From NCBI GenBank assembly GCA_013306675.1, contig JABLUY010000010.1, positions 246,487 to 310,486 on the forward strand: a stretch of DNA of 64,000 nt. The letters are read 5' to 3'. This document shows, piece after piece, positions 1-64,000 of the stretch. The stretch is from Thraustochytrium sp. TN22 (lineage: Eukaryota > Sar > Bigyra > Thraustochytrida > Thraustochytriidae). How positions within the stretch are numbered: position 1 is the first letter of the stretch; each line of letters starts with the position of its first letter. The notes under the pieces are model-generated. The model saw only the letters and a program-made list of their open reading frames with translations, did not search any database and was not told the DNA's origin. A program made the translations under genes and the position numbers.

Positions 1-2
1 GC

Positions 3-3000
3 GCCGGCGCCGCCGTGGTGGGCGCCGCCGCCGGCGGCTCGCGCGTGACGGTGCTGGCCACGAGCGCGTCCATCAAGGCGATGCTGCCGAACCTCTTCGA
101 GATGGCGGCCAAGTCGCTGCCGGTGGTGGTGCACGTGGCGGCGCTCTCGGTGAGCGACGGCGACCTTAGCGTGGCCCAGGACCTGAGCGAGATCATGGCC
201 GCGCGCGAGACGGGCGTCATCATGCTGGCCTCGGCGCGCGCCGAGGAGACGCAGGACATGGCGCTGGCCGCGCACGAGCTGGCCGAGGCGCGCCGCGCGC
301 CCGTGCTGCACTTCTTCGACGGCTCGCGCGCTCTGCAGCAGCTTACGCCCGTGCGCCTGGCGGCGCCCTCGCTGCTGGCCGCGCCGGCGCAGCCGGCCGC
401 CGTGGCTGCCGCCCCGGCCGCCTTTGAGTACTCCGGTTCGCGCACCGCCGAGGTCGTGGTGGTGGCCATGGGCGCCCCCGCCGTGGTCGTGGAGGAGGCC
501 GTGGCGGCGCGCGGCGCGCACCAGGCTGATCTCGTCGGCGTCCTCAAGGTGCGCATGCTGCGCCCGTGGTCCGTCAAGGAGCTCGTGGCGGCGCTGCCGC
601 CGCAGACGCGCCGCATCTGCACGGTGGACCAGGCCGGCGCGCTGGCGCCCCTCTTCGAGGAGGTGGCCGCCAGCATCCACTCGGACGTCTGGGCCTCGGG
701 CGCCTCGGGCGCCGCCGGCCGCGCGCTCCCGCTCCTCGTGTCGGCCCGCCTGCCGCCGCTCGTGGACGGCTTCACCCCGGCCATGGCGCACGCCGTCGTG
801 GCCAACCTGCTCGTGGCGCGCCCGCAGATGTCGCTCGGCGCCGAGCTCGCCTTCGCCTCGGGCAGCCAGGGCCTCTCGCGCCCGGCCGGCTCGGCCCGCG
901 CCATCGTGGCGCTCACTGCCGGCGGCCCGGGTGCCGTCGCGGCCGTGCGCGCCGCCGCCACCGCCATGGCCTCGCAGACCTCGTCCCAGGTGCTCGTCAG
1001 CGAGGACCCGTACGCCGGCGACGACGGCCTCGTGCGCACCGAGCTGCGCGTCGGCGCCGCCGGCCAGACCCGCCTCGCCGAGTCCTACGCCGTGCAGGAG
1101 GCCGACGTCGTCGTGCTGGAGCAGCGCTCGCTGGCCAGCGCCGGCCTCCTTGGCGCCGAGCTCCTGCGCGAGCGCGGCGTCGTCATCGTCGTCCCGGACT
1201 CGCGCCGCGCCGGCCCGCTCGAGCTCCCGGCCGAGGTGCGCAGCGAGCTCGTGCGCAAGTCGGCCCGTGTCATCTCGGTCGACGCCCACGCCTTTCTGCG
1301 CGACGCCGCTGAGCGCTCGCCGGAGCCCGTGCCCCTGGCCGTCCTGGCCGCCGCCGAGCGCTGGATGGCGCTCGTCGCCGCGCTCTACCAGTGCGAGGGC
1401 CCTGAGCGCTTCTCGGCGCAGCTGGCGGGCCAGCTGCGCACGGCCGTGCGCTCGGCCGCGCGCGCCGCCCTCGGCGGCGCCCTCGGCGACGCGCTCCTCA
1501 CGGGCGTTGGCCGCGTCGAGGGCTACCTGACCGACAGCGCCTCGGCGCTGCGCGAGTTCTCCTTTGGCGCGCCGCACGCCTACGTGCCGCGCATCCAGTC
1601 GCTCGGCGACTCGGCCGAGGTCAGCTCGCTCAGCTCCTCGCAGTTTGGCGCCATGTCGCCCATCCCGCACGCGCGCGGCGGCGCCTCGCGCGGCTTCGAC
1701 CACCGCTTCGTGCCGCGCTTCACCGTGGCCTCCGCGCCGCAGCCCGTCGCCGCCCGCGTCGGCTCCTCGGAGACCATCACGCGTCTGCAGCGCCACCAGG
1801 CGGCGCTCCCGCTCATCTTCCCGGACGCCTACGCCAAGACGGACGCCATCAAGCCCGCCTCGCGCGAGCAGGCCTACCAGGTGCGCCTCACCAAGAAGAT
1901 CCGCCTCACCCCGCAGGAGTACGGCCGCGACATCTTCCACCTCGAGTTCGACATTAGCGACACGGACATCCAGTACCGCATCGGCGATGCTCTCGGTGTC
2001 TACCCGGAGAACGACGAGGCCGAGGTCGACGCCTTCATCCGCGAGTACGGCCTCAACCCGGACGACTTCGTCTCCTTCCCCTCGCGCGACGGCAAGGTCG
2101 AGATCAAGTCCGTGCGCAACATCCTCATTTCCGAGCTCGACCTCTTCGGCAAGCCGTCCAAGCGCTTCTACTGCGCGCTCGCCGGCTTTGCCTCCTCGCG
2201 CTACGAGCACCTCAAGCTCATGCACACCGGCACCGACGACTCGGAGGCCTTCAAGCTCGGCACGTACGAGACCGTGCGCTTCGCCGACCTCTTGCTCCAG
2301 TACCGCTCGGCCAAGCTCACCATCGAGGACCTCATTGAGATCGTGCCGCGCATTGTGGCGCGCCACTACTCGATCGCCTCTTCGCAGAAGCTCCACCCCA
2401 CCTCGGTGCACCTGCTTATTGTCGCTGTCGACTGGGTCACCCCGTCCGGCAAGAAGCGCTACGGTGCCGCCACTCGCTTCCTCAACAGCCTCGACGTGAC
2501 CAAGCAGCCCCGCGTCACGGTCGATGTCATTAGCTCCGTGCTCCGCCTCCCGGACACCCACGACTCGGCGCTCATCCTCACCGGCCTCGGCACGGGTCTC
2601 GCCCCCTTCCGCGCCTTTGTGCAGGAGCGCAAGTGGCTCAAGGAGCAGGGCCACACCGTCGGCCCCATCCGCCTCTACTTTGGTGCCCGCCACCGCAACG
2701 AGGAGTACCTCTACGGCGACGAGTGGGACGCCTACCAGGCCGAGGGTCTCGTCGACCTCTGCCTTGCCTTCTCGCGCGACCAGCCCGAGAAGATCTATGT
2801 TCAGACCCGCATGAACGAGGACAAGCTCGTTCTGCGCGACCTCCTCGCCAACCACGATGCCCATGCCTACATGTGCGGTCCCGTCTGGCCCGTCCCCGAT
2901 GTCTCCAACGCGCTTGGTGTCGCTCTCTCCACCAGCGACGAGGCTGATCTTGACGCTGTCGAGAAGCTCAAGAAGCTGGGCCGCTACCTGCTTGAGGTTT

Positions 3001-3005
3001 ACTAA
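3..3005 (+). CDS. MET10: Sulfite reductase [NADPH] flavoprotein subunit, MET10-type (5' partial)
   Basis: The frame is open from the window edge to TAA at 3003, giving 1000 residues with the N-terminus missing. The first ~500 residues resemble the pyruvate:ferredoxin-oxidoreductase-like modules found at the N-terminus of fungal MET10. The last ~390 are a CysJ-type FAD/NADPH reductase: FAD motif RHYSIASSQ, NADPH-site GTGLAPFRAF and YFGARHRNEE, and the C-terminal end DLDAVEKLKKLGRYLLEVY. The protein should pass electrons from NADPH through FAD to the sirohaem subunit in assimilatory sulfite reduction. I see no flavodoxin (FMN) domain in the visible part, as in the fungal alpha subunit, so FMN would have to sit on a partner. 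The reductase half is clear; the exact N-terminal architecture is an inference. Confidence 0.88.
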   Translation, partial: AGAAVVGAAAGGSRVTVLATSASIKAMLPNLFEMAAKSLPVVVHVAALSVSDGDLSVAQDLSEIMAARETGVIMLASARAEETQDMALAAHELAEARRAPVLHFFDGSRALQQLTPVRLAAPSLLAAPAQPAAVAAAPAAFEYSGSRTAEVVVVAMGAPAVVVEEAVAARGAHQADLVGVLKVRMLRPWSVKELVAALPPQTRRICTVDQAGALAPLFEEVAASIHSDVWASGASGAAGRALPLLVSARLPPLVDGFTPAMAHAVVANLLVARPQMSLGAELAFASGSQGLSRPAGSARAIVALTAGGPGAVAAVRAAATAMASQTSSQVLVSEDPYAGDDGLVRTELRVGAAGQTRLAESYAVQEADVVVLEQRSLASAGLLGAELLRERGVVIVVPDSRRAGPLELPAEVRSELVRKSARVISVDAHAFLRDAAERSPEPVPLAVLAAAERWMALVAALYQCEGPERFSAQLAGQLRTAVRSAARAALGGALGDALLTGVGRVEGYLTDSASALREFSFGAPHAYVPRIQSLGDSAEVSSLSSSQFGAMSPIPHARGGASRGFDHRFVPRFTVASAPQPVAARVGSSETITRLQRHQAALPLIFPDAYAKTDAIKPASREQAYQVRLTKKIRLTPQEYGRDIFHLEFDISDTDIQYRIGDALGVYPENDEAEVDAFIREYGLNPDDFVSFPSRDGKVEIKSVRNILISELDLFGKPSKRFYCALAGFASSRYEHLKLMHTGTDDSEAFKLGTYETVRFADLLLQYRSAKLTIEDLIEIVPRIVARHYSIASSQKLHPTSVHLLIVAVDWVTPSGKKRYGAATRFLNSLDVTKQPRVTVDVISSVLRLPDTHDSALILTGLGTGLAPFRAFVQERKWLKEQGHTVGPIRLYFGARHRNEEYLYGDEWDAYQAEGLVDLCLAFSRDQPEKIYVQTRMNEDKLVLRDLLANHDAHAYMCGPVWPVPDVSNALGVALSTSDEADLDAVEKLKKLGRYLLEVY

Positions 3006-3593
3006 ATTCGAAAACGATTCCAATTTCGCTCACAAATTGCACACCAACAAGCGCCGGCGCGAAATCAAGGTCATGGCGCTGGGATGCTTGAATTTTAGAC
3101 CTACCACAAATAGGAATGCGATCTTGAGACATGGGGCGGCGGCTGCCGTGGCGGCGGCAGCGGTTGAACCCGACCACTGCAGCCACTGGAAATTCGAGGT
3201 GCGGCAACTTCTTCGCTCTCTGAAACAAATGCAAAACGAATGCTGCTGGCCAACGAAATTCTACCTTTATACTGTTCACAACCAAGATCCAAACGATCGC
3301 GTTTGCCTCTGGCAGTGCCCACAGACATGGTACCAGCCGTGCGCGTTCCCTGCCGTGCTCAGGTGCGCATTAGCCTTGTGCTCACGTGCGCATTGGCCTT
3401 GTGCTCAGGTGCACATGTGCTCAGGTGCACATGTGCTCAGGTGCGCATTGGCCTTGTGCTCAGGTGCGCATTGGCCTTGTGCTCTGGTGCGCATTGACCT
3501 TGTGCGCAGGTGCGCATCCTTGTGCTCACGTGCGCCTTGACCTTGTCCTGTACTCGCGCGTCTCATCATCTCGTCCGAATGACTCCGACTGAC
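3006..3593. other. Spacer between convergent genes
   Basis: This 588-bp spacer separates the MET10-like stop from the BRO1 stop, so it holds two 3' ends. The first ~340 bp are visibly less GC-rich than the coding sequence. The rest is the minisatellite listed separately. No gene is recognised. Confidence 0.6.
3354..3545. repeat. Minisatellite, ~22-24 bp unit
   Basis: Imperfect tandem units built on GGTGCGCATTGGCCTTGTGC, with shorter variants GGTGCACATGTGCTCA, run for about 190 bp. The array lies wholly in the 3' spacer between two convergent genes. Confidence 0.85.
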
Positions 3594-6272
3594 TCACTTC
3601 CAACCAAAGCGCTTCTTAGAGGTACGCTTGGAGCTAGACGAAGTAGGCTCCGCACCAAGAATGTGGTTGATGGCACGATTAACATCGCCACCAGCGCCGT
3701 CGAGTGCCTCTTCGAGACGCTCGCGAGGTATACCGGTGCCAACGACGGCGCGCATCTGCTCAACCTTGGCATTGACGTCGGAGCCGCCGCCTGTGGCACT
3801 TGAATACGAAGGAGGGGGCGGGGCACCAGCACCAGAGCCCATGGGATACGCCGGCGCAGCGCTTGGGGCGAAGGCGGCGCCGCCGCCGACTGCGTATGGC
3901 GACATGAGCGGGACGGAGGCCTGGCGCGCAAAGGGGGCGTTGTTCATGCCCGGGTAGGCGCCCCGGGCCTGGTGTTGCTGCATCTGAGGATACGCAGGTG
4001 CGGGGGCACCGGCGGCAGCGCCACCGCTGCCACCGCCGGGCCCGCCTTGGAACTGGTTGGCAAGCTCGGTCTCGAGCTCCTTGCGTTGGATCTCGCGCAC
4101 ATAGGCGTGGTCCATGGCGGTGGTCTCGAGCTGGCCGATGCGGCCCGAAAGGTTCTGGTAGAACTTCTCGCCCTCGGTGATGTAAGTGGCGATCTCCTCA
4201 AAGGCGCGAATGGCCTCGTCGATCTCGGCGATGACGCCCTCGCGCTTTAGCATGGCCTCGGACTGGCTGCGCATCCTGGAAAAGTCGAAGTTGCGCTCCA
4301 GCACGCGGTTGAGCAGCATGGGCATGTCCTCAACGCGCTGGTCCATCTCGGAGAGCATGGCGGTGTACTTGGCTGCCTCAGCGTCAATGAGGCGGTTGAG
4401 CTTGGACTCGGAGGCGGAGATGGCCGACGGTCCGCCCGGCGCGTCGAGCATGGCCTTGGCAATGGAGTCCGCGGAGGTGTCGTCGACGAGCTGGCCCTGC
4501 AGGCCCTCAAGCTCCTGGATGGAGGAGCCAAGCTCGACGAGCATGAGCGCGAGGTTGACGCGCGTGGACTCGACCTCCGGGTCGGCGTCGACCGAGTCGG
4601 TGGACGGGAAGAGGCGGTCAATCTGCGAGCGTGAGAAGCCAAGAATCTCCATCTTGGCTTTGTTGGAGTCGATCTTGGTGCGCAGCACGCCGTCCGAGGC
4701 CCTGGCCTCGGCGAGCAACGTCCGGTACCGCGTGAGGTCGCCGCGCATGTGCTGATTGAGCTCGGCCGAGGGCGAGATGCTCCAGAGGTCGCCCCAGGTG
4801 GAGCGGCAGCGAGAGTCAGCGGCCTCTTCCTCGGAGAGCTTGGCCTCGATGGCGCGGAGCTGCCCGTTGATGCGATCGGCGAGCGCGCCGTTGTCCTGCA
4901 GCGCGATCTGCAGGCCAGCGATGCCGCCGCGCGAGGAGACGCACGACTCGAGGCGCGACCAAACGGCGTCCGGCAGGCCGGCCTGCGAGGCGTCGCCAGC
5001 CTCGACAGCGGCCGGCAGGCCGGCCTCCGAGAGGCGCAGCTTGACGTTCTCGGTGGCGTCCTGGACCTTGTTGCCGTACTCCTCCACCATCTGCGAGAGC
5101 CGGCTCTTGTAGAGCGCCTCGGCCTCCTGCATGTTGACGGGCAGCAGGCCGGCGAAGACGTTGTCGTCATAGACGTCATCGCCGTGGCGCGCCGTGTAGG
5201 CAATGTCGGCGCTGGCCAGCAGCGTCTCGTCGGGCGCCTCGACCTTGGCGAGCGCCGCCTTGGGCGGGTCCGACAGGCTCGAGAGTGAGGGCACGGGCTG
5301 CATGTAGATGCGGTTGTTGTTCTCGATGGCGTCCTCGCGGCGGTCCTCGATGATGGCCTGCATGCTGTGCACGGCGCCCACCATGGACGCGTGCAGGCGC
5401 TCGGCCTGCGCGATCTGCAGCGCCTCGGCGCAGAGGCGGGCGGCCAGGTCCAGGCGCGCGATCTCCTCGCCGTAGCCCTCGGTGGTCTCCTCCGCCTTGT
5501 CGTGCACCACCTTGGCGTACTGCAGCTGGGCCGACGCCTTGTAGCAGCGGTGCTGGAAGTCCAGGTGCGTGGCCCAGCTCTTGTCCAGCGTGGACGCCAG
5601 CGAGCCTGCGCGCGACGCGTCCAGCGCCAGCCCGTACCACTCGCACGCCTGCGCAGAGATCTTGCACAGCACCGAGGCGTTGCGCTCGTCGCGGATCGCC
5701 TTCTCGTAGTAGCACGCCTGCGCCTGCGCCAGCATGAGGTTCACCAGCATCTCCAGCGCCTCCGGCGACATGTCCGTCAGCAGCGGGCCCTGGAGCGCGC
5801 GGCTCAGGACCGCCTCGCGCAGGTGACTGTACAGGCCCGCGGCGCGCTGGAAGAAGGCGCACGCCTTGCGCAGCCCGCCGTCATCGGACCGGTCCTGCAC
5901 CATGCCCTGCCGCGACAGCACGCTGCCCAGGTTGAAGAGCACGCTCGCGCGCTCGTACTCGAACTGGGTCGACCCCAGCTTCTTTTGCGGCCGCAGCGCG
6001 TCGAACCACGTGAACGTCAGCTTCAGCCCGCCCTCGCCCAGCGGGAACCGCGGCTCCACCTGGCCCAGCATGCGCAGGTACGACTCCAGGGCGTCCACGG
6101 AGCTGTCGCCCGCGCCGTTCGCGTTCGCCACGCGCTCGCGCGCCGTGCTCAGCCGCTGGATGGAGCTCGCATGCTTGTCCAGCTCCTCCGCGCTGTAGTT
6201 GTTCGAGATGTACGCTCGCAAGGGGCCCGACCAGTCCAGGCCCTTGGCCGGCTTGAGCGGCACCGCCAGCAT
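3594..6272 (-). CDS. BRO1: BRO1-domain (ALIX-like) protein with C-terminal UBA domain
   Basis: 892 residues from the ATG at 6272. The frame stays open further upstream but reads as low-complexity Ala/Arg, and the start MLAVPLKPAKGLDW fits the beginning of a BRO1 domain. Residues 1 to ~370 form the BRO1 domain, which in the family binds ESCRT-III. Residues ~370-720 are helical and match the V-shaped ALIX region. Residues ~745-820 are Pro/Ala/Gly/Tyr-rich, as in the ALIX tail. The last ~50 residues look like a UBA domain (NAKVEQMRAVV, then GGDVNRAINHIL). The likely role is sorting ubiquitinated cargo at endosomes or in membrane scission. A UBA at the end of a BRO1 protein is not the usual layout. 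It diverges from the rhomboid gene. Confidence 0.88.
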   Translation of the reverse strand: MLAVPLKPAKGLDWSGPLRAYISNNYSAEELDKHASSIQRLSTARERVANANGAGDSSVDALESYLRMLGQVEPRFPLGEGGLKLTFTWFDALRPQKKLGSTQFEYERASVLFNLGSVLSRQGMVQDRSDDGGLRKACAFFQRAAGLYSHLREAVLSRALQGPLLTDMSPEALEMLVNLMLAQAQACYYEKAIRDERNASVLCKISAQACEWYGLALDASRAGSLASTLDKSWATHLDFQHRCYKASAQLQYAKVVHDKAEETTEGYGEEIARLDLAARLCAEALQIAQAERLHASMVGAVHSMQAIIEDRREDAIENNNRIYMQPVPSLSSLSDPPKAALAKVEAPDETLLASADIAYTARHGDDVYDDNVFAGLLPVNMQEAEALYKSRLSQMVEEYGNKVQDATENVKLRLSEAGLPAAVEAGDASQAGLPDAVWSRLESCVSSRGGIAGLQIALQDNGALADRINGQLRAIEAKLSEEEAADSRCRSTWGDLWSISPSAELNQHMRGDLTRYRTLLAEARASDGVLRTKIDSNKAKMEILGFSRSQIDRLFPSTDSVDADPEVESTRVNLALMLVELGSSIQELEGLQGQLVDDTSADSIAKAMLDAPGGPSAISASESKLNRLIDAEAAKYTAMLSEMDQRVEDMPMLLNRVLERNFDFSRMRSQSEAMLKREGVIAEIDEAIRAFEEIATYITEGEKFYQNLSGRIGQLETTAMDHAYVREIQRKELETELANQFQGGPGGGSGGAAAGAPAPAYPQMQQHQARGAYPGMNNAPFARQASVPLMSPYAVGGGAAFAPSAAPAYPMGSGAGAPPPPSYSSATGGGSDVNAKVEQMRAVVGTGIPRERLEEALDGAGGDVNRAINHILGAEPTSSSSKRTSKKRFGWK

Positions 6273-7527
6273 CTTTCCTGCGCGCCGCGCGCCGGGCCGC
6301 TTTCTTCTTTGCGCGGAGCCGCGAGCGCGGCCGGCCCGGCCTGCAGCGACCGGCCGACCTGCAGCGACGCCCCAGCTAGAGCCTTGAGCGCGAGCGAGCG
6401 AGTTCAAACGAAGTGAACGAATCGAAGATGGCGTGCCGCCGGTCCGCGCCGCCTGCCGCGCCGCCTGCCGCGCCACCCGCCGACCGGCCCGCGATCAGCC
6501 CGCGCGCTCGCGAGCGCCCTCTGCCGCCGCCTCCGCGCCGCGCCGCGCCGCGCCGCCGCGCCGAGCCGAGCCGTGCCGCGCCGCGCGAGTTTGGTTCCCC
6601 CGCCGCGCCGGCCGCCGCGCCGCGCTTCTCCTCCGACTCCTCACTCACCTCAGGCTCCAAAGGCAACGAATGTGGCAGGCTGGCTCCGCCGGCGCAAGTC
6701 GGCCTTCGCGCCGGCGCAAGTCGGCCTTGGCGCGCCGCCCACTAGCCTATCCGCGCCGCCAGTCGCCTATCCGCGGCGCCTGCCCTTTCCCCGCGCGCCA
6801 GCGGGCCCGGGCCCGCTGCGCTGCGCCTCGCCGTCCAGCGCTGCCGGCCTCGCGCCTTTTCGCTGCCGCCGCGGGCCGCGGGCCGCCGCGAGCCCGGCGC
6901 GGCGGCGAGGCGGGCGCCCGCCGCCTGCCTGCCCGCCAGCCTGCGCCAGCCTGCGCCAGGCGGGCGGGCGTGGGACACTGGCCAGCCGCGGCCCGGTCCC
7001 ACGGAGCGGGACCGCGGCCGTGTGCACGCGCGGCTCCCACCCCCGCGCGAGGCGCAAGTCGCGCAAACTTCGCCGCAAAGGCGCGCAAGGGCCGCCGCAA
7101 GTGGCGGCACGCGCCGCGCAAGTGGCGCAGCGCGGGCGGCAGTGGCACTCCAGGCGCGCGGCGCGGGCGCGGCACTGCAGCGCCGGACCGCGGCGCGGCG
7201 CGCGAGGGAGGCAACCGCGCGCGCGAGGGCGGCGGGCGGGCGGCGGGCGGGCGGCGGCGGCGAGCCGGACGCGCAGCCGCAGGGACCCGACCTGGACCCC
7301 GGGCGCCCAGCAGACAGGCGCCGAGCGCAGGCCCGGCGGCGCGGCGCGGGCAGCGCGGCCCAGGCGGCGAGCGCGTACGAGCGGGAGCGGCGGCCTGGCG
7401 CGCGCGGGCTGCAGGCGAGCGACGGGCGAGCGGCAGGCAGGCAGGCAGGCAGGCACGCAGGCCGGCGAGCGGCAGGCAGGCAGGCACGCAGGCAGGCAGG
7501 CAGGCAGGCACGCAGGCAGGCGCGAGG
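6273..7527. promoter_or_regulatory. Divergent intergenic region (BRO1 / rhomboid)
   Basis: About 1.25 kb separates the two divergent start codons and must hold both promoters and 5' leaders. It is very GC-rich and open in several frames, but the translations are Ala/Arg/Pro/Gly low complexity and I do not accept them as protein. No TATA-like element is obvious. Confidence 0.45.
7433..7522. repeat. (CAGG)n-type microsatellite in 5' leader
   Basis: Interrupted GCAGGCAGGCAGG / CACGCAGG runs end about 6 bp before the rhomboid start codon at 7528. If transcribed they lie in the 5' leader. Confidence 0.85.
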
Positions 7528-8895
7528 ATGGACCCCACCAAGAGGTACTCGGTCGACTCAAGGGTGTCGGTGGCGTCGCCCGTGGACTCGGACGAGCTGA
7601 TGCCGGCAGTGGTGGTGCCTGCGCGGCGCGACAGCGATGTGGCGCGCGAGCTGGCGGAGTCGTGGAGCCAAGGAGCGAGGCCTGACCCGCGCGACGAGGC
7701 CATGGCGGCGCGGCTGCAGCGCGAGCTGGAGCACGAGGAGCGCTCCGCAGCGCAGGCCACAGAGATGCAGGACGCGGAGCTGGCCGCGGCCGTGGTGAAC
7801 ATGGAATTCCAGGAGATGCAAGAGCGGCACGAGGAGATCGACCGCGCGCACCGCGGGCTGGACTACGTTCGCGAGGAGAACGACTTCAAGCCGCGCTTCA
7901 GCCAAGCAACGGCGGCCCTCCTCATCATCGTCATGATCGCGGAGATCGGCGTGAACGGGTGGGAGGTGGAGGCGCTGTCGGTGAACCCGCTGATCGGCCC
8001 GTCCACGGAGACGCTGGACCGCATGGGCGCCAAGAACACGCCGCTCATCCTCGAGGGCGAGTTCTACCGGCTCTTCACGCCGGTGATTCTGCACGCCGGT
8101 CTGCTGCACCTCTTCTTCAACCTGCTGGGCTTGTGGAATATCGGCTTCCCTCAGGAGCGCGAGTTCGGCTCGCTGCGCATTGGCGTCATCTTCGTGGCGT
8201 CAGGCGTGTGCGGCGTGCTCCTGTCGGCCATCTTCCTGCCGCAGCGCCTCTCCGTGGGCGCCTCGGGCGCCATCTTCGGGCTCTTTGGCGCGGCTTGGGC
8301 CGACCTCGTGCAGAACTGGTCGCTCTACCGCGGGCAGAATCGCATGATGCTGTGCCAGCTCGTCGCTGCCACCATCATCAACCTCGGGCTGGGCCTGCTG
8401 CCGTACCTGGACAACTTCGCGCACTTCGGCGGCTTCTGCTGTGGCCTGGTGCTCGGTTTCACGATGCTCGTGCAGAATCGCTACGACATTTGGGGCTTCC
8501 GCAAGGACCGCAAGACCTACCAGCTCGTCGTGCAGGGCCTGTCCATCACCTTCATCCCGGTCATGTTCGTCGTGCTCGTGCTCGTGCTGTACCTGCAAGT
8601 GGACGTGGCCAACGAGTGCAAGTGGTGCAGCTACATTAGCTGCGTGCCGTTGCCACCCGGCGCAGCTGACGAGGACCTCTGGTGGGACTGCACCGAGTGC
8701 TCCACCTCGGCCGATGTCGAGATCCGCTTCACGGACGTCTATGCTGGCGACTACGAGATCACATGCCCAGACATGACGGTCGTCCAGGTCGACGGCTCCA
8801 GCGACCCGGACTACACGCTCCAGGAGATTAGTGACGCCTCGGCCGCGGGCAGCACCGGCATCCTCCTCGCCGTCTGCAAGGCTCTCTGTCTGTGA
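7528..8895 (+). CDS. Rhomboid-family intramembrane serine protease
   Basis: 455 residues from the ATG at 7528 (MDPTKRYSVDSR). I chose this start because the upstream in-frame sequence is repeat-derived. The N-terminal ~125 residues are hydrophilic and charged, then several membrane helices follow. Hallmarks: the HAGLLHLFFN helix, the nucleophile motif GASGAIFGLFGA with Ser246, and His299 in NFAHFGGF, so the Ser/His dyad is intact. A ~100-residue extra-membrane tail with several Cys follows the last helix (CKWCSYISC). It should cleave transmembrane substrates within the bilayer. The long N-terminal region resembles eukaryotic secretory-pathway rhomboids more than mitochondrial PARL. Substrate unknown. 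Confidence 0.92.
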   Translation: MDPTKRYSVDSRVSVASPVDSDELMPAVVVPARRDSDVARELAESWSQGARPDPRDEAMAARLQRELEHEERSAAQATEMQDAELAAAVVNMEFQEMQERHEEIDRAHRGLDYVREENDFKPRFSQATAALLIIVMIAEIGVNGWEVEALSVNPLIGPSTETLDRMGAKNTPLILEGEFYRLFTPVILHAGLLHLFFNLLGLWNIGFPQEREFGSLRIGVIFVASGVCGVLLSAIFLPQRLSVGASGAIFGLFGAAWADLVQNWSLYRGQNRMMLCQLVAATIINLGLGLLPYLDNFAHFGGFCCGLVLGFTMLVQNRYDIWGFRKDRKTYQLVVQGLSITFIPVMFVVLVLVLYLQVDVANECKWCSYISCVPLPPGAADEDLWWDCTECSTSADVEIRFTDVYAGDYEITCPDMTVVQVDGSSDPDYTLQEISDASAAGSTGILLAVCKALCL

Positions 8896-9670
8896 TTCAT
8901 TCTCCCTGCCCCGGCTGCCCTCTCAGCGGTTCTCGGATGACTAGCTCCCGCCCACTCCAGCCAGGCGCAGCCAGCGACTTGGCGCAACTTGGCACTCTTC
9001 CGGGTTCTTAGCTAGCCTAGCTAGACAGTGCAGTGCAGTGTGCACTGGCAGAGACAAGCAATCGAGCGAGCAAAAGTCCGAGTCCAAGAGAAGCACCCAG
9101 TCAGGGTCCGAAAGCGAGCGCCCAGTGTCTTCTCGTGGCGGTACGCGTTGTGACTAAGTTAGTAATCAGATGCGATGACTTTCCGCTAGCCGGCCCAGGC
9201 TTTGCTCCGACTCTTGACTCGGGGGTGACTTCGCTTGCGGCTTCCCCCAGCCAGCTCAAGCTCTCCCTCGGCCGGCCAGTGCTTGCACCGCGGCTCACAA
9301 AAGCTCTCGGGCTGCTGACATGGGAGAAACACAGTACGCTTCGGCTTAGTGGGGACAAAGCGCTCTCGCGGCGCGGCTAGTGGGGACAAAGCGCTCTCAT
9401 CTCCCCAAACCAAGTCAGGACACCGGGCCGCGTGCAGGCTGTTCGGGCCGGACGCACTCAGGCTGGCAGTGGCAGAGCTATCAATCAAGCAGCAACAGCA
9501 CTGGCAGGCTGACTCGCGAATGCGTGAATGAGACCGCCGGCAAACTCTTAACCCGCCGTCCCTCTGGCGCGGCGCGGCGGCGCGGCGGCAGGGCGCGGCG
9601 CGGGCACGGCGCGGCGCGGCGCGGGCGCGGCGCGGGCGCGGCGCGGCGCGGCGGCCGCCCAGCTACGATC
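8896..9670. other. Intergenic region upstream of the TIR-NACHT-WD40 gene
   Basis: About 775 bp. It holds an AGCTAG-type cluster near 9007-9024, GTGCAGTGCAG near 9030, a 21-bp duplicated element at 9348 and 9379, and a GGCGCGGCGC low-complexity stretch from ~9566 to 9660 just before the start codon. No gene is recognised. Confidence 0.5.
9348..9399. repeat. Direct repeat, 21 bp x 2
   Basis: TAGTGGGGACAAAGCGCTCTC occurs at 9348-9368 and again at 9379-9399, a 31-bp spacing. It lies ~300 bp upstream of the receptor gene and could be a duplicated regulatory site. Confidence 0.75.
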
Positions 9671-12600
9671 ATGATTGTTGTCTTCATGTCGCATAAGTGG
9701 GACGCCGATGACGAGGGCCGCAACAATCATCATCGCGTGAAAAAGATGTGCAAGTGGCTCAGGGAAAACGCGAAGGACATGGAAGTGGTTCTGGACGAGG
9801 GTGGCGTGCATCCTAGCGACCGCATTGACAAGTGGATAATTGAACAGATCCACCGGTGCCACGTCTTCGTGGCGTGCCTGACGCGACGCTACATGGTTTC
9901 AGCGGCTTCAAACGAGAAGAATAACTATGTCCGACTGGAGTTTGAAATCGCCAAAAAGAGCAAACCCAAGCGCCTTCTTCCCGTGGTCATGGAAGCCGCG
10001 GTGGAAGACCAGTCGACGTGGCCGCGTTCAGTGCTTGACTTCATGCGCACTTTGGTATACTATCCACACAAAACAGATGGCGACGAGGACCAGTTCGCAA
10101 TTTCGATGCGCAAATTGGCAGATTACATCAGGAGAAGGGCCAAGAAGGCCGACGAAGAGGAGGAAGAAGACAGAGCGAAGAAGCGAAACGAGCCCTTTCC
10201 GAACCCTAATTTCGACCGACACAACGAGTGCCTCCAAAAGTCCCGCGAGTACCTGAGCGGTACGCGCAAGTGGACACTCGGAGAAGTCTACGCATGGGCT
10301 GGTAAGGAACCGTGGGATCAACGCATCATGGTGATGCTTGGCCCGGCCGGCTTCGGCAAATCGGTCATCATGGGAAAGCTGTGCGCTGATGCTGGGCTTG
10401 TGGATAACCCGGAGCAAGACGTTGAGAGCTCCTCTGCAAGCGTGCACATCCCCGGTCCTGACGACACATGGACGATTGGTGCCATGCACTTCTTTCGGTA
10501 CTACGACCACGATACCGGAAGTGCGTTGGTCTGCTTTAAGTCTATTGCGAATCAGCTAGGACACGTGGTCCCGGGTTTCAGCAATTTTCTCTCGGAGCAG
10601 GTCCTGCAGGACGCTCGCGACTGTGAGAGTCCGCAACAGCTGTTCAGACTCATCATCCAGGAGCCGTGCAGGAAGGTTGCCGCGCCGTCTAAGCGCATCA
10701 TCGTGGCGTTGGACGCCATAGACGAGGCGAACCGTAAAGAACACGACACGCTCTTGACTGTAATCTGCCAACTGTGGAACAGCACGCCGCCTTGGCTTGG
10801 GCTTCTGGTCACTGGCCGACCTGAGGACAGGATCGAATTCGAGCTGGGTCCGTTCCACCCGCGCTATCTCCGACTCGACGATCCAAAGAACCTCGAGGAC
10901 GTGAGGGAATTCCTCCGCATGAGAATTGGCCCTTTCATGGCTAGTGAAGATGAGCTCGAGGCGGCCATGGAGAAGCTAGAGGACAATGCTGGGGGGCACT
11001 TTCTGTACGTTCACATGCTGTGGAATCTGCTCAAGGAAGAGACGTGCGCGTCGCTCAGCGCAAAAGACGTCACCGAGAAGTATCCGTCGAAACTTGACGG
11101 AATGTACAAATTGTACTTCAAGAGGCTGCTGAACGGCCCTCTCGAAAAGGACGAAGACGTGTACCAGGACCTTCTAGGCGCATTATGCGCGGCGCGTGAA
11201 CCCCTGCCGACGGGCATTGCTGCCAAAGTACTGCAAAGCCGTCGGTCGCACAAGGCGGAGACGCGGCGCAAGGCGGAGAGTGTGCTACGTAAAGCGGCGC
11301 AGCTTCTGGAGGTGGACATGGGTATAGTGCGCTTCGTCCACAAGTCGATGGCGGACTTCCTCTTGGACGAGGGCCGGGCGGGGCCGCTTCTGGCTGTCAC
11401 GGAGAAGGAAGGCAACAAGCGGCTTGCCAAAGTACTGCGTAGGAGGGCGAGGAAGTGCGATGGCAGACAACGGCAGGGTGACGACGTCTTCGTGCTCAGG
11501 CACGTCATTTTCCACCTTGCCAAGAGCGACATGCGCAAACAGGCGATCAGGCTCCTGAACGACTTCGCGTGGGTTCACACCACGATCTCGTGGTGTGCGA
11601 CGCCCAAAGAGCGCAGGGCTTTCTTGGACGGCATCCTGCACGACGCGTACACCTTTCGGCTGGATAGGGACTGCGACACACCGAGACTTCTGTCCAGGGC
11701 CATGGAGGCCCTCGTGCGGGACCCGGATGAACTGGCCGGTCAGGTGCTGGCGCGCATTGGTGACACGAGCCACCCGCTCCGAGCTTCTCTTCATGAGCCT
11801 GCAGGAGTGTGGCTCAAGCCGGTGCAGGTTTGCCAACGAGCACCCGAGGATCCTGTGCTGCACGAGCTTAGGAGTCATAAAGGCAGGGTGACCCGGCTCG
11901 TGTTGCATGGTACAAGGATTGCCAGCGTGTCGAACGACGGCACTTTGTGTGTGTGGGACGCGGTCACTGGCGAGGAGCTCCACAAGCTTGATCTCAGCAC
12001 AACGATCAGGCGCCGGGAGCGCTCCTACTTGTGGGGCAGCCTGGATCCTGGGCAAGTGACGCGTGATGTTGCCTTTGATGACGACTTCATTGCTGTTGTG
12101 CTGAATAATGGACGCGTGCGCATCTGGGACGCGACCACGGGTTCAGTGTTGTCCAACAATGACTTGACAGTCCCGCGCGGTTTCAAGAACGTGAAGGAGG
12201 TCGTGGAGCAGCAGCAGCAGGTTCACGGGGGAGAGGAGGAGGGCAACGTTTTCGAGGGCGAGGGCGACGAAGCTGCAGGAGAACTCGAGAAGGAGGGCGC
12301 CAAGGTAAACGCGGAGCAGGTAGAGAAGTTGGGCAATGGTTGTGGGATCAAGGACGACGAAGACGAGAAGGAGAGCTTCGTAAGTGTGGCAGTGCACGGG
12401 GGTATGGTCGCAGCAGGCTCGCTGGACGGCATGGTTGCTGTCTGGGACGCCGAAAGTGGCAAGCTCGCACATGCGGAGCGTTTTCACGATGGTATTGTCT
12501 GGTGCGTGGCACTGCACGACTCGTACATCGTCTCGGGTGCGTCCGACTGCATGATTTGTGTGTGCGAAGCAAAGGGTGGCGAGCCGATCCGAGTTCTGGA

Positions 12601-14380
12601 GGGTCACAGCGTCGACGTGACAAGGCTAGCTTGGGGCCAGGATGCAAAGCTGGCATCCGCGTCCTGCAGGGAGACCTGTGTACGCATTTGGGACGTGGCG
12701 CTCGGTACGCTCGTGCGCGAGTTTGACGGCCACGAGGGGGGAATCCTGTCGCTGAGCTTCCAGGGCGACAAGGTTATCGCTGGTTCTCTCGACGGCTCCG
12801 TTCGCGTGTGGGATATGGATAGCGGCGGCTTGGTCGTGACTCGTGGTTTCACAGGTTTCACAAAGCTCGCGCCCGGAATCTATGACGCACCAGACCTGCC
12901 TTCCGAGGCTTCGATGGATCGTCCGTCCGATGATGAGCTCCTGGATGCCAGTGGCGAGCGCCAGTGGAAGGGCCAACTGATCTCCAACGGGGATCTGGTG
13001 CCCCTCACGCGCTTTTTTCCAGGGGCGCAAGAGACCTTGGACAGACTTTTGGAGACGCTCGCGGACCAAAATGCGAAGCGCAACGCGGAGCACAACACGC
13101 TGCGCAAGAACCTCATCGAGAACTACGTGAGGCGCATCATGGGGGGGGGGGTTTGCATTGCTGCAGACCTCGTCCGAATCGTGGTTCCGGACAGATATAA
13201 CGTGGTGGTCTGGGACCGCCACTGCCTTCAAAACGCGCCTGAGGCAGAAGGAGAGGAGGCCGAGGCTCCAGAAGATTTGAAAGTCACGCGTGGCGTGTCA
13301 GACGGCCAGTTGTTCGCCATCTGTACATCTTCCAAGGTGCACGTGTGGAACGCCGAAATGGGGGAGCTGTTGCGGACGTGGGATCTCCCGGTGGATGGGG
13401 TGAGCACCATGACTTTGTTTGAGGAGAGTCTGCTCATCGTTGGGACGGAGAACGGGTATCTGCACCTGTGGGACGTGCAAGGCGGCTCCAAAATGGCGGA
13501 GCTCGGGCCGTCCGGGCAAGACAGAAAGGCAATTGACCAAGTGATGCTGGACTCCTACATGCTGATTGCGCTGTCGTCCAGCGGCGCAATACATGTTTGG
13601 GACGTCTGCGAGGGTAAGCTTGTCGAGTCTTACACACGTGTGGGCAAGATATTGCAGTGGGCGAGGTCAGACGAGTACGTCGTGGGAGCATCAGAGAAGG
13701 AGGTCCACATCTGGGTGCCTGGTTTCCTGAAGAGACTGAAATACTTCAAGTGCAACTACCCCGTGACTTCTCTCGCGGTGGACGGTCCATGGCTCATGGT
13801 TACTTCGGCCATGAATCGGTTCATGCCTGGCGTGGATGGTGAGGTGAAGAGCATCCACATTGACATCTGGAAAGATGGGGGGCGCGGTTTTAACCTTCAC
13901 TGCCACAACTCTCGAAAGGCGGGCACTTCTTTGACGTTGTTCGGTGCCAAAGACCTCGTCCTCGCAAGCAGACATGGCAAGAATTGGGTTCTCAAGTTTA
14001 ACGATCCTCGAAGGTTTCGGAGCAGCAGCATCCCGGCGAGCCTCCAGGCGGGCCACACAATCGAAGCGCGCACATCGAGAGAGAGACGGCTTAGCATTGG
14101 GGGCCGCCATGCCGGATTCGCCGGGGACGGGATCGGGTTCACGTTCGAGTCGTGGCAGGGGGGCACTTCTGAAGAAGTTTTCGGCGGCAACCTCTTGATC
14201 TGGGCTGGGTATGCATTCGCGCTGGTGAACAGCGGCGGACGCCCATGTGTGATTGAGAAGAAGAGGTACGAAGCAGTAGAAGAAGAAGAAGAAGCGGTCA
14301 GGGCGGAAAGCGACGCGGACTCTGAGTTGAAGTACGAGTACGAGTACGAGTCGGAGTCGGAGTCGGAGTCGGAGTTCTAG
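9671..14380 (+). CDS. TIR-NACHT-WD40 protein (STAND/NLR-like receptor)
   Basis: 1569 residues from the ATG at 9671; the frame is open further upstream but through GC low complexity. Residues 1 to ~150 look like a TIR domain: MIVVFMSHKWDADDEG, DRIDKWIIEQIHRCHVFVACLT, then YVRLEFEIAKKSK, where a Glu could be the NADase catalytic residue. A charged linker leads to a NACHT/STAND NTPase near residues 215-400, with Walker A GPAGFGKS, Walker B RIIVALDAIDEA and sensor-like LVTGRPED. A helical region follows, then roughly nine WD40 repeats from ~residue 735 (ASVSNDGTLCVWDAVTGEE, AAGSLDGMVAVWDAESGK, AGSLDGSVRVWDMDSG). The tail is acidic, YEYEYESESESESEF. By family analogy WD40 ligand sensing would trigger NTPase oligomerisation and TIR signalling. 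Third codon positions look less GC-biased than in neighbours. Immune role is inferred. Confidence 0.85.
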   Translation: MIVVFMSHKWDADDEGRNNHHRVKKMCKWLRENAKDMEVVLDEGGVHPSDRIDKWIIEQIHRCHVFVACLTRRYMVSAASNEKNNYVRLEFEIAKKSKPKRLLPVVMEAAVEDQSTWPRSVLDFMRTLVYYPHKTDGDEDQFAISMRKLADYIRRRAKKADEEEEEDRAKKRNEPFPNPNFDRHNECLQKSREYLSGTRKWTLGEVYAWAGKEPWDQRIMVMLGPAGFGKSVIMGKLCADAGLVDNPEQDVESSSASVHIPGPDDTWTIGAMHFFRYYDHDTGSALVCFKSIANQLGHVVPGFSNFLSEQVLQDARDCESPQQLFRLIIQEPCRKVAAPSKRIIVALDAIDEANRKEHDTLLTVICQLWNSTPPWLGLLVTGRPEDRIEFELGPFHPRYLRLDDPKNLEDVREFLRMRIGPFMASEDELEAAMEKLEDNAGGHFLYVHMLWNLLKEETCASLSAKDVTEKYPSKLDGMYKLYFKRLLNGPLEKDEDVYQDLLGALCAAREPLPTGIAAKVLQSRRSHKAETRRKAESVLRKAAQLLEVDMGIVRFVHKSMADFLLDEGRAGPLLAVTEKEGNKRLAKVLRRRARKCDGRQRQGDDVFVLRHVIFHLAKSDMRKQAIRLLNDFAWVHTTISWCATPKERRAFLDGILHDAYTFRLDRDCDTPRLLSRAMEALVRDPDELAGQVLARIGDTSHPLRASLHEPAGVWLKPVQVCQRAPEDPVLHELRSHKGRVTRLVLHGTRIASVSNDGTLCVWDAVTGEELHKLDLSTTIRRRERSYLWGSLDPGQVTRDVAFDDDFIAVVLNNGRVRIWDATTGSVLSNNDLTVPRGFKNVKEVVEQQQQVHGGEEEGNVFEGEGDEAAGELEKEGAKVNAEQVEKLGNGCGIKDDEDEKESFVSVAVHGGMVAAGSLDGMVAVWDAESGKLAHAERFHDGIVWCVALHDSYIVSGASDCMICVCEAKGGEPIRVLEGHSVDVTRLAWGQDAKLASASCRETCVRIWDVALGTLVREFDGHEGGILSLSFQGDKVIAGSLDGSVRVWDMDSGGLVVTRGFTGFTKLAPGIYDAPDLPSEASMDRPSDDELLDASGERQWKGQLISNGDLVPLTRFFPGAQETLDRLLETLADQNAKRNAEHNTLRKNLIENYVRRIMGGGVCIAADLVRIVVPDRYNVVVWDRHCLQNAPEAEGEEAEAPEDLKVTRGVSDGQLFAICTSSKVHVWNAEMGELLRTWDLPVDGVSTMTLFEESLLIVGTENGYLHLWDVQGGSKMAELGPSGQDRKAIDQVMLDSYMLIALSSSGAIHVWDVCEGKLVESYTRVGKILQWARSDEYVVGASEKEVHIWVPGFLKRLKYFKCNYPVTSLAVDGPWLMVTSAMNRFMPGVDGEVKSIHIDIWKDGGRGFNLHCHNSRKAGTSLTLFGAKDLVLASRHGKNWVLKFNDPRRFRSSSIPASLQAGHTIEARTSRERRLSIGGRHAGFAGDGIGFTFESWQGGTSEEVFGGNLLIWAGYAFALVNSGGRPCVIEKKRYEAVEEEEEAVRAESDADSELKYEYEYESESESESEF

Positions 14381-14533
14381 TTCGAGTTGGTGGTACAAGG
14401 TCCGATGGAGAAGAACACCCAAAAGTAGGAGAGACATTAGCCAGTTTCAGTGTGTAATGCGACGGCTACGAGCCGCATGTGTGAGTGACAAGCACTTGCA
14501 AGCAAAAGGGTGGCTGGCAAGGACCAGGCGGGG

Positions 14534-15711
14534 TCATTGCGGTGCTTGTAGGGGCTCGCCGGGAGGGAGAATGTTTGCGCGCGGCTCGTGGCGCATGCGC
14601 GCGATGTACTCGGAGAAGGTGGATCCCTTGAAGCCAACAAAGACGTCTGCGTGAGCGCAGAGTATCTGCTCGACGATGCCGAGGAGGTCATTGCGCAGAC
14701 GAGTCTGCTCGAGACGCGGAAAGGCGGCGTCGAATCGGGCGATGAGCGGTGGTGGGATGTCTGCGGAGAAGATGGGGGAAAAGCCGTGGGAGGTGAGGTT
14801 GGCAAAGTGCCTGTAGTCGATGGAAGGTTTGGTGGCAATGTAGACGCGTGTGAATCGGTGTAGGTCGAGGTCGGCCTCGACGAGCGCGAGCCAAATTTCG
14901 CGCGCGATGAAGCCGCCTGGGTCGAGGACGGCTTGATCCGAGTGCAGATACTTGCTGGAGAAGCCGTTAGCATGTGCGACCTTGGGCGGACGCGTGGCGG
15001 CCGCCTCGCCGGGCGTGAGGGTGTCGGCAGGCGCTGCGTCGGCGGTGTCTGCGCGGCGCTGCTCCCATTTCTCGCCGTGGTCGCTGGGGCGCGAGTGCAC
15101 GGCGACGAAGTTGCGGCCAAGATGGAGCGCGTCTGCAACGTCGAGTGCGAGCGCGCGAAAAAATGGCGCGTACCGCACGTATGCGGCGACCTCCTGCTCG
15201 AAATTGACCGCGAAGCGCTGCCACATGGTGGGGCCTGCAAAGTAGATGACGTGTGCCGGCGAGGTTTTGAGCGCTGTGATGTTGGCGAGGGACATGGGCG
15301 CCGCCTGGCGCTCGGCGCGCGACTGCTCCAATGTGAGCCAGGCGTCCTCTGGGATGGCTTCGTGAAGGCGGGCGAGCGCCTTTTCAAAGGGCAGCGCTGT
15401 GGGCGTGGCTGCCTGGTAGGATTGCAAGAGCGCAAAGTCGAGCACGCGGTCCATGGCCATGAGGTCGTCGGGCTCGAGCTTGTTGTAGTTTTTGTACATG
15501 GACGAGTGTCGCCCGGCTGGCGGCACGAGGCAGGTCCGGTCGAGGAGCTTGCAGATGCGCATGGCGCGCTCGAGGATGATGCGCTGATTGTTGAAGCCGC
15601 CGCTCGGCTGAAAGACGAACCATTTGCGCTGTGCCACGGCTGTCGGAGTCAGGTCTTCCAGCAGCGCGCCCTCGCGCGTGCTGGGCAGCCCTTCGTAGCC
15701 GTCCACGCGCC

Positions 15712-15767
<56 letters not shown>

Positions 15768-16018
15768 ACTTGCACTTGCTCCGGCCTCCCGGCGGCGGCG
15801 GTCGGCTTCTTGCGCCGCAGGTTGAAGCGTTGTCGCTGCCGCTGGGGCGCGAGGGACGAGGCCCGGGCCGCGGCGAGGGCGCCATGACTCGTCGTCGCAG
15901 TGCTCTGCGTGGCGGTGGCCCATGCGTACTCGGTGACGGTCTCGACCACGAGCATGGCAGCGGCCACGAGCGCCAGCACATGCGCCCAGCGCGCCAGCAG
16001 CGCTGCCGCGCTCCGCAT
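14534..16018 (-). CDS. O-fucosyltransferase-family type II membrane protein with poly-Gln tract
   Basis: 494 residues from the ATG at 16018 (MRSAAALLARWAHVLALVAA), which begins a hydrophobic signal-anchor expected of a Golgi/ER glycosyltransferase. The stem contains a long poly-Gln run from a pure CAG tract. The catalytic part shows GDP-fucose protein O-fucosyltransferase family features: FQPSGGFNNQRIILERA, VAVHSRPSD in place of the usual HxR site, RVYIATKPS, and the C-terminal block DLLGIVEQI / DVFVGFKGSTFSEYIARMR. It probably transfers fucose to glycoproteins in the secretory pathway. Acceptor and exact subfamily cannot be told from sequence. It is convergent with the receptor gene, 153 bp away. 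Confidence 0.82.
15713..15766. repeat. (CTG)18 / (CAG)18 trinucleotide repeat, coding
   Basis: Eighteen uninterrupted CTG triplets on the + strand encode the poly-Gln run in the stem of the O-fucosyltransferase. Absence of CAA interruptions makes slippage likely. Confidence 0.95.
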
Positions 16019-18181
16019 GGCAGCCACGCTACGCCGGCCGGGGTGGCTGGCCGGGCGCGGCGCGGCCCGGCGCGGCGCGGCACGGCACGGCGCGCCCGCG
16101 CGCCCGCTGGGCGCCGCCCAGGGCAGGGCGAGAAGGACACGGGCACGCCGCGGGAGTGGTCGGGCTCTGCTCGGCTGCCGGCCCGACCCGGACAACGAGC
16201 GCTCAGACACGCTCTGTCAGAGACTGTGACCTGACAGGGCCCAAGCTTGGTGCCCAGAGGGAGCGACCGCTGCAGTGCGACCAACCGCTGGCGAGGCCAC
16301 GGCCGTTGCCCGCTGCAGTGCCGGCGCTCGGCCGCGCTGGCCGAGCCACGGCCCACCGGCACTGGCATTGCTAGCTACCACTAGCTCGCTAACGTTAACG
16401 GCGGCGGCAATGCGCGGCAGCATGTGCAAGTTGGCGGTAGTCCCGGTCCCACTGGTGCTGGCAGTGAGTCGGACCCCAGTGGCTGCCCGGCCAAGCCCAG
16501 GGGCGCCCTGCGCGGCGCTCGGCTCCGGCGTCCGCGCGGAGCTGCCAAAAATGGGACAACTTGAACTTGCACTGGCAGTGAAAGAAGTTTGGGCGGTCGG
16601 GCCTGTTGCATCGCCTCGTTCCCGAGCTGGGCGACTTTGGCTCGTGGCGCGCCGTGGCGAGCCTCTGGAAGTTCTCCCCATGCCTTGAATTGCTCGGGCC
16701 GATGATGTCAAGTCAAGCACATCTGCGCGCTTCTGCGCTGTACGAGCGCCGAGCCGCCAGCTCAGGCTGTGTTACGCGCGCTTGTCGCGGCCCTCTACGT
16801 AGTACGCCAGCCTGAGCCCAGGCCGCGGCGCACACGGGGCGCCGCGATGATGCAGAATGATGAAGGATGGTGGCGTGAATTCGTGGGCCGAGTCGAGACT
16901 CGGACGGCTCGCGTGCCACGCGCTGGCGCGAGACTCGACGCGCGACCCGGACCCGCGCCGCCGCGCGCCGGCCAGGACTCGGATCGAGCACAGCGAGGGC
17001 CGTAGAGTCGCAGACCAGCGGCCGGGCCTTGATCCCGAGCCGCGCGGCGTCGCGGCAGCTAGAGCTATCGCTATGGAAGGCTAGAGCCGCGCTCGAGGAG
17101 GAGCGGCGTCCAAAGCGAGCCACGCCTTCAAGTTCTTCAAGCTGTCGTCATTCTGCATCCCGACCAAGCCGCCGGCCAGCTGAGGCCGCGCCACGCCGTA
17201 CCCGGCGCAGCCGCCTGCCTGCCTGGGAGGAGGCGTTCGCGCGCGCTTCTAGGCGCGTCGCGAGCGGGGGAGCGAGCGGCGGCGGGTGGAGGAGGTGGAG
17301 GAGCCAACGCGTCGCGTCTTTCCGCGGCGCTGGCTGGCCGGCCAGCCTGCGCGCCTTCACATCATCAGGCATCATCAGCCAAGTTGTCGTCTCCGCGGAG
17401 GCGAGCACTCGACTCGCTCGACGAGCGCCCGCGCGTGATGAGCGAGGCTCGACGGGCGCCGGCCCACGCTGTGGCTGCTTGGTGATGCGACATGTTGCGC
17501 TCTGCTTGATCAGGCATACCGCGAGGCCCGCACCCCCGGCTGTCGCGCGCGGTCCATCACAGTGGAAAGACCACTTCGGACGGCGCGGCCCCCGTGCTGC
17601 GCCCAGCCGCGGATCGGCCGGCCGCGGCGGAGGCGGGAGGCAGCGGCCTTTGGCCGGCGGCAAGCACCAGCGGCCTTGGGCTGACGGCTGGCGGCTGCGG
17701 CCGAGTCGGCCCGGCGCTTGGCAAGGGCGCGGCGCATGGCAAACTTGGCAGCGAGGCGGCGGGCCTCGGGCCGAGAGCGAAATCCCCACCGCGGCTGCGG
17801 GGCGGCTTCGAAAGGCTCCGCGCGTTCGGGCCAAGGGGCGCCAGGGCCGCTTGAAGGGCGCGGGCGCGAGGGCGGCTGCGGGGCCGGCGGTGCCAGCCGC
17901 GGGCTGAGCAGCTTTCCGGCGCCTGCACGAGTCGCAAGCTTCGATTCGAACTCTCCCGAGCACAGTGGGGCCCCCGCAGCGCTCCCATGCGTCGGGGGAG
18001 GGCGGCGCACAAGAATGGCTGCGGGGAGCAGATCCACACAGCTGGGGCGATGCGCGGGGCGTGCCAGGCCGGCCGGCCGGCAGGCGGCCTTGGCGAGGTT
18101 GAGCGGGGGGAGGGGAAGCAAACACGCAGCAAACACGAATCAAGACGCGCCGAGCAAGAAGGGGGGCACCGCCACGCCAGG
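16019..18181. other. Intergenic, no gene recognised
   Basis: About 2.16 kb of GC-rich sequence upstream of the O-fucosyltransferase start. It carries a CTAGCTACCACTAGCTCGC cluster near 16371 and a near-palindrome CACTGGCAGTG near 16570. Open frames on both strands give only Arg/Ala/Pro/Gly low complexity. I see no credible protein or RNA gene. Confidence 0.45.
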
Positions 18182-18493
18182 ATGGAGCGCGAGCAGGCCG
18201 GGCAGCGCGCGGCGTGGGGGGCGGCGCAGCAGGATCAGGATCAGGAGCAGGAGCAGGAGCAGGGCCCGGAGCAAGCGCAGGTGATGCAGCAGCCGCAGGC
18301 GGACCCAGCGCCCAGGACTGCGGCGCGCCTGCGCACGAGGCTGGCCGTCAAGGCGGTGAGCAGAGAGGAGCTGGAGGACTTTGTCGGCATGCTCAGCCCC
18401 ATGTCGGAGCTGCGCAGGGACGCGATGAGCAGGCAGATGCGGAGCAAAGCTGGCGTGCTGCCCGCCTTCCACGATGGTAGGGCGCGCGAGTGA
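18182..18493 (+). CDS. Possible small hypothetical protein or first exon
   Basis: A 103-residue frame starts MEREQAGQRAAWG. The first half is Gln/Glu/Asp-rich; the second half looks more protein-like (RLAVKAVSREELEDFVGML, then SELRRDAMSRQMRSKAG). Just before the stop, GATGGTAGGGC could be a splice donor, and downstream sequence is open again to a stop near 18617. I do not recognise it. It may be a real small gene, a first exon, or chance in GC-rich DNA. Confidence 0.25.
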   Translation: MEREQAGQRAAWGAAQQDQDQEQEQEQGPEQAQVMQQPQADPAPRTAARLRTRLAVKAVSREELEDFVGMLSPMSELRRDAMSRQMRSKAGVLPAFHDGRARE

Positions 18494-18815
18494 GGCTGCT
18501 GCACTGCATCTCGGACATTGAGGAGCGGCGAACCTTGGAGACGTCACGCCTCCGTGCCATACTCTTTGCTCGCCTGCGCTTACGCTTGCTCTTACGCCTG
18601 CTCTACCGTCTCGAGTAGTTGCTCACCTGCTACTACGAGGATGCTGCCGACGTACCATCTGACTCCCTGTTCTACCTCCTGCGTTTGTTCTCATTATTTC
18701 GCCTTGGCGGATCGATCGTCTCGTCTCCTCAATCCTTGGTTTGGTCTTCCTCCTTTCCTTGTACATTCATGATTCATGACAAGTCAAATCTCTTTGGTTG
18801 CTGAGTTCTGTGTGT
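18494..18815. other. Intergenic, AT-richer 3' region
   Basis: This ~320-bp stretch is clearly lower in GC, with T-rich sequence near 18655-18800. It fits a 3' flank shared by the uncertain + strand frame and the minus-strand acyl-CoA dehydrogenase. Nothing else is seen. Confidence 0.4.
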
Positions 18816-18959
18816 TCAAAGCTTGCTGAGCTTGGCAAGGAGCTCCGGGTCGGTGGGCGGGTTGCGCTTGTGCGGCGGGTCGCGATGAACGTAGTAGGGG
18901 ATCTTGCCAAGGACGTTCTTCTTCTGCTCCTGGAGCTCGAGGCGGCCAATGGTGCGCCA

Positions 18960-18992
<33 letters not shown>

Positions 18993-20177
18993 CCAGCGAG
19001 CGCCAGCAAAGGCGGTCCCGAGGAAGGTGTCCTGAGAGGAACCCATGGCACCATGAATCTGCATGGCGCGATCGCAGACGCGCTGGCACACAGAGGGCAC
19101 GACGGCCTTGCACATGGAGAGCTCCTTGCGCACGCGGAGGTTGCCGTGCACGTCGAGCTTGTGCGCGGTGTCGCGCACAAGCAGGCGCGCCATGTGGAGC
19201 TCGGCGCGGCACTGGGCGATGTCTTGGATGTTGTTGTCGAAGGCGGAGAGCTTCTTGCCAAAGACGACGCGGGACTCGGCGCGCGAGCACATGGTGGCGA
19301 TGGCGCGCTCGGCCGTGCCGATGAGGCGCATGCAGTGGTGGATGCGGCCGGGGCCGAGGCGGGCCTGGGAGATCTCGAAGCCCTTGCCCTCGCCCCCGAG
19401 CACGTTGGAGACGGGGACAACAACGTCCTCGAAACGGATCTCCATGTGGCCCTTGGGCGCGTCGGCGTCGCCGAGGGTCTCCATGGGGCGCACGACGGTG
19501 ATGCCCGGGGTATCGGCCGGCACGAGGATCATGGACTGCTGCTTGAAGGAGGAGGCGTCCGGGCTGGTCTTGCCCATGAGGATGTAGATCTTGCAGTGCG
19601 TGGAGCCGGCGCCGGTGATCCACCACTTGCGGCCGTTGATGACGTAGTGGTCGCCGCGGCGCTGGATGTCGACGCTGATGTTGGTGGCGTCGGAGCTGGC
19701 CACGGCCGGCTCCGTCATGGCGAAAGCCGACTTGATATCGCCGTCCAGCAGCGGGCGCAGCCACTGAGCCTTCTGCTCCTCGTTGCCGTAGCGCGCCAGC
19801 GTCTCCATGTTGCCCGTGTCGGGCGACGAGCAGTTGGTCACCTCCGAGGCGAACTCCATGTGCGCACCCGTGCCGAGAATCTCGCAGATCTCCGCGTACT
19901 GCGCGTTGCTCAGGCCTGCGCCCTCGTAGCCGGGGCCGGCCAGCCGCGCCGTGTCGCTGGGCAGCCACATGTTCCACAGGCCCTGGCGCTTCGCCTCGGC
20001 CATGAGCTCGACCAGGATCGGCGCGTACTTCCACTGCTCCGCCGGCAGCTTCTCCATCGCCTTGTTCTGCGACAGGAACGTCTGCTCGTTCGGGTAAATG
20101 TATTCCTCCATGAACCGCCACACCTTGGCCTTGAGCGCCTCGAAGGCCTCCTGGCTCACGCCCTCCGCGAGCACCAT
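18816..20177 (-). CDS. Acyl-CoA dehydrogenase (ACAD10/11-like), peroxisomal SKL end
   Basis: 453 residues. It has the full acyl-CoA dehydrogenase fold order: helical N-terminus, FAD/substrate region FAMTEPAVASSDATNI, KWWITGAGS, beta-domain LGGEGKGFEISQARLGPGR, then the C-terminal helical domain with AMQIHGAMGSSQDTFL. The trypsin-like spacing and GPGRIHHCMR are typical of the ACAD10/11 branch, but no N-terminal kinase-like domain is present. The last residues are AKLSKL, a canonical PTS1, so the protein is predicted to be in peroxisomes. It should catalyse FAD-dependent alpha,beta-desaturation of an acyl-CoA; chain specificity is unknown. The start has the context CAGGAAAGATG. It diverges from the HIBCH-like gene. 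Confidence 0.92.
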
Positions 20178-20715
20178 CTTTCCTGCCGTGCGCCTTGGAT
20201 CGAGCGAGCGAGCGAGCGAGAGAGAGAGAGCGACTCGGAGCGAGAGCGCGAAGCAAAGGGATCTGGCGGCGGTCAGCAGACAGCCGGGCCGCGCCGGTGC
20301 TCAGCAGCAGCTGGTGGGTACCGGATACCACCGCGAGCTAGCTAGCTAGGCGCTGGCGGACAGGGCGCAGGGAGTTGCAAGTTTGCTCGTCAGGCCGCCC
20401 CCTCGCTGCATGCGGTGCGAACTTGCGACGACGCCGCCTCGGGGCGGCCTCGGACGCCCACGGACCGGACAGAGCGCAAGCGGCCCCGCGGACCGCGACA
20501 CTGCGCAAGCGGCCGCAGCGGCAGACCGAGGCTTTGAGCGAGCGAGCCGAGGGCGGCGCGGCCCCAAGAACCCCAAAGCGAGGCTTGGCGTGCCTTGCCT
20601 TGCCTTGCCTTGCCTGGGCCTGCCTGGGCTTGCGTTGCCTTGCCCTTGCCTGCCGGACAACCTTCCCGGCCAGCGCCGGCCACGCCTCGCCTCGCCTCGC
20701 CACGGGCGAGCGAGC
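20178..20715. promoter_or_regulatory. Divergent promoter region (ACAD / HIBCH-like)
   Basis: 538 bp lie between two divergent start codons for two enzymes that both end in PTS1-type signals. The region holds (GAGC)n/(GA)n at 20200-20231 in the ACAD leader, a GAGCTAGCTAGCTAGG palindromic cluster at 20335-20350 near the middle, and a CCTTG-repeat stretch at ~20588-20615 in the HIBCH leader. A shared bidirectional promoter is an inference from layout. Confidence 0.5.
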
Positions 20716-21939
20716 ATGGCGGCTGTCCGCACGCAGGCGCTGGGCGGCGCGCAGGGCGTCGAGGTGCGCCTGGCGCGGCCGGACAAGCTCAATGCGCTCG
20801 ACCTGGACATGGTGCGCGAGCTGCACGCCGCCTGGGCGCAGTTCGCGCGCACCAAGCCCGGCGTCGTGCTGCTGACGGCCGAGGGCAGGGCCTTCTGCGC
20901 CGGCGGCGACGTGGTGGCCGCCAGGGAGACCGCCTTGGCCGCGGCGGCGGACCCGGACGCCCTGCGCGGCGCCGCGGCCGCGGGCCGAGACCTTGCGCAC
21001 GTGGACTTCTTCTACGAGGAGTACCTGGTCAACACGCTCGTGGGCGAGCTCGCGGAGCAGGGGCTCAACCAGGTGTCCGTGTGGGATGGCGTCACCATGG
21101 GCGGCGGCGTCGGGCTCAGCGTGCATGGGAGCCACCGCGTCGCCACGGAGCGCACCGTGCTGGCCATGCCGGAGACCAGCATCGGGTTTCTTCCTGACGT
21201 CGGCGCCACGTACGCGCTGCCGCGGCTGCGCGCCGGCGCCCACGTGGGTCTCTACATGGCGCTCACCGGCGCGCGTCTTGGCGCCGCCGACTGCCTCTGG
21301 GCCGGCCTTGCCACGCACGCCGTGCGCAGTGCGGACGTGCCGGAGCTGCGCCGACGTCTGGCCGCGCTGCCGCGCTCGGCCACTCGCGCGGACGTTGACC
21401 GCGAGCTTGCTGCGATCGCCTGGGACGCCTCGGATGCGCCCAGTAAGCTCGCTGCGCTCGATCCGGCCTTGCGTCGCTGCTTCGGTTCGCTCCAGACCAC
21501 CTCCATCTCGGGCATTGTTGCGGCGCTTCAGGCCGAGGAGCAGCGTCACCAAGGCAAAGACCAAGTCGGCGACTGGGCGCGCGAAACCCTTGCCGCCCTC
21601 AAGACACGCTCTCCAACCTCTTTGGCGCTCTCGTTGCGCGCGCTCCAGGTCAACGCGCACCCGGACGTTACGCTCTGGGACGCGCTCGTCACCGAGTACC
21701 GCGTCGTGCAGCGTCTCTGCTACCACGCCGACTTTGCGGCCGGCGTGCATGCGGTGCTTATCGCCAAGGGCAAGGACCGCGTCGCCACTTGGCAGCCCGT
21801 GGCGCCCAACTCAGACCTGAACGCTTTCTTCCAGCCCCTGCCAGCAGACCACTTGCGGGGCGATTTGCGACGTGAAGACTTGCTCGTGCTGAAGCCGCCG
21901 AGGAGGACGAGTGACACGGCCGGCAAGAGTCATTTATAA
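20716..21939 (+). CDS. HIBCH: 3-hydroxyisobutyryl-CoA hydrolase-like (enoyl-CoA hydratase/isomerase family)
   Basis: 407 residues from the ATG at 20716 (MAAVRTQALGG), chosen because sequence homologous to the family starts at once (VRLARPDKLNALDLDMV). Motifs: FCAGGDVVAA, the long EEYLVNTLVGEL segment, DGVTMGGGVGLSVHG (oxyanion hole) and MPETSIGFLPDVG, containing the Glu and Asp expected in HIBCH catalysis. The C-terminal half (RALQVNAHPDVTLWDAL, EYRVVQRL) is typical of HIBCH rather than plain crotonases. It should release 3-hydroxyisobutyrate from its CoA ester in valine breakdown. The protein ends KSHL; SHL is a PTS1-type tripeptide, so a peroxisomal location like that of plant CHY1 is likely. 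Confidence 0.9.
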   Translation: MAAVRTQALGGAQGVEVRLARPDKLNALDLDMVRELHAAWAQFARTKPGVVLLTAEGRAFCAGGDVVAARETALAAAADPDALRGAAAAGRDLAHVDFFYEEYLVNTLVGELAEQGLNQVSVWDGVTMGGGVGLSVHGSHRVATERTVLAMPETSIGFLPDVGATYALPRLRAGAHVGLYMALTGARLGAADCLWAGLATHAVRSADVPELRRRLAALPRSATRADVDRELAAIAWDASDAPSKLAALDPALRRCFGSLQTTSISGIVAALQAEEQRHQGKDQVGDWARETLAALKTRSPTSLALSLRALQVNAHPDVTLWDALVTEYRVVQRLCYHADFAAGVHAVLIAKGKDRVATWQPVAPNSDLNAFFQPLPADHLRGDLRREDLLVLKPPRRTSDTAGKSHL

Positions 21940-22257
21940 AAGGCATGCATGTTCTGATCAGGGGGGAAACAAAGCAACGACGGAGATGGGGGACGGAAGA
22001 CCGGGACCGGAAGACGAGGGGGGAATCGAAGGCGAGACGGAGGCACGACGGACGGGAAGCAAGGACGACGAAGAGGAAGATGTCGAGGGCAAAGCCGACA
22101 CGTGGGAAAACGACGAGTGGTATTGGACGGATGGCGTTGGTCAATGAAGGCAAGCCCACGGTCGAGATGATGCCCGCCTGCAGGCAGCTTGCTGCGCTGA
22201 GGTCACGCACGTGTTGCGCATTCTTTGAGATACGGTTGGGGCGTGCGGAGCAGGAAC

Positions 22258-22345
22258 GACAGCTGCGGCAGCGGCGGCAGCTGCGGCAGCCGCGGCAGCT
22301 GTGGCAGCGGCGACAGCGGCGGCAGCTGCGGCAGCTGTGGCAGTG
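22258..22345. repeat. CAGCTGCGGCAGC-type cluster
   Basis: CAGCTG and CGGCAG hexamers alternate for ~88 bp in non-coding sequence. Confidence 0.75.
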
Positions 22346-22377
22346 GACATGTGCACCGTAGACAGCTGGACCTTGGA

Positions 22378-22441
22378 CAGCTGCACCGAAAGTCAGCTGC
22401 ATCATAACTCAGCTGCACCAAAACTCAGCTGCACCGAAAGT
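22378..22441. repeat. 16-bp tandem repeat x 4
   Basis: Four head-to-tail 16-mers, CAGCTGCACCGAAAGT, CAGCTGCATCATAACT, CAGCTGCACCAAAACT and CAGCTGCACCGAAAGT, fill 22378-22441 exactly. Each starts with the palindrome CAGCTG; the first and last are identical. Confidence 0.9.
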
Positions 22442-22938
22442 CTTTCATGATGCGCGGAGGAGGGCAAAGCTGCGGACAACGCCGCGGACACGCCCACAAG
22501 CACAAGCACGTGACGCAGAGGTGAGGTGAGAAGCGTCCGTAGGCGCCGCGGCCCAAGAGCCGAGGCGTCCGTCGATGCCGTGGCCCATCGCAACGTGTCT
22601 GAAACTTGTCGAGCGAGCATCGTCCAACCGCAAGCAGATCTGGAAAAGATAGCAGTGAGCGGGGATCTGGCAAGCAAGAAGGCAGAGAGTAACGAGGAGC
22701 GAAGATCGCCGTTTCTTTCGACCGCCACGGGCGAGGATCCGGCAAGAAAGAAGGCGGAGAGCAACGAGTAGCGGAGATCACTCGCTCATACTACCTTTGC
22801 TCGCCTGTTCTTTCGACCGCTTCGGCGGAGGAGGAATGGGACGAGGTCCTGTCTTGCAAAATTGAGACGAAGGGCTTGTTGAAATCTGGCGCTGAAATTC
22901 GAGTAAAGAGGAAAGTGATGCACTGCTTACTAAAGAAT

Positions 22939-23326
22939 TTAAAGCTTGGACGAAGGCATGGTCGCCTTGGGATCGCAAATAAGAATGGCCTTGCCCTTGA
23001 CCTTGCGGTCAAGCATGTCACGGAGAGCCTTGCCGGCCTCGCTGAGCTTGTACGTCTGAGTCACGAGAGGGCGCAGCTTGCCCTGGGCAACCCAGTCAAG
23101 AATCGTCTGCGTGTTCTGCGCGTTGAGCTCCGGCTCAATGTTGGTAAAGGCGCCCCAGAAGACGCCAACGATGGACGCGCCCTTGAGCAGCGTGAGGTTG
23201 AGCGGAATGCGGGGAATGTCACCGGCCGCGAAGCCAATGACGAGGCTGCGAGAAACGCGCACGTGTCCGTTAGATAAAGTGTCTCCATGCATGTGTGATC
23301 CCTCTCTCGCTCGCTCGCGCTCTTGC

Positions 23327-23375
<49 letters not shown>

Positions 23376-24277
23376 CTGACTCTGACTCGGTGCACGTACT
23401 AGCGGCCCTTCCAAGCAAGCGAGCGGACGGCAGGCTCGGCGTAGCGGTCGCCGACCGGATCGTAGACAACGTCAACGCCGCGGCCCTTGGTGAGCTTCTT
23501 GATAGCATCCTTGAGGTCCTCCTCCGCGTAGTTGATGACATGGTCAGCGCCGTACTCGCGGCAAACGTCAAGCTTGTCGGCCGAGGAGGCCGCGGCGATG
23601 ACAGTGGCGCCCATGGCCTTGGCAATGTCCACGGCAGCGAGGCCGACGCCGCCGGCCGCGCCGAGAACCAGAACGGTCTCGCCGGGCTGCAGGTCGGCGC
23701 GCTGGCGCAGTGCGTGGTAGCTGGTGCCGTACGTCATGAGGAGGCCGCTGGCCGTCGCATCGTCCACAGCGTCCGGCACGCGCACCAGCTTGGCCACAGG
23801 CACGACGACCTTCTCGGCGAAGGAGCCCCAGCCAGTCATGCACGTGACGCGGTCACCCACGGCAAAGTCCTTGACGCCCGCGCCCAGCTCGATGACCTCG
23901 CCCGAGGACTCGCCGCCCGGCGCGAAGGGCATCTCCGGCTTGAACTGGTACTTGCCCTGGATCATGAGCGTGTCCGGGAAGTTCACGCCAGCGCACTTGA
24001 TCGCCACCACCACCTCGCCCTTCTTGGGCTCCGGCAGCGGCAGCTCGCCCAGCTTGAGCTGCTCCGGCGTGCAGAACTCGCTCACCACCACGCCGCGCGT
24101 CGTGCGCCCGGTCATGGTGCGGACCTGACCCTGAAGAAGAAGAGGGAGAAGACGAGCCGCGCGAGCGCCTCCTGGAGCGACGCGAGCGCGGTCTAGAGCG
24201 GCTGCACCGGCGAGCGCACGACCTCCCCCACGCGCGGGCGCCCAAGCCAGTCTGCTCGCCGCCTCCCGCAGCAGCAT
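22939..24277 (-). CDS. NADPH:quinone oxidoreductase-like MDR enzyme, two exons, SKL end
   Basis: Exon 1 is 24277-23400 and exon 2 is 23245-22939. The intron 23399-23246 starts GTACGT and ends TTTCTCGCAG. Splicing joins AWKGR to YLVIGFAAGDIPRIPLNL and restores the family motif, giving 394 residues. Cofactor site: VLVLGAAGGVGLAAVDIAKA. The family lacks catalytic zinc and reduces quinones or enones with NADPH. The tail PSSKL is a canonical PTS1. The first 54 residues (MLLREAASRLAW...) look like a mitochondrial presequence; a second ATG at 24115 (MTGRTTRGVVV) sits where the conserved domain starts. A T/C-rich tract plus CAG just upstream of it, near 24127, could be a 3' splice site, so the long N-terminus may be partly intronic. 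Confidence 0.9.
23299..23389. repeat. (TC)n microsatellite inside the MDR intron
   Basis: CTCTCTCGCTCG passing into long TC runs and ending TGACTCTGACTCTGAC occupies most of the 154-bp intron. On the coding strand it is purine-rich (GA)n, odd for an intron. Confidence 0.9.
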
Positions 24278-24286
24278 TCGGCGGTG

Positions 24287-24334
<48 letters not shown>

Positions 24335-24530
24335 CGCCCAGTCCGCCCAGCCCTTCGCTCACGCCAAGCAAGCGCCGCCGCGCGCCGACGTCTCCAACTC
24401 CGTCTCGAGGACGGACGTCAGCCGGCCTCTGCGCGCAGCGATCTGGCTTTGGAGCGCGGCTCAGCGCGCGGAGCGTCTCGCGATGCGCTGATGCAGACAG
24501 CAGGCTGAGCAGAGCGAGCTTCTTCTATCT
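24278..24530. promoter_or_regulatory. Upstream region of the MDR gene
   Basis: The region opens with an interrupted (GA)n run at 24281-24330, directly 5' of the long-form start codon. GC-rich sequence follows up to the 45-bp repeats. No other gene is seen. Confidence 0.4.
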
Positions 24531-24620
24531 ATCCCAATCCCATCGCCCTAGACGGAGTTTAATCAGGATAGCCATATCCCAATCCCATCGCCCTAGACGG
24601 AGTTTAATCAGGATAGCCAT
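24531..24620. repeat. 45-bp perfect tandem repeat x 2 at left end of the element array
   Basis: ATCCCAATCCCATCGCCCTA begins two identical 45-bp units, 24531-24575 and 24576-24620, each ending AATCAGGATAGCCAT. They abut the first 2.3-kb element unit and are absent between the units. Confidence 0.92.
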
Positions 24621-26914
24621 ATTATCCCTAGTAAATCGGCTCTCCTGCTTGCGCTCGACTGACCTGTTGCTATCATGATTCTAATCATTTTTGGAACTTT
24701 CAACTACTGGGTTTGTATGGAAGCGTAAAGTGTTGGTCACTTCCGACTGGCCTGTGCGGATGCTGAGGCCAACTTGGGCTGCATCAAGGGCACGATGGAC
24801 TCGTGCTGAGGCTGCTGCGAGAGGATCTTGAACTATGGCTTGATGGGGTGTCGGTGTAGCTGGCTTGGGCTACGTGGTCGTTCCTGCTCTGCGCTGTAGG
24901 GGTACCGGACGAGGCACTGGCGCTGCTCGAATCGACATGATCGAGGCAAATGGGCGAAGGTGTTCCGTTGACGTTTGTCTTGCGCTTCTTGAAGCCTTCG
25001 TGAGGCTCGACGCGCACGCGCGTGTGCCACTTGGAAAAGCAGGTTGTGCGTTCATTCTTTCTCATGAACACGTGCAGAGGCACACCGCAGATGGTGCAAC
25101 GACGGTGCGTTTGCTTGCCGCAGATGACGCAGAGCCGCTTGGCGGGAATCCTCTTGTTGTTGGCGTTGAAGGATGCCTTTCCCGCTGCCTCTGAGCCATG
25201 TTGCAGTGCGGCATCGAGGCGGATGTCGCGGGCTTGGCCGTGGTTGAAGAACTTCTGCAACTCGGGGGTTCGCTTGCGCTTACCGGCGGTCACGAGGTCC
25301 CTCGCCGCTTCCCTGGTGAGCCCAGTGGGCTTGGGCATGCTTGGCTGCATGTTGAACTCCACCTGCGCCGTATCGAGCTGCCTGCTCCTGTAGACGTGAC
25401 GGACCATGTCGACAGTGAGGCGGAACGAGACAGTGCTGAGCGCTTCAGAGCGGTTCACCTTGTCGCGGAGGGCCTTTAGCCCGTCGCTGTCTTCGAGGTT
25501 GCTCTTCCTCGCAGCCTGTAAGTAGCGGTAGACCACGATGGCGTTGACAACGAGCTGCTTGTACGTGCGCAACGCGATGTTCTGGTCGCAGCTCAGATTC
25601 ATGCACTGCGTGTTGGTGATCTGCTCCACGTACTGTGTGCTTCCGTCGACGCCGCCCTTTGCGACGTTGTATAGCTCCTGCGGTAAGCACTTGATGACAT
25701 GCACGGGCCGCATGGGCCCCTTCAGAGCGACAAGCTTGCGCATGGCGCGCCACAGCCGGAAGTGCGAGCTCAGCACCGCCCCCTCCTCCTCGCCGAAGAT
25801 GGCAGGTGGCTTGGGCGGCGCACCCGCTGTCGATGCTCTGGTGCGCCCATGTCGTGAGCTTGTCCGCCCACGGTTTCAGAGCGCGCTCCATGGCGAGCCG
25901 GGCGTCCGGAGGCACTTCAACGAGGCAGGCGTACAAACACGAACTCGTGCTGGCAGCAACGTAGAGCACGTGATCGATTTGGAGGACCACAGCTTGGTGC
26001 AAGACTTGCGCGCGGTGCTCGGCAGGTATGGCCTTCCACCAAGTCTCGTCCCCCACGTGTTCATCTGGGTGCTCACGATACGTGCGTCTACCGCGCCTCC
26101 AGGCGCGACGCGCGTCTTGATCTCGACGCTGCATAGTACTGACGATGCGTCGCACTCCGCGCCTGGAAGCCGGACGCGAGCGACTCCATCCGGCGAGACT
26201 GCGAGCCCCGGAACGGTCTTGTGCTGAATGAGGCCGACCTCGAACATGCACTCGCACCACGCGTCGGTTCGTCGACCAACGCAAGTATGTCTTCGAAGTC
26301 TTGCTGCGCAGCGGCCTCAGCACGAGCATCCTCGTCGCCAAGCTCCTCTCCTTCTTCGTCTTCGTCCCCTGTGTCCCGCTTGTCCAGGGGCACGAACTCG
26401 CTGTCGCTGTCGCTGTCGCTGTCGTCCTCCACGCGGTGGTTAGGCCTCGCCGATGCCATGATGTCGCAGTGCGGGCCCGACTCCACGTCCAAGCGCTGCG
26501 GCAGGGGCGTGCGAGCTGAGAGCAGGCACAAGGCACCCGCCAGGGCCGCCTGCAGCCGCGCGCCGCAGCGCCTGCGGCTCCAGCGCGCTCCGCGACGAAG
26601 TCGCGCGCGAGCTCCCCCCAAAGCCGCTCTGGGCGAACTGCCGAGCTCATCTCATCCTAACCACCACGCCTTCGGCCAAAATGAATAGGGGGCAGGAGCC
26701 TTGGGTCGCTTCGAGTGGGCCTCTTCAAGCTCGGCCCCATCGCTGCGTTTTTGATCGAATGCGGAACTAACTTCGCCAGACTCTAGGCCACTTTTTTGGA
26801 GCAAATCGGGAGTAAAGTACCCTCTTAATACGCTTTAGTGCCCCCTGTGCCGGGCGTCACCGAGGGACCCCCGCGTGGTAGGCGGATACGAGTAAGCATA
26901 GAGGTGTGATTGGG
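24619..26914. mobile_element. PiggyBac/YqaJ-related element, unit 1
   Basis: A 2296-bp unit starting ATATTATCCCTAGTAAATCG and ending GAGGTGTGATTGGG. It is followed without spacer by a second, almost identical unit in the same orientation. Its minus strand carries the broken nuclease/transposase gene. The ~160 bp beyond the gene's stop and ~260 bp beyond its start are non-coding ends. I saw no long terminal inverted repeat; GATTGGG at the right end is the inverse of CCCAATC at 24533. Confidence 0.8.
24784..26650 (-). pseudogene. YqaJ-like nuclease + PiggyBac C-terminal domain gene, frame-broken (unit 1)
   Basis: Coding similarity runs through successive minus-strand frames. First come an N-terminal piece (SSAVRPERLWGELARDF) and an acidic Ser/Asp region. 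Then comes a lambda-exonuclease/YqaJ-like core with GLAVSPDG and VEIKTRV (the SPDG...EIK signature) and IPAEHRAQVLHQAVVL. The C-terminal part has CLPQELYNVAKGGVDG, matching the PiggyBac GGVD block with its last catalytic Asp. A Cys/His zinc domain ends it: CVICGKQTHRRCTICGVPLH, then CFSKWHT. Frame changes fall near 26260, 26100 and 25830. The PiggyBac front half with the first two catalytic Asp residues is not present. Introns could hide some breaks, but I saw no convincing GT-AG pairs. Confidence 0.65.
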
Positions 26915-29209
26915 ATATTATCCCTAGTAAATCGGCTCTCCTGCTTGCGCTCGACTGACCTGTTGCTATCATGATTCTAATCATTTTTGGAACTTTCAAC
27001 TACTGGGTTTGTATGGAAGCGTAAAGTGTTGGTCACTTCCGACTGGCCTGTGCGGATGCTGAGGCCAACTTGGGCTGCATCAAGGGCACGATGGACTCGT
27101 GCTGAGGCTGCTGCGAGAGGATCTTGAACTATGGCTTGATGGGGTGTCGGTGTAGCTGGCTTGGGCTACGTGGTCGTTCCTGCTCTGCGCTGTAGGGGTA
27201 CCGGACGAGGCACTGGCGCTGCTCGAATCGACATGATCGAGGCAAATGGGCGAAGGTGTTCCGTTGACGTTTGTCTTGCGCTTCTTGAAGCCTTCGTGAG
27301 GCTCGACGCGCACGCGCGTGTGCCACTTGGAAAAGCAGGTTGTGCGTTCATTCTTTCTCATGAACACGTGCAGAGGCACACCGCAGATGGTGCAACGACG
27401 GTGCGTTTGCTTGCCGCAGATGACGCAGAGCCGCTTGGCGGGAATCCTCTTGTTGTTGGCGTTGAAGGATGCCTTTCCCGCTGCCTCTGAGTCATGTTGC
27501 AGTGCGGCATCGAGGCGGATGTCGCGGGCTTGGCCGTGGTTGAAGAACTTCTGCAACTCGGGGGTTCGCTTGCGCTTACCGGCGGTCACGAGGTCCCTCG
27601 CCGCTTCCCTGGTGAGCCCAGTGGGCTTGGGCATGCTTGGCTGCATGTTGAACTCCACCTGCGCCGTATCGAGCTGCCTGCTCCTGTAGACGTGACGGAC
27701 CATGTCGACAGTGAGGCGGAACGAGACAGTGCTGAGCGCTTCAGAGCGGTTCACCTTGTCGCGGAGGGCCTTTAGCCCGTCGCTGTCTTCGAGGTTGCTC
27801 TTCCTCGCAGCCTGTAAGTAGCGGTAGACCACGATGGCGTTGACAACGAGCTGCTTGTACGTGCGCAACGCGATGTTCTGGTCGCAGCTCAGATTCATGC
27901 ACTGCGTGTTGGTGATCTGCTCCACGTACTGTGTGCTTCCGTCGACGCCGCCCTTTGCGACGTTGTATAGCTCCTGCGGTAAGCACTTGATGACATGCAC
28001 GGGCCGCATGGGCCCCTTCAGAGCGACAAGCTTGCGCATGGCGCGCCACAGCCGGAAGTGCGAGCTCAGCACCGCCCCCTCCTCCTCGCCGAAGATGGCA
28101 GGTGGCTTGGGCGGCGCACCCGCTGTCGATGCTCTGGTGCGCCCATGTCGTGAGCTTGTCCGCCCACGGTTTCAGAGCGCGCTCCATGGCGAGCCGGGCG
28201 TCCGGAGGCACTTCAACGAGGCAGGCGTACAAACACGAACTCGTGCTGGCAGCAACGTAGAGCACGTGATCGATTTGGAGGACCACAGCTTGGTGCAAGA
28301 CTTGCGCGCGGTGCTCGGCAGGTATGGCCTTCCACCAAGTCTCGTCCCCCACGTGTTCATCTGGGTGCTCACGATACGTGCGTCTACCGCGCCTCCAGGC
28401 GCGACGCGCGTCTTGATCTCGACGCTGCATAGTACTGACGATGCGTCGCACTCCGCGCGTGGAAGCCGGACGCGAGCGCCTCCATCCGGCGAGACTGCGA
28501 GCCCCGGAACGGTCTTGTGCTGAATGAGGCCGACCTCGAACATGCACTCGCACCACGCGTCGGTTCGTCGACCAACGCAAGTATGTCTTCGAAGTCTTGC
28601 TGCGCAGCGGCCTCAGCACGAGCATCCTCGTCGCCAAGCTCCTCTCCTTCTTCGTCTTCGTCCCCTGTGTCCCGCTTGTCCAGGGGCACGAACTCGCTGT
28701 CGCTGTCGCTGTCGCTGTCGTCCTCCACGCGGTGGTTAGGCCTCGCCGATGCCATGATGTCGCAGTGCGGGCCCGACTCCACGTCCAAGCGCTGCGGCAG
28801 GGGCGTGCGAGCTGAGAGCAGGCACAAGGCACCCGCCAGGGCCGCCTGCAGCCGCGCGCCGCAGCGCCTGCGGCTCCAGCGCGCTCCGCGACGAAGTCGC
28901 GCGCGAGCTCCCCCCAAAGCCGCTCTGGGCGAACTGCCGAGCTCATCTCATCCTAACCACCACGCCTTCGGCCAAAATGAATAGGGGGCAGGAGCCTTGG
29001 GTCGCTTCGAGTGGGCCTCTTCAAGCTCGGCCCCATCGCTGCGTTTTTGATCGAATGCGGAACTAACTTCGCCAGACTCTAGGCCACTTTTTGGAGCAAA
29101 TCGGGAGTAAAGTACCCTCTTAATACGCTTTAGTGCCCCCTGTGCCGGGCGTCACCGAGGGACCCCCGCGTGGTAGGCGGATACGAGTAAGCATAGAGGT
29201 GTGATTGGG
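26915..29209. mobile_element. PiggyBac/YqaJ-related element, unit 2
   Basis: A 2295-bp unit, head-to-tail with unit 1 at a constant offset of 2296. By eye it differs at three base substitutions (one near 27488 and two near 28460-28473) and one T lost from a T-run near 29092. It ends GTGATTGGG at 29209, about 190 bp before a tRNA-Leu gene. Confidence 0.85.
27080..28946 (-). pseudogene. YqaJ-like nuclease + PiggyBac C-terminal domain gene, frame-broken (unit 2)
   Basis: Second copy of the gene in unit 1, with the same frame changes at matching positions. All three substitutions change an amino acid in at least one reading frame (for example Gly to Asp before SEAAGKASF). The shared breaks mean the gene was already in this state when the unit was doubled. 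Confidence 0.65.
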
Positions 29210-29399
29210 CTATTGGGCCCAGGCTTCTATCTATTCGGCCCAGACGTCGCCCAGACCGACCCGGCCGCGACTGCACGCACGAACGACGCGCGCAGTACCG
29301 CCGATGACAGCAAATCGGTGCTGCAGAGTATAAAGGGGTCTGAACAGGTCGGAAAAATCAAGTAGCTCCGACGCGGAAATGACCTGCAACGGAGCGAAA

Positions 29400-29520
29400 G
29401 CGGTGATGGCCGAGTGGTTAAGGCGCTGTGTTCAGGAAGTTCTGCTTTGCATCTGAACGATCAAAAGACTTTAGTGTCGCAGTAGGTTCGCCTGCGCGGG
29501 TTCGAGTCCCGTTCACCGTA
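29400..29520 (+). tRNA. trnL-CAG: tRNA-Leu(CAG), with 40-nt intron, copy 1
   Basis: The acceptor stem is GCGGTGA/TCACCGT with discriminator A. The D arm is GCC/GGC and the anticodon stem CTGTG/CGCAG. The loop reads TT-CAG-G, so anticodon 34-36 is CAG at 29433-29435. A long variable arm with a TTCG loop and a T arm GCGGG-TTCGAGT-CCCGT complete the class II fold. The intron 29437-29476 follows position 37 and contains CTGAAC, which pairs with GTTCAG of the anticodon region. A TTTTT Pol III terminator follows. TATAAAGG at ~29329 is a possible upstream element. Confidence 0.95.
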
Positions 29521-29783
29521 TCCTTTTTGTCCCTTGAGATTGGGGCTATTTTTTGGGTCCGTGCACTGGCAGTGGCGCGGCTCTGAGCTGGGCTGACAGT
29601 GCCAGTGGGTGGTGCAGCAGTAGAGCGGTGGAGCAGAGCTCAAAGCACGCGAGCAAAGGCGCGGCCCCATACGCATTCTTTTTAAGCCATGGAGGGGTGC
29701 CATGGGAGGCTTCATGAGCGGGCATCTGGCCCTCGTGTCATCTCCAGCGTGGGAATGACCCGCATTGGAGTGAAGCGCATTGA

Positions 29784-29904
29784 GCGGTGATGGCCGAGTG
29801 GTTAAGGCGCTGTGTTCAGGAAGTTCTACTTTGCATCTGAACGATCAATAGACTTTAGTGTCGCAGTAGGTTCGCCTGCGCGGGTTCGAGTCCCGTTCAC
29901 CGTA
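29784..29904 (+). tRNA. trnL-CAG: tRNA-Leu(CAG), with 40-nt intron, copy 2
   Basis: Same mature sequence as copy 1 and same intron length and position (29821-29860). Two intron bases differ (GCTTTG to ACTTTG; CAAAAG to CAATAG). The CTGAAC pairing segment is kept. A run of nine T follows six bases after the gene. Confidence 0.95.
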
Positions 29905-30387
29905 CAGCTTTTTTTTTTGCTTCGATGGACGACCTCCAAACCGTAAGTGAGGGCGCGAGCAAACGTCAAAGCGCCATCTGCCAAAGCGCCTCGCCTCGGA
30001 CCTTGCTTTCCTTTCATTCCTTTCAATCCATCGTGTCAGGTTTCTATCCGGCTGCTGCACGTTCAGAGCGCAGAGCTGCTGCTGCACGTCCAAGCACAGA
30101 GCACAACGCATTGACCTCTCAGCACAGCTCCCAGCCGCGGAGCACAACGCATTGACCTCTCAGCGCAGCTCCCAGCCGCATTTTTTTTCTCAGGCTCGCC
30201 AAATAACGCACAAGATCAAGGCTGTGTCTAGCTAGCTAGCTAGCTATCGTCGCGCTCGAGAGGAGACTGCTTGCTCTTGCTTTTTGGCGTGCGTGTCCAC
30301 ACCCACCTTTGCCCGCTCGAAAGCACATGTCTTATAAACGCTTGGTGCCTCACTCCTCCAACAGCTCGGAAATGGCAACATTCCGTG
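29905..30387. other. Spacer between tRNA copies 2 and 3
   Basis: It contains a T-run, the 41-bp tandem duplication listed separately, a GTCTAGCTAGCTAGCTAGC palindromic run at 30226-30246, and CTTATAAACG at ~30330 upstream of copy 3. No protein gene is recognised. Confidence 0.5.
30099..30180. repeat. 41-bp tandem duplication
   Basis: GAGCACAACGCATTGACCTC starts both 30099-30139 and 30140-30180. The copies differ at one internal base and at the last base. Confidence 0.88.
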
Positions 30388-30508
30388 GCGGTGATGGCCG
30401 AGTGGTTAAGGCGCTGTGTTCAGGAAGTTCTACTTTGTATCTGGACGATCAATAGACTTAAGTGTCGCAGTAGGTTCGCCTGCGCGGGTTCGAGTCCCGT
30501 TCACCGTA
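30388..30508 (+). tRNA. trnL-CAG: tRNA-Leu(CAG), with 40-nt intron, copy 3
   Basis: Mature sequence identical to the other two copies. The intron (30425-30464) has several substitutions, including CTGAAC to CTGGAC. That change keeps pairing with the anticodon region as a U-G wobble. A T-rich terminator follows at once. Confidence 0.95.
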
Positions 30509-32485
30509 CTCTTTTTTTTTCTTTTTTGCATCATGATGTGCAACTCGGTGTCTTTTAGATTCTCAGTCAGTCTCGGCGAGCGTTCGCGTTGATATGATCG
30601 TGGCGGCGGCGAGAGCTTTTCCAGCGGTGGGGTCTGGGGGTCTCCGTTCGAGCGACTCTCTCGAGACTCGGATGATCTCAAGACAAAAGATCTGTTTGTT
30701 CCGTTGGCCCCGACCTGGCGGCCCCCGCTTCTGCTGGCGAGCCCGCCCCTCCACCAACGCCCCGCCTTGCCTCGCCTTCGCCTTGCCTCGCCTTCGCCTT
30801 GCCTCGCCTTCGCCTTGCCTCGCCTTCGCCTTCGCCTTGGCCGCATCTCGCCTCGCCCTCGCCTCGCCTTCCCGCGCGTTGGTTCTCGCGCTTACGCTCA
30901 CTCAGCCAGCAGGCGGCCCAGGCGGCCCGGCTCGGCGCCGCGCCGCGCACGTGGTCGCCGCGACGTGGCGCGCGAGCAGCCTCTCACTGACAGCCGGCCG
31001 TCACCGGCACTGCAGCATCCCGCCAGAGTCGGTGCCGGCCAGCGCGAGCACCGCTGCAGGGCGCGTGCTGGCGTGGTCGCGAGATTGATGGGCCGCCGTG
31101 GGCCGTGGCCGCGCTGCGCTGCGCCTGCCGCGCTCAGAGTCAGACTGCGCCTTCTCCGCCTATGAACAGGCGCTCGCCAGCGAGACGGACGGCGAGCGTC
31201 CCGCGCGGCCGTCTCGTCGGAGTCGTCACTCGTGGCGTCGTGGCTGCCGCTCAGCCGCTGGCCGCTGCGCCTGGCTGGGCGAGCTGCCAGGCTGCGAGCC
31301 GTGGCCGCCGGCGAGCTTGGCGTGGCCAGATGGAGCTTGGCGCGGCGCGTGCGGTGCTGGGAAACGGAGGCGAGCGCGCTGGCCTGGCCGGGCGGCCTGG
31401 CCGTGGCGACGCGGCAGCGCAGCTAGCTAGCTACTAGCAGAGCGAGCAGGTACGGTCAGTCAGGGGGCCGCAGCCGCAGGGCCGATTACGGCCGCCGCGG
31501 CCAGCGTAAGTAAGCCTGGGCGCAGGCGGCGTGCGCGTGGCGGCCCGCGCCTTGTGGCGGCCCGCGCCTCGGCAAGCCAAGGCGACTCGAGCGGCGGGAG
31601 TCTCGGAGGCGGTTGGCGCTCGGCGTCGCTCGCCTCGGCGCGCCCCGCCTCGCCGTCTCGTCTCGTCTCGTCTCGCTCGTGAGGCAGGGCAGGGCAGGGC
31701 AGGCTCGCGGCGCGCCGGCCGCGTCGCTCGCCCTCGCTCAGGCCCGTCCGCCGTGCACCGCGGTGCACGGGCGCAGGAAGGCTGCCATGTCTTGTCACAG
31801 CGTGGGCGTAGACGGCCGCTGGCGGTCGGTCGGTCGGCCATCGTCCTGACATCCTGCGGTGGGCGGCGCACTGCACGCGGCGCGGCGCGGCGCGGCGAGG
31901 CGAGGCGCGGCGAGGCGAGGCGAGGCGCGAGGGCCGCGAGCAACCGGCGCGGCTCGGAGCTTCCTGCCACGGCGCGAGCCTCGAGACCCCGACGGCGTGC
32001 CGCGGTAACCCCTCTCCGCGGCCAGCAGCCGCGGCCAGCAGCCGCGGCCAGCAGCCGCGCCGGGCCTGCGGCAGGGGGCGGGCGGCCTGCGGCGGCGGCG
32101 CGGGGCCCGCGGCGCGGAGCCTCGCGCGCGGCCAGCCAGCGGCGGCGTCGCGGCGGCGGCTCGGTCGTGTTGCGGCTCAGCCTGCTGCCTGGCTGGCCGG
32201 GCGCCACGTGCTTGTCCGTGGCCTTGTGCACGCGGAGCTTCCGCCTCGTGGCCGCTTGTCCGGCTAGGCCCGGCTAGGGGAAACGCTAGGCGCTCACACG
32301 CCGGCTCGGCAGCGCGTGCAGGTGCGAGGCGAGGCAGCCTGAGAGAGAGCTAGTCTAAAGTCTAGATTGCACTTGCACTCGCGCGAGTCGCCACTGGCGC
32401 AAGTCGGCTGCTCGCGCAAGGGGACTTACTTGAGGCTGCGCCACTGGGCAGGGCGCGCGCGGCCAGCGCGGACTCGCGAGTCCAG

Positions 32486-32561
32486 GCCGAGGCGAGGCGA
32501 CTCGGAGGCGAGGCGAGGCGAGGCGAGGCGAGGCGAGGCGAGGCGAGGCGAGGCGAGGCGC
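32486..32561. repeat. (GGCGA)n pentanucleotide repeat
   Basis: GGCGAGGCGA repeats about 12 times with one early interruption. Confidence 0.9.
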
Positions 32562-33061
32562 GGCCGGCGGCCCTCCGAGTCCGAGTCGTCGCTCGTGGTG
32601 GCGCGGCGAGGAAACTCAGCCGGCTTGCCTCAGCGAGCGAGCGAGCGAGCGAGCGAGCACGAGCGAGCTCGTGCCCAAGTGCCAGGCTGCTCTGCTGTGC
32701 TGTGCTCTGGTCTGCTTGCTCGCCTTGCACCTGGTTGCACGAAAAGGTAGAAAAGGCCGGCTGGCGGCCTGTGCGCGCGCGCAGCGCGGGACAAGCAAAA
32801 CCAGGCGCGGCGCGGCGCGGCCAGCGCGGGCGCGCGGGCGGCGGCGGCGGGCGCGGGCGGCCGCAGCGGCGGCGCCGGCGCGAGGGACCGGTCGCGGCGC
32901 GGGCGAGGCGAGGCGCGCGGGGCGGCGCGGGGCGAGGCGAGGCGAGGCGTAGCGGGCGGAGCCTTGAGGAGGGAGGGATCCGTCCATCCGGCCTCGACGA
33001 TTGACGATTGCGAGGCGGCAAGCAAGGCGAGGCAAGCAAGGCGAGGCGAGCGAGCGCGAGC

Positions 33062-33111
33062 GTGAGCGTGAGCGTGAGCGTGAGCGTGAGCGTGAGCGTG
33101 AGCGTGAGCGT
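33062..33111. repeat. (GTGAGC)n hexanucleotide repeat
   Basis: Eight near-perfect GTGAGC units, then three TAGCG units, ending ~35 bp before the start codon at 33162. Confidence 0.92.
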
Positions 33112-33161
33112 AGCGTAGCGTAGCGTCGCGCGAAACGCGACCGCGTTCGCGAGGACGCACG

Positions 33162-36100
33162 ATGGCGGCTCAGGTGCTGGTGCTGGCGGCAGTGCTTTGG
33201 AGCGTGGCGGCGGGCGCTCATGGGGCGCTGCCGACCGTCTGCGAGGGCTCGGGCTACGCGGCCGCGCTGGGGCGGTGCTACCGGCTCAAGGCGCCGGCGA
33301 ACGCGCTAATGTGGTTCGAGGCCCGCGATGACTGCGCCGCCGAGAGCAGCCTGCTGACATCGCTACACACGGCGGAAGAGACGGCGCACGTGGCGAGCCT
33401 GTGCGGCACGCAAAGCTGCTGGGCGGGCCTGTATCAGCTGCAGGGCCAGACGACGGCTTGGCAATGGCTGACCGAGGAGTCGTACTCGTACACGGAGTGG
33501 GCCTCGGGCGAGCCGGACAACGGCGGCGTGGCGGAGGACGGGTACTCGTCGACGGGCCAGGATTGCATGTCCGTGGAGACGGACGGCTTGTGGCACGACC
33601 AGCGCTGCGACGACACGCGTGCGTACGTGTGCATGAAGGCCGCGCTGTGCCCGGCGGGTTCGTACCTCAGCCAGGCGTACGCGCCGTGGGCGTCGCAGAA
33701 TGCGGACTGCACGCTGTGCCCGGCGGGCACGTACCGGTCAACCTCGGGCGGCGTGGGCCTGGACGCGTGCACGCCGTGCCCGGCCGGCACGGTGGGCGCG
33801 GCGGGGCGCGCGAGCGTGTGCACGGAGGCCTGCCCGCAGGGCTACTACTGCCTGTCCGGCACGGTCAAGGACGCCTCGGCGGCCGCCGGCGGCCCGCAGC
33901 CGTGCCCGATGGGCACCTACGGCTGGACGACCGGCCTGTCGCTGGCAGCGCACTGCCGTCAGTGCGACCCAGGCTTCTACTGCCCGAGCGAGGGGAGCAC
34001 GACGGCGACGGCTGCACCCTGCACGGCGGGACGCTGCGGGTTTGCCGGCCAGACGGACGGCAGCTGCTCGGAGTCCTGCCCGGCAGGCTATTACTGCGAG
34101 GGTGGCGACGCCTGCCCGGCCGCGACCAAGTACGACGGGTCAAGCCCGGACGTTGCCACGGTGGCCAAGGAATGCGGCGGCACGGGCGTCTACTGTCCAG
34201 CCGGTTCGACGGCACCCACAGACGTGGACACGGGCTACTACACGATCGGGGCGAGTGCGACCACGCGCGACTCGCAGGCGCTCTGCGAGCCGGGCTACTA
34301 TTGCTCGGGCGGCCAGCGCCTCAAATGCCCTGCGGGCTACTACCGCGCCGACTACGGCGGCACCTCTTCGGCGCAGTGCTCGCCATGCGAGACCGGCTAC
34401 CTGTGCCCGACGCTGGGCGACTACGTCAACACGAGCCCGCAGTCGGTCAACTGCTGGGAGTCGGCGCTCATCGACCTACTCAAGGCCGATGATCCGGCCA
34501 CCTATGACATCTCGGGCCTGCGCAACATCATGGTATACTGCCCGGCGGCCTCCGGCCGCCCGGTCGTGGCAAGTGACGGCTACTACACCACGCCCAACAA
34601 CTCCGCCAACAACAACAACCGCCAGGCTCAGGAAGCGTGCACATCCGAGTACGTGTGCTACCTGGGCGGTCGCTACAGTCTGGCCACCTGGGGAACGAGC
34701 GCGTGCCGCAGCTCCGATGGCGCCGCCGCGACGGTGGGTGAGATGGAGTCCGCTAGCGCGGTGGTGTACGACACGCTGGGCGCCAACATCTACGCCAACG
34801 CACCGGAGCCGGCGGCTTCCTACGACATCGTCTACTCGCTGAGCAACCTGGCATACATCGACTCGAGCGACGCCTCCTGCACGCCCAACACGGCCGCCAA
34901 GAACGGCAACGTGTTCGTGGTGGATAGTGCCACAGGCGTGCTCTCGCTCGCTGACGACAGCCTCAACTATGAGGTCTGCCTCCCCGAGCTCGACATCCGC
35001 TACACGCTCAACGTGGTGGCTGAAGTCTCGTTCGAGGGCACCCTCCTGAGCACCATCACCTGCTTGGTCACCGTCACTGTGTCGGATGTCAACGATGCGC
35101 CCGCCTTTTACGACTTTAGCGCGTCCGAGGACGTGGAGCTGCCCTCCGGCGACACCGCCAACATTCCCGTCTACTACCGCGTCATCGAGGAGGACGTCAT
35201 GCAGAACGTGCCGGTGGCAGCCTGCTCAGGCACCTCCTGCGGCGGCTTCGTCAGCCCGAGCTCCACGCCCGAGCTCCTCGTGTCCGACGAAGACTACGCG
35301 GCCATCCTCACGTACCGCATCGTGAATGAGACCTCGGACATGCACTTTAAGATCGACCCGTGCTCCGGCCTTCTGTCGGCGCGCGGCGCACGCCAGATCG
35401 ACTACGCGACGCAAAACTACTACGAATTCCTCATCAGCGTCACCGACGACGGCAACGGCGACAGCCTGTCGACCATCACCTCGTACGCGCTCGTCAAGAT
35501 CTGGGTCACGGATATCAACGACGCGCCCGTCTTTCTCTACACCGAGACTGGCTGCAACCTGCCCGACAGCAACTCCTCCGACGTTGGGGAAGGCGGCTCT
35601 GGCGAGGAGCTCATGTTCATGCTCTCCATCTCGGAGGCCGCCGGGGAGAACGACGCCGTCGCGCTCACCGACCTCGTCGGCCTACCCCTCGACGCCTCCC
35701 AGCCGATCACGATCGACGATGTCCCCATGACGCCGGCCGGCCAGGATGGCCTGCTGCCGCTGGTCTCGGACGCGGACGGGGACGCGCTCACTTTTCAGAT
35801 CGTCACCAACGACGCGGACGCCTTCAAGATCGACAGCGCCGACGGCATTACACTGCGCGCCTCGCTGGCTGGCGCCCAGGCCTTCGACTTCGAATCCTCG
35901 AAGCGCTACTACTACCTTGAGATCGAGGTGCGGGACGGCCGTCAGGGCGTTGCCTCGGCGCAGCTCTGCATTGAGATCACCGACGCCAACGATGCGCCCA
36001 GCTTCGCCAGCTCGGACAAGACCTTCTATATCTTGGAAAACCAGGCCGGCCACGTCTGCCTGGAGCCTACCGGCGAGTGCACTGTGGGCGCTGGCGTCTC

Positions 36101-39100
36101 CGCCACGGACCAGGACGGCGACAGTGGCGATGTCATCACGTTCGCACTCACAGAGACACACGGCGGCCTGTTCTCCATCGACGAAACGACCGGTCTTATC
36201 ACTGTCGCCAGCCCCGGGCTTGACTTTGAGGACGGCCCGACCAGCCTCTCGGGCGGCACCAACCGCGGCTACGTGATGGGCGTCACCGCCACCTCGGGTG
36301 GCGGCTCGCTGCCGGGCGGAGATGCCGTATCCACCACGTATGTCACCGTCTTCGTAGTCAACGTCAACGAGCCGCCCGTCATCTCGGCCGAAACGCTTCT
36401 GCAGGACTGGACCTTCCCCGGCAACTGGCCCGCCGGCGTCGTGCTGCCCTTCGAGATCGCCGTCGACGACCCGGACAATGTCGACATTGTCGTCAACAAC
36501 GAGCTCCTCGAGAAGCAGACGCACACCTACACCAACGTTGACGGCTATGGCGGCAACTCCTACTTCCAGGTCGCTACGCGCGAGAGCACCGAGGTTCCTG
36601 GCACCTATGTGGGCCGGGTCACCATCGTGCAATCGCCTGCAGCCGTCACAGATAACGCCCTCGTCGACTTCCGCGTGCGCGTTCTGGACAATGGCGCGCC
36701 GGACATCGGCGAGGTCTTTTATGACGTCGACGTCACCCTGGCCGATGTCAATGATGCGCCCTCCTTCAGCGTTTCCCAACATGTTCTGACGGCCGCCGAG
36801 AACAGCGACTTTGTTTCCGGCACCATCAACCTCGCCAGCGACCCGGACGCGGACGACGCCTCGTTGCTCACCTACGAGGTCGTTGAGGGCAATGGCGCCA
36901 TCTTCTTCGAGATTGAGTCCGTCGTCACGGGGGGCTTCAAGGTGAAGAAGCGCGAATTCTACGCCGGCACCAGCAACGAGGTCGTGCTCAACTACGAGCT
37001 GTCCACCAAGGAGTGGACGCTCACCGTGCGCGTCTCGGACCTGGGCCCGTCCACCTCCATCGGCGCCCTGTGCGACTCCTCAGCGTCAGCCGCTGTCCGT
37101 GCCGCCCAGTGCGGCTCCGGTGCGCGCTGCGTCTCGGACCGCTGCCATCAGGTCTGCTTTGACGCCACCCCGATGGATGGCGGCTCCCCGGACGTTTTGG
37201 CCTCCGACCAGCAGGCGGCCATCCCGACGAATGGATCCACCTGGTACATGTGCCCGTACGCCTATGACTGGTTCAAGAGCGACCGCTCTGGGACCAAGTA
37301 CGTTGAGCACACCACCGAGCTTTCCGGCGTCATGACGGACCCTTTCGTGGAGTCTGACACCATCAACGTCATTGTGCAAATCACCGACGAGAACGATGCT
37401 CCCGTATTCACCAACTGCTCGCGCCTCGCATTCTCCGTGCTCTCCAACATGCAGACCTCCGACCAAACTGTTGCCTCACTGGACCTGCTCGAGAGCCTGT
37501 CCTACGACCAGGACTCACTCAACTCCGGCTCCGTCGTGGACTTTGCTTACGTACTCACCAGCATCAACGCCTCCAACTACTTTACCTTTGACGACGCATT
37601 GGGCCTCGTCTATCAGGCGCAGACCGATGGCACCATTGCGGAGGGCGAAGTCTTCGCGCTCAATCTCGAGGTGCAGGACCCAAGCGACAGCGCGCTTTCT
37701 GACTCGTGCGACTTTTACGTCACCGTCGTGGATATCAATACCGCTCCGGACGTCGACATGACGATGCTGGCGGCTAGGCTCAACTCGGTCAGCGAGGACG
37801 CCGCCTCCGGCTTCGTGGTGGTGAGCAGCCTCAACGACGCCGCACTTCTTCAGGACCCAGACGACGGCGAGACCTGGACCTTTTCCACCACCACCAACAG
37901 CTACTTCGACATCGACGAGGACACGGGGCAGATCACCGTGGGCGCCTCGACCTACAGCTACGAAGCCTCCTCTTCGCACTCGTACGACCTCGTCGTGCGC
38001 GTGCGCGACAGCAAGGGCGCCGACGGCGTCGTCACCATCACCATTCCGATCACTGATGTCAACGAGTCCCCGCGCTTCGTTACCAACACTGTCACGATCT
38101 CGGTCCTCGAGACCATTGCTCAGGACGCGGTGGTGGATGAAGTCTCGAACCGCGTGTCGGACCCGGATACCTACGCCACGACCGCCCCGGGCGACTGGCA
38201 CACGCTCACGTACTCAATTCAGTCCTGTGGACCGACGTCGGCCTGTCCGTTTGCCCTCGACGCGGCCACCGGTACGCTCACCGTCGGGGATGCCTCGCTG
38301 ATCGACTACGAAAGCGGCATCACCGCCTTTACGGTGCGCGTGCGTGCGACCGATCCGCTGAACCTCTATGCTGAGACCGTCTACACAATCCGCATCACCG
38401 ACGTGAACGAGCCTCCTCAGTTCGTTAGTTCGCTCACGGTCGAAGTCACCGAGGGCGACGACCTCGCCGGTAGCGCCATCTTTGACATGCAGGCCGTCGT
38501 CACGGACCCGGACGCCGGCGACGAGCCGTACAACCTGATCTACACGCTGCTGAGTGGAACGGACAACTTCGAGATCATCAACGGTCAGCTCTTCGGCAAA
38601 AACGACTTTGTGGTCGACTTCGAGGACTCGCAGCAGTTCCAGGTCGGGGTGCGTGTCACCGACTCCGGCAGCAACACAATCGAGAACGATATCACCGTCA
38701 ACGTTGCCAACGTCAACGACGTCACCATCACCGCTGTGAGCCCCAATGCGGCCAGTGCCTTCGCCTGCGACGGCGTCACGGAGGTCACGATCACGGGCAC
38801 CAACTTCGGTCTCAAGGTGCCCACCGCTGCGCATCAGAACGAGCTCACGGTCACGTACACGAACCGCAAGACTGGCATTCAGTACACCTGCGCCAACGCG
38901 CGGTTCCAGACCCCCGGCGACAACTCGGTGCTGCTCTGCGATGCACCCATCGGCATCGGCGCCGACTTCGACTGGATCGTCACGGTCGCGGTCTCGGGCG
39001 GCCTCATTGCGGGCGACGCTTCGCCCACCTTCCGCACCAGCGCGCTCTCGTACTCGCCGCCCATCATCACGGCCGTGTCCGGCGCCACGGCGCTTTCCAC

Positions 39101-42100
39101 CGCCGGCAGCCAGACCGTCACCCTGTCGGGCACCTGCTTCGGCACGCAGGCCGACTACGCCGGCAACGGCGGCTTTGACACCACCCCGGACACCTCGGTG
39201 CGCTACTGCACCGCCTCCTCCGGCACGTGCTACACGCCGTCATCCTGCTCCATGCTGGCCTCGGGCGACCTGACCTGCACCACGGTTCCGGGTCTCGGCG
39301 CCGATCTCTCCTGGGTCGTGCGCATCGCCGGCACGGAGAGCGACGCCTTCTCGGCCGGCTCGCATGGCCTGCCGTCCTTCTCGGCGCTCAGCGTCACGGA
39401 GTTCCCTTCGGACGGCGACCTGCCCATTGTCATCACCGGCACCAACTTTGGCTCCACCCAGGACGCTCCGGATCTCGTCGAGGCGCTCCTGCTCTTTGAC
39501 GGCGGCAGCAGCGGCGCGTCCGCCGCTGCGTCAGCCACCTATGCGCTCCTCGACTGTGCCGTCACCTCGGACTACGTTGAGATCACCTGCACCGGCATCG
39601 AGCCCGGCATGGGCAAGGACATGCAGCTCTTCATTACCTTTGACGGCCTCACCAACGTCAACAACACCGTTCTCACGCTCAGCTACGAGGTCCCGGTGCT
39701 CACCGGCTTTCGCGGCGAGGCCGTCACCGAAGGCTCCACCGTGGGCGGCCAGCAGATCAAGATCGACGGCTCTGGCTTTGGCGCGGCCTGCGGCTCGCTC
39801 AAGTCCTCGGCCGCTTCCAGCGCGGAGACCGAGTCCTGCCCGCTCATGACCGTCACCTACACGCGCGGGTCCACGCGCGTCTCGGACGCCACGCCAATCG
39901 TCTACACCCCAGACTGCGTCGTGCGCAACGACGCCTTGGTCGTCTGCGTCACCGAGCCGGGCTCCGGCGCTGGGCACACGTGGAGCTTCAACTTTGGCGG
40001 CCACGCCGGCGTCGTGGCGCCGGCGGGTACCACCACGGCCTACGCGCGCCCCACGGTAGGCACCTACCAGGGCGATGGCGCCAAGGACGCCAGCACGGTC
40101 GGCGGCCAGCTGGTCATCTTGCGCGGGTCCAACTTTGGCCCCTATAACGGCGCCGTGGTGGAGGCCTTTTATGGTCCCGAGGACAACCCGGACGAGTTCA
40201 TGGCCGACGACGCCGGTACGCGCATCCAGTGCACCGTCGTGACGGCCCACGAGGTCATGCACTGCTACACTGTGGCCGGTGCCGGCGACGAGCTATCCTG
40301 GACCGTCTTTGTGGATGGCCAGCAGTCGCGCGTGGAGACCACGAGCTACGGCGACCCCATCATCTCCGGGCTCAGCCTCACCACGTTCAACGTGGATGGC
40401 GGCGACGCCCTCGTCATCACCGGCGTCAACTTCGGTCCCGAGGAGTACTCGGACGAGTTCCTCGAGTCCGTCACTTACGGCCCGGAGGTCAACCCAGAGG
40501 CTTACAACATCACCTCCACCTGTGCCGTCGTCTCGCACACCAGCATCACCTGCGAGACCATCGCCGGCATCGGCGAGGACCTCTTTTGGACGCTCACGGT
40601 CAAGGGCCAGACCTACTCCAGTACCACCGCCGTGGCGGGCTCCTCGTACACGCCGCTGGCGCTGCGCAGCGACCCAACCACGGCCGGCAACAAGATCAGT
40701 ACCGAGGGCAACTACAAGATGTACATTGACGTTGACGGCCTGCCGGTCTGCGACCCGCAGGCTATCATCACCATTCTCTTCGGCGCGCAGACCTTCTCGG
40801 TTGGCAGCGTCTTCGACCTTTCGCAGAGCAGTGTCACGCCCGTCACTCTCGCCACGCACTGCGCGTCCGACACGAGCGCCGCGCAGCGCCGCGTCAGCTT
40901 CACTGTGCCGGCGCTCGCCACCTATGACCGCTCACCTGAGGTCGGTCTCAAGGTCACGTCCAAACGCTTCTCCGGCACCTTTTACTCCAGCACCTACGAG
41001 TTCGAGTACGGCGCGCCCGTTCTCAGCTCCGTCTACGCGGAGCCCACGGACAACGGCAACGGCGAGCTGCGCGTCACGCTCGCGGGCCAGAACTTCTGCG
41101 CCAACACGCAGTGCTGCCAAACCTACATGAACGGCGAGGCCGTCGTCGAGGAGACGCATACCCACACCACGATCACGCTTACCGCCGCCGTTGACGGTGC
41201 CGTTGTGCAGGTTAGGTGCGGCTCGCGCTACTCGGAGGAGCTCTTTGTCGCCACCACCAATCCGTTTGTCTATAAGGCGCTCGACCAGGACGGCGTCTCC
41301 GTCGCGGATCGCGTCTACGAGACGGACCAGTCTGCCGGCACCGAGATCATTGACCTCTTTGGCATCAACTTCGGTGCCGATACGCCCTCCGTCAAGGTCG
41401 GCGACTTCGCCGCCGAACTCATTTCGCACGAGACGGTCTCGTGCTCCGCCTCGGGCGCGCCCTCGCTCGGCGAGTCGGGCCAGTGCCACAAGACGCGCAT
41501 TCGCGTGCCCTCGGGCGCCGGCCGCAGCAATGGCATCGTGCTCACCACCTTTGGCGGCCTCGAGTCCACCGCTGACTCCTCCTATGAGTTCGTCGTGTAC
41601 CGGGCGCCGGCCATTCTCACCTGGGCGCTGGAGAACGATGCAACCACCGCGCCCACGAACGGCGGCATGCTCCTCACCGTAACGGGCACAAACTTTGGCG
41701 CGGCATCTACGGGTGTGCTCGAGCTGTACCAGCGGACCACCGTGGCAGATGAGTTCTTTGTGTTTGAGACCACCTTCACCCTAGTGGGTCTCTTCTCCAG
41801 CTGCACCTGGAGCCACTCGCAGGTGGTCTGTCCTGTGCCGCCGGGCGAGGGCGTCGGTCTGGAGATTCTCCTCACCGCCGCGGACCAGGATACGCGCTCC
41901 AACGCGGCGGCCGCTGGTCTCTCGCCCTCGCTGTCCTACTCAGCGCCCACGATCTCCGGCATTTCCCTTACCGCGTCGCGCACCGTCGGCGGCGATACGC
42001 TCACCATCACTGGCACCAACTTCGGTCGCCCGTACCTGGCCAGCTGCGCGGACCTTTTGCAGGAGGACTGCGCGCCACTGCGGCCGCGCATCACCATCGG

Positions 42101-45100
42101 CTCCCTGGAGTGCACGGGGGGCGCCAACACGCACGACGAGATCACCTGCATTATCCCTGCTTCTCAGGGCACTGGCCTCTCCGTCGTCGTCAACGTGCGC
42201 AGCCAGCGTGCCACGGCCAGCTCGCTCTTCTCCTACCTGCCGCCCGAGATCGCGTCCTTCACGCCGCTCGTGGCGCCTACCTCGGCGCTCAGCAGTTCCA
42301 CGGGTGCGCCGCTCTACCTGACCCTCACGGGCGACAACTTCGGTAACGACGACCTCGAGCTGCGCTTCGTTTCCCTGGACGGCACCATCAACCTGCTCGT
42401 TGCGCAGCGCGACTCGTCTGCCAACATCACCTCGGCCGGCTACCGCATCGCCACCTACTCGCACACCTCCTTTTCGGTTCGCCTTCCGCCGTACCGCGGC
42501 AAGGACCTGCAGATCGTGCTCACTGTGGCCGGCCAGTCTGTCACGGCAACCGAACTCTTTTCCTACAACGCTCCGGCCGTTGGCTCGGTGGCGGTCATGG
42601 GCGGCGACGGCACCTTTACGGACGTCTCGTCGGGGGCCACGGGCCAGATCAACGTCAACATCTTCCCCACCTCGTATGTGCGCGGCAGCGCCGCCACCGA
42701 CCTCGGCAGCGGCGGCCGCCGCGCGCGCCGCGCCCTCGCCACGGGCGCGCGCTTGCTGCGGGCCCCCAACGACACGGTGGTCTGCGAGGTCTCTTCCACC
42801 TACCGCGGCTATGCCTGGATCACGCGCACCTACGATGTTTACGAAAGCGGCGCCTTTCTTCGCGAGACCGAGGTGTTCGCGAACGAGTACTGCGACGGCG
42901 ACGCGGCCGTCCTCGTCAGCTCGGCCGGCGGCATCGAGGAGCATGCCGAGCTGGCGCGCGAGGACGCCGGCTGCGCCGTCCCGCTGCTCATCATCTCCGA
43001 GAACGTGGCCATGACACCGCTCACCCTCGAGGGCGTCGGCTTTTTGGCCAACGCCTCCTGCTGCGGCGACGACTCCTTCTGGGCCGTCGGCGTCGAGCAG
43101 GACTGCAGCTGCTCGGCGCTCGCCGTCAATCGCGCGCTCTTCACCGTTGGCGACCGCTACAGTATGTACCTGGTGAACGACCTGCAGGAGCTCTACGTGT
43201 CGCTGCCGGTCGACTCGGCCGAGGAGCTCGCTTCGCAGACCGCCTTTAACTTTCCGCGCTGGGGCCCGACCTTCATTTCGCTCGACGAGCGATCGCTCGA
43301 GGACACGGCGTCCGGCCCTACCTCAGGCTGCTTTGAGTTCGAGCCGTATTCGGACTACGCGGCGCGCCGCAACGAAGCCGTGCTGCTCTATGGCACAGCC
43401 GAGGACGTCTATCGCAAGTGCCTAGTCAAGGCCCTCATGACGCTCACCGGCGATAACTTTTCCAACCAGCTGGCCAACGCCACCAACGACCTGCAAATCA
43501 CCTTCCTCGACCTCACCACTGGTGCGGAGTACCTGGCGGCCACCACCTCCTCGGTCGGAGACCACAACGAGTACTGCACCGAGTCGGACGGTTGCTCGCA
43601 TGACCACACCGCCATCACGTTCCAGATCCCGCCCGGCTCCGGCATCAACCTGGTCATTCTGCTCAAGGTCGGCAACCAGGTCACCTACGCGGAGGTGGTC
43701 GGCTCCAACGCCACGGCGGCGGAGGACCGCTACGTGCGCTTCAACTACCTGGCGCCTTCGCTCACCAGCGCCACCCCTGGCACGCTTCAGGGCGACAGCT
43801 ACGAGTTCGCCGACGCGGCCGGCGGCGAGTCGGTCGAGTTTCGCGGCGCGAACTTTGGTGGTGTCTACGCCAACACCACCATCTACATTGACGGCCGAAT
43901 CTGCCCTCAGTCCACCTGGCGCAGCCCAGATGAGGACATCGACGATGGCCTGCCCTTCCTCTCCTGCACGCCCGACACGGACGTTGTCGGCCCGCGCAAC
44001 CTCTTCGTCTGCGTCTCGGACCAGGCTTCGCGTCAGTGGGCTGCGCAGCGCGACCCGTCCCTGCTCCTCGAGGCCGACCGTGTGCGCGCCGCGAGCGAGA
44101 CCTCGGTGCTCTCCGACGAGGACCAGCTGCAGATCGACCAGCTCCACGACCTGGTCGGCTCCTACTTCAACACGCGCTGCAAGTCCTACTCCACATCGTC
44201 TGGCACCGTCCTTGGCACCTACGGTGGCCTCTACCAGGTCTGCGCCGACTGCCCCTCGGGCGCGCTCTGCGAGAAGGGCGACGCCCCCTACACGGACCCT
44301 TACTCGGCGCCCGGCTACTACCGCCTGGATGTAGATGTCTGGCGCGACGACGGCATCACCGTCACGGAGCGCGCAGAGCTGCGCTGCCCGACGGAGCGCT
44401 GGGACCGCGACTCCATCTCGGACTATCCGGCCGCTGTCCTCGAGGAGACCTGCTCCGACTACGTGGCGTGCCAGCCGGCCGAGGCCTGCGACGGCGCCAA
44501 CGAGTGCTCCGACGCCTACCGCTACGCCTACGACAAGTGCGTCGCGGTGCGCGGCGCCGCCGGCTACAACAACACCTGCCGCACCGTCCAGGACCCCTTC
44601 ACCGGCATCTACAAGGGTGTCGACGCCGACTGCAACCCGGACCCATCCTCGGAGTGCTCGCCCAACTCCCCGGAGAACTGCGCCACGTGTGTTGTGTCCT
44701 TTGACGGCGAGTACAACGCTGGTGACGAGGCGCCGATCGGCACGTGCACGTGCGCCATGCCGCAGCGCTGCGCGCTCTGCACGCTCAACACGCACTACCG
44801 CCTCAACAACCGCTGCCAGGAGTGCCCGGACAACGTCTGGATGATCGGTGTCGCCTTTGCCCTCCTCATTGTCGGTGCCATCGTCGCCGGCTACTACTTC
44901 AACAAGCACAACCTCAACCTCGCCCTGCTCGCCATCGGCATCGACTTTGCCCAGGTGCTTTCCGTCTTCTCCGCCGTCAACCTGCGCTGGCCCGCTGCCT
45001 TTGAGCGCTTCCTCTCCTTCTTCTCCTTTCTCTCGCTCAACATCGACATCATCGGCATCGAGTGCGTCGTACCCACCTTCGAATATGAGACCAAGTGGTG

Positions 45101-46559
45101 GCTCTCGCAGTCCATGCCGCTCGTCGTCCTCGGCGTCCTCATCCTCGTGCATCTTGGCTACACTGCCTACAAGCTGCGCCGCCGCTCCTCCAAGCGCGTG
45201 CGCCTCGGCTCGCACGTTGCGCGCCTCGTTGCCATCTACCTCATCATCGTCTACATTGCCTACATTGCCGTCACGCGCAAGGCGCTCGAGATCTTCGACT
45301 GCACCGAGCTTCCCGAGTCGGACGGCTACACGTACACCTCCTTTACCTCGCTCTCCTGCGATGGAGGCTCCCTCTGCCGCTGCGGCGACCCCGGCGGCGT
45401 CCAACAGCGCCTCGTCCCGCTCGCCGCCTTCTTCCTCATCGTCTACACCATCGGCTTTCCGGTCTTCGTGTACCTTTCCATCCGCCGCCATCGCGACGTG
45501 GTGGAGGAGGACCAGTACCTGCGCGCGCACGGCGTCGGCGACACGCGCGAGTCCGGCCCGCGCACCTATGATTTCCGCAAGTCCTTTTCCACGCTCTACG
45601 TCTCCTTCAAGCCCAGCAAGCAGACCTGGGTCGTCCTCATCATCCTGCGCAAGGCCTTCATCGCCTGCTGTGCGCTCCTCCTTCGGGCCAACGTCGTGGC
45701 CGTCCTCTCCATGATCATCCTCGTCCTCTTCGGCTCCTTTGTCCTCACCTCGCTTCACCGTCCGTACATGAGCAACGGCGAGCGCAGCGCCGTTCTCAAG
45801 GAGCTCGACGACCTTGCCACCAAGGGTCTCGACGACCCCAAGTACCAAAAGTACACCATCCTCCAGCGCCGCGTCACCGAATCCGTCAAGGTCCACCACG
45901 AGATGGAGCTCCGGGCTCAACACAACCAGCACGCCACGCGCTTCAACCTGGGCGACGATGAGGACAAGGCCTTGAGCCGCATGGCGCGCCGCAACCGCCG
46001 CCGCCGCAACGCCGCCGACTTCTTCTTCGACTACAACTCTGTCGAGCTCGCGCTCCTCGGCTCCGCCATTCTCATTTGCCTCGGCGGCATCCTCATTCAG
46101 TCCATGTACGGCGACTCCAACCTCGACGGCCAGCGCGGCATCCTCTCTGCCCTCCTGATCACCCTCATCATCCTCACCATCCTATACTACGCCACTGCCG
46201 TCCTCTCGGAGCTCTTCCCCACCATCTTCTCCAAGTACACCAAGTACCTGCAGCGCCGCAAGCCCGAGGACCACAAGGTCGAGGACCTCGACGAGGACCT
46301 CAGCCTCTCCACCAACCCCATTTTCCTCCCGGATCCTTCCGTGCGTGCCACCGACCCGCGCCTCCGCACCGAGTTTGACCAGCGCGAGCAGGAGCTTGAG
46401 CGCATCACCGCTCAGAACCAGTCCCTGCGCGATGAGCTCCGCCGCCAGAAGCAGGAGGACCAGCAGCGCAATGACGGCACCGACACCGGTCTCTTTGAAG
46501 AGGACAGCCGTGGCACCGGAGGCAAGCGCCGCCAGTTCTCTTTCCGCAAGCCACTTTAA
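33162..46559 (+). CDS. Giant multi-domain surface protein: C-type lectin, Cys-rich, cadherin, IPT/TIG, multi-pass C-terminus
   Basis: 4465 residues, intronless. It opens with a signal peptide (MAAQVLVLAAVLWSVAAGA). Residues ~27-163 form a C-type lectin domain with six Cys, a Ca-site-like EPDN and WHDQRCDD. Residues ~165-430 are Cys-rich ephrin-receptor/GCC2-GCC3-like repeats (CPAGTYRSTSGG, CPAGYYCEGG). About ten cadherin-like repeats follow, marked by DxND boundaries such as SDVNDAPAF (~641), TDINDAPVF (~782) and TDENDAPVF (~1407), up to ~1850. Some fifteen IPT/TIG domains, marked by ITGTNFG-type strands, run to ~3570. A second Cys-rich stretch precedes several membrane helices from ~3893 (VWMIGVAFALLIVGAIVAGY). 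The cytoplasmic tail has a coiled coil near 4410-4440. Adhesion or reception at the cell surface is inferred. Confidence 0.9.
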   Translation: MAAQVLVLAAVLWSVAAGAHGALPTVCEGSGYAAALGRCYRLKAPANALMWFEARDDCAAESSLLTSLHTAEETAHVASLCGTQSCWAGLYQLQGQTTAWQWLTEESYSYTEWASGEPDNGGVAEDGYSSTGQDCMSVETDGLWHDQRCDDTRAYVCMKAALCPAGSYLSQAYAPWASQNADCTLCPAGTYRSTSGGVGLDACTPCPAGTVGAAGRASVCTEACPQGYYCLSGTVKDASAAAGGPQPCPMGTYGWTTGLSLAAHCRQCDPGFYCPSEGSTTATAAPCTAGRCGFAGQTDGSCSESCPAGYYCEGGDACPAATKYDGSSPDVATVAKECGGTGVYCPAGSTAPTDVDTGYYTIGASATTRDSQALCEPGYYCSGGQRLKCPAGYYRADYGGTSSAQCSPCETGYLCPTLGDYVNTSPQSVNCWESALIDLLKADDPATYDISGLRNIMVYCPAASGRPVVASDGYYTTPNNSANNNNRQAQEACTSEYVCYLGGRYSLATWGTSACRSSDGAAATVGEMESASAVVYDTLGANIYANAPEPAASYDIVYSLSNLAYIDSSDASCTPNTAAKNGNVFVVDSATGVLSLADDSLNYEVCLPELDIRYTLNVVAEVSFEGTLLSTITCLVTVTVSDVNDAPAFYDFSASEDVELPSGDTANIPVYYRVIEEDVMQNVPVAACSGTSCGGFVSPSSTPELLVSDEDYAAILTYRIVNETSDMHFKIDPCSGLLSARGARQIDYATQNYYEFLISVTDDGNGDSLSTITSYALVKIWVTDINDAPVFLYTETGCNLPDSNSSDVGEGGSGEELMFMLSISEAAGENDAVALTDLVGLPLDASQPITIDDVPMTPAGQDGLLPLVSDADGDALTFQIVTNDADAFKIDSADGITLRASLAGAQAFDFESSKRYYYLEIEVRDGRQGVASAQLCIEITDANDAPSFASSDKTFYILENQAGHVCLEPTGECTVGAGVSATDQDGDSGDVITFALTETHGGLFSIDETTGLITVASPGLDFEDGPTSLSGGTNRGYVMGVTATSGGGSLPGGDAVSTTYVTVFVVNVNEPPVISAETLLQDWTFPGNWPAGVVLPFEIAVDDPDNVDIVVNNELLEKQTHTYTNVDGYGGNSYFQVATRESTEVPGTYVGRVTIVQSPAAVTDNALVDFRVRVLDNGAPDIGEVFYDVDVTLADVNDAPSFSVSQHVLTAAENSDFVSGTINLASDPDADDASLLTYEVVEGNGAIFFEIESVVTGGFKVKKREFYAGTSNEVVLNYELSTKEWTLTVRVSDLGPSTSIGALCDSSASAAVRAAQCGSGARCVSDRCHQVCFDATPMDGGSPDVLASDQQAAIPTNGSTWYMCPYAYDWFKSDRSGTKYVEHTTELSGVMTDPFVESDTINVIVQITDENDAPVFTNCSRLAFSVLSNMQTSDQTVASLDLLESLSYDQDSLNSGSVVDFAYVLTSINASNYFTFDDALGLVYQAQTDGTIAEGEVFALNLEVQDPSDSALSDSCDFYVTVVDINTAPDVDMTMLAARLNSVSEDAASGFVVVSSLNDAALLQDPDDGETWTFSTTTNSYFDIDEDTGQITVGASTYSYEASSSHSYDLVVRVRDSKGADGVVTITIPITDVNESPRFVTNTVTISVLETIAQDAVVDEVSNRVSDPDTYATTAPGDWHTLTYSIQSCGPTSACPFALDAATGTLTVGDASLIDYESGITAFTVRVRATDPLNLYAETVYTIRITDVNEPPQFVSSLTVEVTEGDDLAGSAIFDMQAVVTDPDAGDEPYNLIYTLLSGTDNFEIINGQLFGKNDFVVDFEDSQQFQVGVRVTDSGSNTIENDITVNVANVNDVTITAVSPNAASAFACDGVTEVTITGTNFGLKVPTAAHQNELTVTYTNRKTGIQYTCANARFQTPGDNSVLLCDAPIGIGADFDWIVTVAVSGGLIAGDASPTFRTSALSYSPPIITAVSGATALSTAGSQTVTLSGTCFGTQADYAGNGGFDTTPDTSVRYCTASSGTCYTPSSCSMLASGDLTCTTVPGLGADLSWVVRIAGTESDAFSAGSHGLPSFSALSVTEFPSDGDLPIVITGTNFGSTQDAPDLVEALLLFDGGSSGASAAASATYALLDCAVTSDYVEITCTGIEPGMGKDMQLFITFDGLTNVNNTVLTLSYEVPVLTGFRGEAVTEGSTVGGQQIKIDGSGFGAACGSLKSSAASSAETESCPLMTVTYTRGSTRVSDATPIVYTPDCVVRNDALVVCVTEPGSGAGHTWSFNFGGHAGVVAPAGTTTAYARPTVGTYQGDGAKDASTVGGQLVILRGSNFGPYNGAVVEAFYGPEDNPDEFMADDAGTRIQCTVVTAHEVMHCYTVAGAGDELSWTVFVDGQQSRVETTSYGDPIISGLSLTTFNVDGGDALVITGVNFGPEEYSDEFLESVTYGPEVNPEAYNITSTCAVVSHTSITCETIAGIGEDLFWTLTVKGQTYSSTTAVAGSSYTPLALRSDPTTAGNKISTEGNYKMYIDVDGLPVCDPQAIITILFGAQTFSVGSVFDLSQSSVTPVTLATHCASDTSAAQRRVSFTVPALATYDRSPEVGLKVTSKRFSGTFYSSTYEFEYGAPVLSSVYAEPTDNGNGELRVTLAGQNFCANTQCCQTYMNGEAVVEETHTHTTITLTAAVDGAVVQVRCGSRYSEELFVATTNPFVYKALDQDGVSVADRVYETDQSAGTEIIDLFGINFGADTPSVKVGDFAAELISHETVSCSASGAPSLGESGQCHKTRIRVPSGAGRSNGIVLTTFGGLESTADSSYEFVVYRAPAILTWALENDATTAPTNGGMLLTVTGTNFGAASTGVLELYQRTTVADEFFVFETTFTLVGLFSSCTWSHSQVVCPVPPGEGVGLEILLTAADQDTRSNAAAAGLSPSLSYSAPTISGISLTASRTVGGDTLTITGTNFGRPYLASCADLLQEDCAPLRPRITIGSLECTGGANTHDEITCIIPASQGTGLSVVVNVRSQRATASSLFSYLPPEIASFTPLVAPTSALSSSTGAPLYLTLTGDNFGNDDLELRFVSLDGTINLLVAQRDSSANITSAGYRIATYSHTSFSVRLPPYRGKDLQIVLTVAGQSVTATELFSYNAPAVGSVAVMGGDGTFTDVSSGATGQINVNIFPTSYVRGSAATDLGSGGRRARRALATGARLLRAPNDTVVCEVSSTYRGYAWITRTYDVYESGAFLRETEVFANEYCDGDAAVLVSSAGGIEEHAELAREDAGCAVPLLIISENVAMTPLTLEGVGFLANASCCGDDSFWAVGVEQDCSCSALAVNRALFTVGDRYSMYLVNDLQELYVSLPVDSAEELASQTAFNFPRWGPTFISLDERSLEDTASGPTSGCFEFEPYSDYAARRNEAVLLYGTAEDVYRKCLVKALMTLTGDNFSNQLANATNDLQITFLDLTTGAEYLAATTSSVGDHNEYCTESDGCSHDHTAITFQIPPGSGINLVILLKVGNQVTYAEVVGSNATAAEDRYVRFNYLAPSLTSATPGTLQGDSYEFADAAGGESVEFRGANFGGVYANTTIYIDGRICPQSTWRSPDEDIDDGLPFLSCTPDTDVVGPRNLFVCVSDQASRQWAAQRDPSLLLEADRVRAASETSVLSDEDQLQIDQLHDLVGSYFNTRCKSYSTSSGTVLGTYGGLYQVCADCPSGALCEKGDAPYTDPYSAPGYYRLDVDVWRDDGITVTERAELRCPTERWDRDSISDYPAAVLEETCSDYVACQPAEACDGANECSDAYRYAYDKCVAVRGAAGYNNTCRTVQDPFTGIYKGVDADCNPDPSSECSPNSPENCATCVVSFDGEYNAGDEAPIGTCTCAMPQRCALCTLNTHYRLNNRCQECPDNVWMIGVAFALLIVGAIVAGYYFNKHNLNLALLAIGIDFAQVLSVFSAVNLRWPAAFERFLSFFSFLSLNIDIIGIECVVPTFEYETKWWLSQSMPLVVLGVLILVHLGYTAYKLRRRSSKRVRLGSHVARLVAIYLIIVYIAYIAVTRKALEIFDCTELPESDGYTYTSFTSLSCDGGSLCRCGDPGGVQQRLVPLAAFFLIVYTIGFPVFVYLSIRRHRDVVEEDQYLRAHGVGDTRESGPRTYDFRKSFSTLYVSFKPSKQTWVVLIILRKAFIACCALLLRANVVAVLSMIILVLFGSFVLTSLHRPYMSNGERSAVLKELDDLATKGLDDPKYQKYTILQRRVTESVKVHHEMELRAQHNQHATRFNLGDDEDKALSRMARRNRRRRNAADFFFDYNSVELALLGSAILICLGGILIQSMYGDSNLDGQRGILSALLITLIILTILYYATAVLSELFPTIFSKYTKYLQRRKPEDHKVEDLDEDLSLSTNPIFLPDPSVRATDPRLRTEFDQREQELERITAQNQSLRDELRRQKQEDQQRNDGTDTGLFEEDSRGTGGKRRQFSFRKPL

Positions 46560-47207
46560 GCACACACCGAGCGCACGCGCAAAAGCGCACGCGCATGTGT
46601 TCTCTTTGTGAGACGGGAAAGGGAGGAGAAAGGTGATGGGGTAGAAAGATGGCCACGAGATCGATGTGTGCTCCTCCTCCCCCTTTCCTTTGTTTGCTTC
46701 GTCTTCCATTCTCTCTTTTATGTTCATGTTTTCTTCTGTGACGATTGCCATGTTGCGCTGACGATGAGCGTCCCGCGGAGGCCGAAGAGTTAGCCGTCCG
46801 AGCTAGCTAAGCCAGCTCTAGCTAGAGCAAGCTGGCTTGAGCCGTCCAAGCGCTGGCCGCCCTACTCCCTTCCTTCTGCACAACCTCGAGTGCCACCGCC
46901 ACTGGCAGCCCAGCGCCACACTGCCACGAGTGACTCACTGTCAGCCCGGCTGCAGTCACTGAGACAAAAGGAGAAAAAAGTGGGGGGAAAGCGAACCGTG
47001 ACCTCACACGCAGCCTGCCCAAGGCTCGACGCACAGTCGACGCACGGAATCCTCGCGGTGGCTGTGCGACAGGGCATCGCGCGGCACCCGCAAGGCGACG
47101 ACTGAGTACGTCGCGGATCCGCCTCGCGCGTCGCGCCCCCGCGACGCAGGCGCAAGCAAGCGCAAGCGCAGGCGCAAGCGCAGGGGCAAACCCGGTTTGC
47201 CAGCACG
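46560..47207. other. Intergenic region (giant gene / LRR-ROCO gene)
   Basis: About 650 bp. A T-rich stretch near 46670-46740 fits the 3' end of the giant gene. A GAGCTAGCTAAGCC...CTAGCTAGAGC cluster lies at 46800-46828, CACTGGCAG near 46901, and a GCAAGCGCAGGC repeat at ~47150-47185 just before the next start. No gene is recognised. Confidence 0.5.
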
Positions 47208-50200
47208 ATGCGCTGGTGCGAGTCCGCTACGCTGGCCGCTCAGGCCATCCGGGACGGCGAGAACGAAGTTGGCCTCACAAGCCGCAGCAACTCGGTATGG
47301 GGCGCGCGCACGCTTGCCGCCGCGCTGCTCGGCAATTGTACCCTTGTCAGGCTATCGTACGTGCGCGCTTGTGGCTGCAGAGCCATTGAGCAGGTCAAAC
47401 TGATACACATGCATTGAGTCTCTCTCCCCCAGGCTCGCCGACAACTGGATGGGCGAAGCAGGCACGCAGAGGCTTGCCGAGGCCCTTCGAGCCAATGGCA
47501 CGCTCCGTGAGCTCAAGTACGTCATGCGAGACCCGCCAGTGGCGTGCATGCATGCAGCTGAGCTGCCTGCCTGCCTGCCTGCCTGCCTGCCAAAAAGGAC
47601 TGCAGCGACTGACCGAGATTTTGGCGTCCGCGCTTCCGCTTTTTGTTTTGCTGCTTCGTCAGTCTAGAGGACAATGACGTGGGCCCCAGGGGTGCCAAGG
47701 CGCTCGCACAGGCGCTGCAGACCTGCCAAGCAATAGAAGATCTCAAGTACGTCCTGGGCCTGGTCGCCATCGCATTCGTCCGCCATGCAGGTCAAACGTC
47801 TCACGCACATTTGCCGTGTACGCTGCAGCCTCGACTTCAATAAGCTGGGCGCGCGCGGCGTCGTCGCACTCGGCAAGGCGCTGCACGGCGACGCGCTCGG
47901 TCTCAAGACGCTCCGGTACGTGACATCAGGAGGTGCGGCGCCTTTGTGAAAGTGACTCTGCCTGACCGTGACGTTATTTATAGCCTCCGCGGCAACCACA
48001 TGGGAAACCAAGGAACCGCCGCGCTCGCTGAGGCGCTGAAAGCCAATACGGCGCTCACGGAGCTCGAGTGCGTTCAAACCAACGACTGGGCCAGCGAACA
48101 AATGGGCTCGTGCGCTTCGCCAGCCCGTCGCTGTCGATCTCACAATCAGGCTCACTGACCTTTCTCGGCGTGCCATCGCGCTTGTGTGCGTGCAGCCTGC
48201 AGCAGAACGCGATTGGCGACCAGGGCGCCGAGGCGCTCGCAACGATGCTACAGAGCAACGCCTTCTTGCGCAAGCTCAAGTACGTGCACACCTTGTTCAG
48301 TTGTGTCGAGACGAGACGAGACGAGACGAGACGAGACGAGAAACGTTTGGCTAATGCAATTCTGCAGCCTCGGCAACAACGAGATTGGGCCTCACGGCGC
48401 CCAGGCCCTTGGCGGTGCGCTTGAGGCCAACCAGGCACTCACACACCTCAGCCTCACCACCAATGACATTGGCAACGTGGGCGCGCAGAGGCTCGCATGC
48501 GCGCTGGGAACAAATGAAAGCCTCGTGCGGCTCGAGTACGTTTACGTGCCCGCTCCCTGTCTTTACGACCTTGAGCGCCGCAGACTGACTCAGACTGTGA
48601 GAATGGAAAGCGTGGAATGGAATGACGTTTCAGACCCAGGCATTATCGCAACTCTACGGGACGCGCTGGCACGTAACAGCAGCGCGAACGCGCTCGACGG
48701 GGTCCCTTGTGACATGCCGACCTGGCAACGAGCTGTTCAAAGCGTCCTCGACGGATGCGAGCGACGCCCGTGGGGGCGCGTCAAGATCACGGTCGTCGGC
48801 AACAGCGCCATGGGGAAGTCCTCCACGGTGCGCTCGCTGCTGGGCAAGGACGCCGTTCTGGAGCACCTCTCCACCGAGATGGCGCACATCCAGCGCACAC
48901 GCGCGGAGGACTGGGCCGTCGTCCCGGACGACCGCGGCGAATTTGAGGCCCTCGTGCGCACGGCCGCCGCGCGCCTCCTCCGGTCCAAGGGGCACAGCTA
49001 CCCGGGCAATCGGGCGCGGGGCTCGGTCGGCCGGCGACTGTCGCGAGCCCTGCGCGGGTCTCGCGGGCGTCGCGACGCGCAGGTGACCATGGCAGCCAAG
49101 CCGCTCGACCCGCAGCCGGAGAGCCCCTTCTCGGCGCATCGACCGCTTGTCCCGCGCGACGAGGCAGCTCGTAGATTCGCTCTCACGGAGCAGGATCTGA
49201 GCCGTCTGCGCGGCGAAGACGGCGAGCACGATGCTCTGAGCTTCACGATTTGGGACCACGGCGGCCAGGAGGTATTTTACGCGCTGCATCACGTCTTCCT
49301 CACGGACCTGGGCCTGTACCTGGTGGTCTTTGACATGCGCGAAGTCGTGGACAAGGCGAAGCGGCCGGCCGCCATGGATAAGCTTCGGTTCTGGCTCGGC
49401 AGCATCGCACTGCACGCGCCAAACGCTCCCATCTTCCTCGTCGGCACCTTTCGCGACCAAGTGCACGATCTGCGCGCCGTGGACCGCGCGCTGCGCAAGC
49501 ACCTGCGTCCCGCCTCGCTGCGCAGACTCGTGCGTCCGCCCGCAGGCGCCATGGCGCATCTCTTCTTCCCACTCGACAATGTCAGCCCAGACCCGGACCG
49601 CGCTGCGCTGCTTCGAGCCGCCGTGGTCGCCACGGCCGCCGCGCAGCCCTACGTCCACGAGTCCGTGCCGCTCGCGTGGATCAAGGTCCTTGACGACCTC
49701 CTGGACGATGGCCAGCCATTTGTGCCGTACGACCATCTCCTGGGCATCGCCGCCGACTACGACCGCTCTCCGCAGGACGTGGCCAGCATGCTCCGTTTCT
49801 TCCACGGACTCGGCGTCCTCGTGCACCTCGATGCATCTGAGGACCTCAAGCGCCTCGTCGTCGTCGATCCGCAGTGGCTCCTCGACCAGCTCGCGCAGGT
49901 TATTTGTGCCGACACCCACGCTGATCGCATTGCCGCCGCCTTGCAGCCACACATGCTGCCGGCCTTTACTCGCCTGCGCCGCGATTCCATCGCCTCGCGC
50001 CAGCTCCTTGATGAGCTCTGGCCGGCGGACCGCTCACAGCGCAACTTCCTCGTCGCCTTCATGAGCGCCAACGCGTTGCTCTGCCGCTGGCCCCCCACGC
50101 CCGGTGCTCAAGACCGGGAGGATCAGCTCTTCCTCGTCACGGGACTCCTCGCCCTGGCGCCGGCAGCCCTCGACCTCGGCGACTTTTGCCGTGGGCTTAC

Positions 50201-50783
50201 CTGCGAGCTCGACTTTGGTGCGCTCTCGCTACCCAACGGAGTCTTCCACCGCCTCGTCGCGCAGTGCGCCGCCCTCGCGCCTGCGACACCCGATGCCTGC
50301 ACGCTTGCACGCGAGCGCGCTCTTCTTCGTCTCGAGGATGGCCTTTTCTTGCTCGAGGCCGATCATCACGTCCTGCGCATCTGTGCCAGCCACGACGCCC
50401 CGCGGCCCATGCCGTTGCTCCACCAGGTGCTCACGCTCCTTCGCGAGCAGCTCGCTGTCCACTTTTCCCGCCTCCAGTGGGAGCTCCTCCTGATCAGCCC
50501 CGTCACGGGCGCAGCCGTGCTCTACGCCGCGCTTCACGACGTGTGGGCGCCCGACGCTGACCGCCGTCTTCAAACACACGTCCAGGTTGGCGACGCCAAG
50601 CACCTCACTGTGAGTCGCCCGCATCGTCGTGCTCCACGCCACGTCCAGCTCCGCGACTTTGATCCCTTTTTCTTGGCGGAGTCTGTCTTCTCGATGATGA
50701 TCACCATCATCATCATCATCATCACGCCGACGACGCTCATGTACCTTTTCGCAAGTGATCGAAGCTTTTGGTTTTTAGCTTAG
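47208..50783 (+). CDS. LRR-ROCO (Roc-COR) GTPase, eight exons
   Basis: Exons: 47208-47356, 47433-47516, 47663-47746, 47829-47915, 47984-48067, 48196-48279, 48368-48535 and 48611-50783. Together they give 970 residues. All introns are GT-AG in phase 2, six beginning GTACGT and one GTGCGT. Each short exon is 84 nt (one 87, one 168) and codes one or two ribonuclease-inhibitor-type LRRs (LADNWMGEAGTQRLAEALRA). Exon 8 holds a Ras-of-complex GTPase: P-loop VGNSAMGKSS (Gly310 to Ser317), switch DHGGQEVFYALHHVFL near 461 and FLVGTFRDQ as G4. A COR-like region (RFFHGLGVLVHLD, DPQWLLDQLAQVI) follows. No kinase domain is seen. The last ~25 residues include an Ile run from an ATC repeat, so the exact C-terminus is uncertain. 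Upstream exons could also exist. Confidence 0.87.
48308..48341. repeat. (ACGAG)n pentanucleotide repeat in ROCO intron 6
   Basis: About six ACGAG units within intron 48280-48367. Intron 2 also holds a (CTGC)n run at ~47565-47592. Confidence 0.85.
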
Positions 50784-50784
50784 A

Positions 50785-51636
50785 CTACACTTCAGGCTGG
50801 GCAGGCTGCCCAGGGCTCACGGCCTTGGCTCGAGCTTGCTGGCGCTTGTATACGGGCAAATCATTGCGCAGGGCGAGCACGGCGGAGTATGTGCGCGCCT
50901 TGAGCGACTCGAGGTTCTCGCCATCACGCGGGTAGAGCGGCTCACCAATCGCTACGTCGATGCAGGCTGGTCGGATGACGAAGCTGCCTGGTGGCCAGCC
51001 ATCTTGGATGCCCCAAGATGCCACGGGCACGATAGGCACCTGATTACGCAGCGCCACGTCAAAGAATCCGCCCTTGAAGGGTAGCAGGTCGCCCGAGTGC
51101 GACACCTTGGCCTCGGGGAAGACAAGCATCCCCATCTGGTGCGCCAGGTAGTCATCCACCGTCTCCATCATCTTGCTGACCGTGCCCTTCTTCACTTTCC
51201 AGCGGCCGTCGACCTGCTTCTTCCAGTGCACGGGCACGTCGCCCTGGATGCGTGAGGAACATCCAATGAGCGGGTAATCGAGAATGGCCTTCTTGAGCAC
51301 CACGCTGTAGGCCGTGTGCGGCGCCAGCGCCTTGCACAAGATGAGGTTGTCGCCCAGAGACAGGTGATTCGCCATGTAGATGGCCGGCCTGGGAAGGTCC
51401 CCGCCCTCATGGCAATGGATGACCTGCACAGACCAGAACGGGTTGAGGTCGATTGTGAACAGCCGGAGCAGCCCGCGCGAGAGGCGGCCCATGAGCGTGA
51501 GACGCCAGTGCTTGGGCAGCATCCACGCGAAGCAGATCAAGCAGACGACCTGCAGGAGCAGTCCCAGGCTCGCGCCCACGAGCAACATGATGGAGCAGTA
51601 CACCGTCGTGAAGCCGCGCACCAGCTGGTCCTTCAT
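50785..51636 (-). CDS. PlsC-family acyltransferase (1-acyl-glycerol-3-phosphate acyltransferase-like)
   Basis: 283 residues. Two N-terminal hydrophobic segments (MLLVGASLGLLLQVVCLICF) are followed by the acyltransferase fold. Block I is NHLSLGD (NHxxxxD). Block II-like SSRIQGDVPV comes next. Block III reads FPEAKVSHSG rather than the usual FPEGTRS, and block IV is VPIVPVASWG. The length is typical of the family. It likely transfers an acyl group from acyl-CoA onto a lysophospholipid at the ER; the altered block III makes the acceptor uncertain. The start has the context CCGGGAAAGATG. Its stop lies one base from the ROCO stop on the other strand, so the two 3' ends must overlap. Confidence 0.85.
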   Translation of the reverse strand: MKDQLVRGFTTVYCSIMLLVGASLGLLLQVVCLICFAWMLPKHWRLTLMGRLSRGLLRLFTIDLNPFWSVQVIHCHEGGDLPRPAIYMANHLSLGDNLILCKALAPHTAYSVVLKKAILDYPLIGCSSRIQGDVPVHWKKQVDGRWKVKKGTVSKMMETVDDYLAHQMGMLVFPEAKVSHSGDLLPFKGGFFDVALRNQVPIVPVASWGIQDGWPPGSFVIRPACIDVAIGEPLYPRDGENLESLKARTYSAVLALRNDLPVYKRQQARAKAVSPGQPAQPEV

Positions 51637-53148
51637 CTTTCCCGGCCAGTCTGTCTGCTCAGCAGCAAACTGCTCGTTTCTCTCGAGCTAGGGTAACTAG
51701 CTTGAGCTAGCGCAGGGGCGCCCTGCCAGGCCGCGGCTGCTATGCCTCCGTTATCACGAGCCCAACCGTGAGTGGTGGCAGTGCGCACTTGCGGCCCGCT
51801 CAGCTGTGCCTTCCTGCTGGCGCAGCCTCATTGCAGCCTGTAATACTACCACTGGGGTTGCAGTGCGTATGACCGCGGAGGTCAAGCACGCCGCGAAACT
51901 ACGCTACACGGCCCTAGCTCTAGCTAGAGAGGAGCAGCCGAGAAACGGCAGCACCCTGGGTCGCAAGACTGCGCGATGCTCCCGGCTTTTGCGGTCACGC
52001 CTTCTCTCTGGCTGCGGTGGTCAACTGGACCGCAGCAGCTGAGCAGCTGGGAGCCTCCTTTGGCTGCGCTATTCTTGCCTGGCTTGTCTACCTCTTGCTT
52101 GCTCTCTCTAGCTAGGCCTAGCCGCGCCCGCGTGCGTCGCTTGCTCGCCGCTCGCGCGCCCGCGACCACAGACCTCTAGCTAGCTTCCACCTGGCTCAGG
52201 TTGGCTGCTCCGCTCGCTTCCAAAAGGCAACAAACATGGTCCCGCGCGCGGGTGCACGAGCTTGACGCGCTCCAAAGGGCCGGGGATGCCCAAGCTAGGT
52301 AACTTAGCGCGTGTTTCGTTTTTCTCCCCTGCTGGTAGCTTTTACTTTTGCGATCACCGAGCGGCGTCACGGCAGTGCTTGCAAGGTGACCGTGACTGAC
52401 GAATCATCATCAGTCATCACTCGCCGACACTCGGACAAGGACAGGACAGACCGCCGATCACTGCAGGGAGCCTCCTCCACGCACGCTCACCGTTTTGCTG
52501 ACTTGGCTTGCAGTACACTTGCAGCCCGCTGCCAGAGGTACTACTTTGGTGGTGCACTGGCCAGAGCTACCACACTGGCAAGCACGGTGCGAGTGGTGGG
52601 AGTAGCCTGCCACTGCGGCGGTATTTGGCCCCTCTTTGGCCCAAGATCCAGGTGGTCGCCCTCTCAGTCGTCAGTCTGAGCCCGCCCTGCGCGACCGTGA
52701 CGGTCACGCGACACACTGCCAGCCAGTGTCAGCCCGGCTGGGCGGGGCAGCAAAGCTCGCTCGCCGAGCGCCGCGCGCTGGGGTCAAAGAGCTAGTTGCG
52801 CGGCCCACGGCCCGCGGCAGCCTGGCGCCATGGAGGAGCACGCAGCACTCGAAGAGCTCAGGGAGAAGGCTGGCTGCTGGCTGGCCGCGCGGCCCACGGC
52901 CCGCGGCAGCCTGGCGCAACACTCGAAGAGCTCAGGGAGGAGGCTGGCTGCTGGCTGGCCGCCCCGGCGAGTGAGCGCCTCCCACCACCCAAGCGCGGTC
53001 GGACATGATTGGATTTGACTTCCAAGCATGCGGTGCTGACCCTTCGCAATGTAGCTCTTGGTTTTAGCTCCTTTCGGCGGTCCCTGCCAGGAATTCTAAA
53101 CACGCAACTCGCAGCGGGTGGCGTGGCGTGTGCAAGGGACGCGACAGG
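51637..53148. promoter_or_regulatory. Divergent intergenic region (PlsC / FAAL-like)
   Basis: About 1.5 kb between divergent starts. AGCTAG-type clusters occur at ~51686-51710, 51913-51928, 52107-52121 and 52174-52186, and CACTGG/CAGTG half-sites near 52550 and 52725. The rest is GC-rich with no recognisable gene, apart from the duplication listed separately. Confidence 0.45.
52798..52960. repeat. Tandem duplication, 89 and ~75 bp
   Basis: GCGCGGCCCACGGCCCGCGG begins both copies (52798 and 52887), and both end in GGCTGGCTGCTGGCTGGCC. The second copy lacks ~14 bp around the GCCATGGAGG segment. It is non-coding. Confidence 0.88.
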
Positions 53149-56100
53149 ATGAGCATCGGCGAAGAGGTAGTGCGCCTTGGCGAAGAACAACCTGATCGCA
53201 GGCTCATCGTGTGGCTCGATGACAAGGGCAAGGAGGCCGCCACGCTCTCGCGCGGCGAGCTGGTCACCAAGGCGCTCGGCGTCGCGCACATGATGGAGCT
53301 CACCTGGGGAGTGCATCGCGGCGACATGGTGCTATTGGTTTTCTTCCCCGGCACGGACTTTATCGTCGCCATGATGGCCTGCCTGCTCGGCGGCTTCGTT
53401 GCCGTGCCTGTGTACCCGCCGGACCCGAACAGCCCCAAGGCGGGCCTTCTCAAGATGGCCAAGGCGGTCGAGGCGACCACGCTCAAGCACGTGCTCTCGC
53501 ATACTAGTTTCTTGCGCGCCCGTCGCCTCATGATTGGCGCAAGCAAGTTCCCACAGGGCCTCAAGTGGCACGACATGCGCAAGGCCAAGGCCGCGCCCCA
53601 CATGGGGATGCCGCCGCCGTCGCCGCCCGAGTCCGTCGCCTTTGTGCAGTTCTCCAGCGGTAGCACAGGCGACCCCAAGGGTGTCTGCGTCACGCACGGG
53701 AATCTCAACGCCAACCTTGCCAGCATCAAGGCCGCCATGCACGTCAGCGAAGAGACCGTCGGCGTGACCTGGGTGCCCTTCTACCATGACATGGGCTTGG
53801 TGGGCGCCATCCTCACGACCATTAACGCCGGCGCTCTCATGGTCGCCATGTCGCCCATGTCATTTTTGCGCAGCCCGTTCGTGTGGCTGCGAGCCATCTC
53901 CGACTACGGCGGCACCATGACGTGCGCGCCGAACTTCGCGTACGAGCTGGCGGCACGCAAGATCTCGGCCAAGCAGCTCGCGCAGCTCGACTTGTCCAGC
54001 TGCACGCGCTACTCGAACGGTGCGGAGCCCGTGCGATGGGAGACGCTGGAGCGCTTCGTGGATGCCTTCCAAGGGCAGGGCGTGCGCTTGGACTACATGG
54101 ACCCCTTCTACGGCATCGCGGAGAACGTCGTACTACTGTCCACGCACCAGCCCCCACGCGTGCCGCTCGTCATTCGCCTTCGAAGCGACTTTGCGCGCCT
54201 GCCTGGCTCGCGCATTGAGCTGGCCGCCGAGGACGACTCCGATGCACTCGCACTCGTGGGCAACGGCGAGCCCGGCCCAAGCGTCACCATTCGGGTCGTC
54301 CACCCGGACACGCGTCAGCCCGTGCCGCGCGACCATGTTGGCGAGCTCTGGGTCACCGGCCCATCCAAGGTCAGCACGTACTTCGGGCGGCCAGACGTCT
54401 CCAAGGACCAGCTCAACGCGGCGCTCGCCAAGCCGGACGGCAAGACGTATCTGCGCACGGGCGACATGGGCTTCATCCACCAGGGTGAGATTTTTGTGTG
54501 CGGGCGCATCAAGGACATGCTCATCGTGCGCGGGCGCAACATCTTCCCGCAGGACGTGGAGGCAACTGTTGACGCCTCTAGCGCCGACATCCGGCCCGGC
54601 TGCTGCGCCACCTTCTGCCTTGAGGGCTCCGAGGACGTCGTGGTGGTCGCCGAGGTTCGCGATGCCAAACAAAAAAACGCGGCGAACCTTGCCGAAGCCG
54701 TGCGCGCAGCCGTTGCGGGCGACCACGGGTTTTCGCCGCTCGCCGTGGTGCTCATTAAGCCGCGCACCGTGCCCAAGACCACCAGCGGCAAGATCCGACG
54801 CCGCGCGACGCGCGATGCCTATATGCAGGGCCAACTTGCTGTCGTCGCTCAGAGCGGCGGTTCGCAGGCGGCTGATGTCAAGGCGACGGACTTGGCGCCG
54901 CTGTGGCAGCTCATTAACACGGTCGCGACGCTAGATCTGCACACCGATCCGGCACAAATGGAGCTCCTCATGGACGAGTTCCACCTAGATTCCAGCACGC
55001 TCGGCATGGAGGGTCTAGAGGCGTACTTGGAGCAGCCTGTGGCCCTCTCGCCGTTCCTGGAGCGCCTCCGTAGCGCGCTGGAGGCCATGCCCCTTTACGC
55101 GGGATTTCTCGTGCAACTGCTTCCGGCTGACACCGAGGAGCTCCTCCGGCAGTCCGGCGACTCCCCGCGCGGGCTGCTGAGCTTCTTGCTGCTCGTGGAC
55201 TTTTTTGTGGACGCCCTGGGCGACCCGGCGGTCTTTGAGGCGGTCATGCCGCAGGTGGTGGAGCGGATTATGGGAACGTACACGGGCATCGACACCCGAA
55301 CATGGTTCGGCATCGTCAAGCCTGGTTTTCTGGTGCACTGCGCTCGCCGATGCCTGCAAGCCAGCTCCCGCGAAGAGGGAACGTGGGACTTTTGGCCAAG
55401 CATGCTGGGCCTCAATGTGCTGGTGGCGGCAGCCGCCGAGGTTTTCGACGCACCTTCGGCGACGAGGCCAACGCCTTCGGCCGTTCTGGGCGTGGCTCTC
55501 AACGGAGTCTGCATGGCCGAGTCTGCTTCAAAGATCGCTCCCCGCGTCGCCGTGGAGGCATACTGCCTGTGGAACCTCACCTTCTTGGAGAGCAATCGAC
55601 CTAACAGGGTCGCGGCCCAGGACCGCGCCTTCCAGCTCATCCTCCTCGCACCCAACGTCCTGCGCGCCACGTCGGTGTCCGAGCTCGCCTTTCGAAGGGT
55701 CATGTCTCTGCTGCTCGTGATCGGGGCGGAGTCTAGCCACGTCTTTCGCGACACATGGACCCTAGACGTGGCCTTGTTGGATGGAAGCAAGATGCAAAAG
55801 GCCTGTTTGCGCGTCGTGCAGGATCTTGGCGTGCCGTATGCCGAAGATGCGGCGAGGAATCTAGGTCTGCGCTATGGGCCCCTGGAGATGGCCGCGACCG
55901 CAGGGTCTGTCATTGCGCGCTGCGACCAGGTGCTCACCACCAGCCTCGCCGAGAATGTCGCAGAGGATCTTTTCGACGACGTGTGGACCGACTTCCAGGA
56001 GCAGACCGCGACCGTCAGCGTCGGGACCACGCCCGAGGAGAGATTGGACTGGCTACTGCGCAGCGCCAGACGCAGCGTTGGTCATGCCGTCCTCGGCCCG

Positions 56101-58422
56101 GATGATGACCTCTTTGAGAGCGGCATGTCTTCCGCGGCCATGGTGGAGGTTGCGAGCCAAGTCGAGCTCTTGATCACCTCCGGCGGCGCTGTTGAAGACG
56201 CCAGCCTGGACCCGGAGTTTATCGCTCAGCACCGCACGGTGCGCGCGCTGGCTGCGGCCGCGGAGATCAAGCGCGCCGATGCGGTGTGCCTTGAGAACCT
56301 CAACGACCTGCAAAGACCGGCCCTGCCCGCGGCGCTGGCAGGCGTGCTGCAGTTTCTCGGTGTCTGGCTCATCTTCTTCGAGATGGCCGCCGCCATTCTG
56401 CCGGCCTATCACTACGGCTACTGGGTGCGATTTGAGAGCGGCCTTGGCGAACCCTGGGTCTACTACCGCGTGGCGGGCTCCGTCACAATGTTCGGCCTCC
56501 TGGTGCCGTTTGTCATTCCGGTCTGGGTGCTCAGCTTTTCGGTGCTGGTCGTGCTCACCAAGTGGCTCGTCGTGGGTCGCCGGACGCCGTGCAAGGTGGA
56601 GATCAATTCGCTGCCGTACCTGCGCTGGTGGCTCGTGGACCGCCTGACACACATGTGGGAGGGCACAGTGGGTCGATGGATCGTCAACACACCCATGCTG
56701 AACGTCTTCTACATTTGCATGGGCGGCAGCGTTGCGCTCTCGGCCAAGATCAAGCTGCTTCTGCGCGACCTGGACCTTGTGACCATCGGGCCTAGTGCCG
56801 TCATCAAGGGCGATCTCATGTGCCGCGCCTTTGACGCCAGGGAGCGCACCCTGCGCTTCCGCCGCGTGCGCGTCGGTGCGGCCAGCGAGCTGCGGTCGGG
56901 ATCCATCGTCATGTTGGGCGCCAACATCGGCCGCGGCGCGCAGGTTGCCGCGCTCGACGTTGTGCGCGAGGGCTCCCAGGTCACGAAAGGCGATCTGCTT
57001 GCAGATCTCCCTCCGACCTCGGCGTGTGCCGGGGCATTCTTGGAGCTCGTGGCCAAGTCCTCGATCATCTGCACCATTTTGGTGATCTTCTTTAATGTCT
57101 CGGTGGTGAACGTACTCTTGTGGAACGCCTGCGGCTACCCAGAGGGCTTTCGCTACGCGGACCTCGTGTACTGGACGAGCTCGTACTTTGTCACGGCCTG
57201 CTGCATGTCCTTTGTCGCGGTCGCGCTCAAGTGGATTCTGGTGGGTCGCCTGCGCGCGGGCCCGGTTGCGCCCAGCACGCTTCGCGGGTTGCGACACTGG
57301 GCGGCCGACTACCTTTGGTCACTGCTCTGGGCGACCTGGGTGGTCTACTTTGAGGAGTCGCGCTCCGTCCTGCCATACCTGCGCGCGCTGGGCGCCTCGC
57401 TCGGCCGCTACGTTTTCATCTCCAACGCCTCGTGGATTTCTCCGTCCAACGCCGACATGATCGTCATGAATGACGGCTCCATGGCGGGTCTCATCTTCGT
57501 CGAGACCGAGGCCAGCGGCCAGCGTGGCCAGGTGCAGATTGGCACGCGATGCGAGGTCGGCCTCTTTGCGGTGATCGGCTTTGGCAGCACGATGGAGCCG
57601 CAGTCGAGCCTTGCCACACTCAGCACCTTGATGCGGGGCGAGGTGCTGCCTTCGGGGCACCGCAAGTTTCGCGGCGCCACCTTTCCTGCCGCCGATCCCG
57701 ACGAAGGCGACCTCACTCCGCCCTGGAGCCTTGCTGAGGAGGCTGCGCTGCTCGTTTTTCGCGCAGTCTTTCTCGCCACCATCGTCGCCTCCTTCATCCC
57801 GGCCTACGAGTATGCCAACTTTGTGCTCTTTAACGCTGGCATGCAGCGCGACGTGGCCATTCTTCTCCTCGCCGTCAGCTTCTGGCTGGCGCTCTTTGGC
57901 CTGGCCATTGCACAGCGCCTCCTCGCACTCGTGGTTTTCGGCCCATGGCACGACCTGAGCGTCATTCCCACACGCGTCAGCATGTACTGCTCGTACCAGC
58001 TCTTCACAGCGCTGCTCGAGAAGCTCCTGCTTCCCGCGCTGCACGGCACGCCCATGTACAACATGCACGCGCGATTCATGGGCGCCCGCGTGGGGCCGGG
58101 CGCCATTCTCAACTCCAGCTTTGTGCGCGAGCACCAGCTCCTCTCGATCGGCGAGGGCGCCATTGTAGACGCCGGCGCCTTCCTCGCTGCGCACCAGTTC
58201 ACCAACGGTGGCTTCCAGGTTCGGCCCTCGCACGTCAGTGCTTATGCGCTGATGCAGACCGGCTCCGTCTGTCTCTCGGACTGCAGCGTGCCACCGCAGT
58301 CGATTCTCCCACCACGCGCCTTTGCACAGCAGGTCTCGCGCACCCGCCACGTCGAGGCAACGTCCGCCAAGGTCGCCGACACGCTTGCCTTTGACATGCC
58401 GCAGGGCAATGACCTCGTCTGA
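53149..58422 (+). CDS. FAAL-like adenylation / carrier / left-handed beta-helix membrane protein (NRPS-like)
   Basis: 1757 residues from the ATG at 53149. Residues 1 to ~590 are an AMP-forming domain closest to fatty-acyl-AMP ligases: VAVPVYPPDPNSP, FVQFSSGSTGDPKG near 165, YLRTGDMGFIHQGE near 434, KDMLIVRGRNIFPQD. A ~370-residue all-helical segment of armadillo-like look follows. A carrier-protein-like domain lies near 960-1040 (DDLFESGMSSAAMVEV, the Ser being the possible phosphopantetheine site). From ~1064 several membrane helices alternate with two hexapeptide/left-handed beta-helix blocks (~1210-1290 and ~1640-1740). This end resembles the terminal module of Pls/PosA-type NRPS such as poly-lysine synthetase. 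It may load an acyl group on the carrier and condense it at the membrane; the product is unknown. Confidence 0.83.
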   Translation: MSIGEEVVRLGEEQPDRRLIVWLDDKGKEAATLSRGELVTKALGVAHMMELTWGVHRGDMVLLVFFPGTDFIVAMMACLLGGFVAVPVYPPDPNSPKAGLLKMAKAVEATTLKHVLSHTSFLRARRLMIGASKFPQGLKWHDMRKAKAAPHMGMPPPSPPESVAFVQFSSGSTGDPKGVCVTHGNLNANLASIKAAMHVSEETVGVTWVPFYHDMGLVGAILTTINAGALMVAMSPMSFLRSPFVWLRAISDYGGTMTCAPNFAYELAARKISAKQLAQLDLSSCTRYSNGAEPVRWETLERFVDAFQGQGVRLDYMDPFYGIAENVVLLSTHQPPRVPLVIRLRSDFARLPGSRIELAAEDDSDALALVGNGEPGPSVTIRVVHPDTRQPVPRDHVGELWVTGPSKVSTYFGRPDVSKDQLNAALAKPDGKTYLRTGDMGFIHQGEIFVCGRIKDMLIVRGRNIFPQDVEATVDASSADIRPGCCATFCLEGSEDVVVVAEVRDAKQKNAANLAEAVRAAVAGDHGFSPLAVVLIKPRTVPKTTSGKIRRRATRDAYMQGQLAVVAQSGGSQAADVKATDLAPLWQLINTVATLDLHTDPAQMELLMDEFHLDSSTLGMEGLEAYLEQPVALSPFLERLRSALEAMPLYAGFLVQLLPADTEELLRQSGDSPRGLLSFLLLVDFFVDALGDPAVFEAVMPQVVERIMGTYTGIDTRTWFGIVKPGFLVHCARRCLQASSREEGTWDFWPSMLGLNVLVAAAAEVFDAPSATRPTPSAVLGVALNGVCMAESASKIAPRVAVEAYCLWNLTFLESNRPNRVAAQDRAFQLILLAPNVLRATSVSELAFRRVMSLLLVIGAESSHVFRDTWTLDVALLDGSKMQKACLRVVQDLGVPYAEDAARNLGLRYGPLEMAATAGSVIARCDQVLTTSLAENVAEDLFDDVWTDFQEQTATVSVGTTPEERLDWLLRSARRSVGHAVLGPDDDLFESGMSSAAMVEVASQVELLITSGGAVEDASLDPEFIAQHRTVRALAAAAEIKRADAVCLENLNDLQRPALPAALAGVLQFLGVWLIFFEMAAAILPAYHYGYWVRFESGLGEPWVYYRVAGSVTMFGLLVPFVIPVWVLSFSVLVVLTKWLVVGRRTPCKVEINSLPYLRWWLVDRLTHMWEGTVGRWIVNTPMLNVFYICMGGSVALSAKIKLLLRDLDLVTIGPSAVIKGDLMCRAFDARERTLRFRRVRVGAASELRSGSIVMLGANIGRGAQVAALDVVREGSQVTKGDLLADLPPTSACAGAFLELVAKSSIICTILVIFFNVSVVNVLLWNACGYPEGFRYADLVYWTSSYFVTACCMSFVAVALKWILVGRLRAGPVAPSTLRGLRHWAADYLWSLLWATWVVYFEESRSVLPYLRALGASLGRYVFISNASWISPSNADMIVMNDGSMAGLIFVETEASGQRGQVQIGTRCEVGLFAVIGFGSTMEPQSSLATLSTLMRGEVLPSGHRKFRGATFPAADPDEGDLTPPWSLAEEAALLVFRAVFLATIVASFIPAYEYANFVLFNAGMQRDVAILLLAVSFWLALFGLAIAQRLLALVVFGPWHDLSVIPTRVSMYCSYQLFTALLEKLLLPALHGTPMYNMHARFMGARVGPGAILNSSFVREHQLLSIGEGAIVDAGAFLAAHQFTNGGFQVRPSHVSAYALMQTGSVCLSDCSVPPQSILPPRAFAQQVSRTRHVEATSAKVADTLAFDMPQGNDLV

Positions 58423-59240
58423 TTGATGGCTGCAAGCAAGAAAACAAGGACATGATCTTTTTTGCAAAACTGATGGCCATCGCGCGGTGGCGTCGCGACG
58501 TCGCTCAAGTTGTCAGCGCGCGCGGTAGAGCCCCTTTCCGCATGTAGCTTTTGTCGTGCAAATTGCGCTTCTGACAAGTTCGGACGTCAGTCGCCATTCT
58601 GTGCGAGCTGATTCGAGCCCAGACGCGCGCCTTTGGAGCGCCAGCTCGCGTTCGCCCACCGCGACCACCTCTTGCACAGCCAGCCGGCTCTCTCCAGCCG
58701 CTCCAGAGGACAGCGGCGGCGTTGCGTTGTCGCGCCCAAGCCCGTGCCTCCGCACACGTGCGCTGCAACAGGCTTGACTACGCACTCGCAGCTGGCGCCG
58801 GCCAAACGCCCCGCACATGCCGTCGCTGAGGCCTTTTCTGGCTCAGCACACGTTTTACAAAAAGCGCAGGCCAAGTTTCTCGTCGCCGGCCTCTGCAAAA
58901 CGCACGGCCGGTTTGACGATGCCCGCGGGCTCTCGCAAGACACTGTCGTCGTGCTGCGCACCTCGCTGGGCCACTACCACTTGAAGGCCGCCGCCCGCAC
59001 AAGAGCCTCGCCCTTTTCTGATCTTTTGCATGGCGCGCTCACCAAATGCGCTCAGCGTCCTTCACAATGGTTCCTCTGTGCATGCTTGCAACTTCTGCTA
59101 GCAAGCGGAGTCGCAGCCGAGCACTTGTGGGCTGGGCGCACATTGGAAGCGAGGGCTGGTGTGCGCGACGCAGGGCTCGCGAATGACTTGGTGTGAAAAG
59201 AGCTGGTCGTGCATTTTTAATTAAAAACTTGTACCCAAAG
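58423..59240. other. Spacer between convergent genes
   Basis: About 820 bp of mixed composition between the FAAL-like stop and the LRR-array gene stop. Short frames on both strands show no protein-like pattern. AATTTTTAATTAAAAACTTG near 59212-59230 is a local AT-rich patch beside the minus-strand stop and may be its 3' processing region. Confidence 0.45.
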
Positions 59241-62200
59241 TCAGGTTGTCGTCGGGCGCATGACTGCACGCGCTTCATGAGCGTCCTGGACCTCGTCCTC
59301 GAGTTTGTGCAGGTACGGCGCAAGCAGATGGACTTGAGCGTGAAGCGCCTTGCAGCGCGCACGGAGTGCCGCGATCCGGGCGGTGTGGGCAGCGATCATG
59401 CTCTGCTTCGTGGGCGTGGTGGCAACCTCGGCGGTCGCCGCGGGCGGAGCAAGAGGCGCCAGGCTGAGCCCGCTGGGGCTGATCGTGGGCAAGCCTCGCT
59501 GGCGCGAAAGCTGGATGCAGCAGCGGAGTTCCTGTGCTTGGCGTGCGAGCTTCTTGATGCGGTCGCGCTGCGAGGCGAGCGTCTTGTTGAGCGGCAGCTC
59601 TCTGTTCATTGCATCCCGAAGCTCGGCAGAAGGACCACTGGGATTGTGTTGGGGTCGAATCACTTGTCAGTCGCTCGTTCCGTCCCGTTTTTTTTCTTTT
59701 GAAAACTCACGTGACAGCGAGATCCGTCAGCTTGCACTTGGTGCTCTCCAACGCGCGCGCCAGCGCGCCAGCGCCCGCGGAGCCGATGTTGTTGCTGTGC
59801 GCTCCAGCGCCCGCGGAGCGGATGTTGTTGCTGCTGTTCAGGCTGCGTTTCGGCAAGGCGAGTCGTCAGCTTGACGTGATTTTCAAGCCAGGCCAGGCCA
59901 GGCCAGGCCAGGCCTGCCTGCACGCGGCGTCCAAGCTGGCTTTGATGAAGCAGGCCTGCCGTGCTTGACGAGCTGGCCGCCCCCATGCGTAATCGTCGCA
60001 TGAGTTGGCCCGCTGGCCCGTGCTTAAAGAGGCTGCCGGACGGAAGAAGGAAACGGGAGGAACTCACGAAAGCCATGTCAGCGTGCACTGGCCGCTCTCC
60101 AGCGCTCGCGCCAGCGCTTCAGCGCCCGCGTCGCCGATTCTGTTGTCGGGAAGGCTGCATTTTCGCAAGGCGCGTCGTCAGCTTCACATGATTCTCCAGG
60201 CCAGGCCTGTGATCATCCCATGAGATGGGCCGCGGGCCCGTGCTTTCAGAGGCTGCCGGACGGGAGAAGGGAAGCAAGGAACTCACCGCAGCGCAGTTAG
60301 CATGCACTGACCGCTCTCCAGCGCTCGCGCCAGCGCTTCAGCGCCCGCGCCGCCGATGTTGCTGTTGGGAATGCTGCGTGTTGGCAAGACGCGTCGTCAG
60401 CCAAACATGCTCCTCCAGATCAGGCCAAGCAAGGCCTGAGCAGGCCAGGCCAGGCTTGGCTGTACGTGTCGTCCAAGAGCCCGATGGTTTACTACTGCTA
60501 CGAAGCAGGCCTGCCGTGCCTGACGAGTTGGCCGCGCCCATGCGTAATCATCACATGAGATGGACTGCTGGCCCGTGCTTTTAGAGCGACGGGAGAAGGA
60601 AACGAGGAACTCACTTGAGCGTCGTCAGCGTGCACAGGCCGCTCTCCAGCGCTCGCGCCAGCGCTTCAGCGCCCGCGTCGCCAATGTTGCTGTTCCCAAG
60701 GCTGCGTTTTGGCAGGACAAGGCGTCAGCTTGACATTACCCTCCAGGCCAGGCCAAACCAGGTCAGGCCTGTCTTCATGTGTCGTCCAAGAGCCCGGTGG
60801 CTGGCTGCAAGGAAGCAGGCTTGCCGTGCCTGACGAGCTGGCCGCGCGAAATCATCACATGAGATGCACCGCTGGCCCGTGCTTTCAGAGGCTACCGGAC
60901 TGGAAAAGGAAACGGGAGGAACTCACTTGAGCGTCGTCAGCGTGCACTGGCCGCTCTCCAGCGCTCGCGCCAGCGCTTCAGCGCCCGAGGAGCCAATCTC
61001 GTTGTTGAAAAGGCTGCGTTCGGGCAAGGCGCGTCGTCAGCTTGACATGGTCTTCAAGGCCAGACCAGGCCAGGTCAGGCCAGCCTGCTGGGCAGAGGCT
61101 GCCTGACGGGAGAAGGAAACGAGCAACTCACTTGAGCGCCGTCAGCGTGCACGAGCCGCTCTCCAGCGCTCGCGCTAGCGCTTCAGCGCCCGCGTCGCCG
61201 ATTCTGTTGCCGGGAAGGCTGCGTTTTGAGAAAGAGAGCCGTCAGCTTGTCATGATCCTCCAGGCCAGGCCAGGCGAAGCAGGCCTGCTCGGCCCTGTCG
61301 CGCCTGACGAGCTCGCGGCCTCCATGCGAATTCATCGCATGGAACGGACTGCCGGCCCTTGCTCTCACAGGCCGCCATACAGGACAAGGAAACACGAGGA
61401 ACTCACTACAGCGTCGTCAGCGTGCACTGGCCGCTCTCCAGCGCTCGCGCCAGCGCTTGAGCGCCCGCGGGGCCGACTCTATTGCTGTCTAGGCTGCATT
61501 TTAGGGAGACAAGTCGTCAGCTTGACACGAATTCTTCAGGCCAGGCCAGGCCAGGCCTGCCTGCACGTGTCTTCCAGGAGCCTAAAGCAGGCCTGCCGTG
61601 CCTGACGAGCTGACCGCGCACATGCGTAATCATCGCATGAGATGAACCGCTCGCCCGTGCTTGCAGGAGCTGCTGGACGAGGGAAACAAAGATACTCACA
61701 ACAGCGTCGTCAGCTTGCACTGGCCGCTCTCCAGCGCTCGCGCCAGCGCTTCGGCGCCCGCGGAGCCGACTATATTGCTATCAAGGCTGCATTTGGAAGA
61801 GACAAGTCGTCAGCTTGGAACAAATTCTCCAGGCCAGGCCAGGCCTGCCCTAGACGAGAGAAGGAAACGAGGAACTCACTCCAGCGTCGTCAGCGTACAC
61901 CGGCCGCTCTCCAGCGCTCGCGCCAGCGCCTCGGCGCCCAAGGAGCCAATCACGTTGTTGTAAAGACTTCGTTTGGGTAAGACGCGACGTCAGCTCGACA
62001 TGATCCTCCAGGCCTGCATGCACGTGCCGTCCAAGAGCCCGGTGGCTGGCTGCTACGAAGCAGGCCTGCCGTGCCTGACGAGCCGGCCGCGCCCATGCGT
62101 AGTTATCGCATGAGAGGGACCGCTGGCCCATGCCCTCAGAGGCTGCCGGCCGGGAGAAGGAAACGAGAGGAACTCACTCCAACGTCGTCAGCGTGCACTG

Positions 62201-63135
62201 GCCGCTCTCCAGCGCTCGCGCCAGCGCTTCGGCGCCCGCGTCGCCGATGTTGTTGTTCCCAAGGCTGCGTTGTAGCAGGGCAAGTCGTGAGCTTGACATT
62301 ACCCTCGAGGCCAGACCAAGCCTGCCTCCAAGAGTCGTCCAAGAGCCCGGTGGCTGGCTGCTAGGAAGCAGGCCTCCCGTGCCTGACGAGCTACTCGCAC
62401 CCATGTGTAATTATCACATCAGATGGACCACGGGCCCATGCTGCCAGAGGCTGCCGGACGGGTGGAGGAAACGAGAGAAACTCACTGCAGCGTCGTCAGC
62501 GTACACCGGCCGCTCTCCAGCGTCCGCGCCAGCGCTTCAGCACCCGCGTCGCCCATGTTATTGTTGCCGAGGCTGTATATTGGCACGGCAGGTCATCAGC
62601 TTGACATGATCCTCCATGCCATGCCAGGCCCGCCTGGACGTTTTGTCCAAGGGCCTGATGGCTGACTTTTACGAAGCAAGCCTGTCGTGCCTGACGCGCT
62701 AGCCGCGCCCATGCGTAACCACCGCATTGGATGGACCGCTGGCCCGTGCTTTCAAAGGCTGACGGACAGGAGAAGGAAGCGAGGAACTCACGTGAGCGTC
62801 GTCAGCCTGCACTGGCCGCTCTCCAGGGCTCGCGCCAGTGCTTCAGCGCCCAAAGAACCGATGTGGTAGCGAGTAAGGCTGCGCTTTGGCAAGGCCGGTT
62901 GTCAGCTCGATATCAGCGTGTCCTCCAAGAGCCCGGCGGCTGGCCGCTTCCAAGCAGGCCTGCCACACCTCACGAGCTGGCTGCGCCCATGCGCGAGCTT
63001 GAAATCTTGGTTGGCGTGGCAGGCTCTTAGGTCACTTTGCACCACCAGCAGGACCATCACGTACCTGAGTTCTGTCTCGCCGTTTTCGATCTTGCGAATG
63101 GCGGCCTCCACGATGGCGCGCACCCGACCGTCCAT
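59241..63135 (-). CDS. LRR-array protein with coiled-coil tail, 14 exons
   Basis: Exons, read on the minus strand: 63135-63065; eleven 87-nt exons at 62878-62792, 62572-62486, 62264-62178, 61966-61880, 61786-61700, 61493-61407, 61218-61132, 61013-60927, 60701-60615, 60373-60287 and 60154-60068; then 59842-59711 and 59637-59241. All introns are phase 2 and GT-AG. The donor is GTACGT in intron 1 and GTGAGT in the others. The joined frame is open for 518 residues. Exon 1 codes MDGRVRAIVEAAIRKIENG. Each 87-nt exon codes one 29-residue ribonuclease-inhibitor-type LRR of consensus LGNNxIGDAGAEALARALES. The last exon (~131 residues) is helical, with Lys/Arg-rich and coiled-coil segments (NKTLASQRDRIKKLARQAQ). 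The LRR face should bind a protein partner; function is not recognised. Confidence 0.85.
60068..62878. repeat. Tandem array of exon-plus-intron units (11 copies, ~180-330 bp each)
   Basis: The 87-bp LRR exons recur at start-to-start spacings of about 306, 308, 298, 180, 293, 275, 205, 312, 328 and 219 bp. Introns share landmarks, read on the + strand: GAGGAACTCAC at the donor, AAGGCTGCGTTT at the acceptor, CCAGGCCAGGCC runs, GAGCCCGGTGGCTGGCTGC, CTGACGAGCTGGCCGCGCCC, a hairpin ATGCG/CGCAT, and GGCTGCCGGACGGGAGAAGG. Shorter units lack middle parts. The duplication unit is therefore exon and intron together. Confidence 0.92.
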
Positions 63136-63865
63136 GATGATAAAGCAAGGTTCCGCACTCAGGGCCCGTGTCGAGGGCAGAGAGGTTGTTGCGGAGGTAG
63201 CAGCGGAGTCAGCGCACCCGAGCGGCCACCGTCTGTCGCGTGGACGTGGCCGCTGAGCACCGCTGCACTCCGGCCGAGCGTCTGTCGATGGGCAAGTTGG
63301 ACCGCGCCGCGGTCTGGCCGCCTTTAGAAGCCGCGCCTCGCAGCGCGCTGAGTGCCGGCGCGGGCCGGCCGCAGGGGCGCAGCGACGCAAGCCGGCGCCC
63401 GCAGCGCTGTGCGTGGTCGCTCCAAACGCCGCGCGTCGCAAGCCGCCGCGTTTCCGTTCTGCCGCCGCCAAGTCGAATCTGAGCTCCTGCAGAGAAGTAG
63501 CCTGCCGCGGGCGCACGCACGCGGGCGCCGCTTCGCGGGCTAGCGCAGGGGCGGGGGTGCGGCACTGGCGCCATGGTGTAGCCGCTGCGCACGGCGTGCA
63601 GGCAGGCGCGCGCGCGGAGGACAAGAACTAGCTAGACAACGACGACGACGACGTAGGCTCGCGCCGCTCGATGCTGCTCCTCGCTCGCTGCGCGCAGCCG
63701 CGGCTGCACGGGCGCAGAGAGCTCGTGCGGAGAACGTGATGTACGTGGCGACGCGCAGCACTGCGGACGGCGACGCGACCGGCGACGGCCAGCAAGGTTC
63801 TGAGCAAGGCCAAGGGCGGCCCCTGCCGAGCAAGGCGGAGCAGCTTGCCCAGCGCCGCGATTGGG
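63136..63865. promoter_or_regulatory. Upstream region of the LRR-array gene, possibly divergent
   Basis: About 730 bp of GC-rich sequence upstream of the LRR-array start, with AACTAGCTAGAC near 63627 and a GACGACGACGACG run near 63640. Minus-strand frames read through into the LRR start but are Arg/Ala/Pro-rich and unconvincing. Confidence 0.4.
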
Positions 63866-64000
63866 ATGGAACGCGCGCGACTCCCTCGAGTCCGTGCTGG
63901 CGCGAAGTCCGTGCTGGCCAGAGGCTTTTTGCACGTCAAGACGGCCGAGGAGGAGATGGGTGAGGTTGCCGCTATGTACGCAGGACCCTGGCCGACGCTC
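63866..64000 (+). CDS. Possible 5' end of a gene running off the window (partial)
   Basis: From the ATG at 63866 the frame reads MERARLPRVRAGAKSVLARG, then FLHVKTAEEEMGEVAAMYAG to the window edge, 45 residues. The second half has a protein-like composition and the basic start could be an organelle presequence. I do not recognise it, and GGGTGAGG near 63959 could be a splice donor. Confidence 0.3.
   Translation, partial: MERARLPRVRAGAKSVLARGFLHVKTAEEEMGEVAAMYAGPWPTL

Follow-up and report, generated by a model that had tools for sequence, protein, structure and literature searches.

What is made by a gene in which one leucine-rich repeat (LRR) exon recurs eleven times in a row, and where did its units come from? 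The locus that raises these questions lies in the window analysed here, the final 64 kb of contig C11 (positions 246487-310486) of a thraustochytrid genome of 37.9 Mb in 453 contigs. The same window holds a TIR-NACHT-like-WD40 gene and an LRR-ROC-COR gene. Elsewhere in the genome, ten tandem acyl-carrier domains stand in a single frame of 3044 aa, an arrangement which we take to be a hallmark of thraustochytrid PUFA synthase.

The window gene occupies positions 63135 to 59241 of the minus strand and was modelled with 14 exons and a 518-aa product. Its first exon of 71 nt is followed by eleven exons of 87 nt, one of 132 nt and a terminal exon. The initial annotation had proposed eleven consecutive 87-nt exons with one 29-residue LRR each, joined throughout in phase 2 within a 14-exon gene. 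All eleven, from 62792-62878 down to 60068-60154, are flanked by AG and GTGAGT and translate into 28 residues plus a split codon, i.e. one 29-residue RI-type LRR; 13 of 13 introns are in phase 2, which makes the units symmetric in frame, and the rebuilt gene ends at the same two coordinates as the earlier model. When both strands of the 64-kb window were scanned for 87 nt open in phase 2 between AG and GTGAGT, eleven matches were obtained, all of them these exons. The features are as follows; the LRR exons derive from the splice-pattern scan and translation, the others from the evidence in brackets.

63065..63135, minus strand: exon 1, with the start codon and a helix-like N-terminal stretch, phase-2 end (gene model; related N-termini)
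62792..62878, minus strand: LRR exon 1, 87 nt
62486..62572, minus strand: LRR exon 2, 87 nt
62178..62264, minus strand: LRR exon 3, 87 nt
61880..61966, minus strand: LRR exon 4, 87 nt
61700..61786, minus strand: LRR exon 5, 87 nt
61407..61493, minus strand: LRR exon 6, 87 nt
61132..61218, minus strand: LRR exon 7, 87 nt
60927..61013, minus strand: LRR exon 8, 87 nt
60615..60701, minus strand: LRR exon 9, 87 nt
60287..60373, minus strand: LRR exon 10, 87 nt
60068..60154, minus strand: LRR exon 11, 87 nt
60155..62791, minus strand: region with ten homologous inter-unit introns, between LRR exons 1 and 11 (intron alignment)
59711..59842, minus strand: exon 13 of 14, 132 nt, carries the final LRR, in which 36 nt are duplicated (model; period-36 repeat at 59763-59833)
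59241..59637, minus strand: terminal exon, C-terminal helical-hairpin module and stop (gene model; genome matches)

With lengths of 93-241 nt, the ten inter-unit introns share a pairwise identity of 71-89% (mean 82%; shuffled introns reach a mean of 66% and at most 79%). In 10 of 10, a CTGAC-like motif (CTGAC, CTAAC, CTCAC or CTGAT) is located 27 nt before the 3' end, and this constant distance from the acceptor resembles that of a branch point. The predicted 14-exon splice model is supported by two paralogues without introns at these places, because they read parts of the same layout in frame: C45 carries LRRs and tail in a single frame, C451 the N-terminus and LRRs. An intact gene, open from start to stop under this predicted splicing, is the most likely explanation of the locus. 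The product matches Pfam LRR_6 with 179.3 bits (cut-off 23.4), and its sequence matches in the PDB include RI and NLRP chains, axonemal LRR proteins and RanGAP. The Pfam scan found neither ROC-COR nor NACHT or NB-ARC in it; candidate STAS and HEM4 domains were discarded as their scores lay below the respective Pfam cut-offs. The protein would begin with a short N-terminal stretch, continue with eleven RI-type LRRs of one exon each and a twelfth, partly duplicated one, and end in a helical-hairpin tail.

The gene belongs to a family. In 21 of 24 fetched stretches we counted 157 exons of 87 nt forming 24 arrays, both numbers being lower bounds since the genome search scored part of its candidates. 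The exon scan was run with a family-trained profile: 157 exons exceeded a score of 18, three candidates fell at 5-18 and everything else lay below -35. Of the 157, 152 were kept for entropies and later comparisons, five with scores of 18-40 being dropped. L034, the near-copy of the window gene, was left out of most comparisons, and the second array of L039 out of the rate comparison. Some arrays are, to judge by their units, freshly expanded: the exons of L035 units 2-5 are identical and their introns show at most one difference in 228 sites; L046 contains a run of units without any difference. In L040 and L036 the introns of neighbouring units are nearly identical, yet several bases differ inside the codons for concave positions (see below), a pattern that points to short-tract exchange with subsequent selection, point changes being the alternative.

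The initial annotation had the window gene built by repeated duplication of an exon-plus-intron unit. The nature of the copied unit is seen directly in the identical or near-identical runs of L035 and L046. A series private to this gene seems doubtful: the best match of an inter-unit intron was found at another locus in 6 of 10 cases and in the own gene in 4 (54 introns from 10 loci, without the near-copy on C359, identity counted over the longer intron). The units therefore seem to have been exchanged between loci. For instance, the first 170 of the 211 positions of intron 3 show 92% identity with introns at C379, C321 and C86; its matches within its own gene reach 77-84%. In an intron tree the seven full-length window introns scatter (6 changes; 150 of 500 shuffles as low). 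With exons and introns combined, the window units cluster beyond chance without forming one clade (4 changes; 1 of 500 shuffles), and AU tests did not reject a single clade (p 0.152 and 0.197). Across the 54 units, exons that are alike tend to have downstream introns that are alike (r 0.57, a value reached in 0 of 2000 permutations); within the window gene no such correlation is seen (r 0.13, reached in 0.32 of permutations). The intron matches and the scattered tree suggest that local duplication is one part of the history, to which exchange, or array growth that preceded the separation of the loci, also contributed. Two other mechanisms were considered and dropped. Mobile introners do not fit since intron 3 has 89 matches on 13 contigs, judged per contig rather than singly, and LRR or N-terminal-exon matches of the family occur on every one of them, hence no sign of an intron moving alone. 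A diversity-generating retroelement does not fit changes between close units that are not limited to adenines.

What follows an array divides the family. With its own place counted, the C-terminal module of the window gene matches the genome 27 times. A single-sequence AlphaFold2 prediction of the tail (mean pLDDT 77.6) gave helices at 2-42 and 73-122 joined by a loose linker, and comparison with solved structures found no convincing relative, the best hit being a designed helical repeat (E 0.0022). COR-A, the domain that marks ROCO proteins, occurs at 46 places of the genome, 42 of them above the Pfam cut-off. Nine of the 24 arrays lead to a COR-A on the same strand within 3 kb (1.06-1.46 kb downstream in eight, 2.97 kb in C38), against a chance expectation of about 0.003 COR-A per 5 kb of one strand, and in all nine a TIR lies about 1 kb beyond. 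In ten arrays, those of the window gene and of C359 among them, the helical module comes first, at most 0.6 kb away. The remaining five are followed by neither, and two of these end less than 70 nt from a contig end. The COR-A and TIR places of the nine arrays share one open-frame length. Among nine frames scanned with Pfam, Roc, COR-A and TIR_2 were found in one frame in three (L039, L040 and L042); the other six are truncated where the fetched stretches end, and one of them, C265, is not assigned to an array in the coordinate tally. In L035, L038 and L039, we read the frame as running through into the preceding intron, with what appears to be the usual acceptor before the last LRR-like stretch. 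The N-terminal exon, which has related sequence at 19 genome places (E up to 1), precedes arrays of both tail classes. As cassettes and N-terminus are common to both, the window gene represents a helical-tail class beside an LRR-ROC-COR-TIR class, and is most likely a TIR-less sibling of these receptor-like genes.

Variation among the units of the window gene is concentrated in few places. The split codon has the highest entropy (2.65); exon positions 2, 5 and 3 come next (2.41, 2.30 and 1.87), then positions 8, 22 and 24, and residues 10-21 are nearly invariant. The split codon and positions 2, 3 and 5 are the exposed x of xLxxNx, which we place on the concave face on the basis of LRR-fold knowledge and the selected sites reported in the available text of Teng 2024 (PMC11378527). 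Rates were compared over 45 pairs among the ten units that have a downstream inter-unit intron, a comparison between units rather than the PAML site models applied to brown algae. Codon bases 1 and 2 of positions 2, 3 and 5 differed at 0.596 of sites and those of 18 structural positions at 0.027; introns differed at 0.184 of aligned sites and fourfold sites outside positions 2, 3 and 5 at 0.204, both taken as presumably neutral, which they may not be in this GC-rich genome. The concave/fourfold ratio is 2.93 (bootstrap over units 1.84-5.31), the structural/intron ratio 0.14 (0.06-0.22). These values bear out the earlier claim that changes cluster on the ligand face and that the other part is near constant. 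They indicate that the concave face of the window-gene LRRs is being diversified and that the scaffold is kept by selection. Positions 8, 9, 12, 22, 24 and 27 were picked as variable after the entropies had been viewed and were not used as a test.

In support of this, a second sampling, in which disjoint unit pairs were chosen by intron likeness from 118 units and the split codon was added to the concave set, gave ratios of concave pN to overall pS of 3.88, 3.36, 3.10, 2.02, 2.12 and 1.49 in six overlapping samplings, all with intervals above 1, and of 2.14 (1.24-2.71) on four window-gene pairs. That pS exceeded the intron distance in this sampling is in part due to the choice of pairs with close introns. 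The excess is not present in every array. Concave/fourfold ratios were 1.8-15.8 in L037, L039, L040, L041 and L042, L036 had zero fourfold changes, and values of 1.07-1.39 were found in L035, L038, L043, L046, L047, L048, L052 and L053, among which L052 alone (1.03-1.55) has an interval excluding 1. Saturation may hide the excess in diverged arrays. Intron distances of L042, L043, L047, L048, L052 and L053 were not used as they may reflect lenient alignment of unlike sequences.

A copy of the window gene with the same eleven units is located on contig C359. The two differ at 3 of 1557 coding, 3 of 2338 intron and 55 of 3514 flanking bases. The coding changes (I to F, I to K and R to W) all alter the amino acid and are too few to test. 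Identity per 250-base bin is 97.6-100% over window positions 56750-63250 and 61-90% over 53250-56000, further upstream. In our reading, C359 is a separate locus that recently came to share a segment with the window locus; it could alternatively be a divergent haplotype of the latter. Nineteen of 24 arrays and array fragments, in a list merged by contig that includes the contig-end fragments C17, C419 and C205, are found no more than 10 kb from a contig end, where 7.9 would be expected (0 of 20000 placements gave as many). Arrays also break assemblies. Subtelomeric placement is possible, and assembly breaks could explain the excess as well; a search for three copies of TTAGGG or TTTAGGG, which may skip simple repeats, returned no match.

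Taken at a probability of roughly 0.6, our reading is that the window gene encodes an intracellular recognition protein of an evolving receptor-like family, an array of LRR cassettes with a diversified concave face. Points that weigh against it are the equal unit number of the C359 copy, the single clade that the AU tests did not reject, the lack of an exon-intron correlation within the gene and the arrays with little or no concave excess. Membership in such a repertoire is probable because the positions of the binding face are fast and the cassettes are common to TIR-bearing receptor-like genes. Each 87-nt phase-2 exon would, together with its intron, form a cassette whose copying, loss or exchange leaves the frame intact, since every junction is phase 2. 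The alike introns would provide the homology for unequal crossing-over and conversion, within the gene and across loci. Units would be gained and lost by unequal crossing-over in introns and shared across loci by conversion or exchange, and selection would then favour novel binding faces through changes at the split codon and positions 2, 3 and 5. The product might act as a receptor, co-receptor or decoy for non-self or self-marker proteins. Its cellular location, its binding and a partnership with the TIR members are presumed. An immune or allorecognition role is plausible in view of the ROC-COR-TIR siblings and the TIR-NACHT-like-WD40 and LRR-ROC-COR genes of the window.

Could the arrays without ROC-COR, the window gene included, instead be a reservoir whose units resupply the ROC-COR-TIR genes by recombination? 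The available text of Teng 2024 (PMC11378527) proposes the same for kelp LRR-only sequences, and introns and exons are indeed common to the window gene and the ROCO-linked arrays. A store, however, has no need of a gene open from start to stop, or of a tail and an N-terminus that recur widely, and its structural codons would hardly be held to 0.14 of the intron rate; we consider this explanation unlikely. Surface positions vary across LRR families generally, and axonemal LRR proteins and RanGAP are among the PDB matches, so that an ordinary structural or regulatory RI-type protein comes to mind, its array grown by unequal crossing-over and its surface merely unconstrained. Merely unconstrained positions should differ at the rate of introns and fourfold sites within these units; the concave positions differ about three times as much, and sibling arrays continue into ROC-COR-TIR frames, which makes an ordinary LRR protein improbable.

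Concerted evolution alone would have conversion homogenise introns and scaffold, with the concave codons seeming fast by escaping it. The concave codons of L040 and L036, with several bases changed together between near-identical introns, resemble short-tract exchange and are in line with this proposal. Conversion should nevertheless hit linked sites alike, and something must hold the concave codons different; moreover, the fourfold sites of the same exons are without excess in the window gene. We regard this as very improbable and retain the recognition protein with a diversified concave face. A wider reading, namely a protist germline repertoire in which one pool of LRR cassettes is exchanged among unlinked loci, plugged into ROC-COR-TIR or helical-tail genes and selected for binding faces, is put forward tentatively and falls somewhat short of being probable.

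How does the family compare with known systems? Shuffled LRR exons in brown-algal LRR-ROCO genes were reportedly described by Zambounis in 2012, as cited by Teng. The available text of Teng 2024 (PMC11378527) describes 72-bp phase-2 LRR exons with four concave sites under selection in these genes, and LRR-only arrays. The likeness extends to one LRR per phase-2 exon (here 11 of 11 exons and 13 of 13 introns) in exon arrays, to change concentrated on concave positions and to LRR-only arrays beside LRR-ROC-COR genes in a host that is, like a thraustochytrid, a stramenopile. Unlike the brown-algal genes as described there, the exons are 87 nt long and RI-type, the window gene has a helical tail instead of ROC-COR, and its siblings carry a TIR after ROC-COR. 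ROCO-TIR fusions as such are known from the same source, which mentions TPR-ROCO-TIR in Chondrus. The window-gene introns are alignable between unlinked contigs.

In Tetrahymena, tens of thousands of 90-bp phase-2 LRR exons are described, which according to the accessible part of that report may have evolved only once (PMC6564038). Tandem exons of fixed length, a strong phase-2 bias, exon shuffling and exon-plus-intron units of a few hundred bp are common to both systems, with introns homologous between units here. Differences from that account are the exon length (87 versus 90), the number (at least 24 arrays here versus thousands of genes) and the ROC-COR-TIR link here. With the RI-type proteins of Pfam LRR_6 the window gene shares the repeat class, unlike them it has an exon array, the N-terminal exon and the tail. 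The LRR units of vertebrate NLRs are old and diverged. The window gene, in contrast, has near-copy units with alignable introns and no NACHT. RI-type LRRs on frame-preserving exons are features it shares with human NLRs such as NLRP3, intracellular receptors whose LRR exons are described as frame-preserving modules in the accessible part of PMC6642158. For Thraustochytrium aureum, the available portion of PMC8917795 reports relatively few LRR proteins. In the literature searched on thraustochytrid and Aurantiochytrium LRRs, LRR exons and ROCO proteins with TIR, most of it outside subscription journals and partly seen as excerpts, we found no description of this array family. Its kind is thus known from brown-algal ROCO genes and Tetrahymena arrays; the 87-nt RI-type version with a helical tail and ROC-COR-TIR siblings is apparently undescribed.

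The proposal of a single origin for fixed-length phase-2 LRR exon arrays, made for Tetrahymena, is weakened by the brown algae as far as the available texts go, and this genome adds another exon length and RI-type repeats. As the introns can be aligned between loci, cassette exchange and binding-face selection are directly measurable here. If true, the repertoire would give protists another instance of modular LRR exon arrays, one that was assembled separately and is tied to TIR output. The ROC-COR-TIR link suggests a concrete output for protists, whose immunity is little known.

One TIR stretch used as query returned 82 matches across the 37.9-Mb genome, and COR-A, the mark of ROCO proteins, was found at 46 places across the same genome. 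Within the window, TIR_2, NPHP3_N (NACHT-like) and WD40 repeats are combined in a single long frame at 9380-14380 (+), which by its predicted domains is a STAND receptor-like gene. An LRR-ROC-COR gene in one frame (48186-50783, +) lies approx. 8.5 kb from the 14-exon array gene.

Arrays ending in a helical-hairpin tail and ROC-COR frames also occur as neighbors. At 21505-29147 (-) of contig C265, a helical-tail array is followed 2.9 kb further on by a ROC-COR frame, for which no TIR was among the matches listed; these are two predicted genes side by side, one per class. Neighboring genes of both classes are likewise present on C86 and C387.

Approximately 6.5 kb of the window (56750-63250) is nearly identical to contig C359, while the adjoining sequence differs by 10-39% between both contigs. 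This near-identity suggests recent exchange or duplication. Elsewhere in the window, two near-identical 401-aa frames (25445-26650 and 27741-28946, -), spaced by 2296 bases, look like a recent tandem duplication, and a 4465-aa frame (33162-46559, +) contains C-type lectin, cadherin and TIG domains.

On another contig of this genome (G000), C124:29160-32300 carries ten tandem acyl-carrier domains with a 327-nt step inside a 3044-aa, PUFA-synthase-like frame. Nine of the ten domains have an identical score, and judged from sequence the series is itself a homogenised array.
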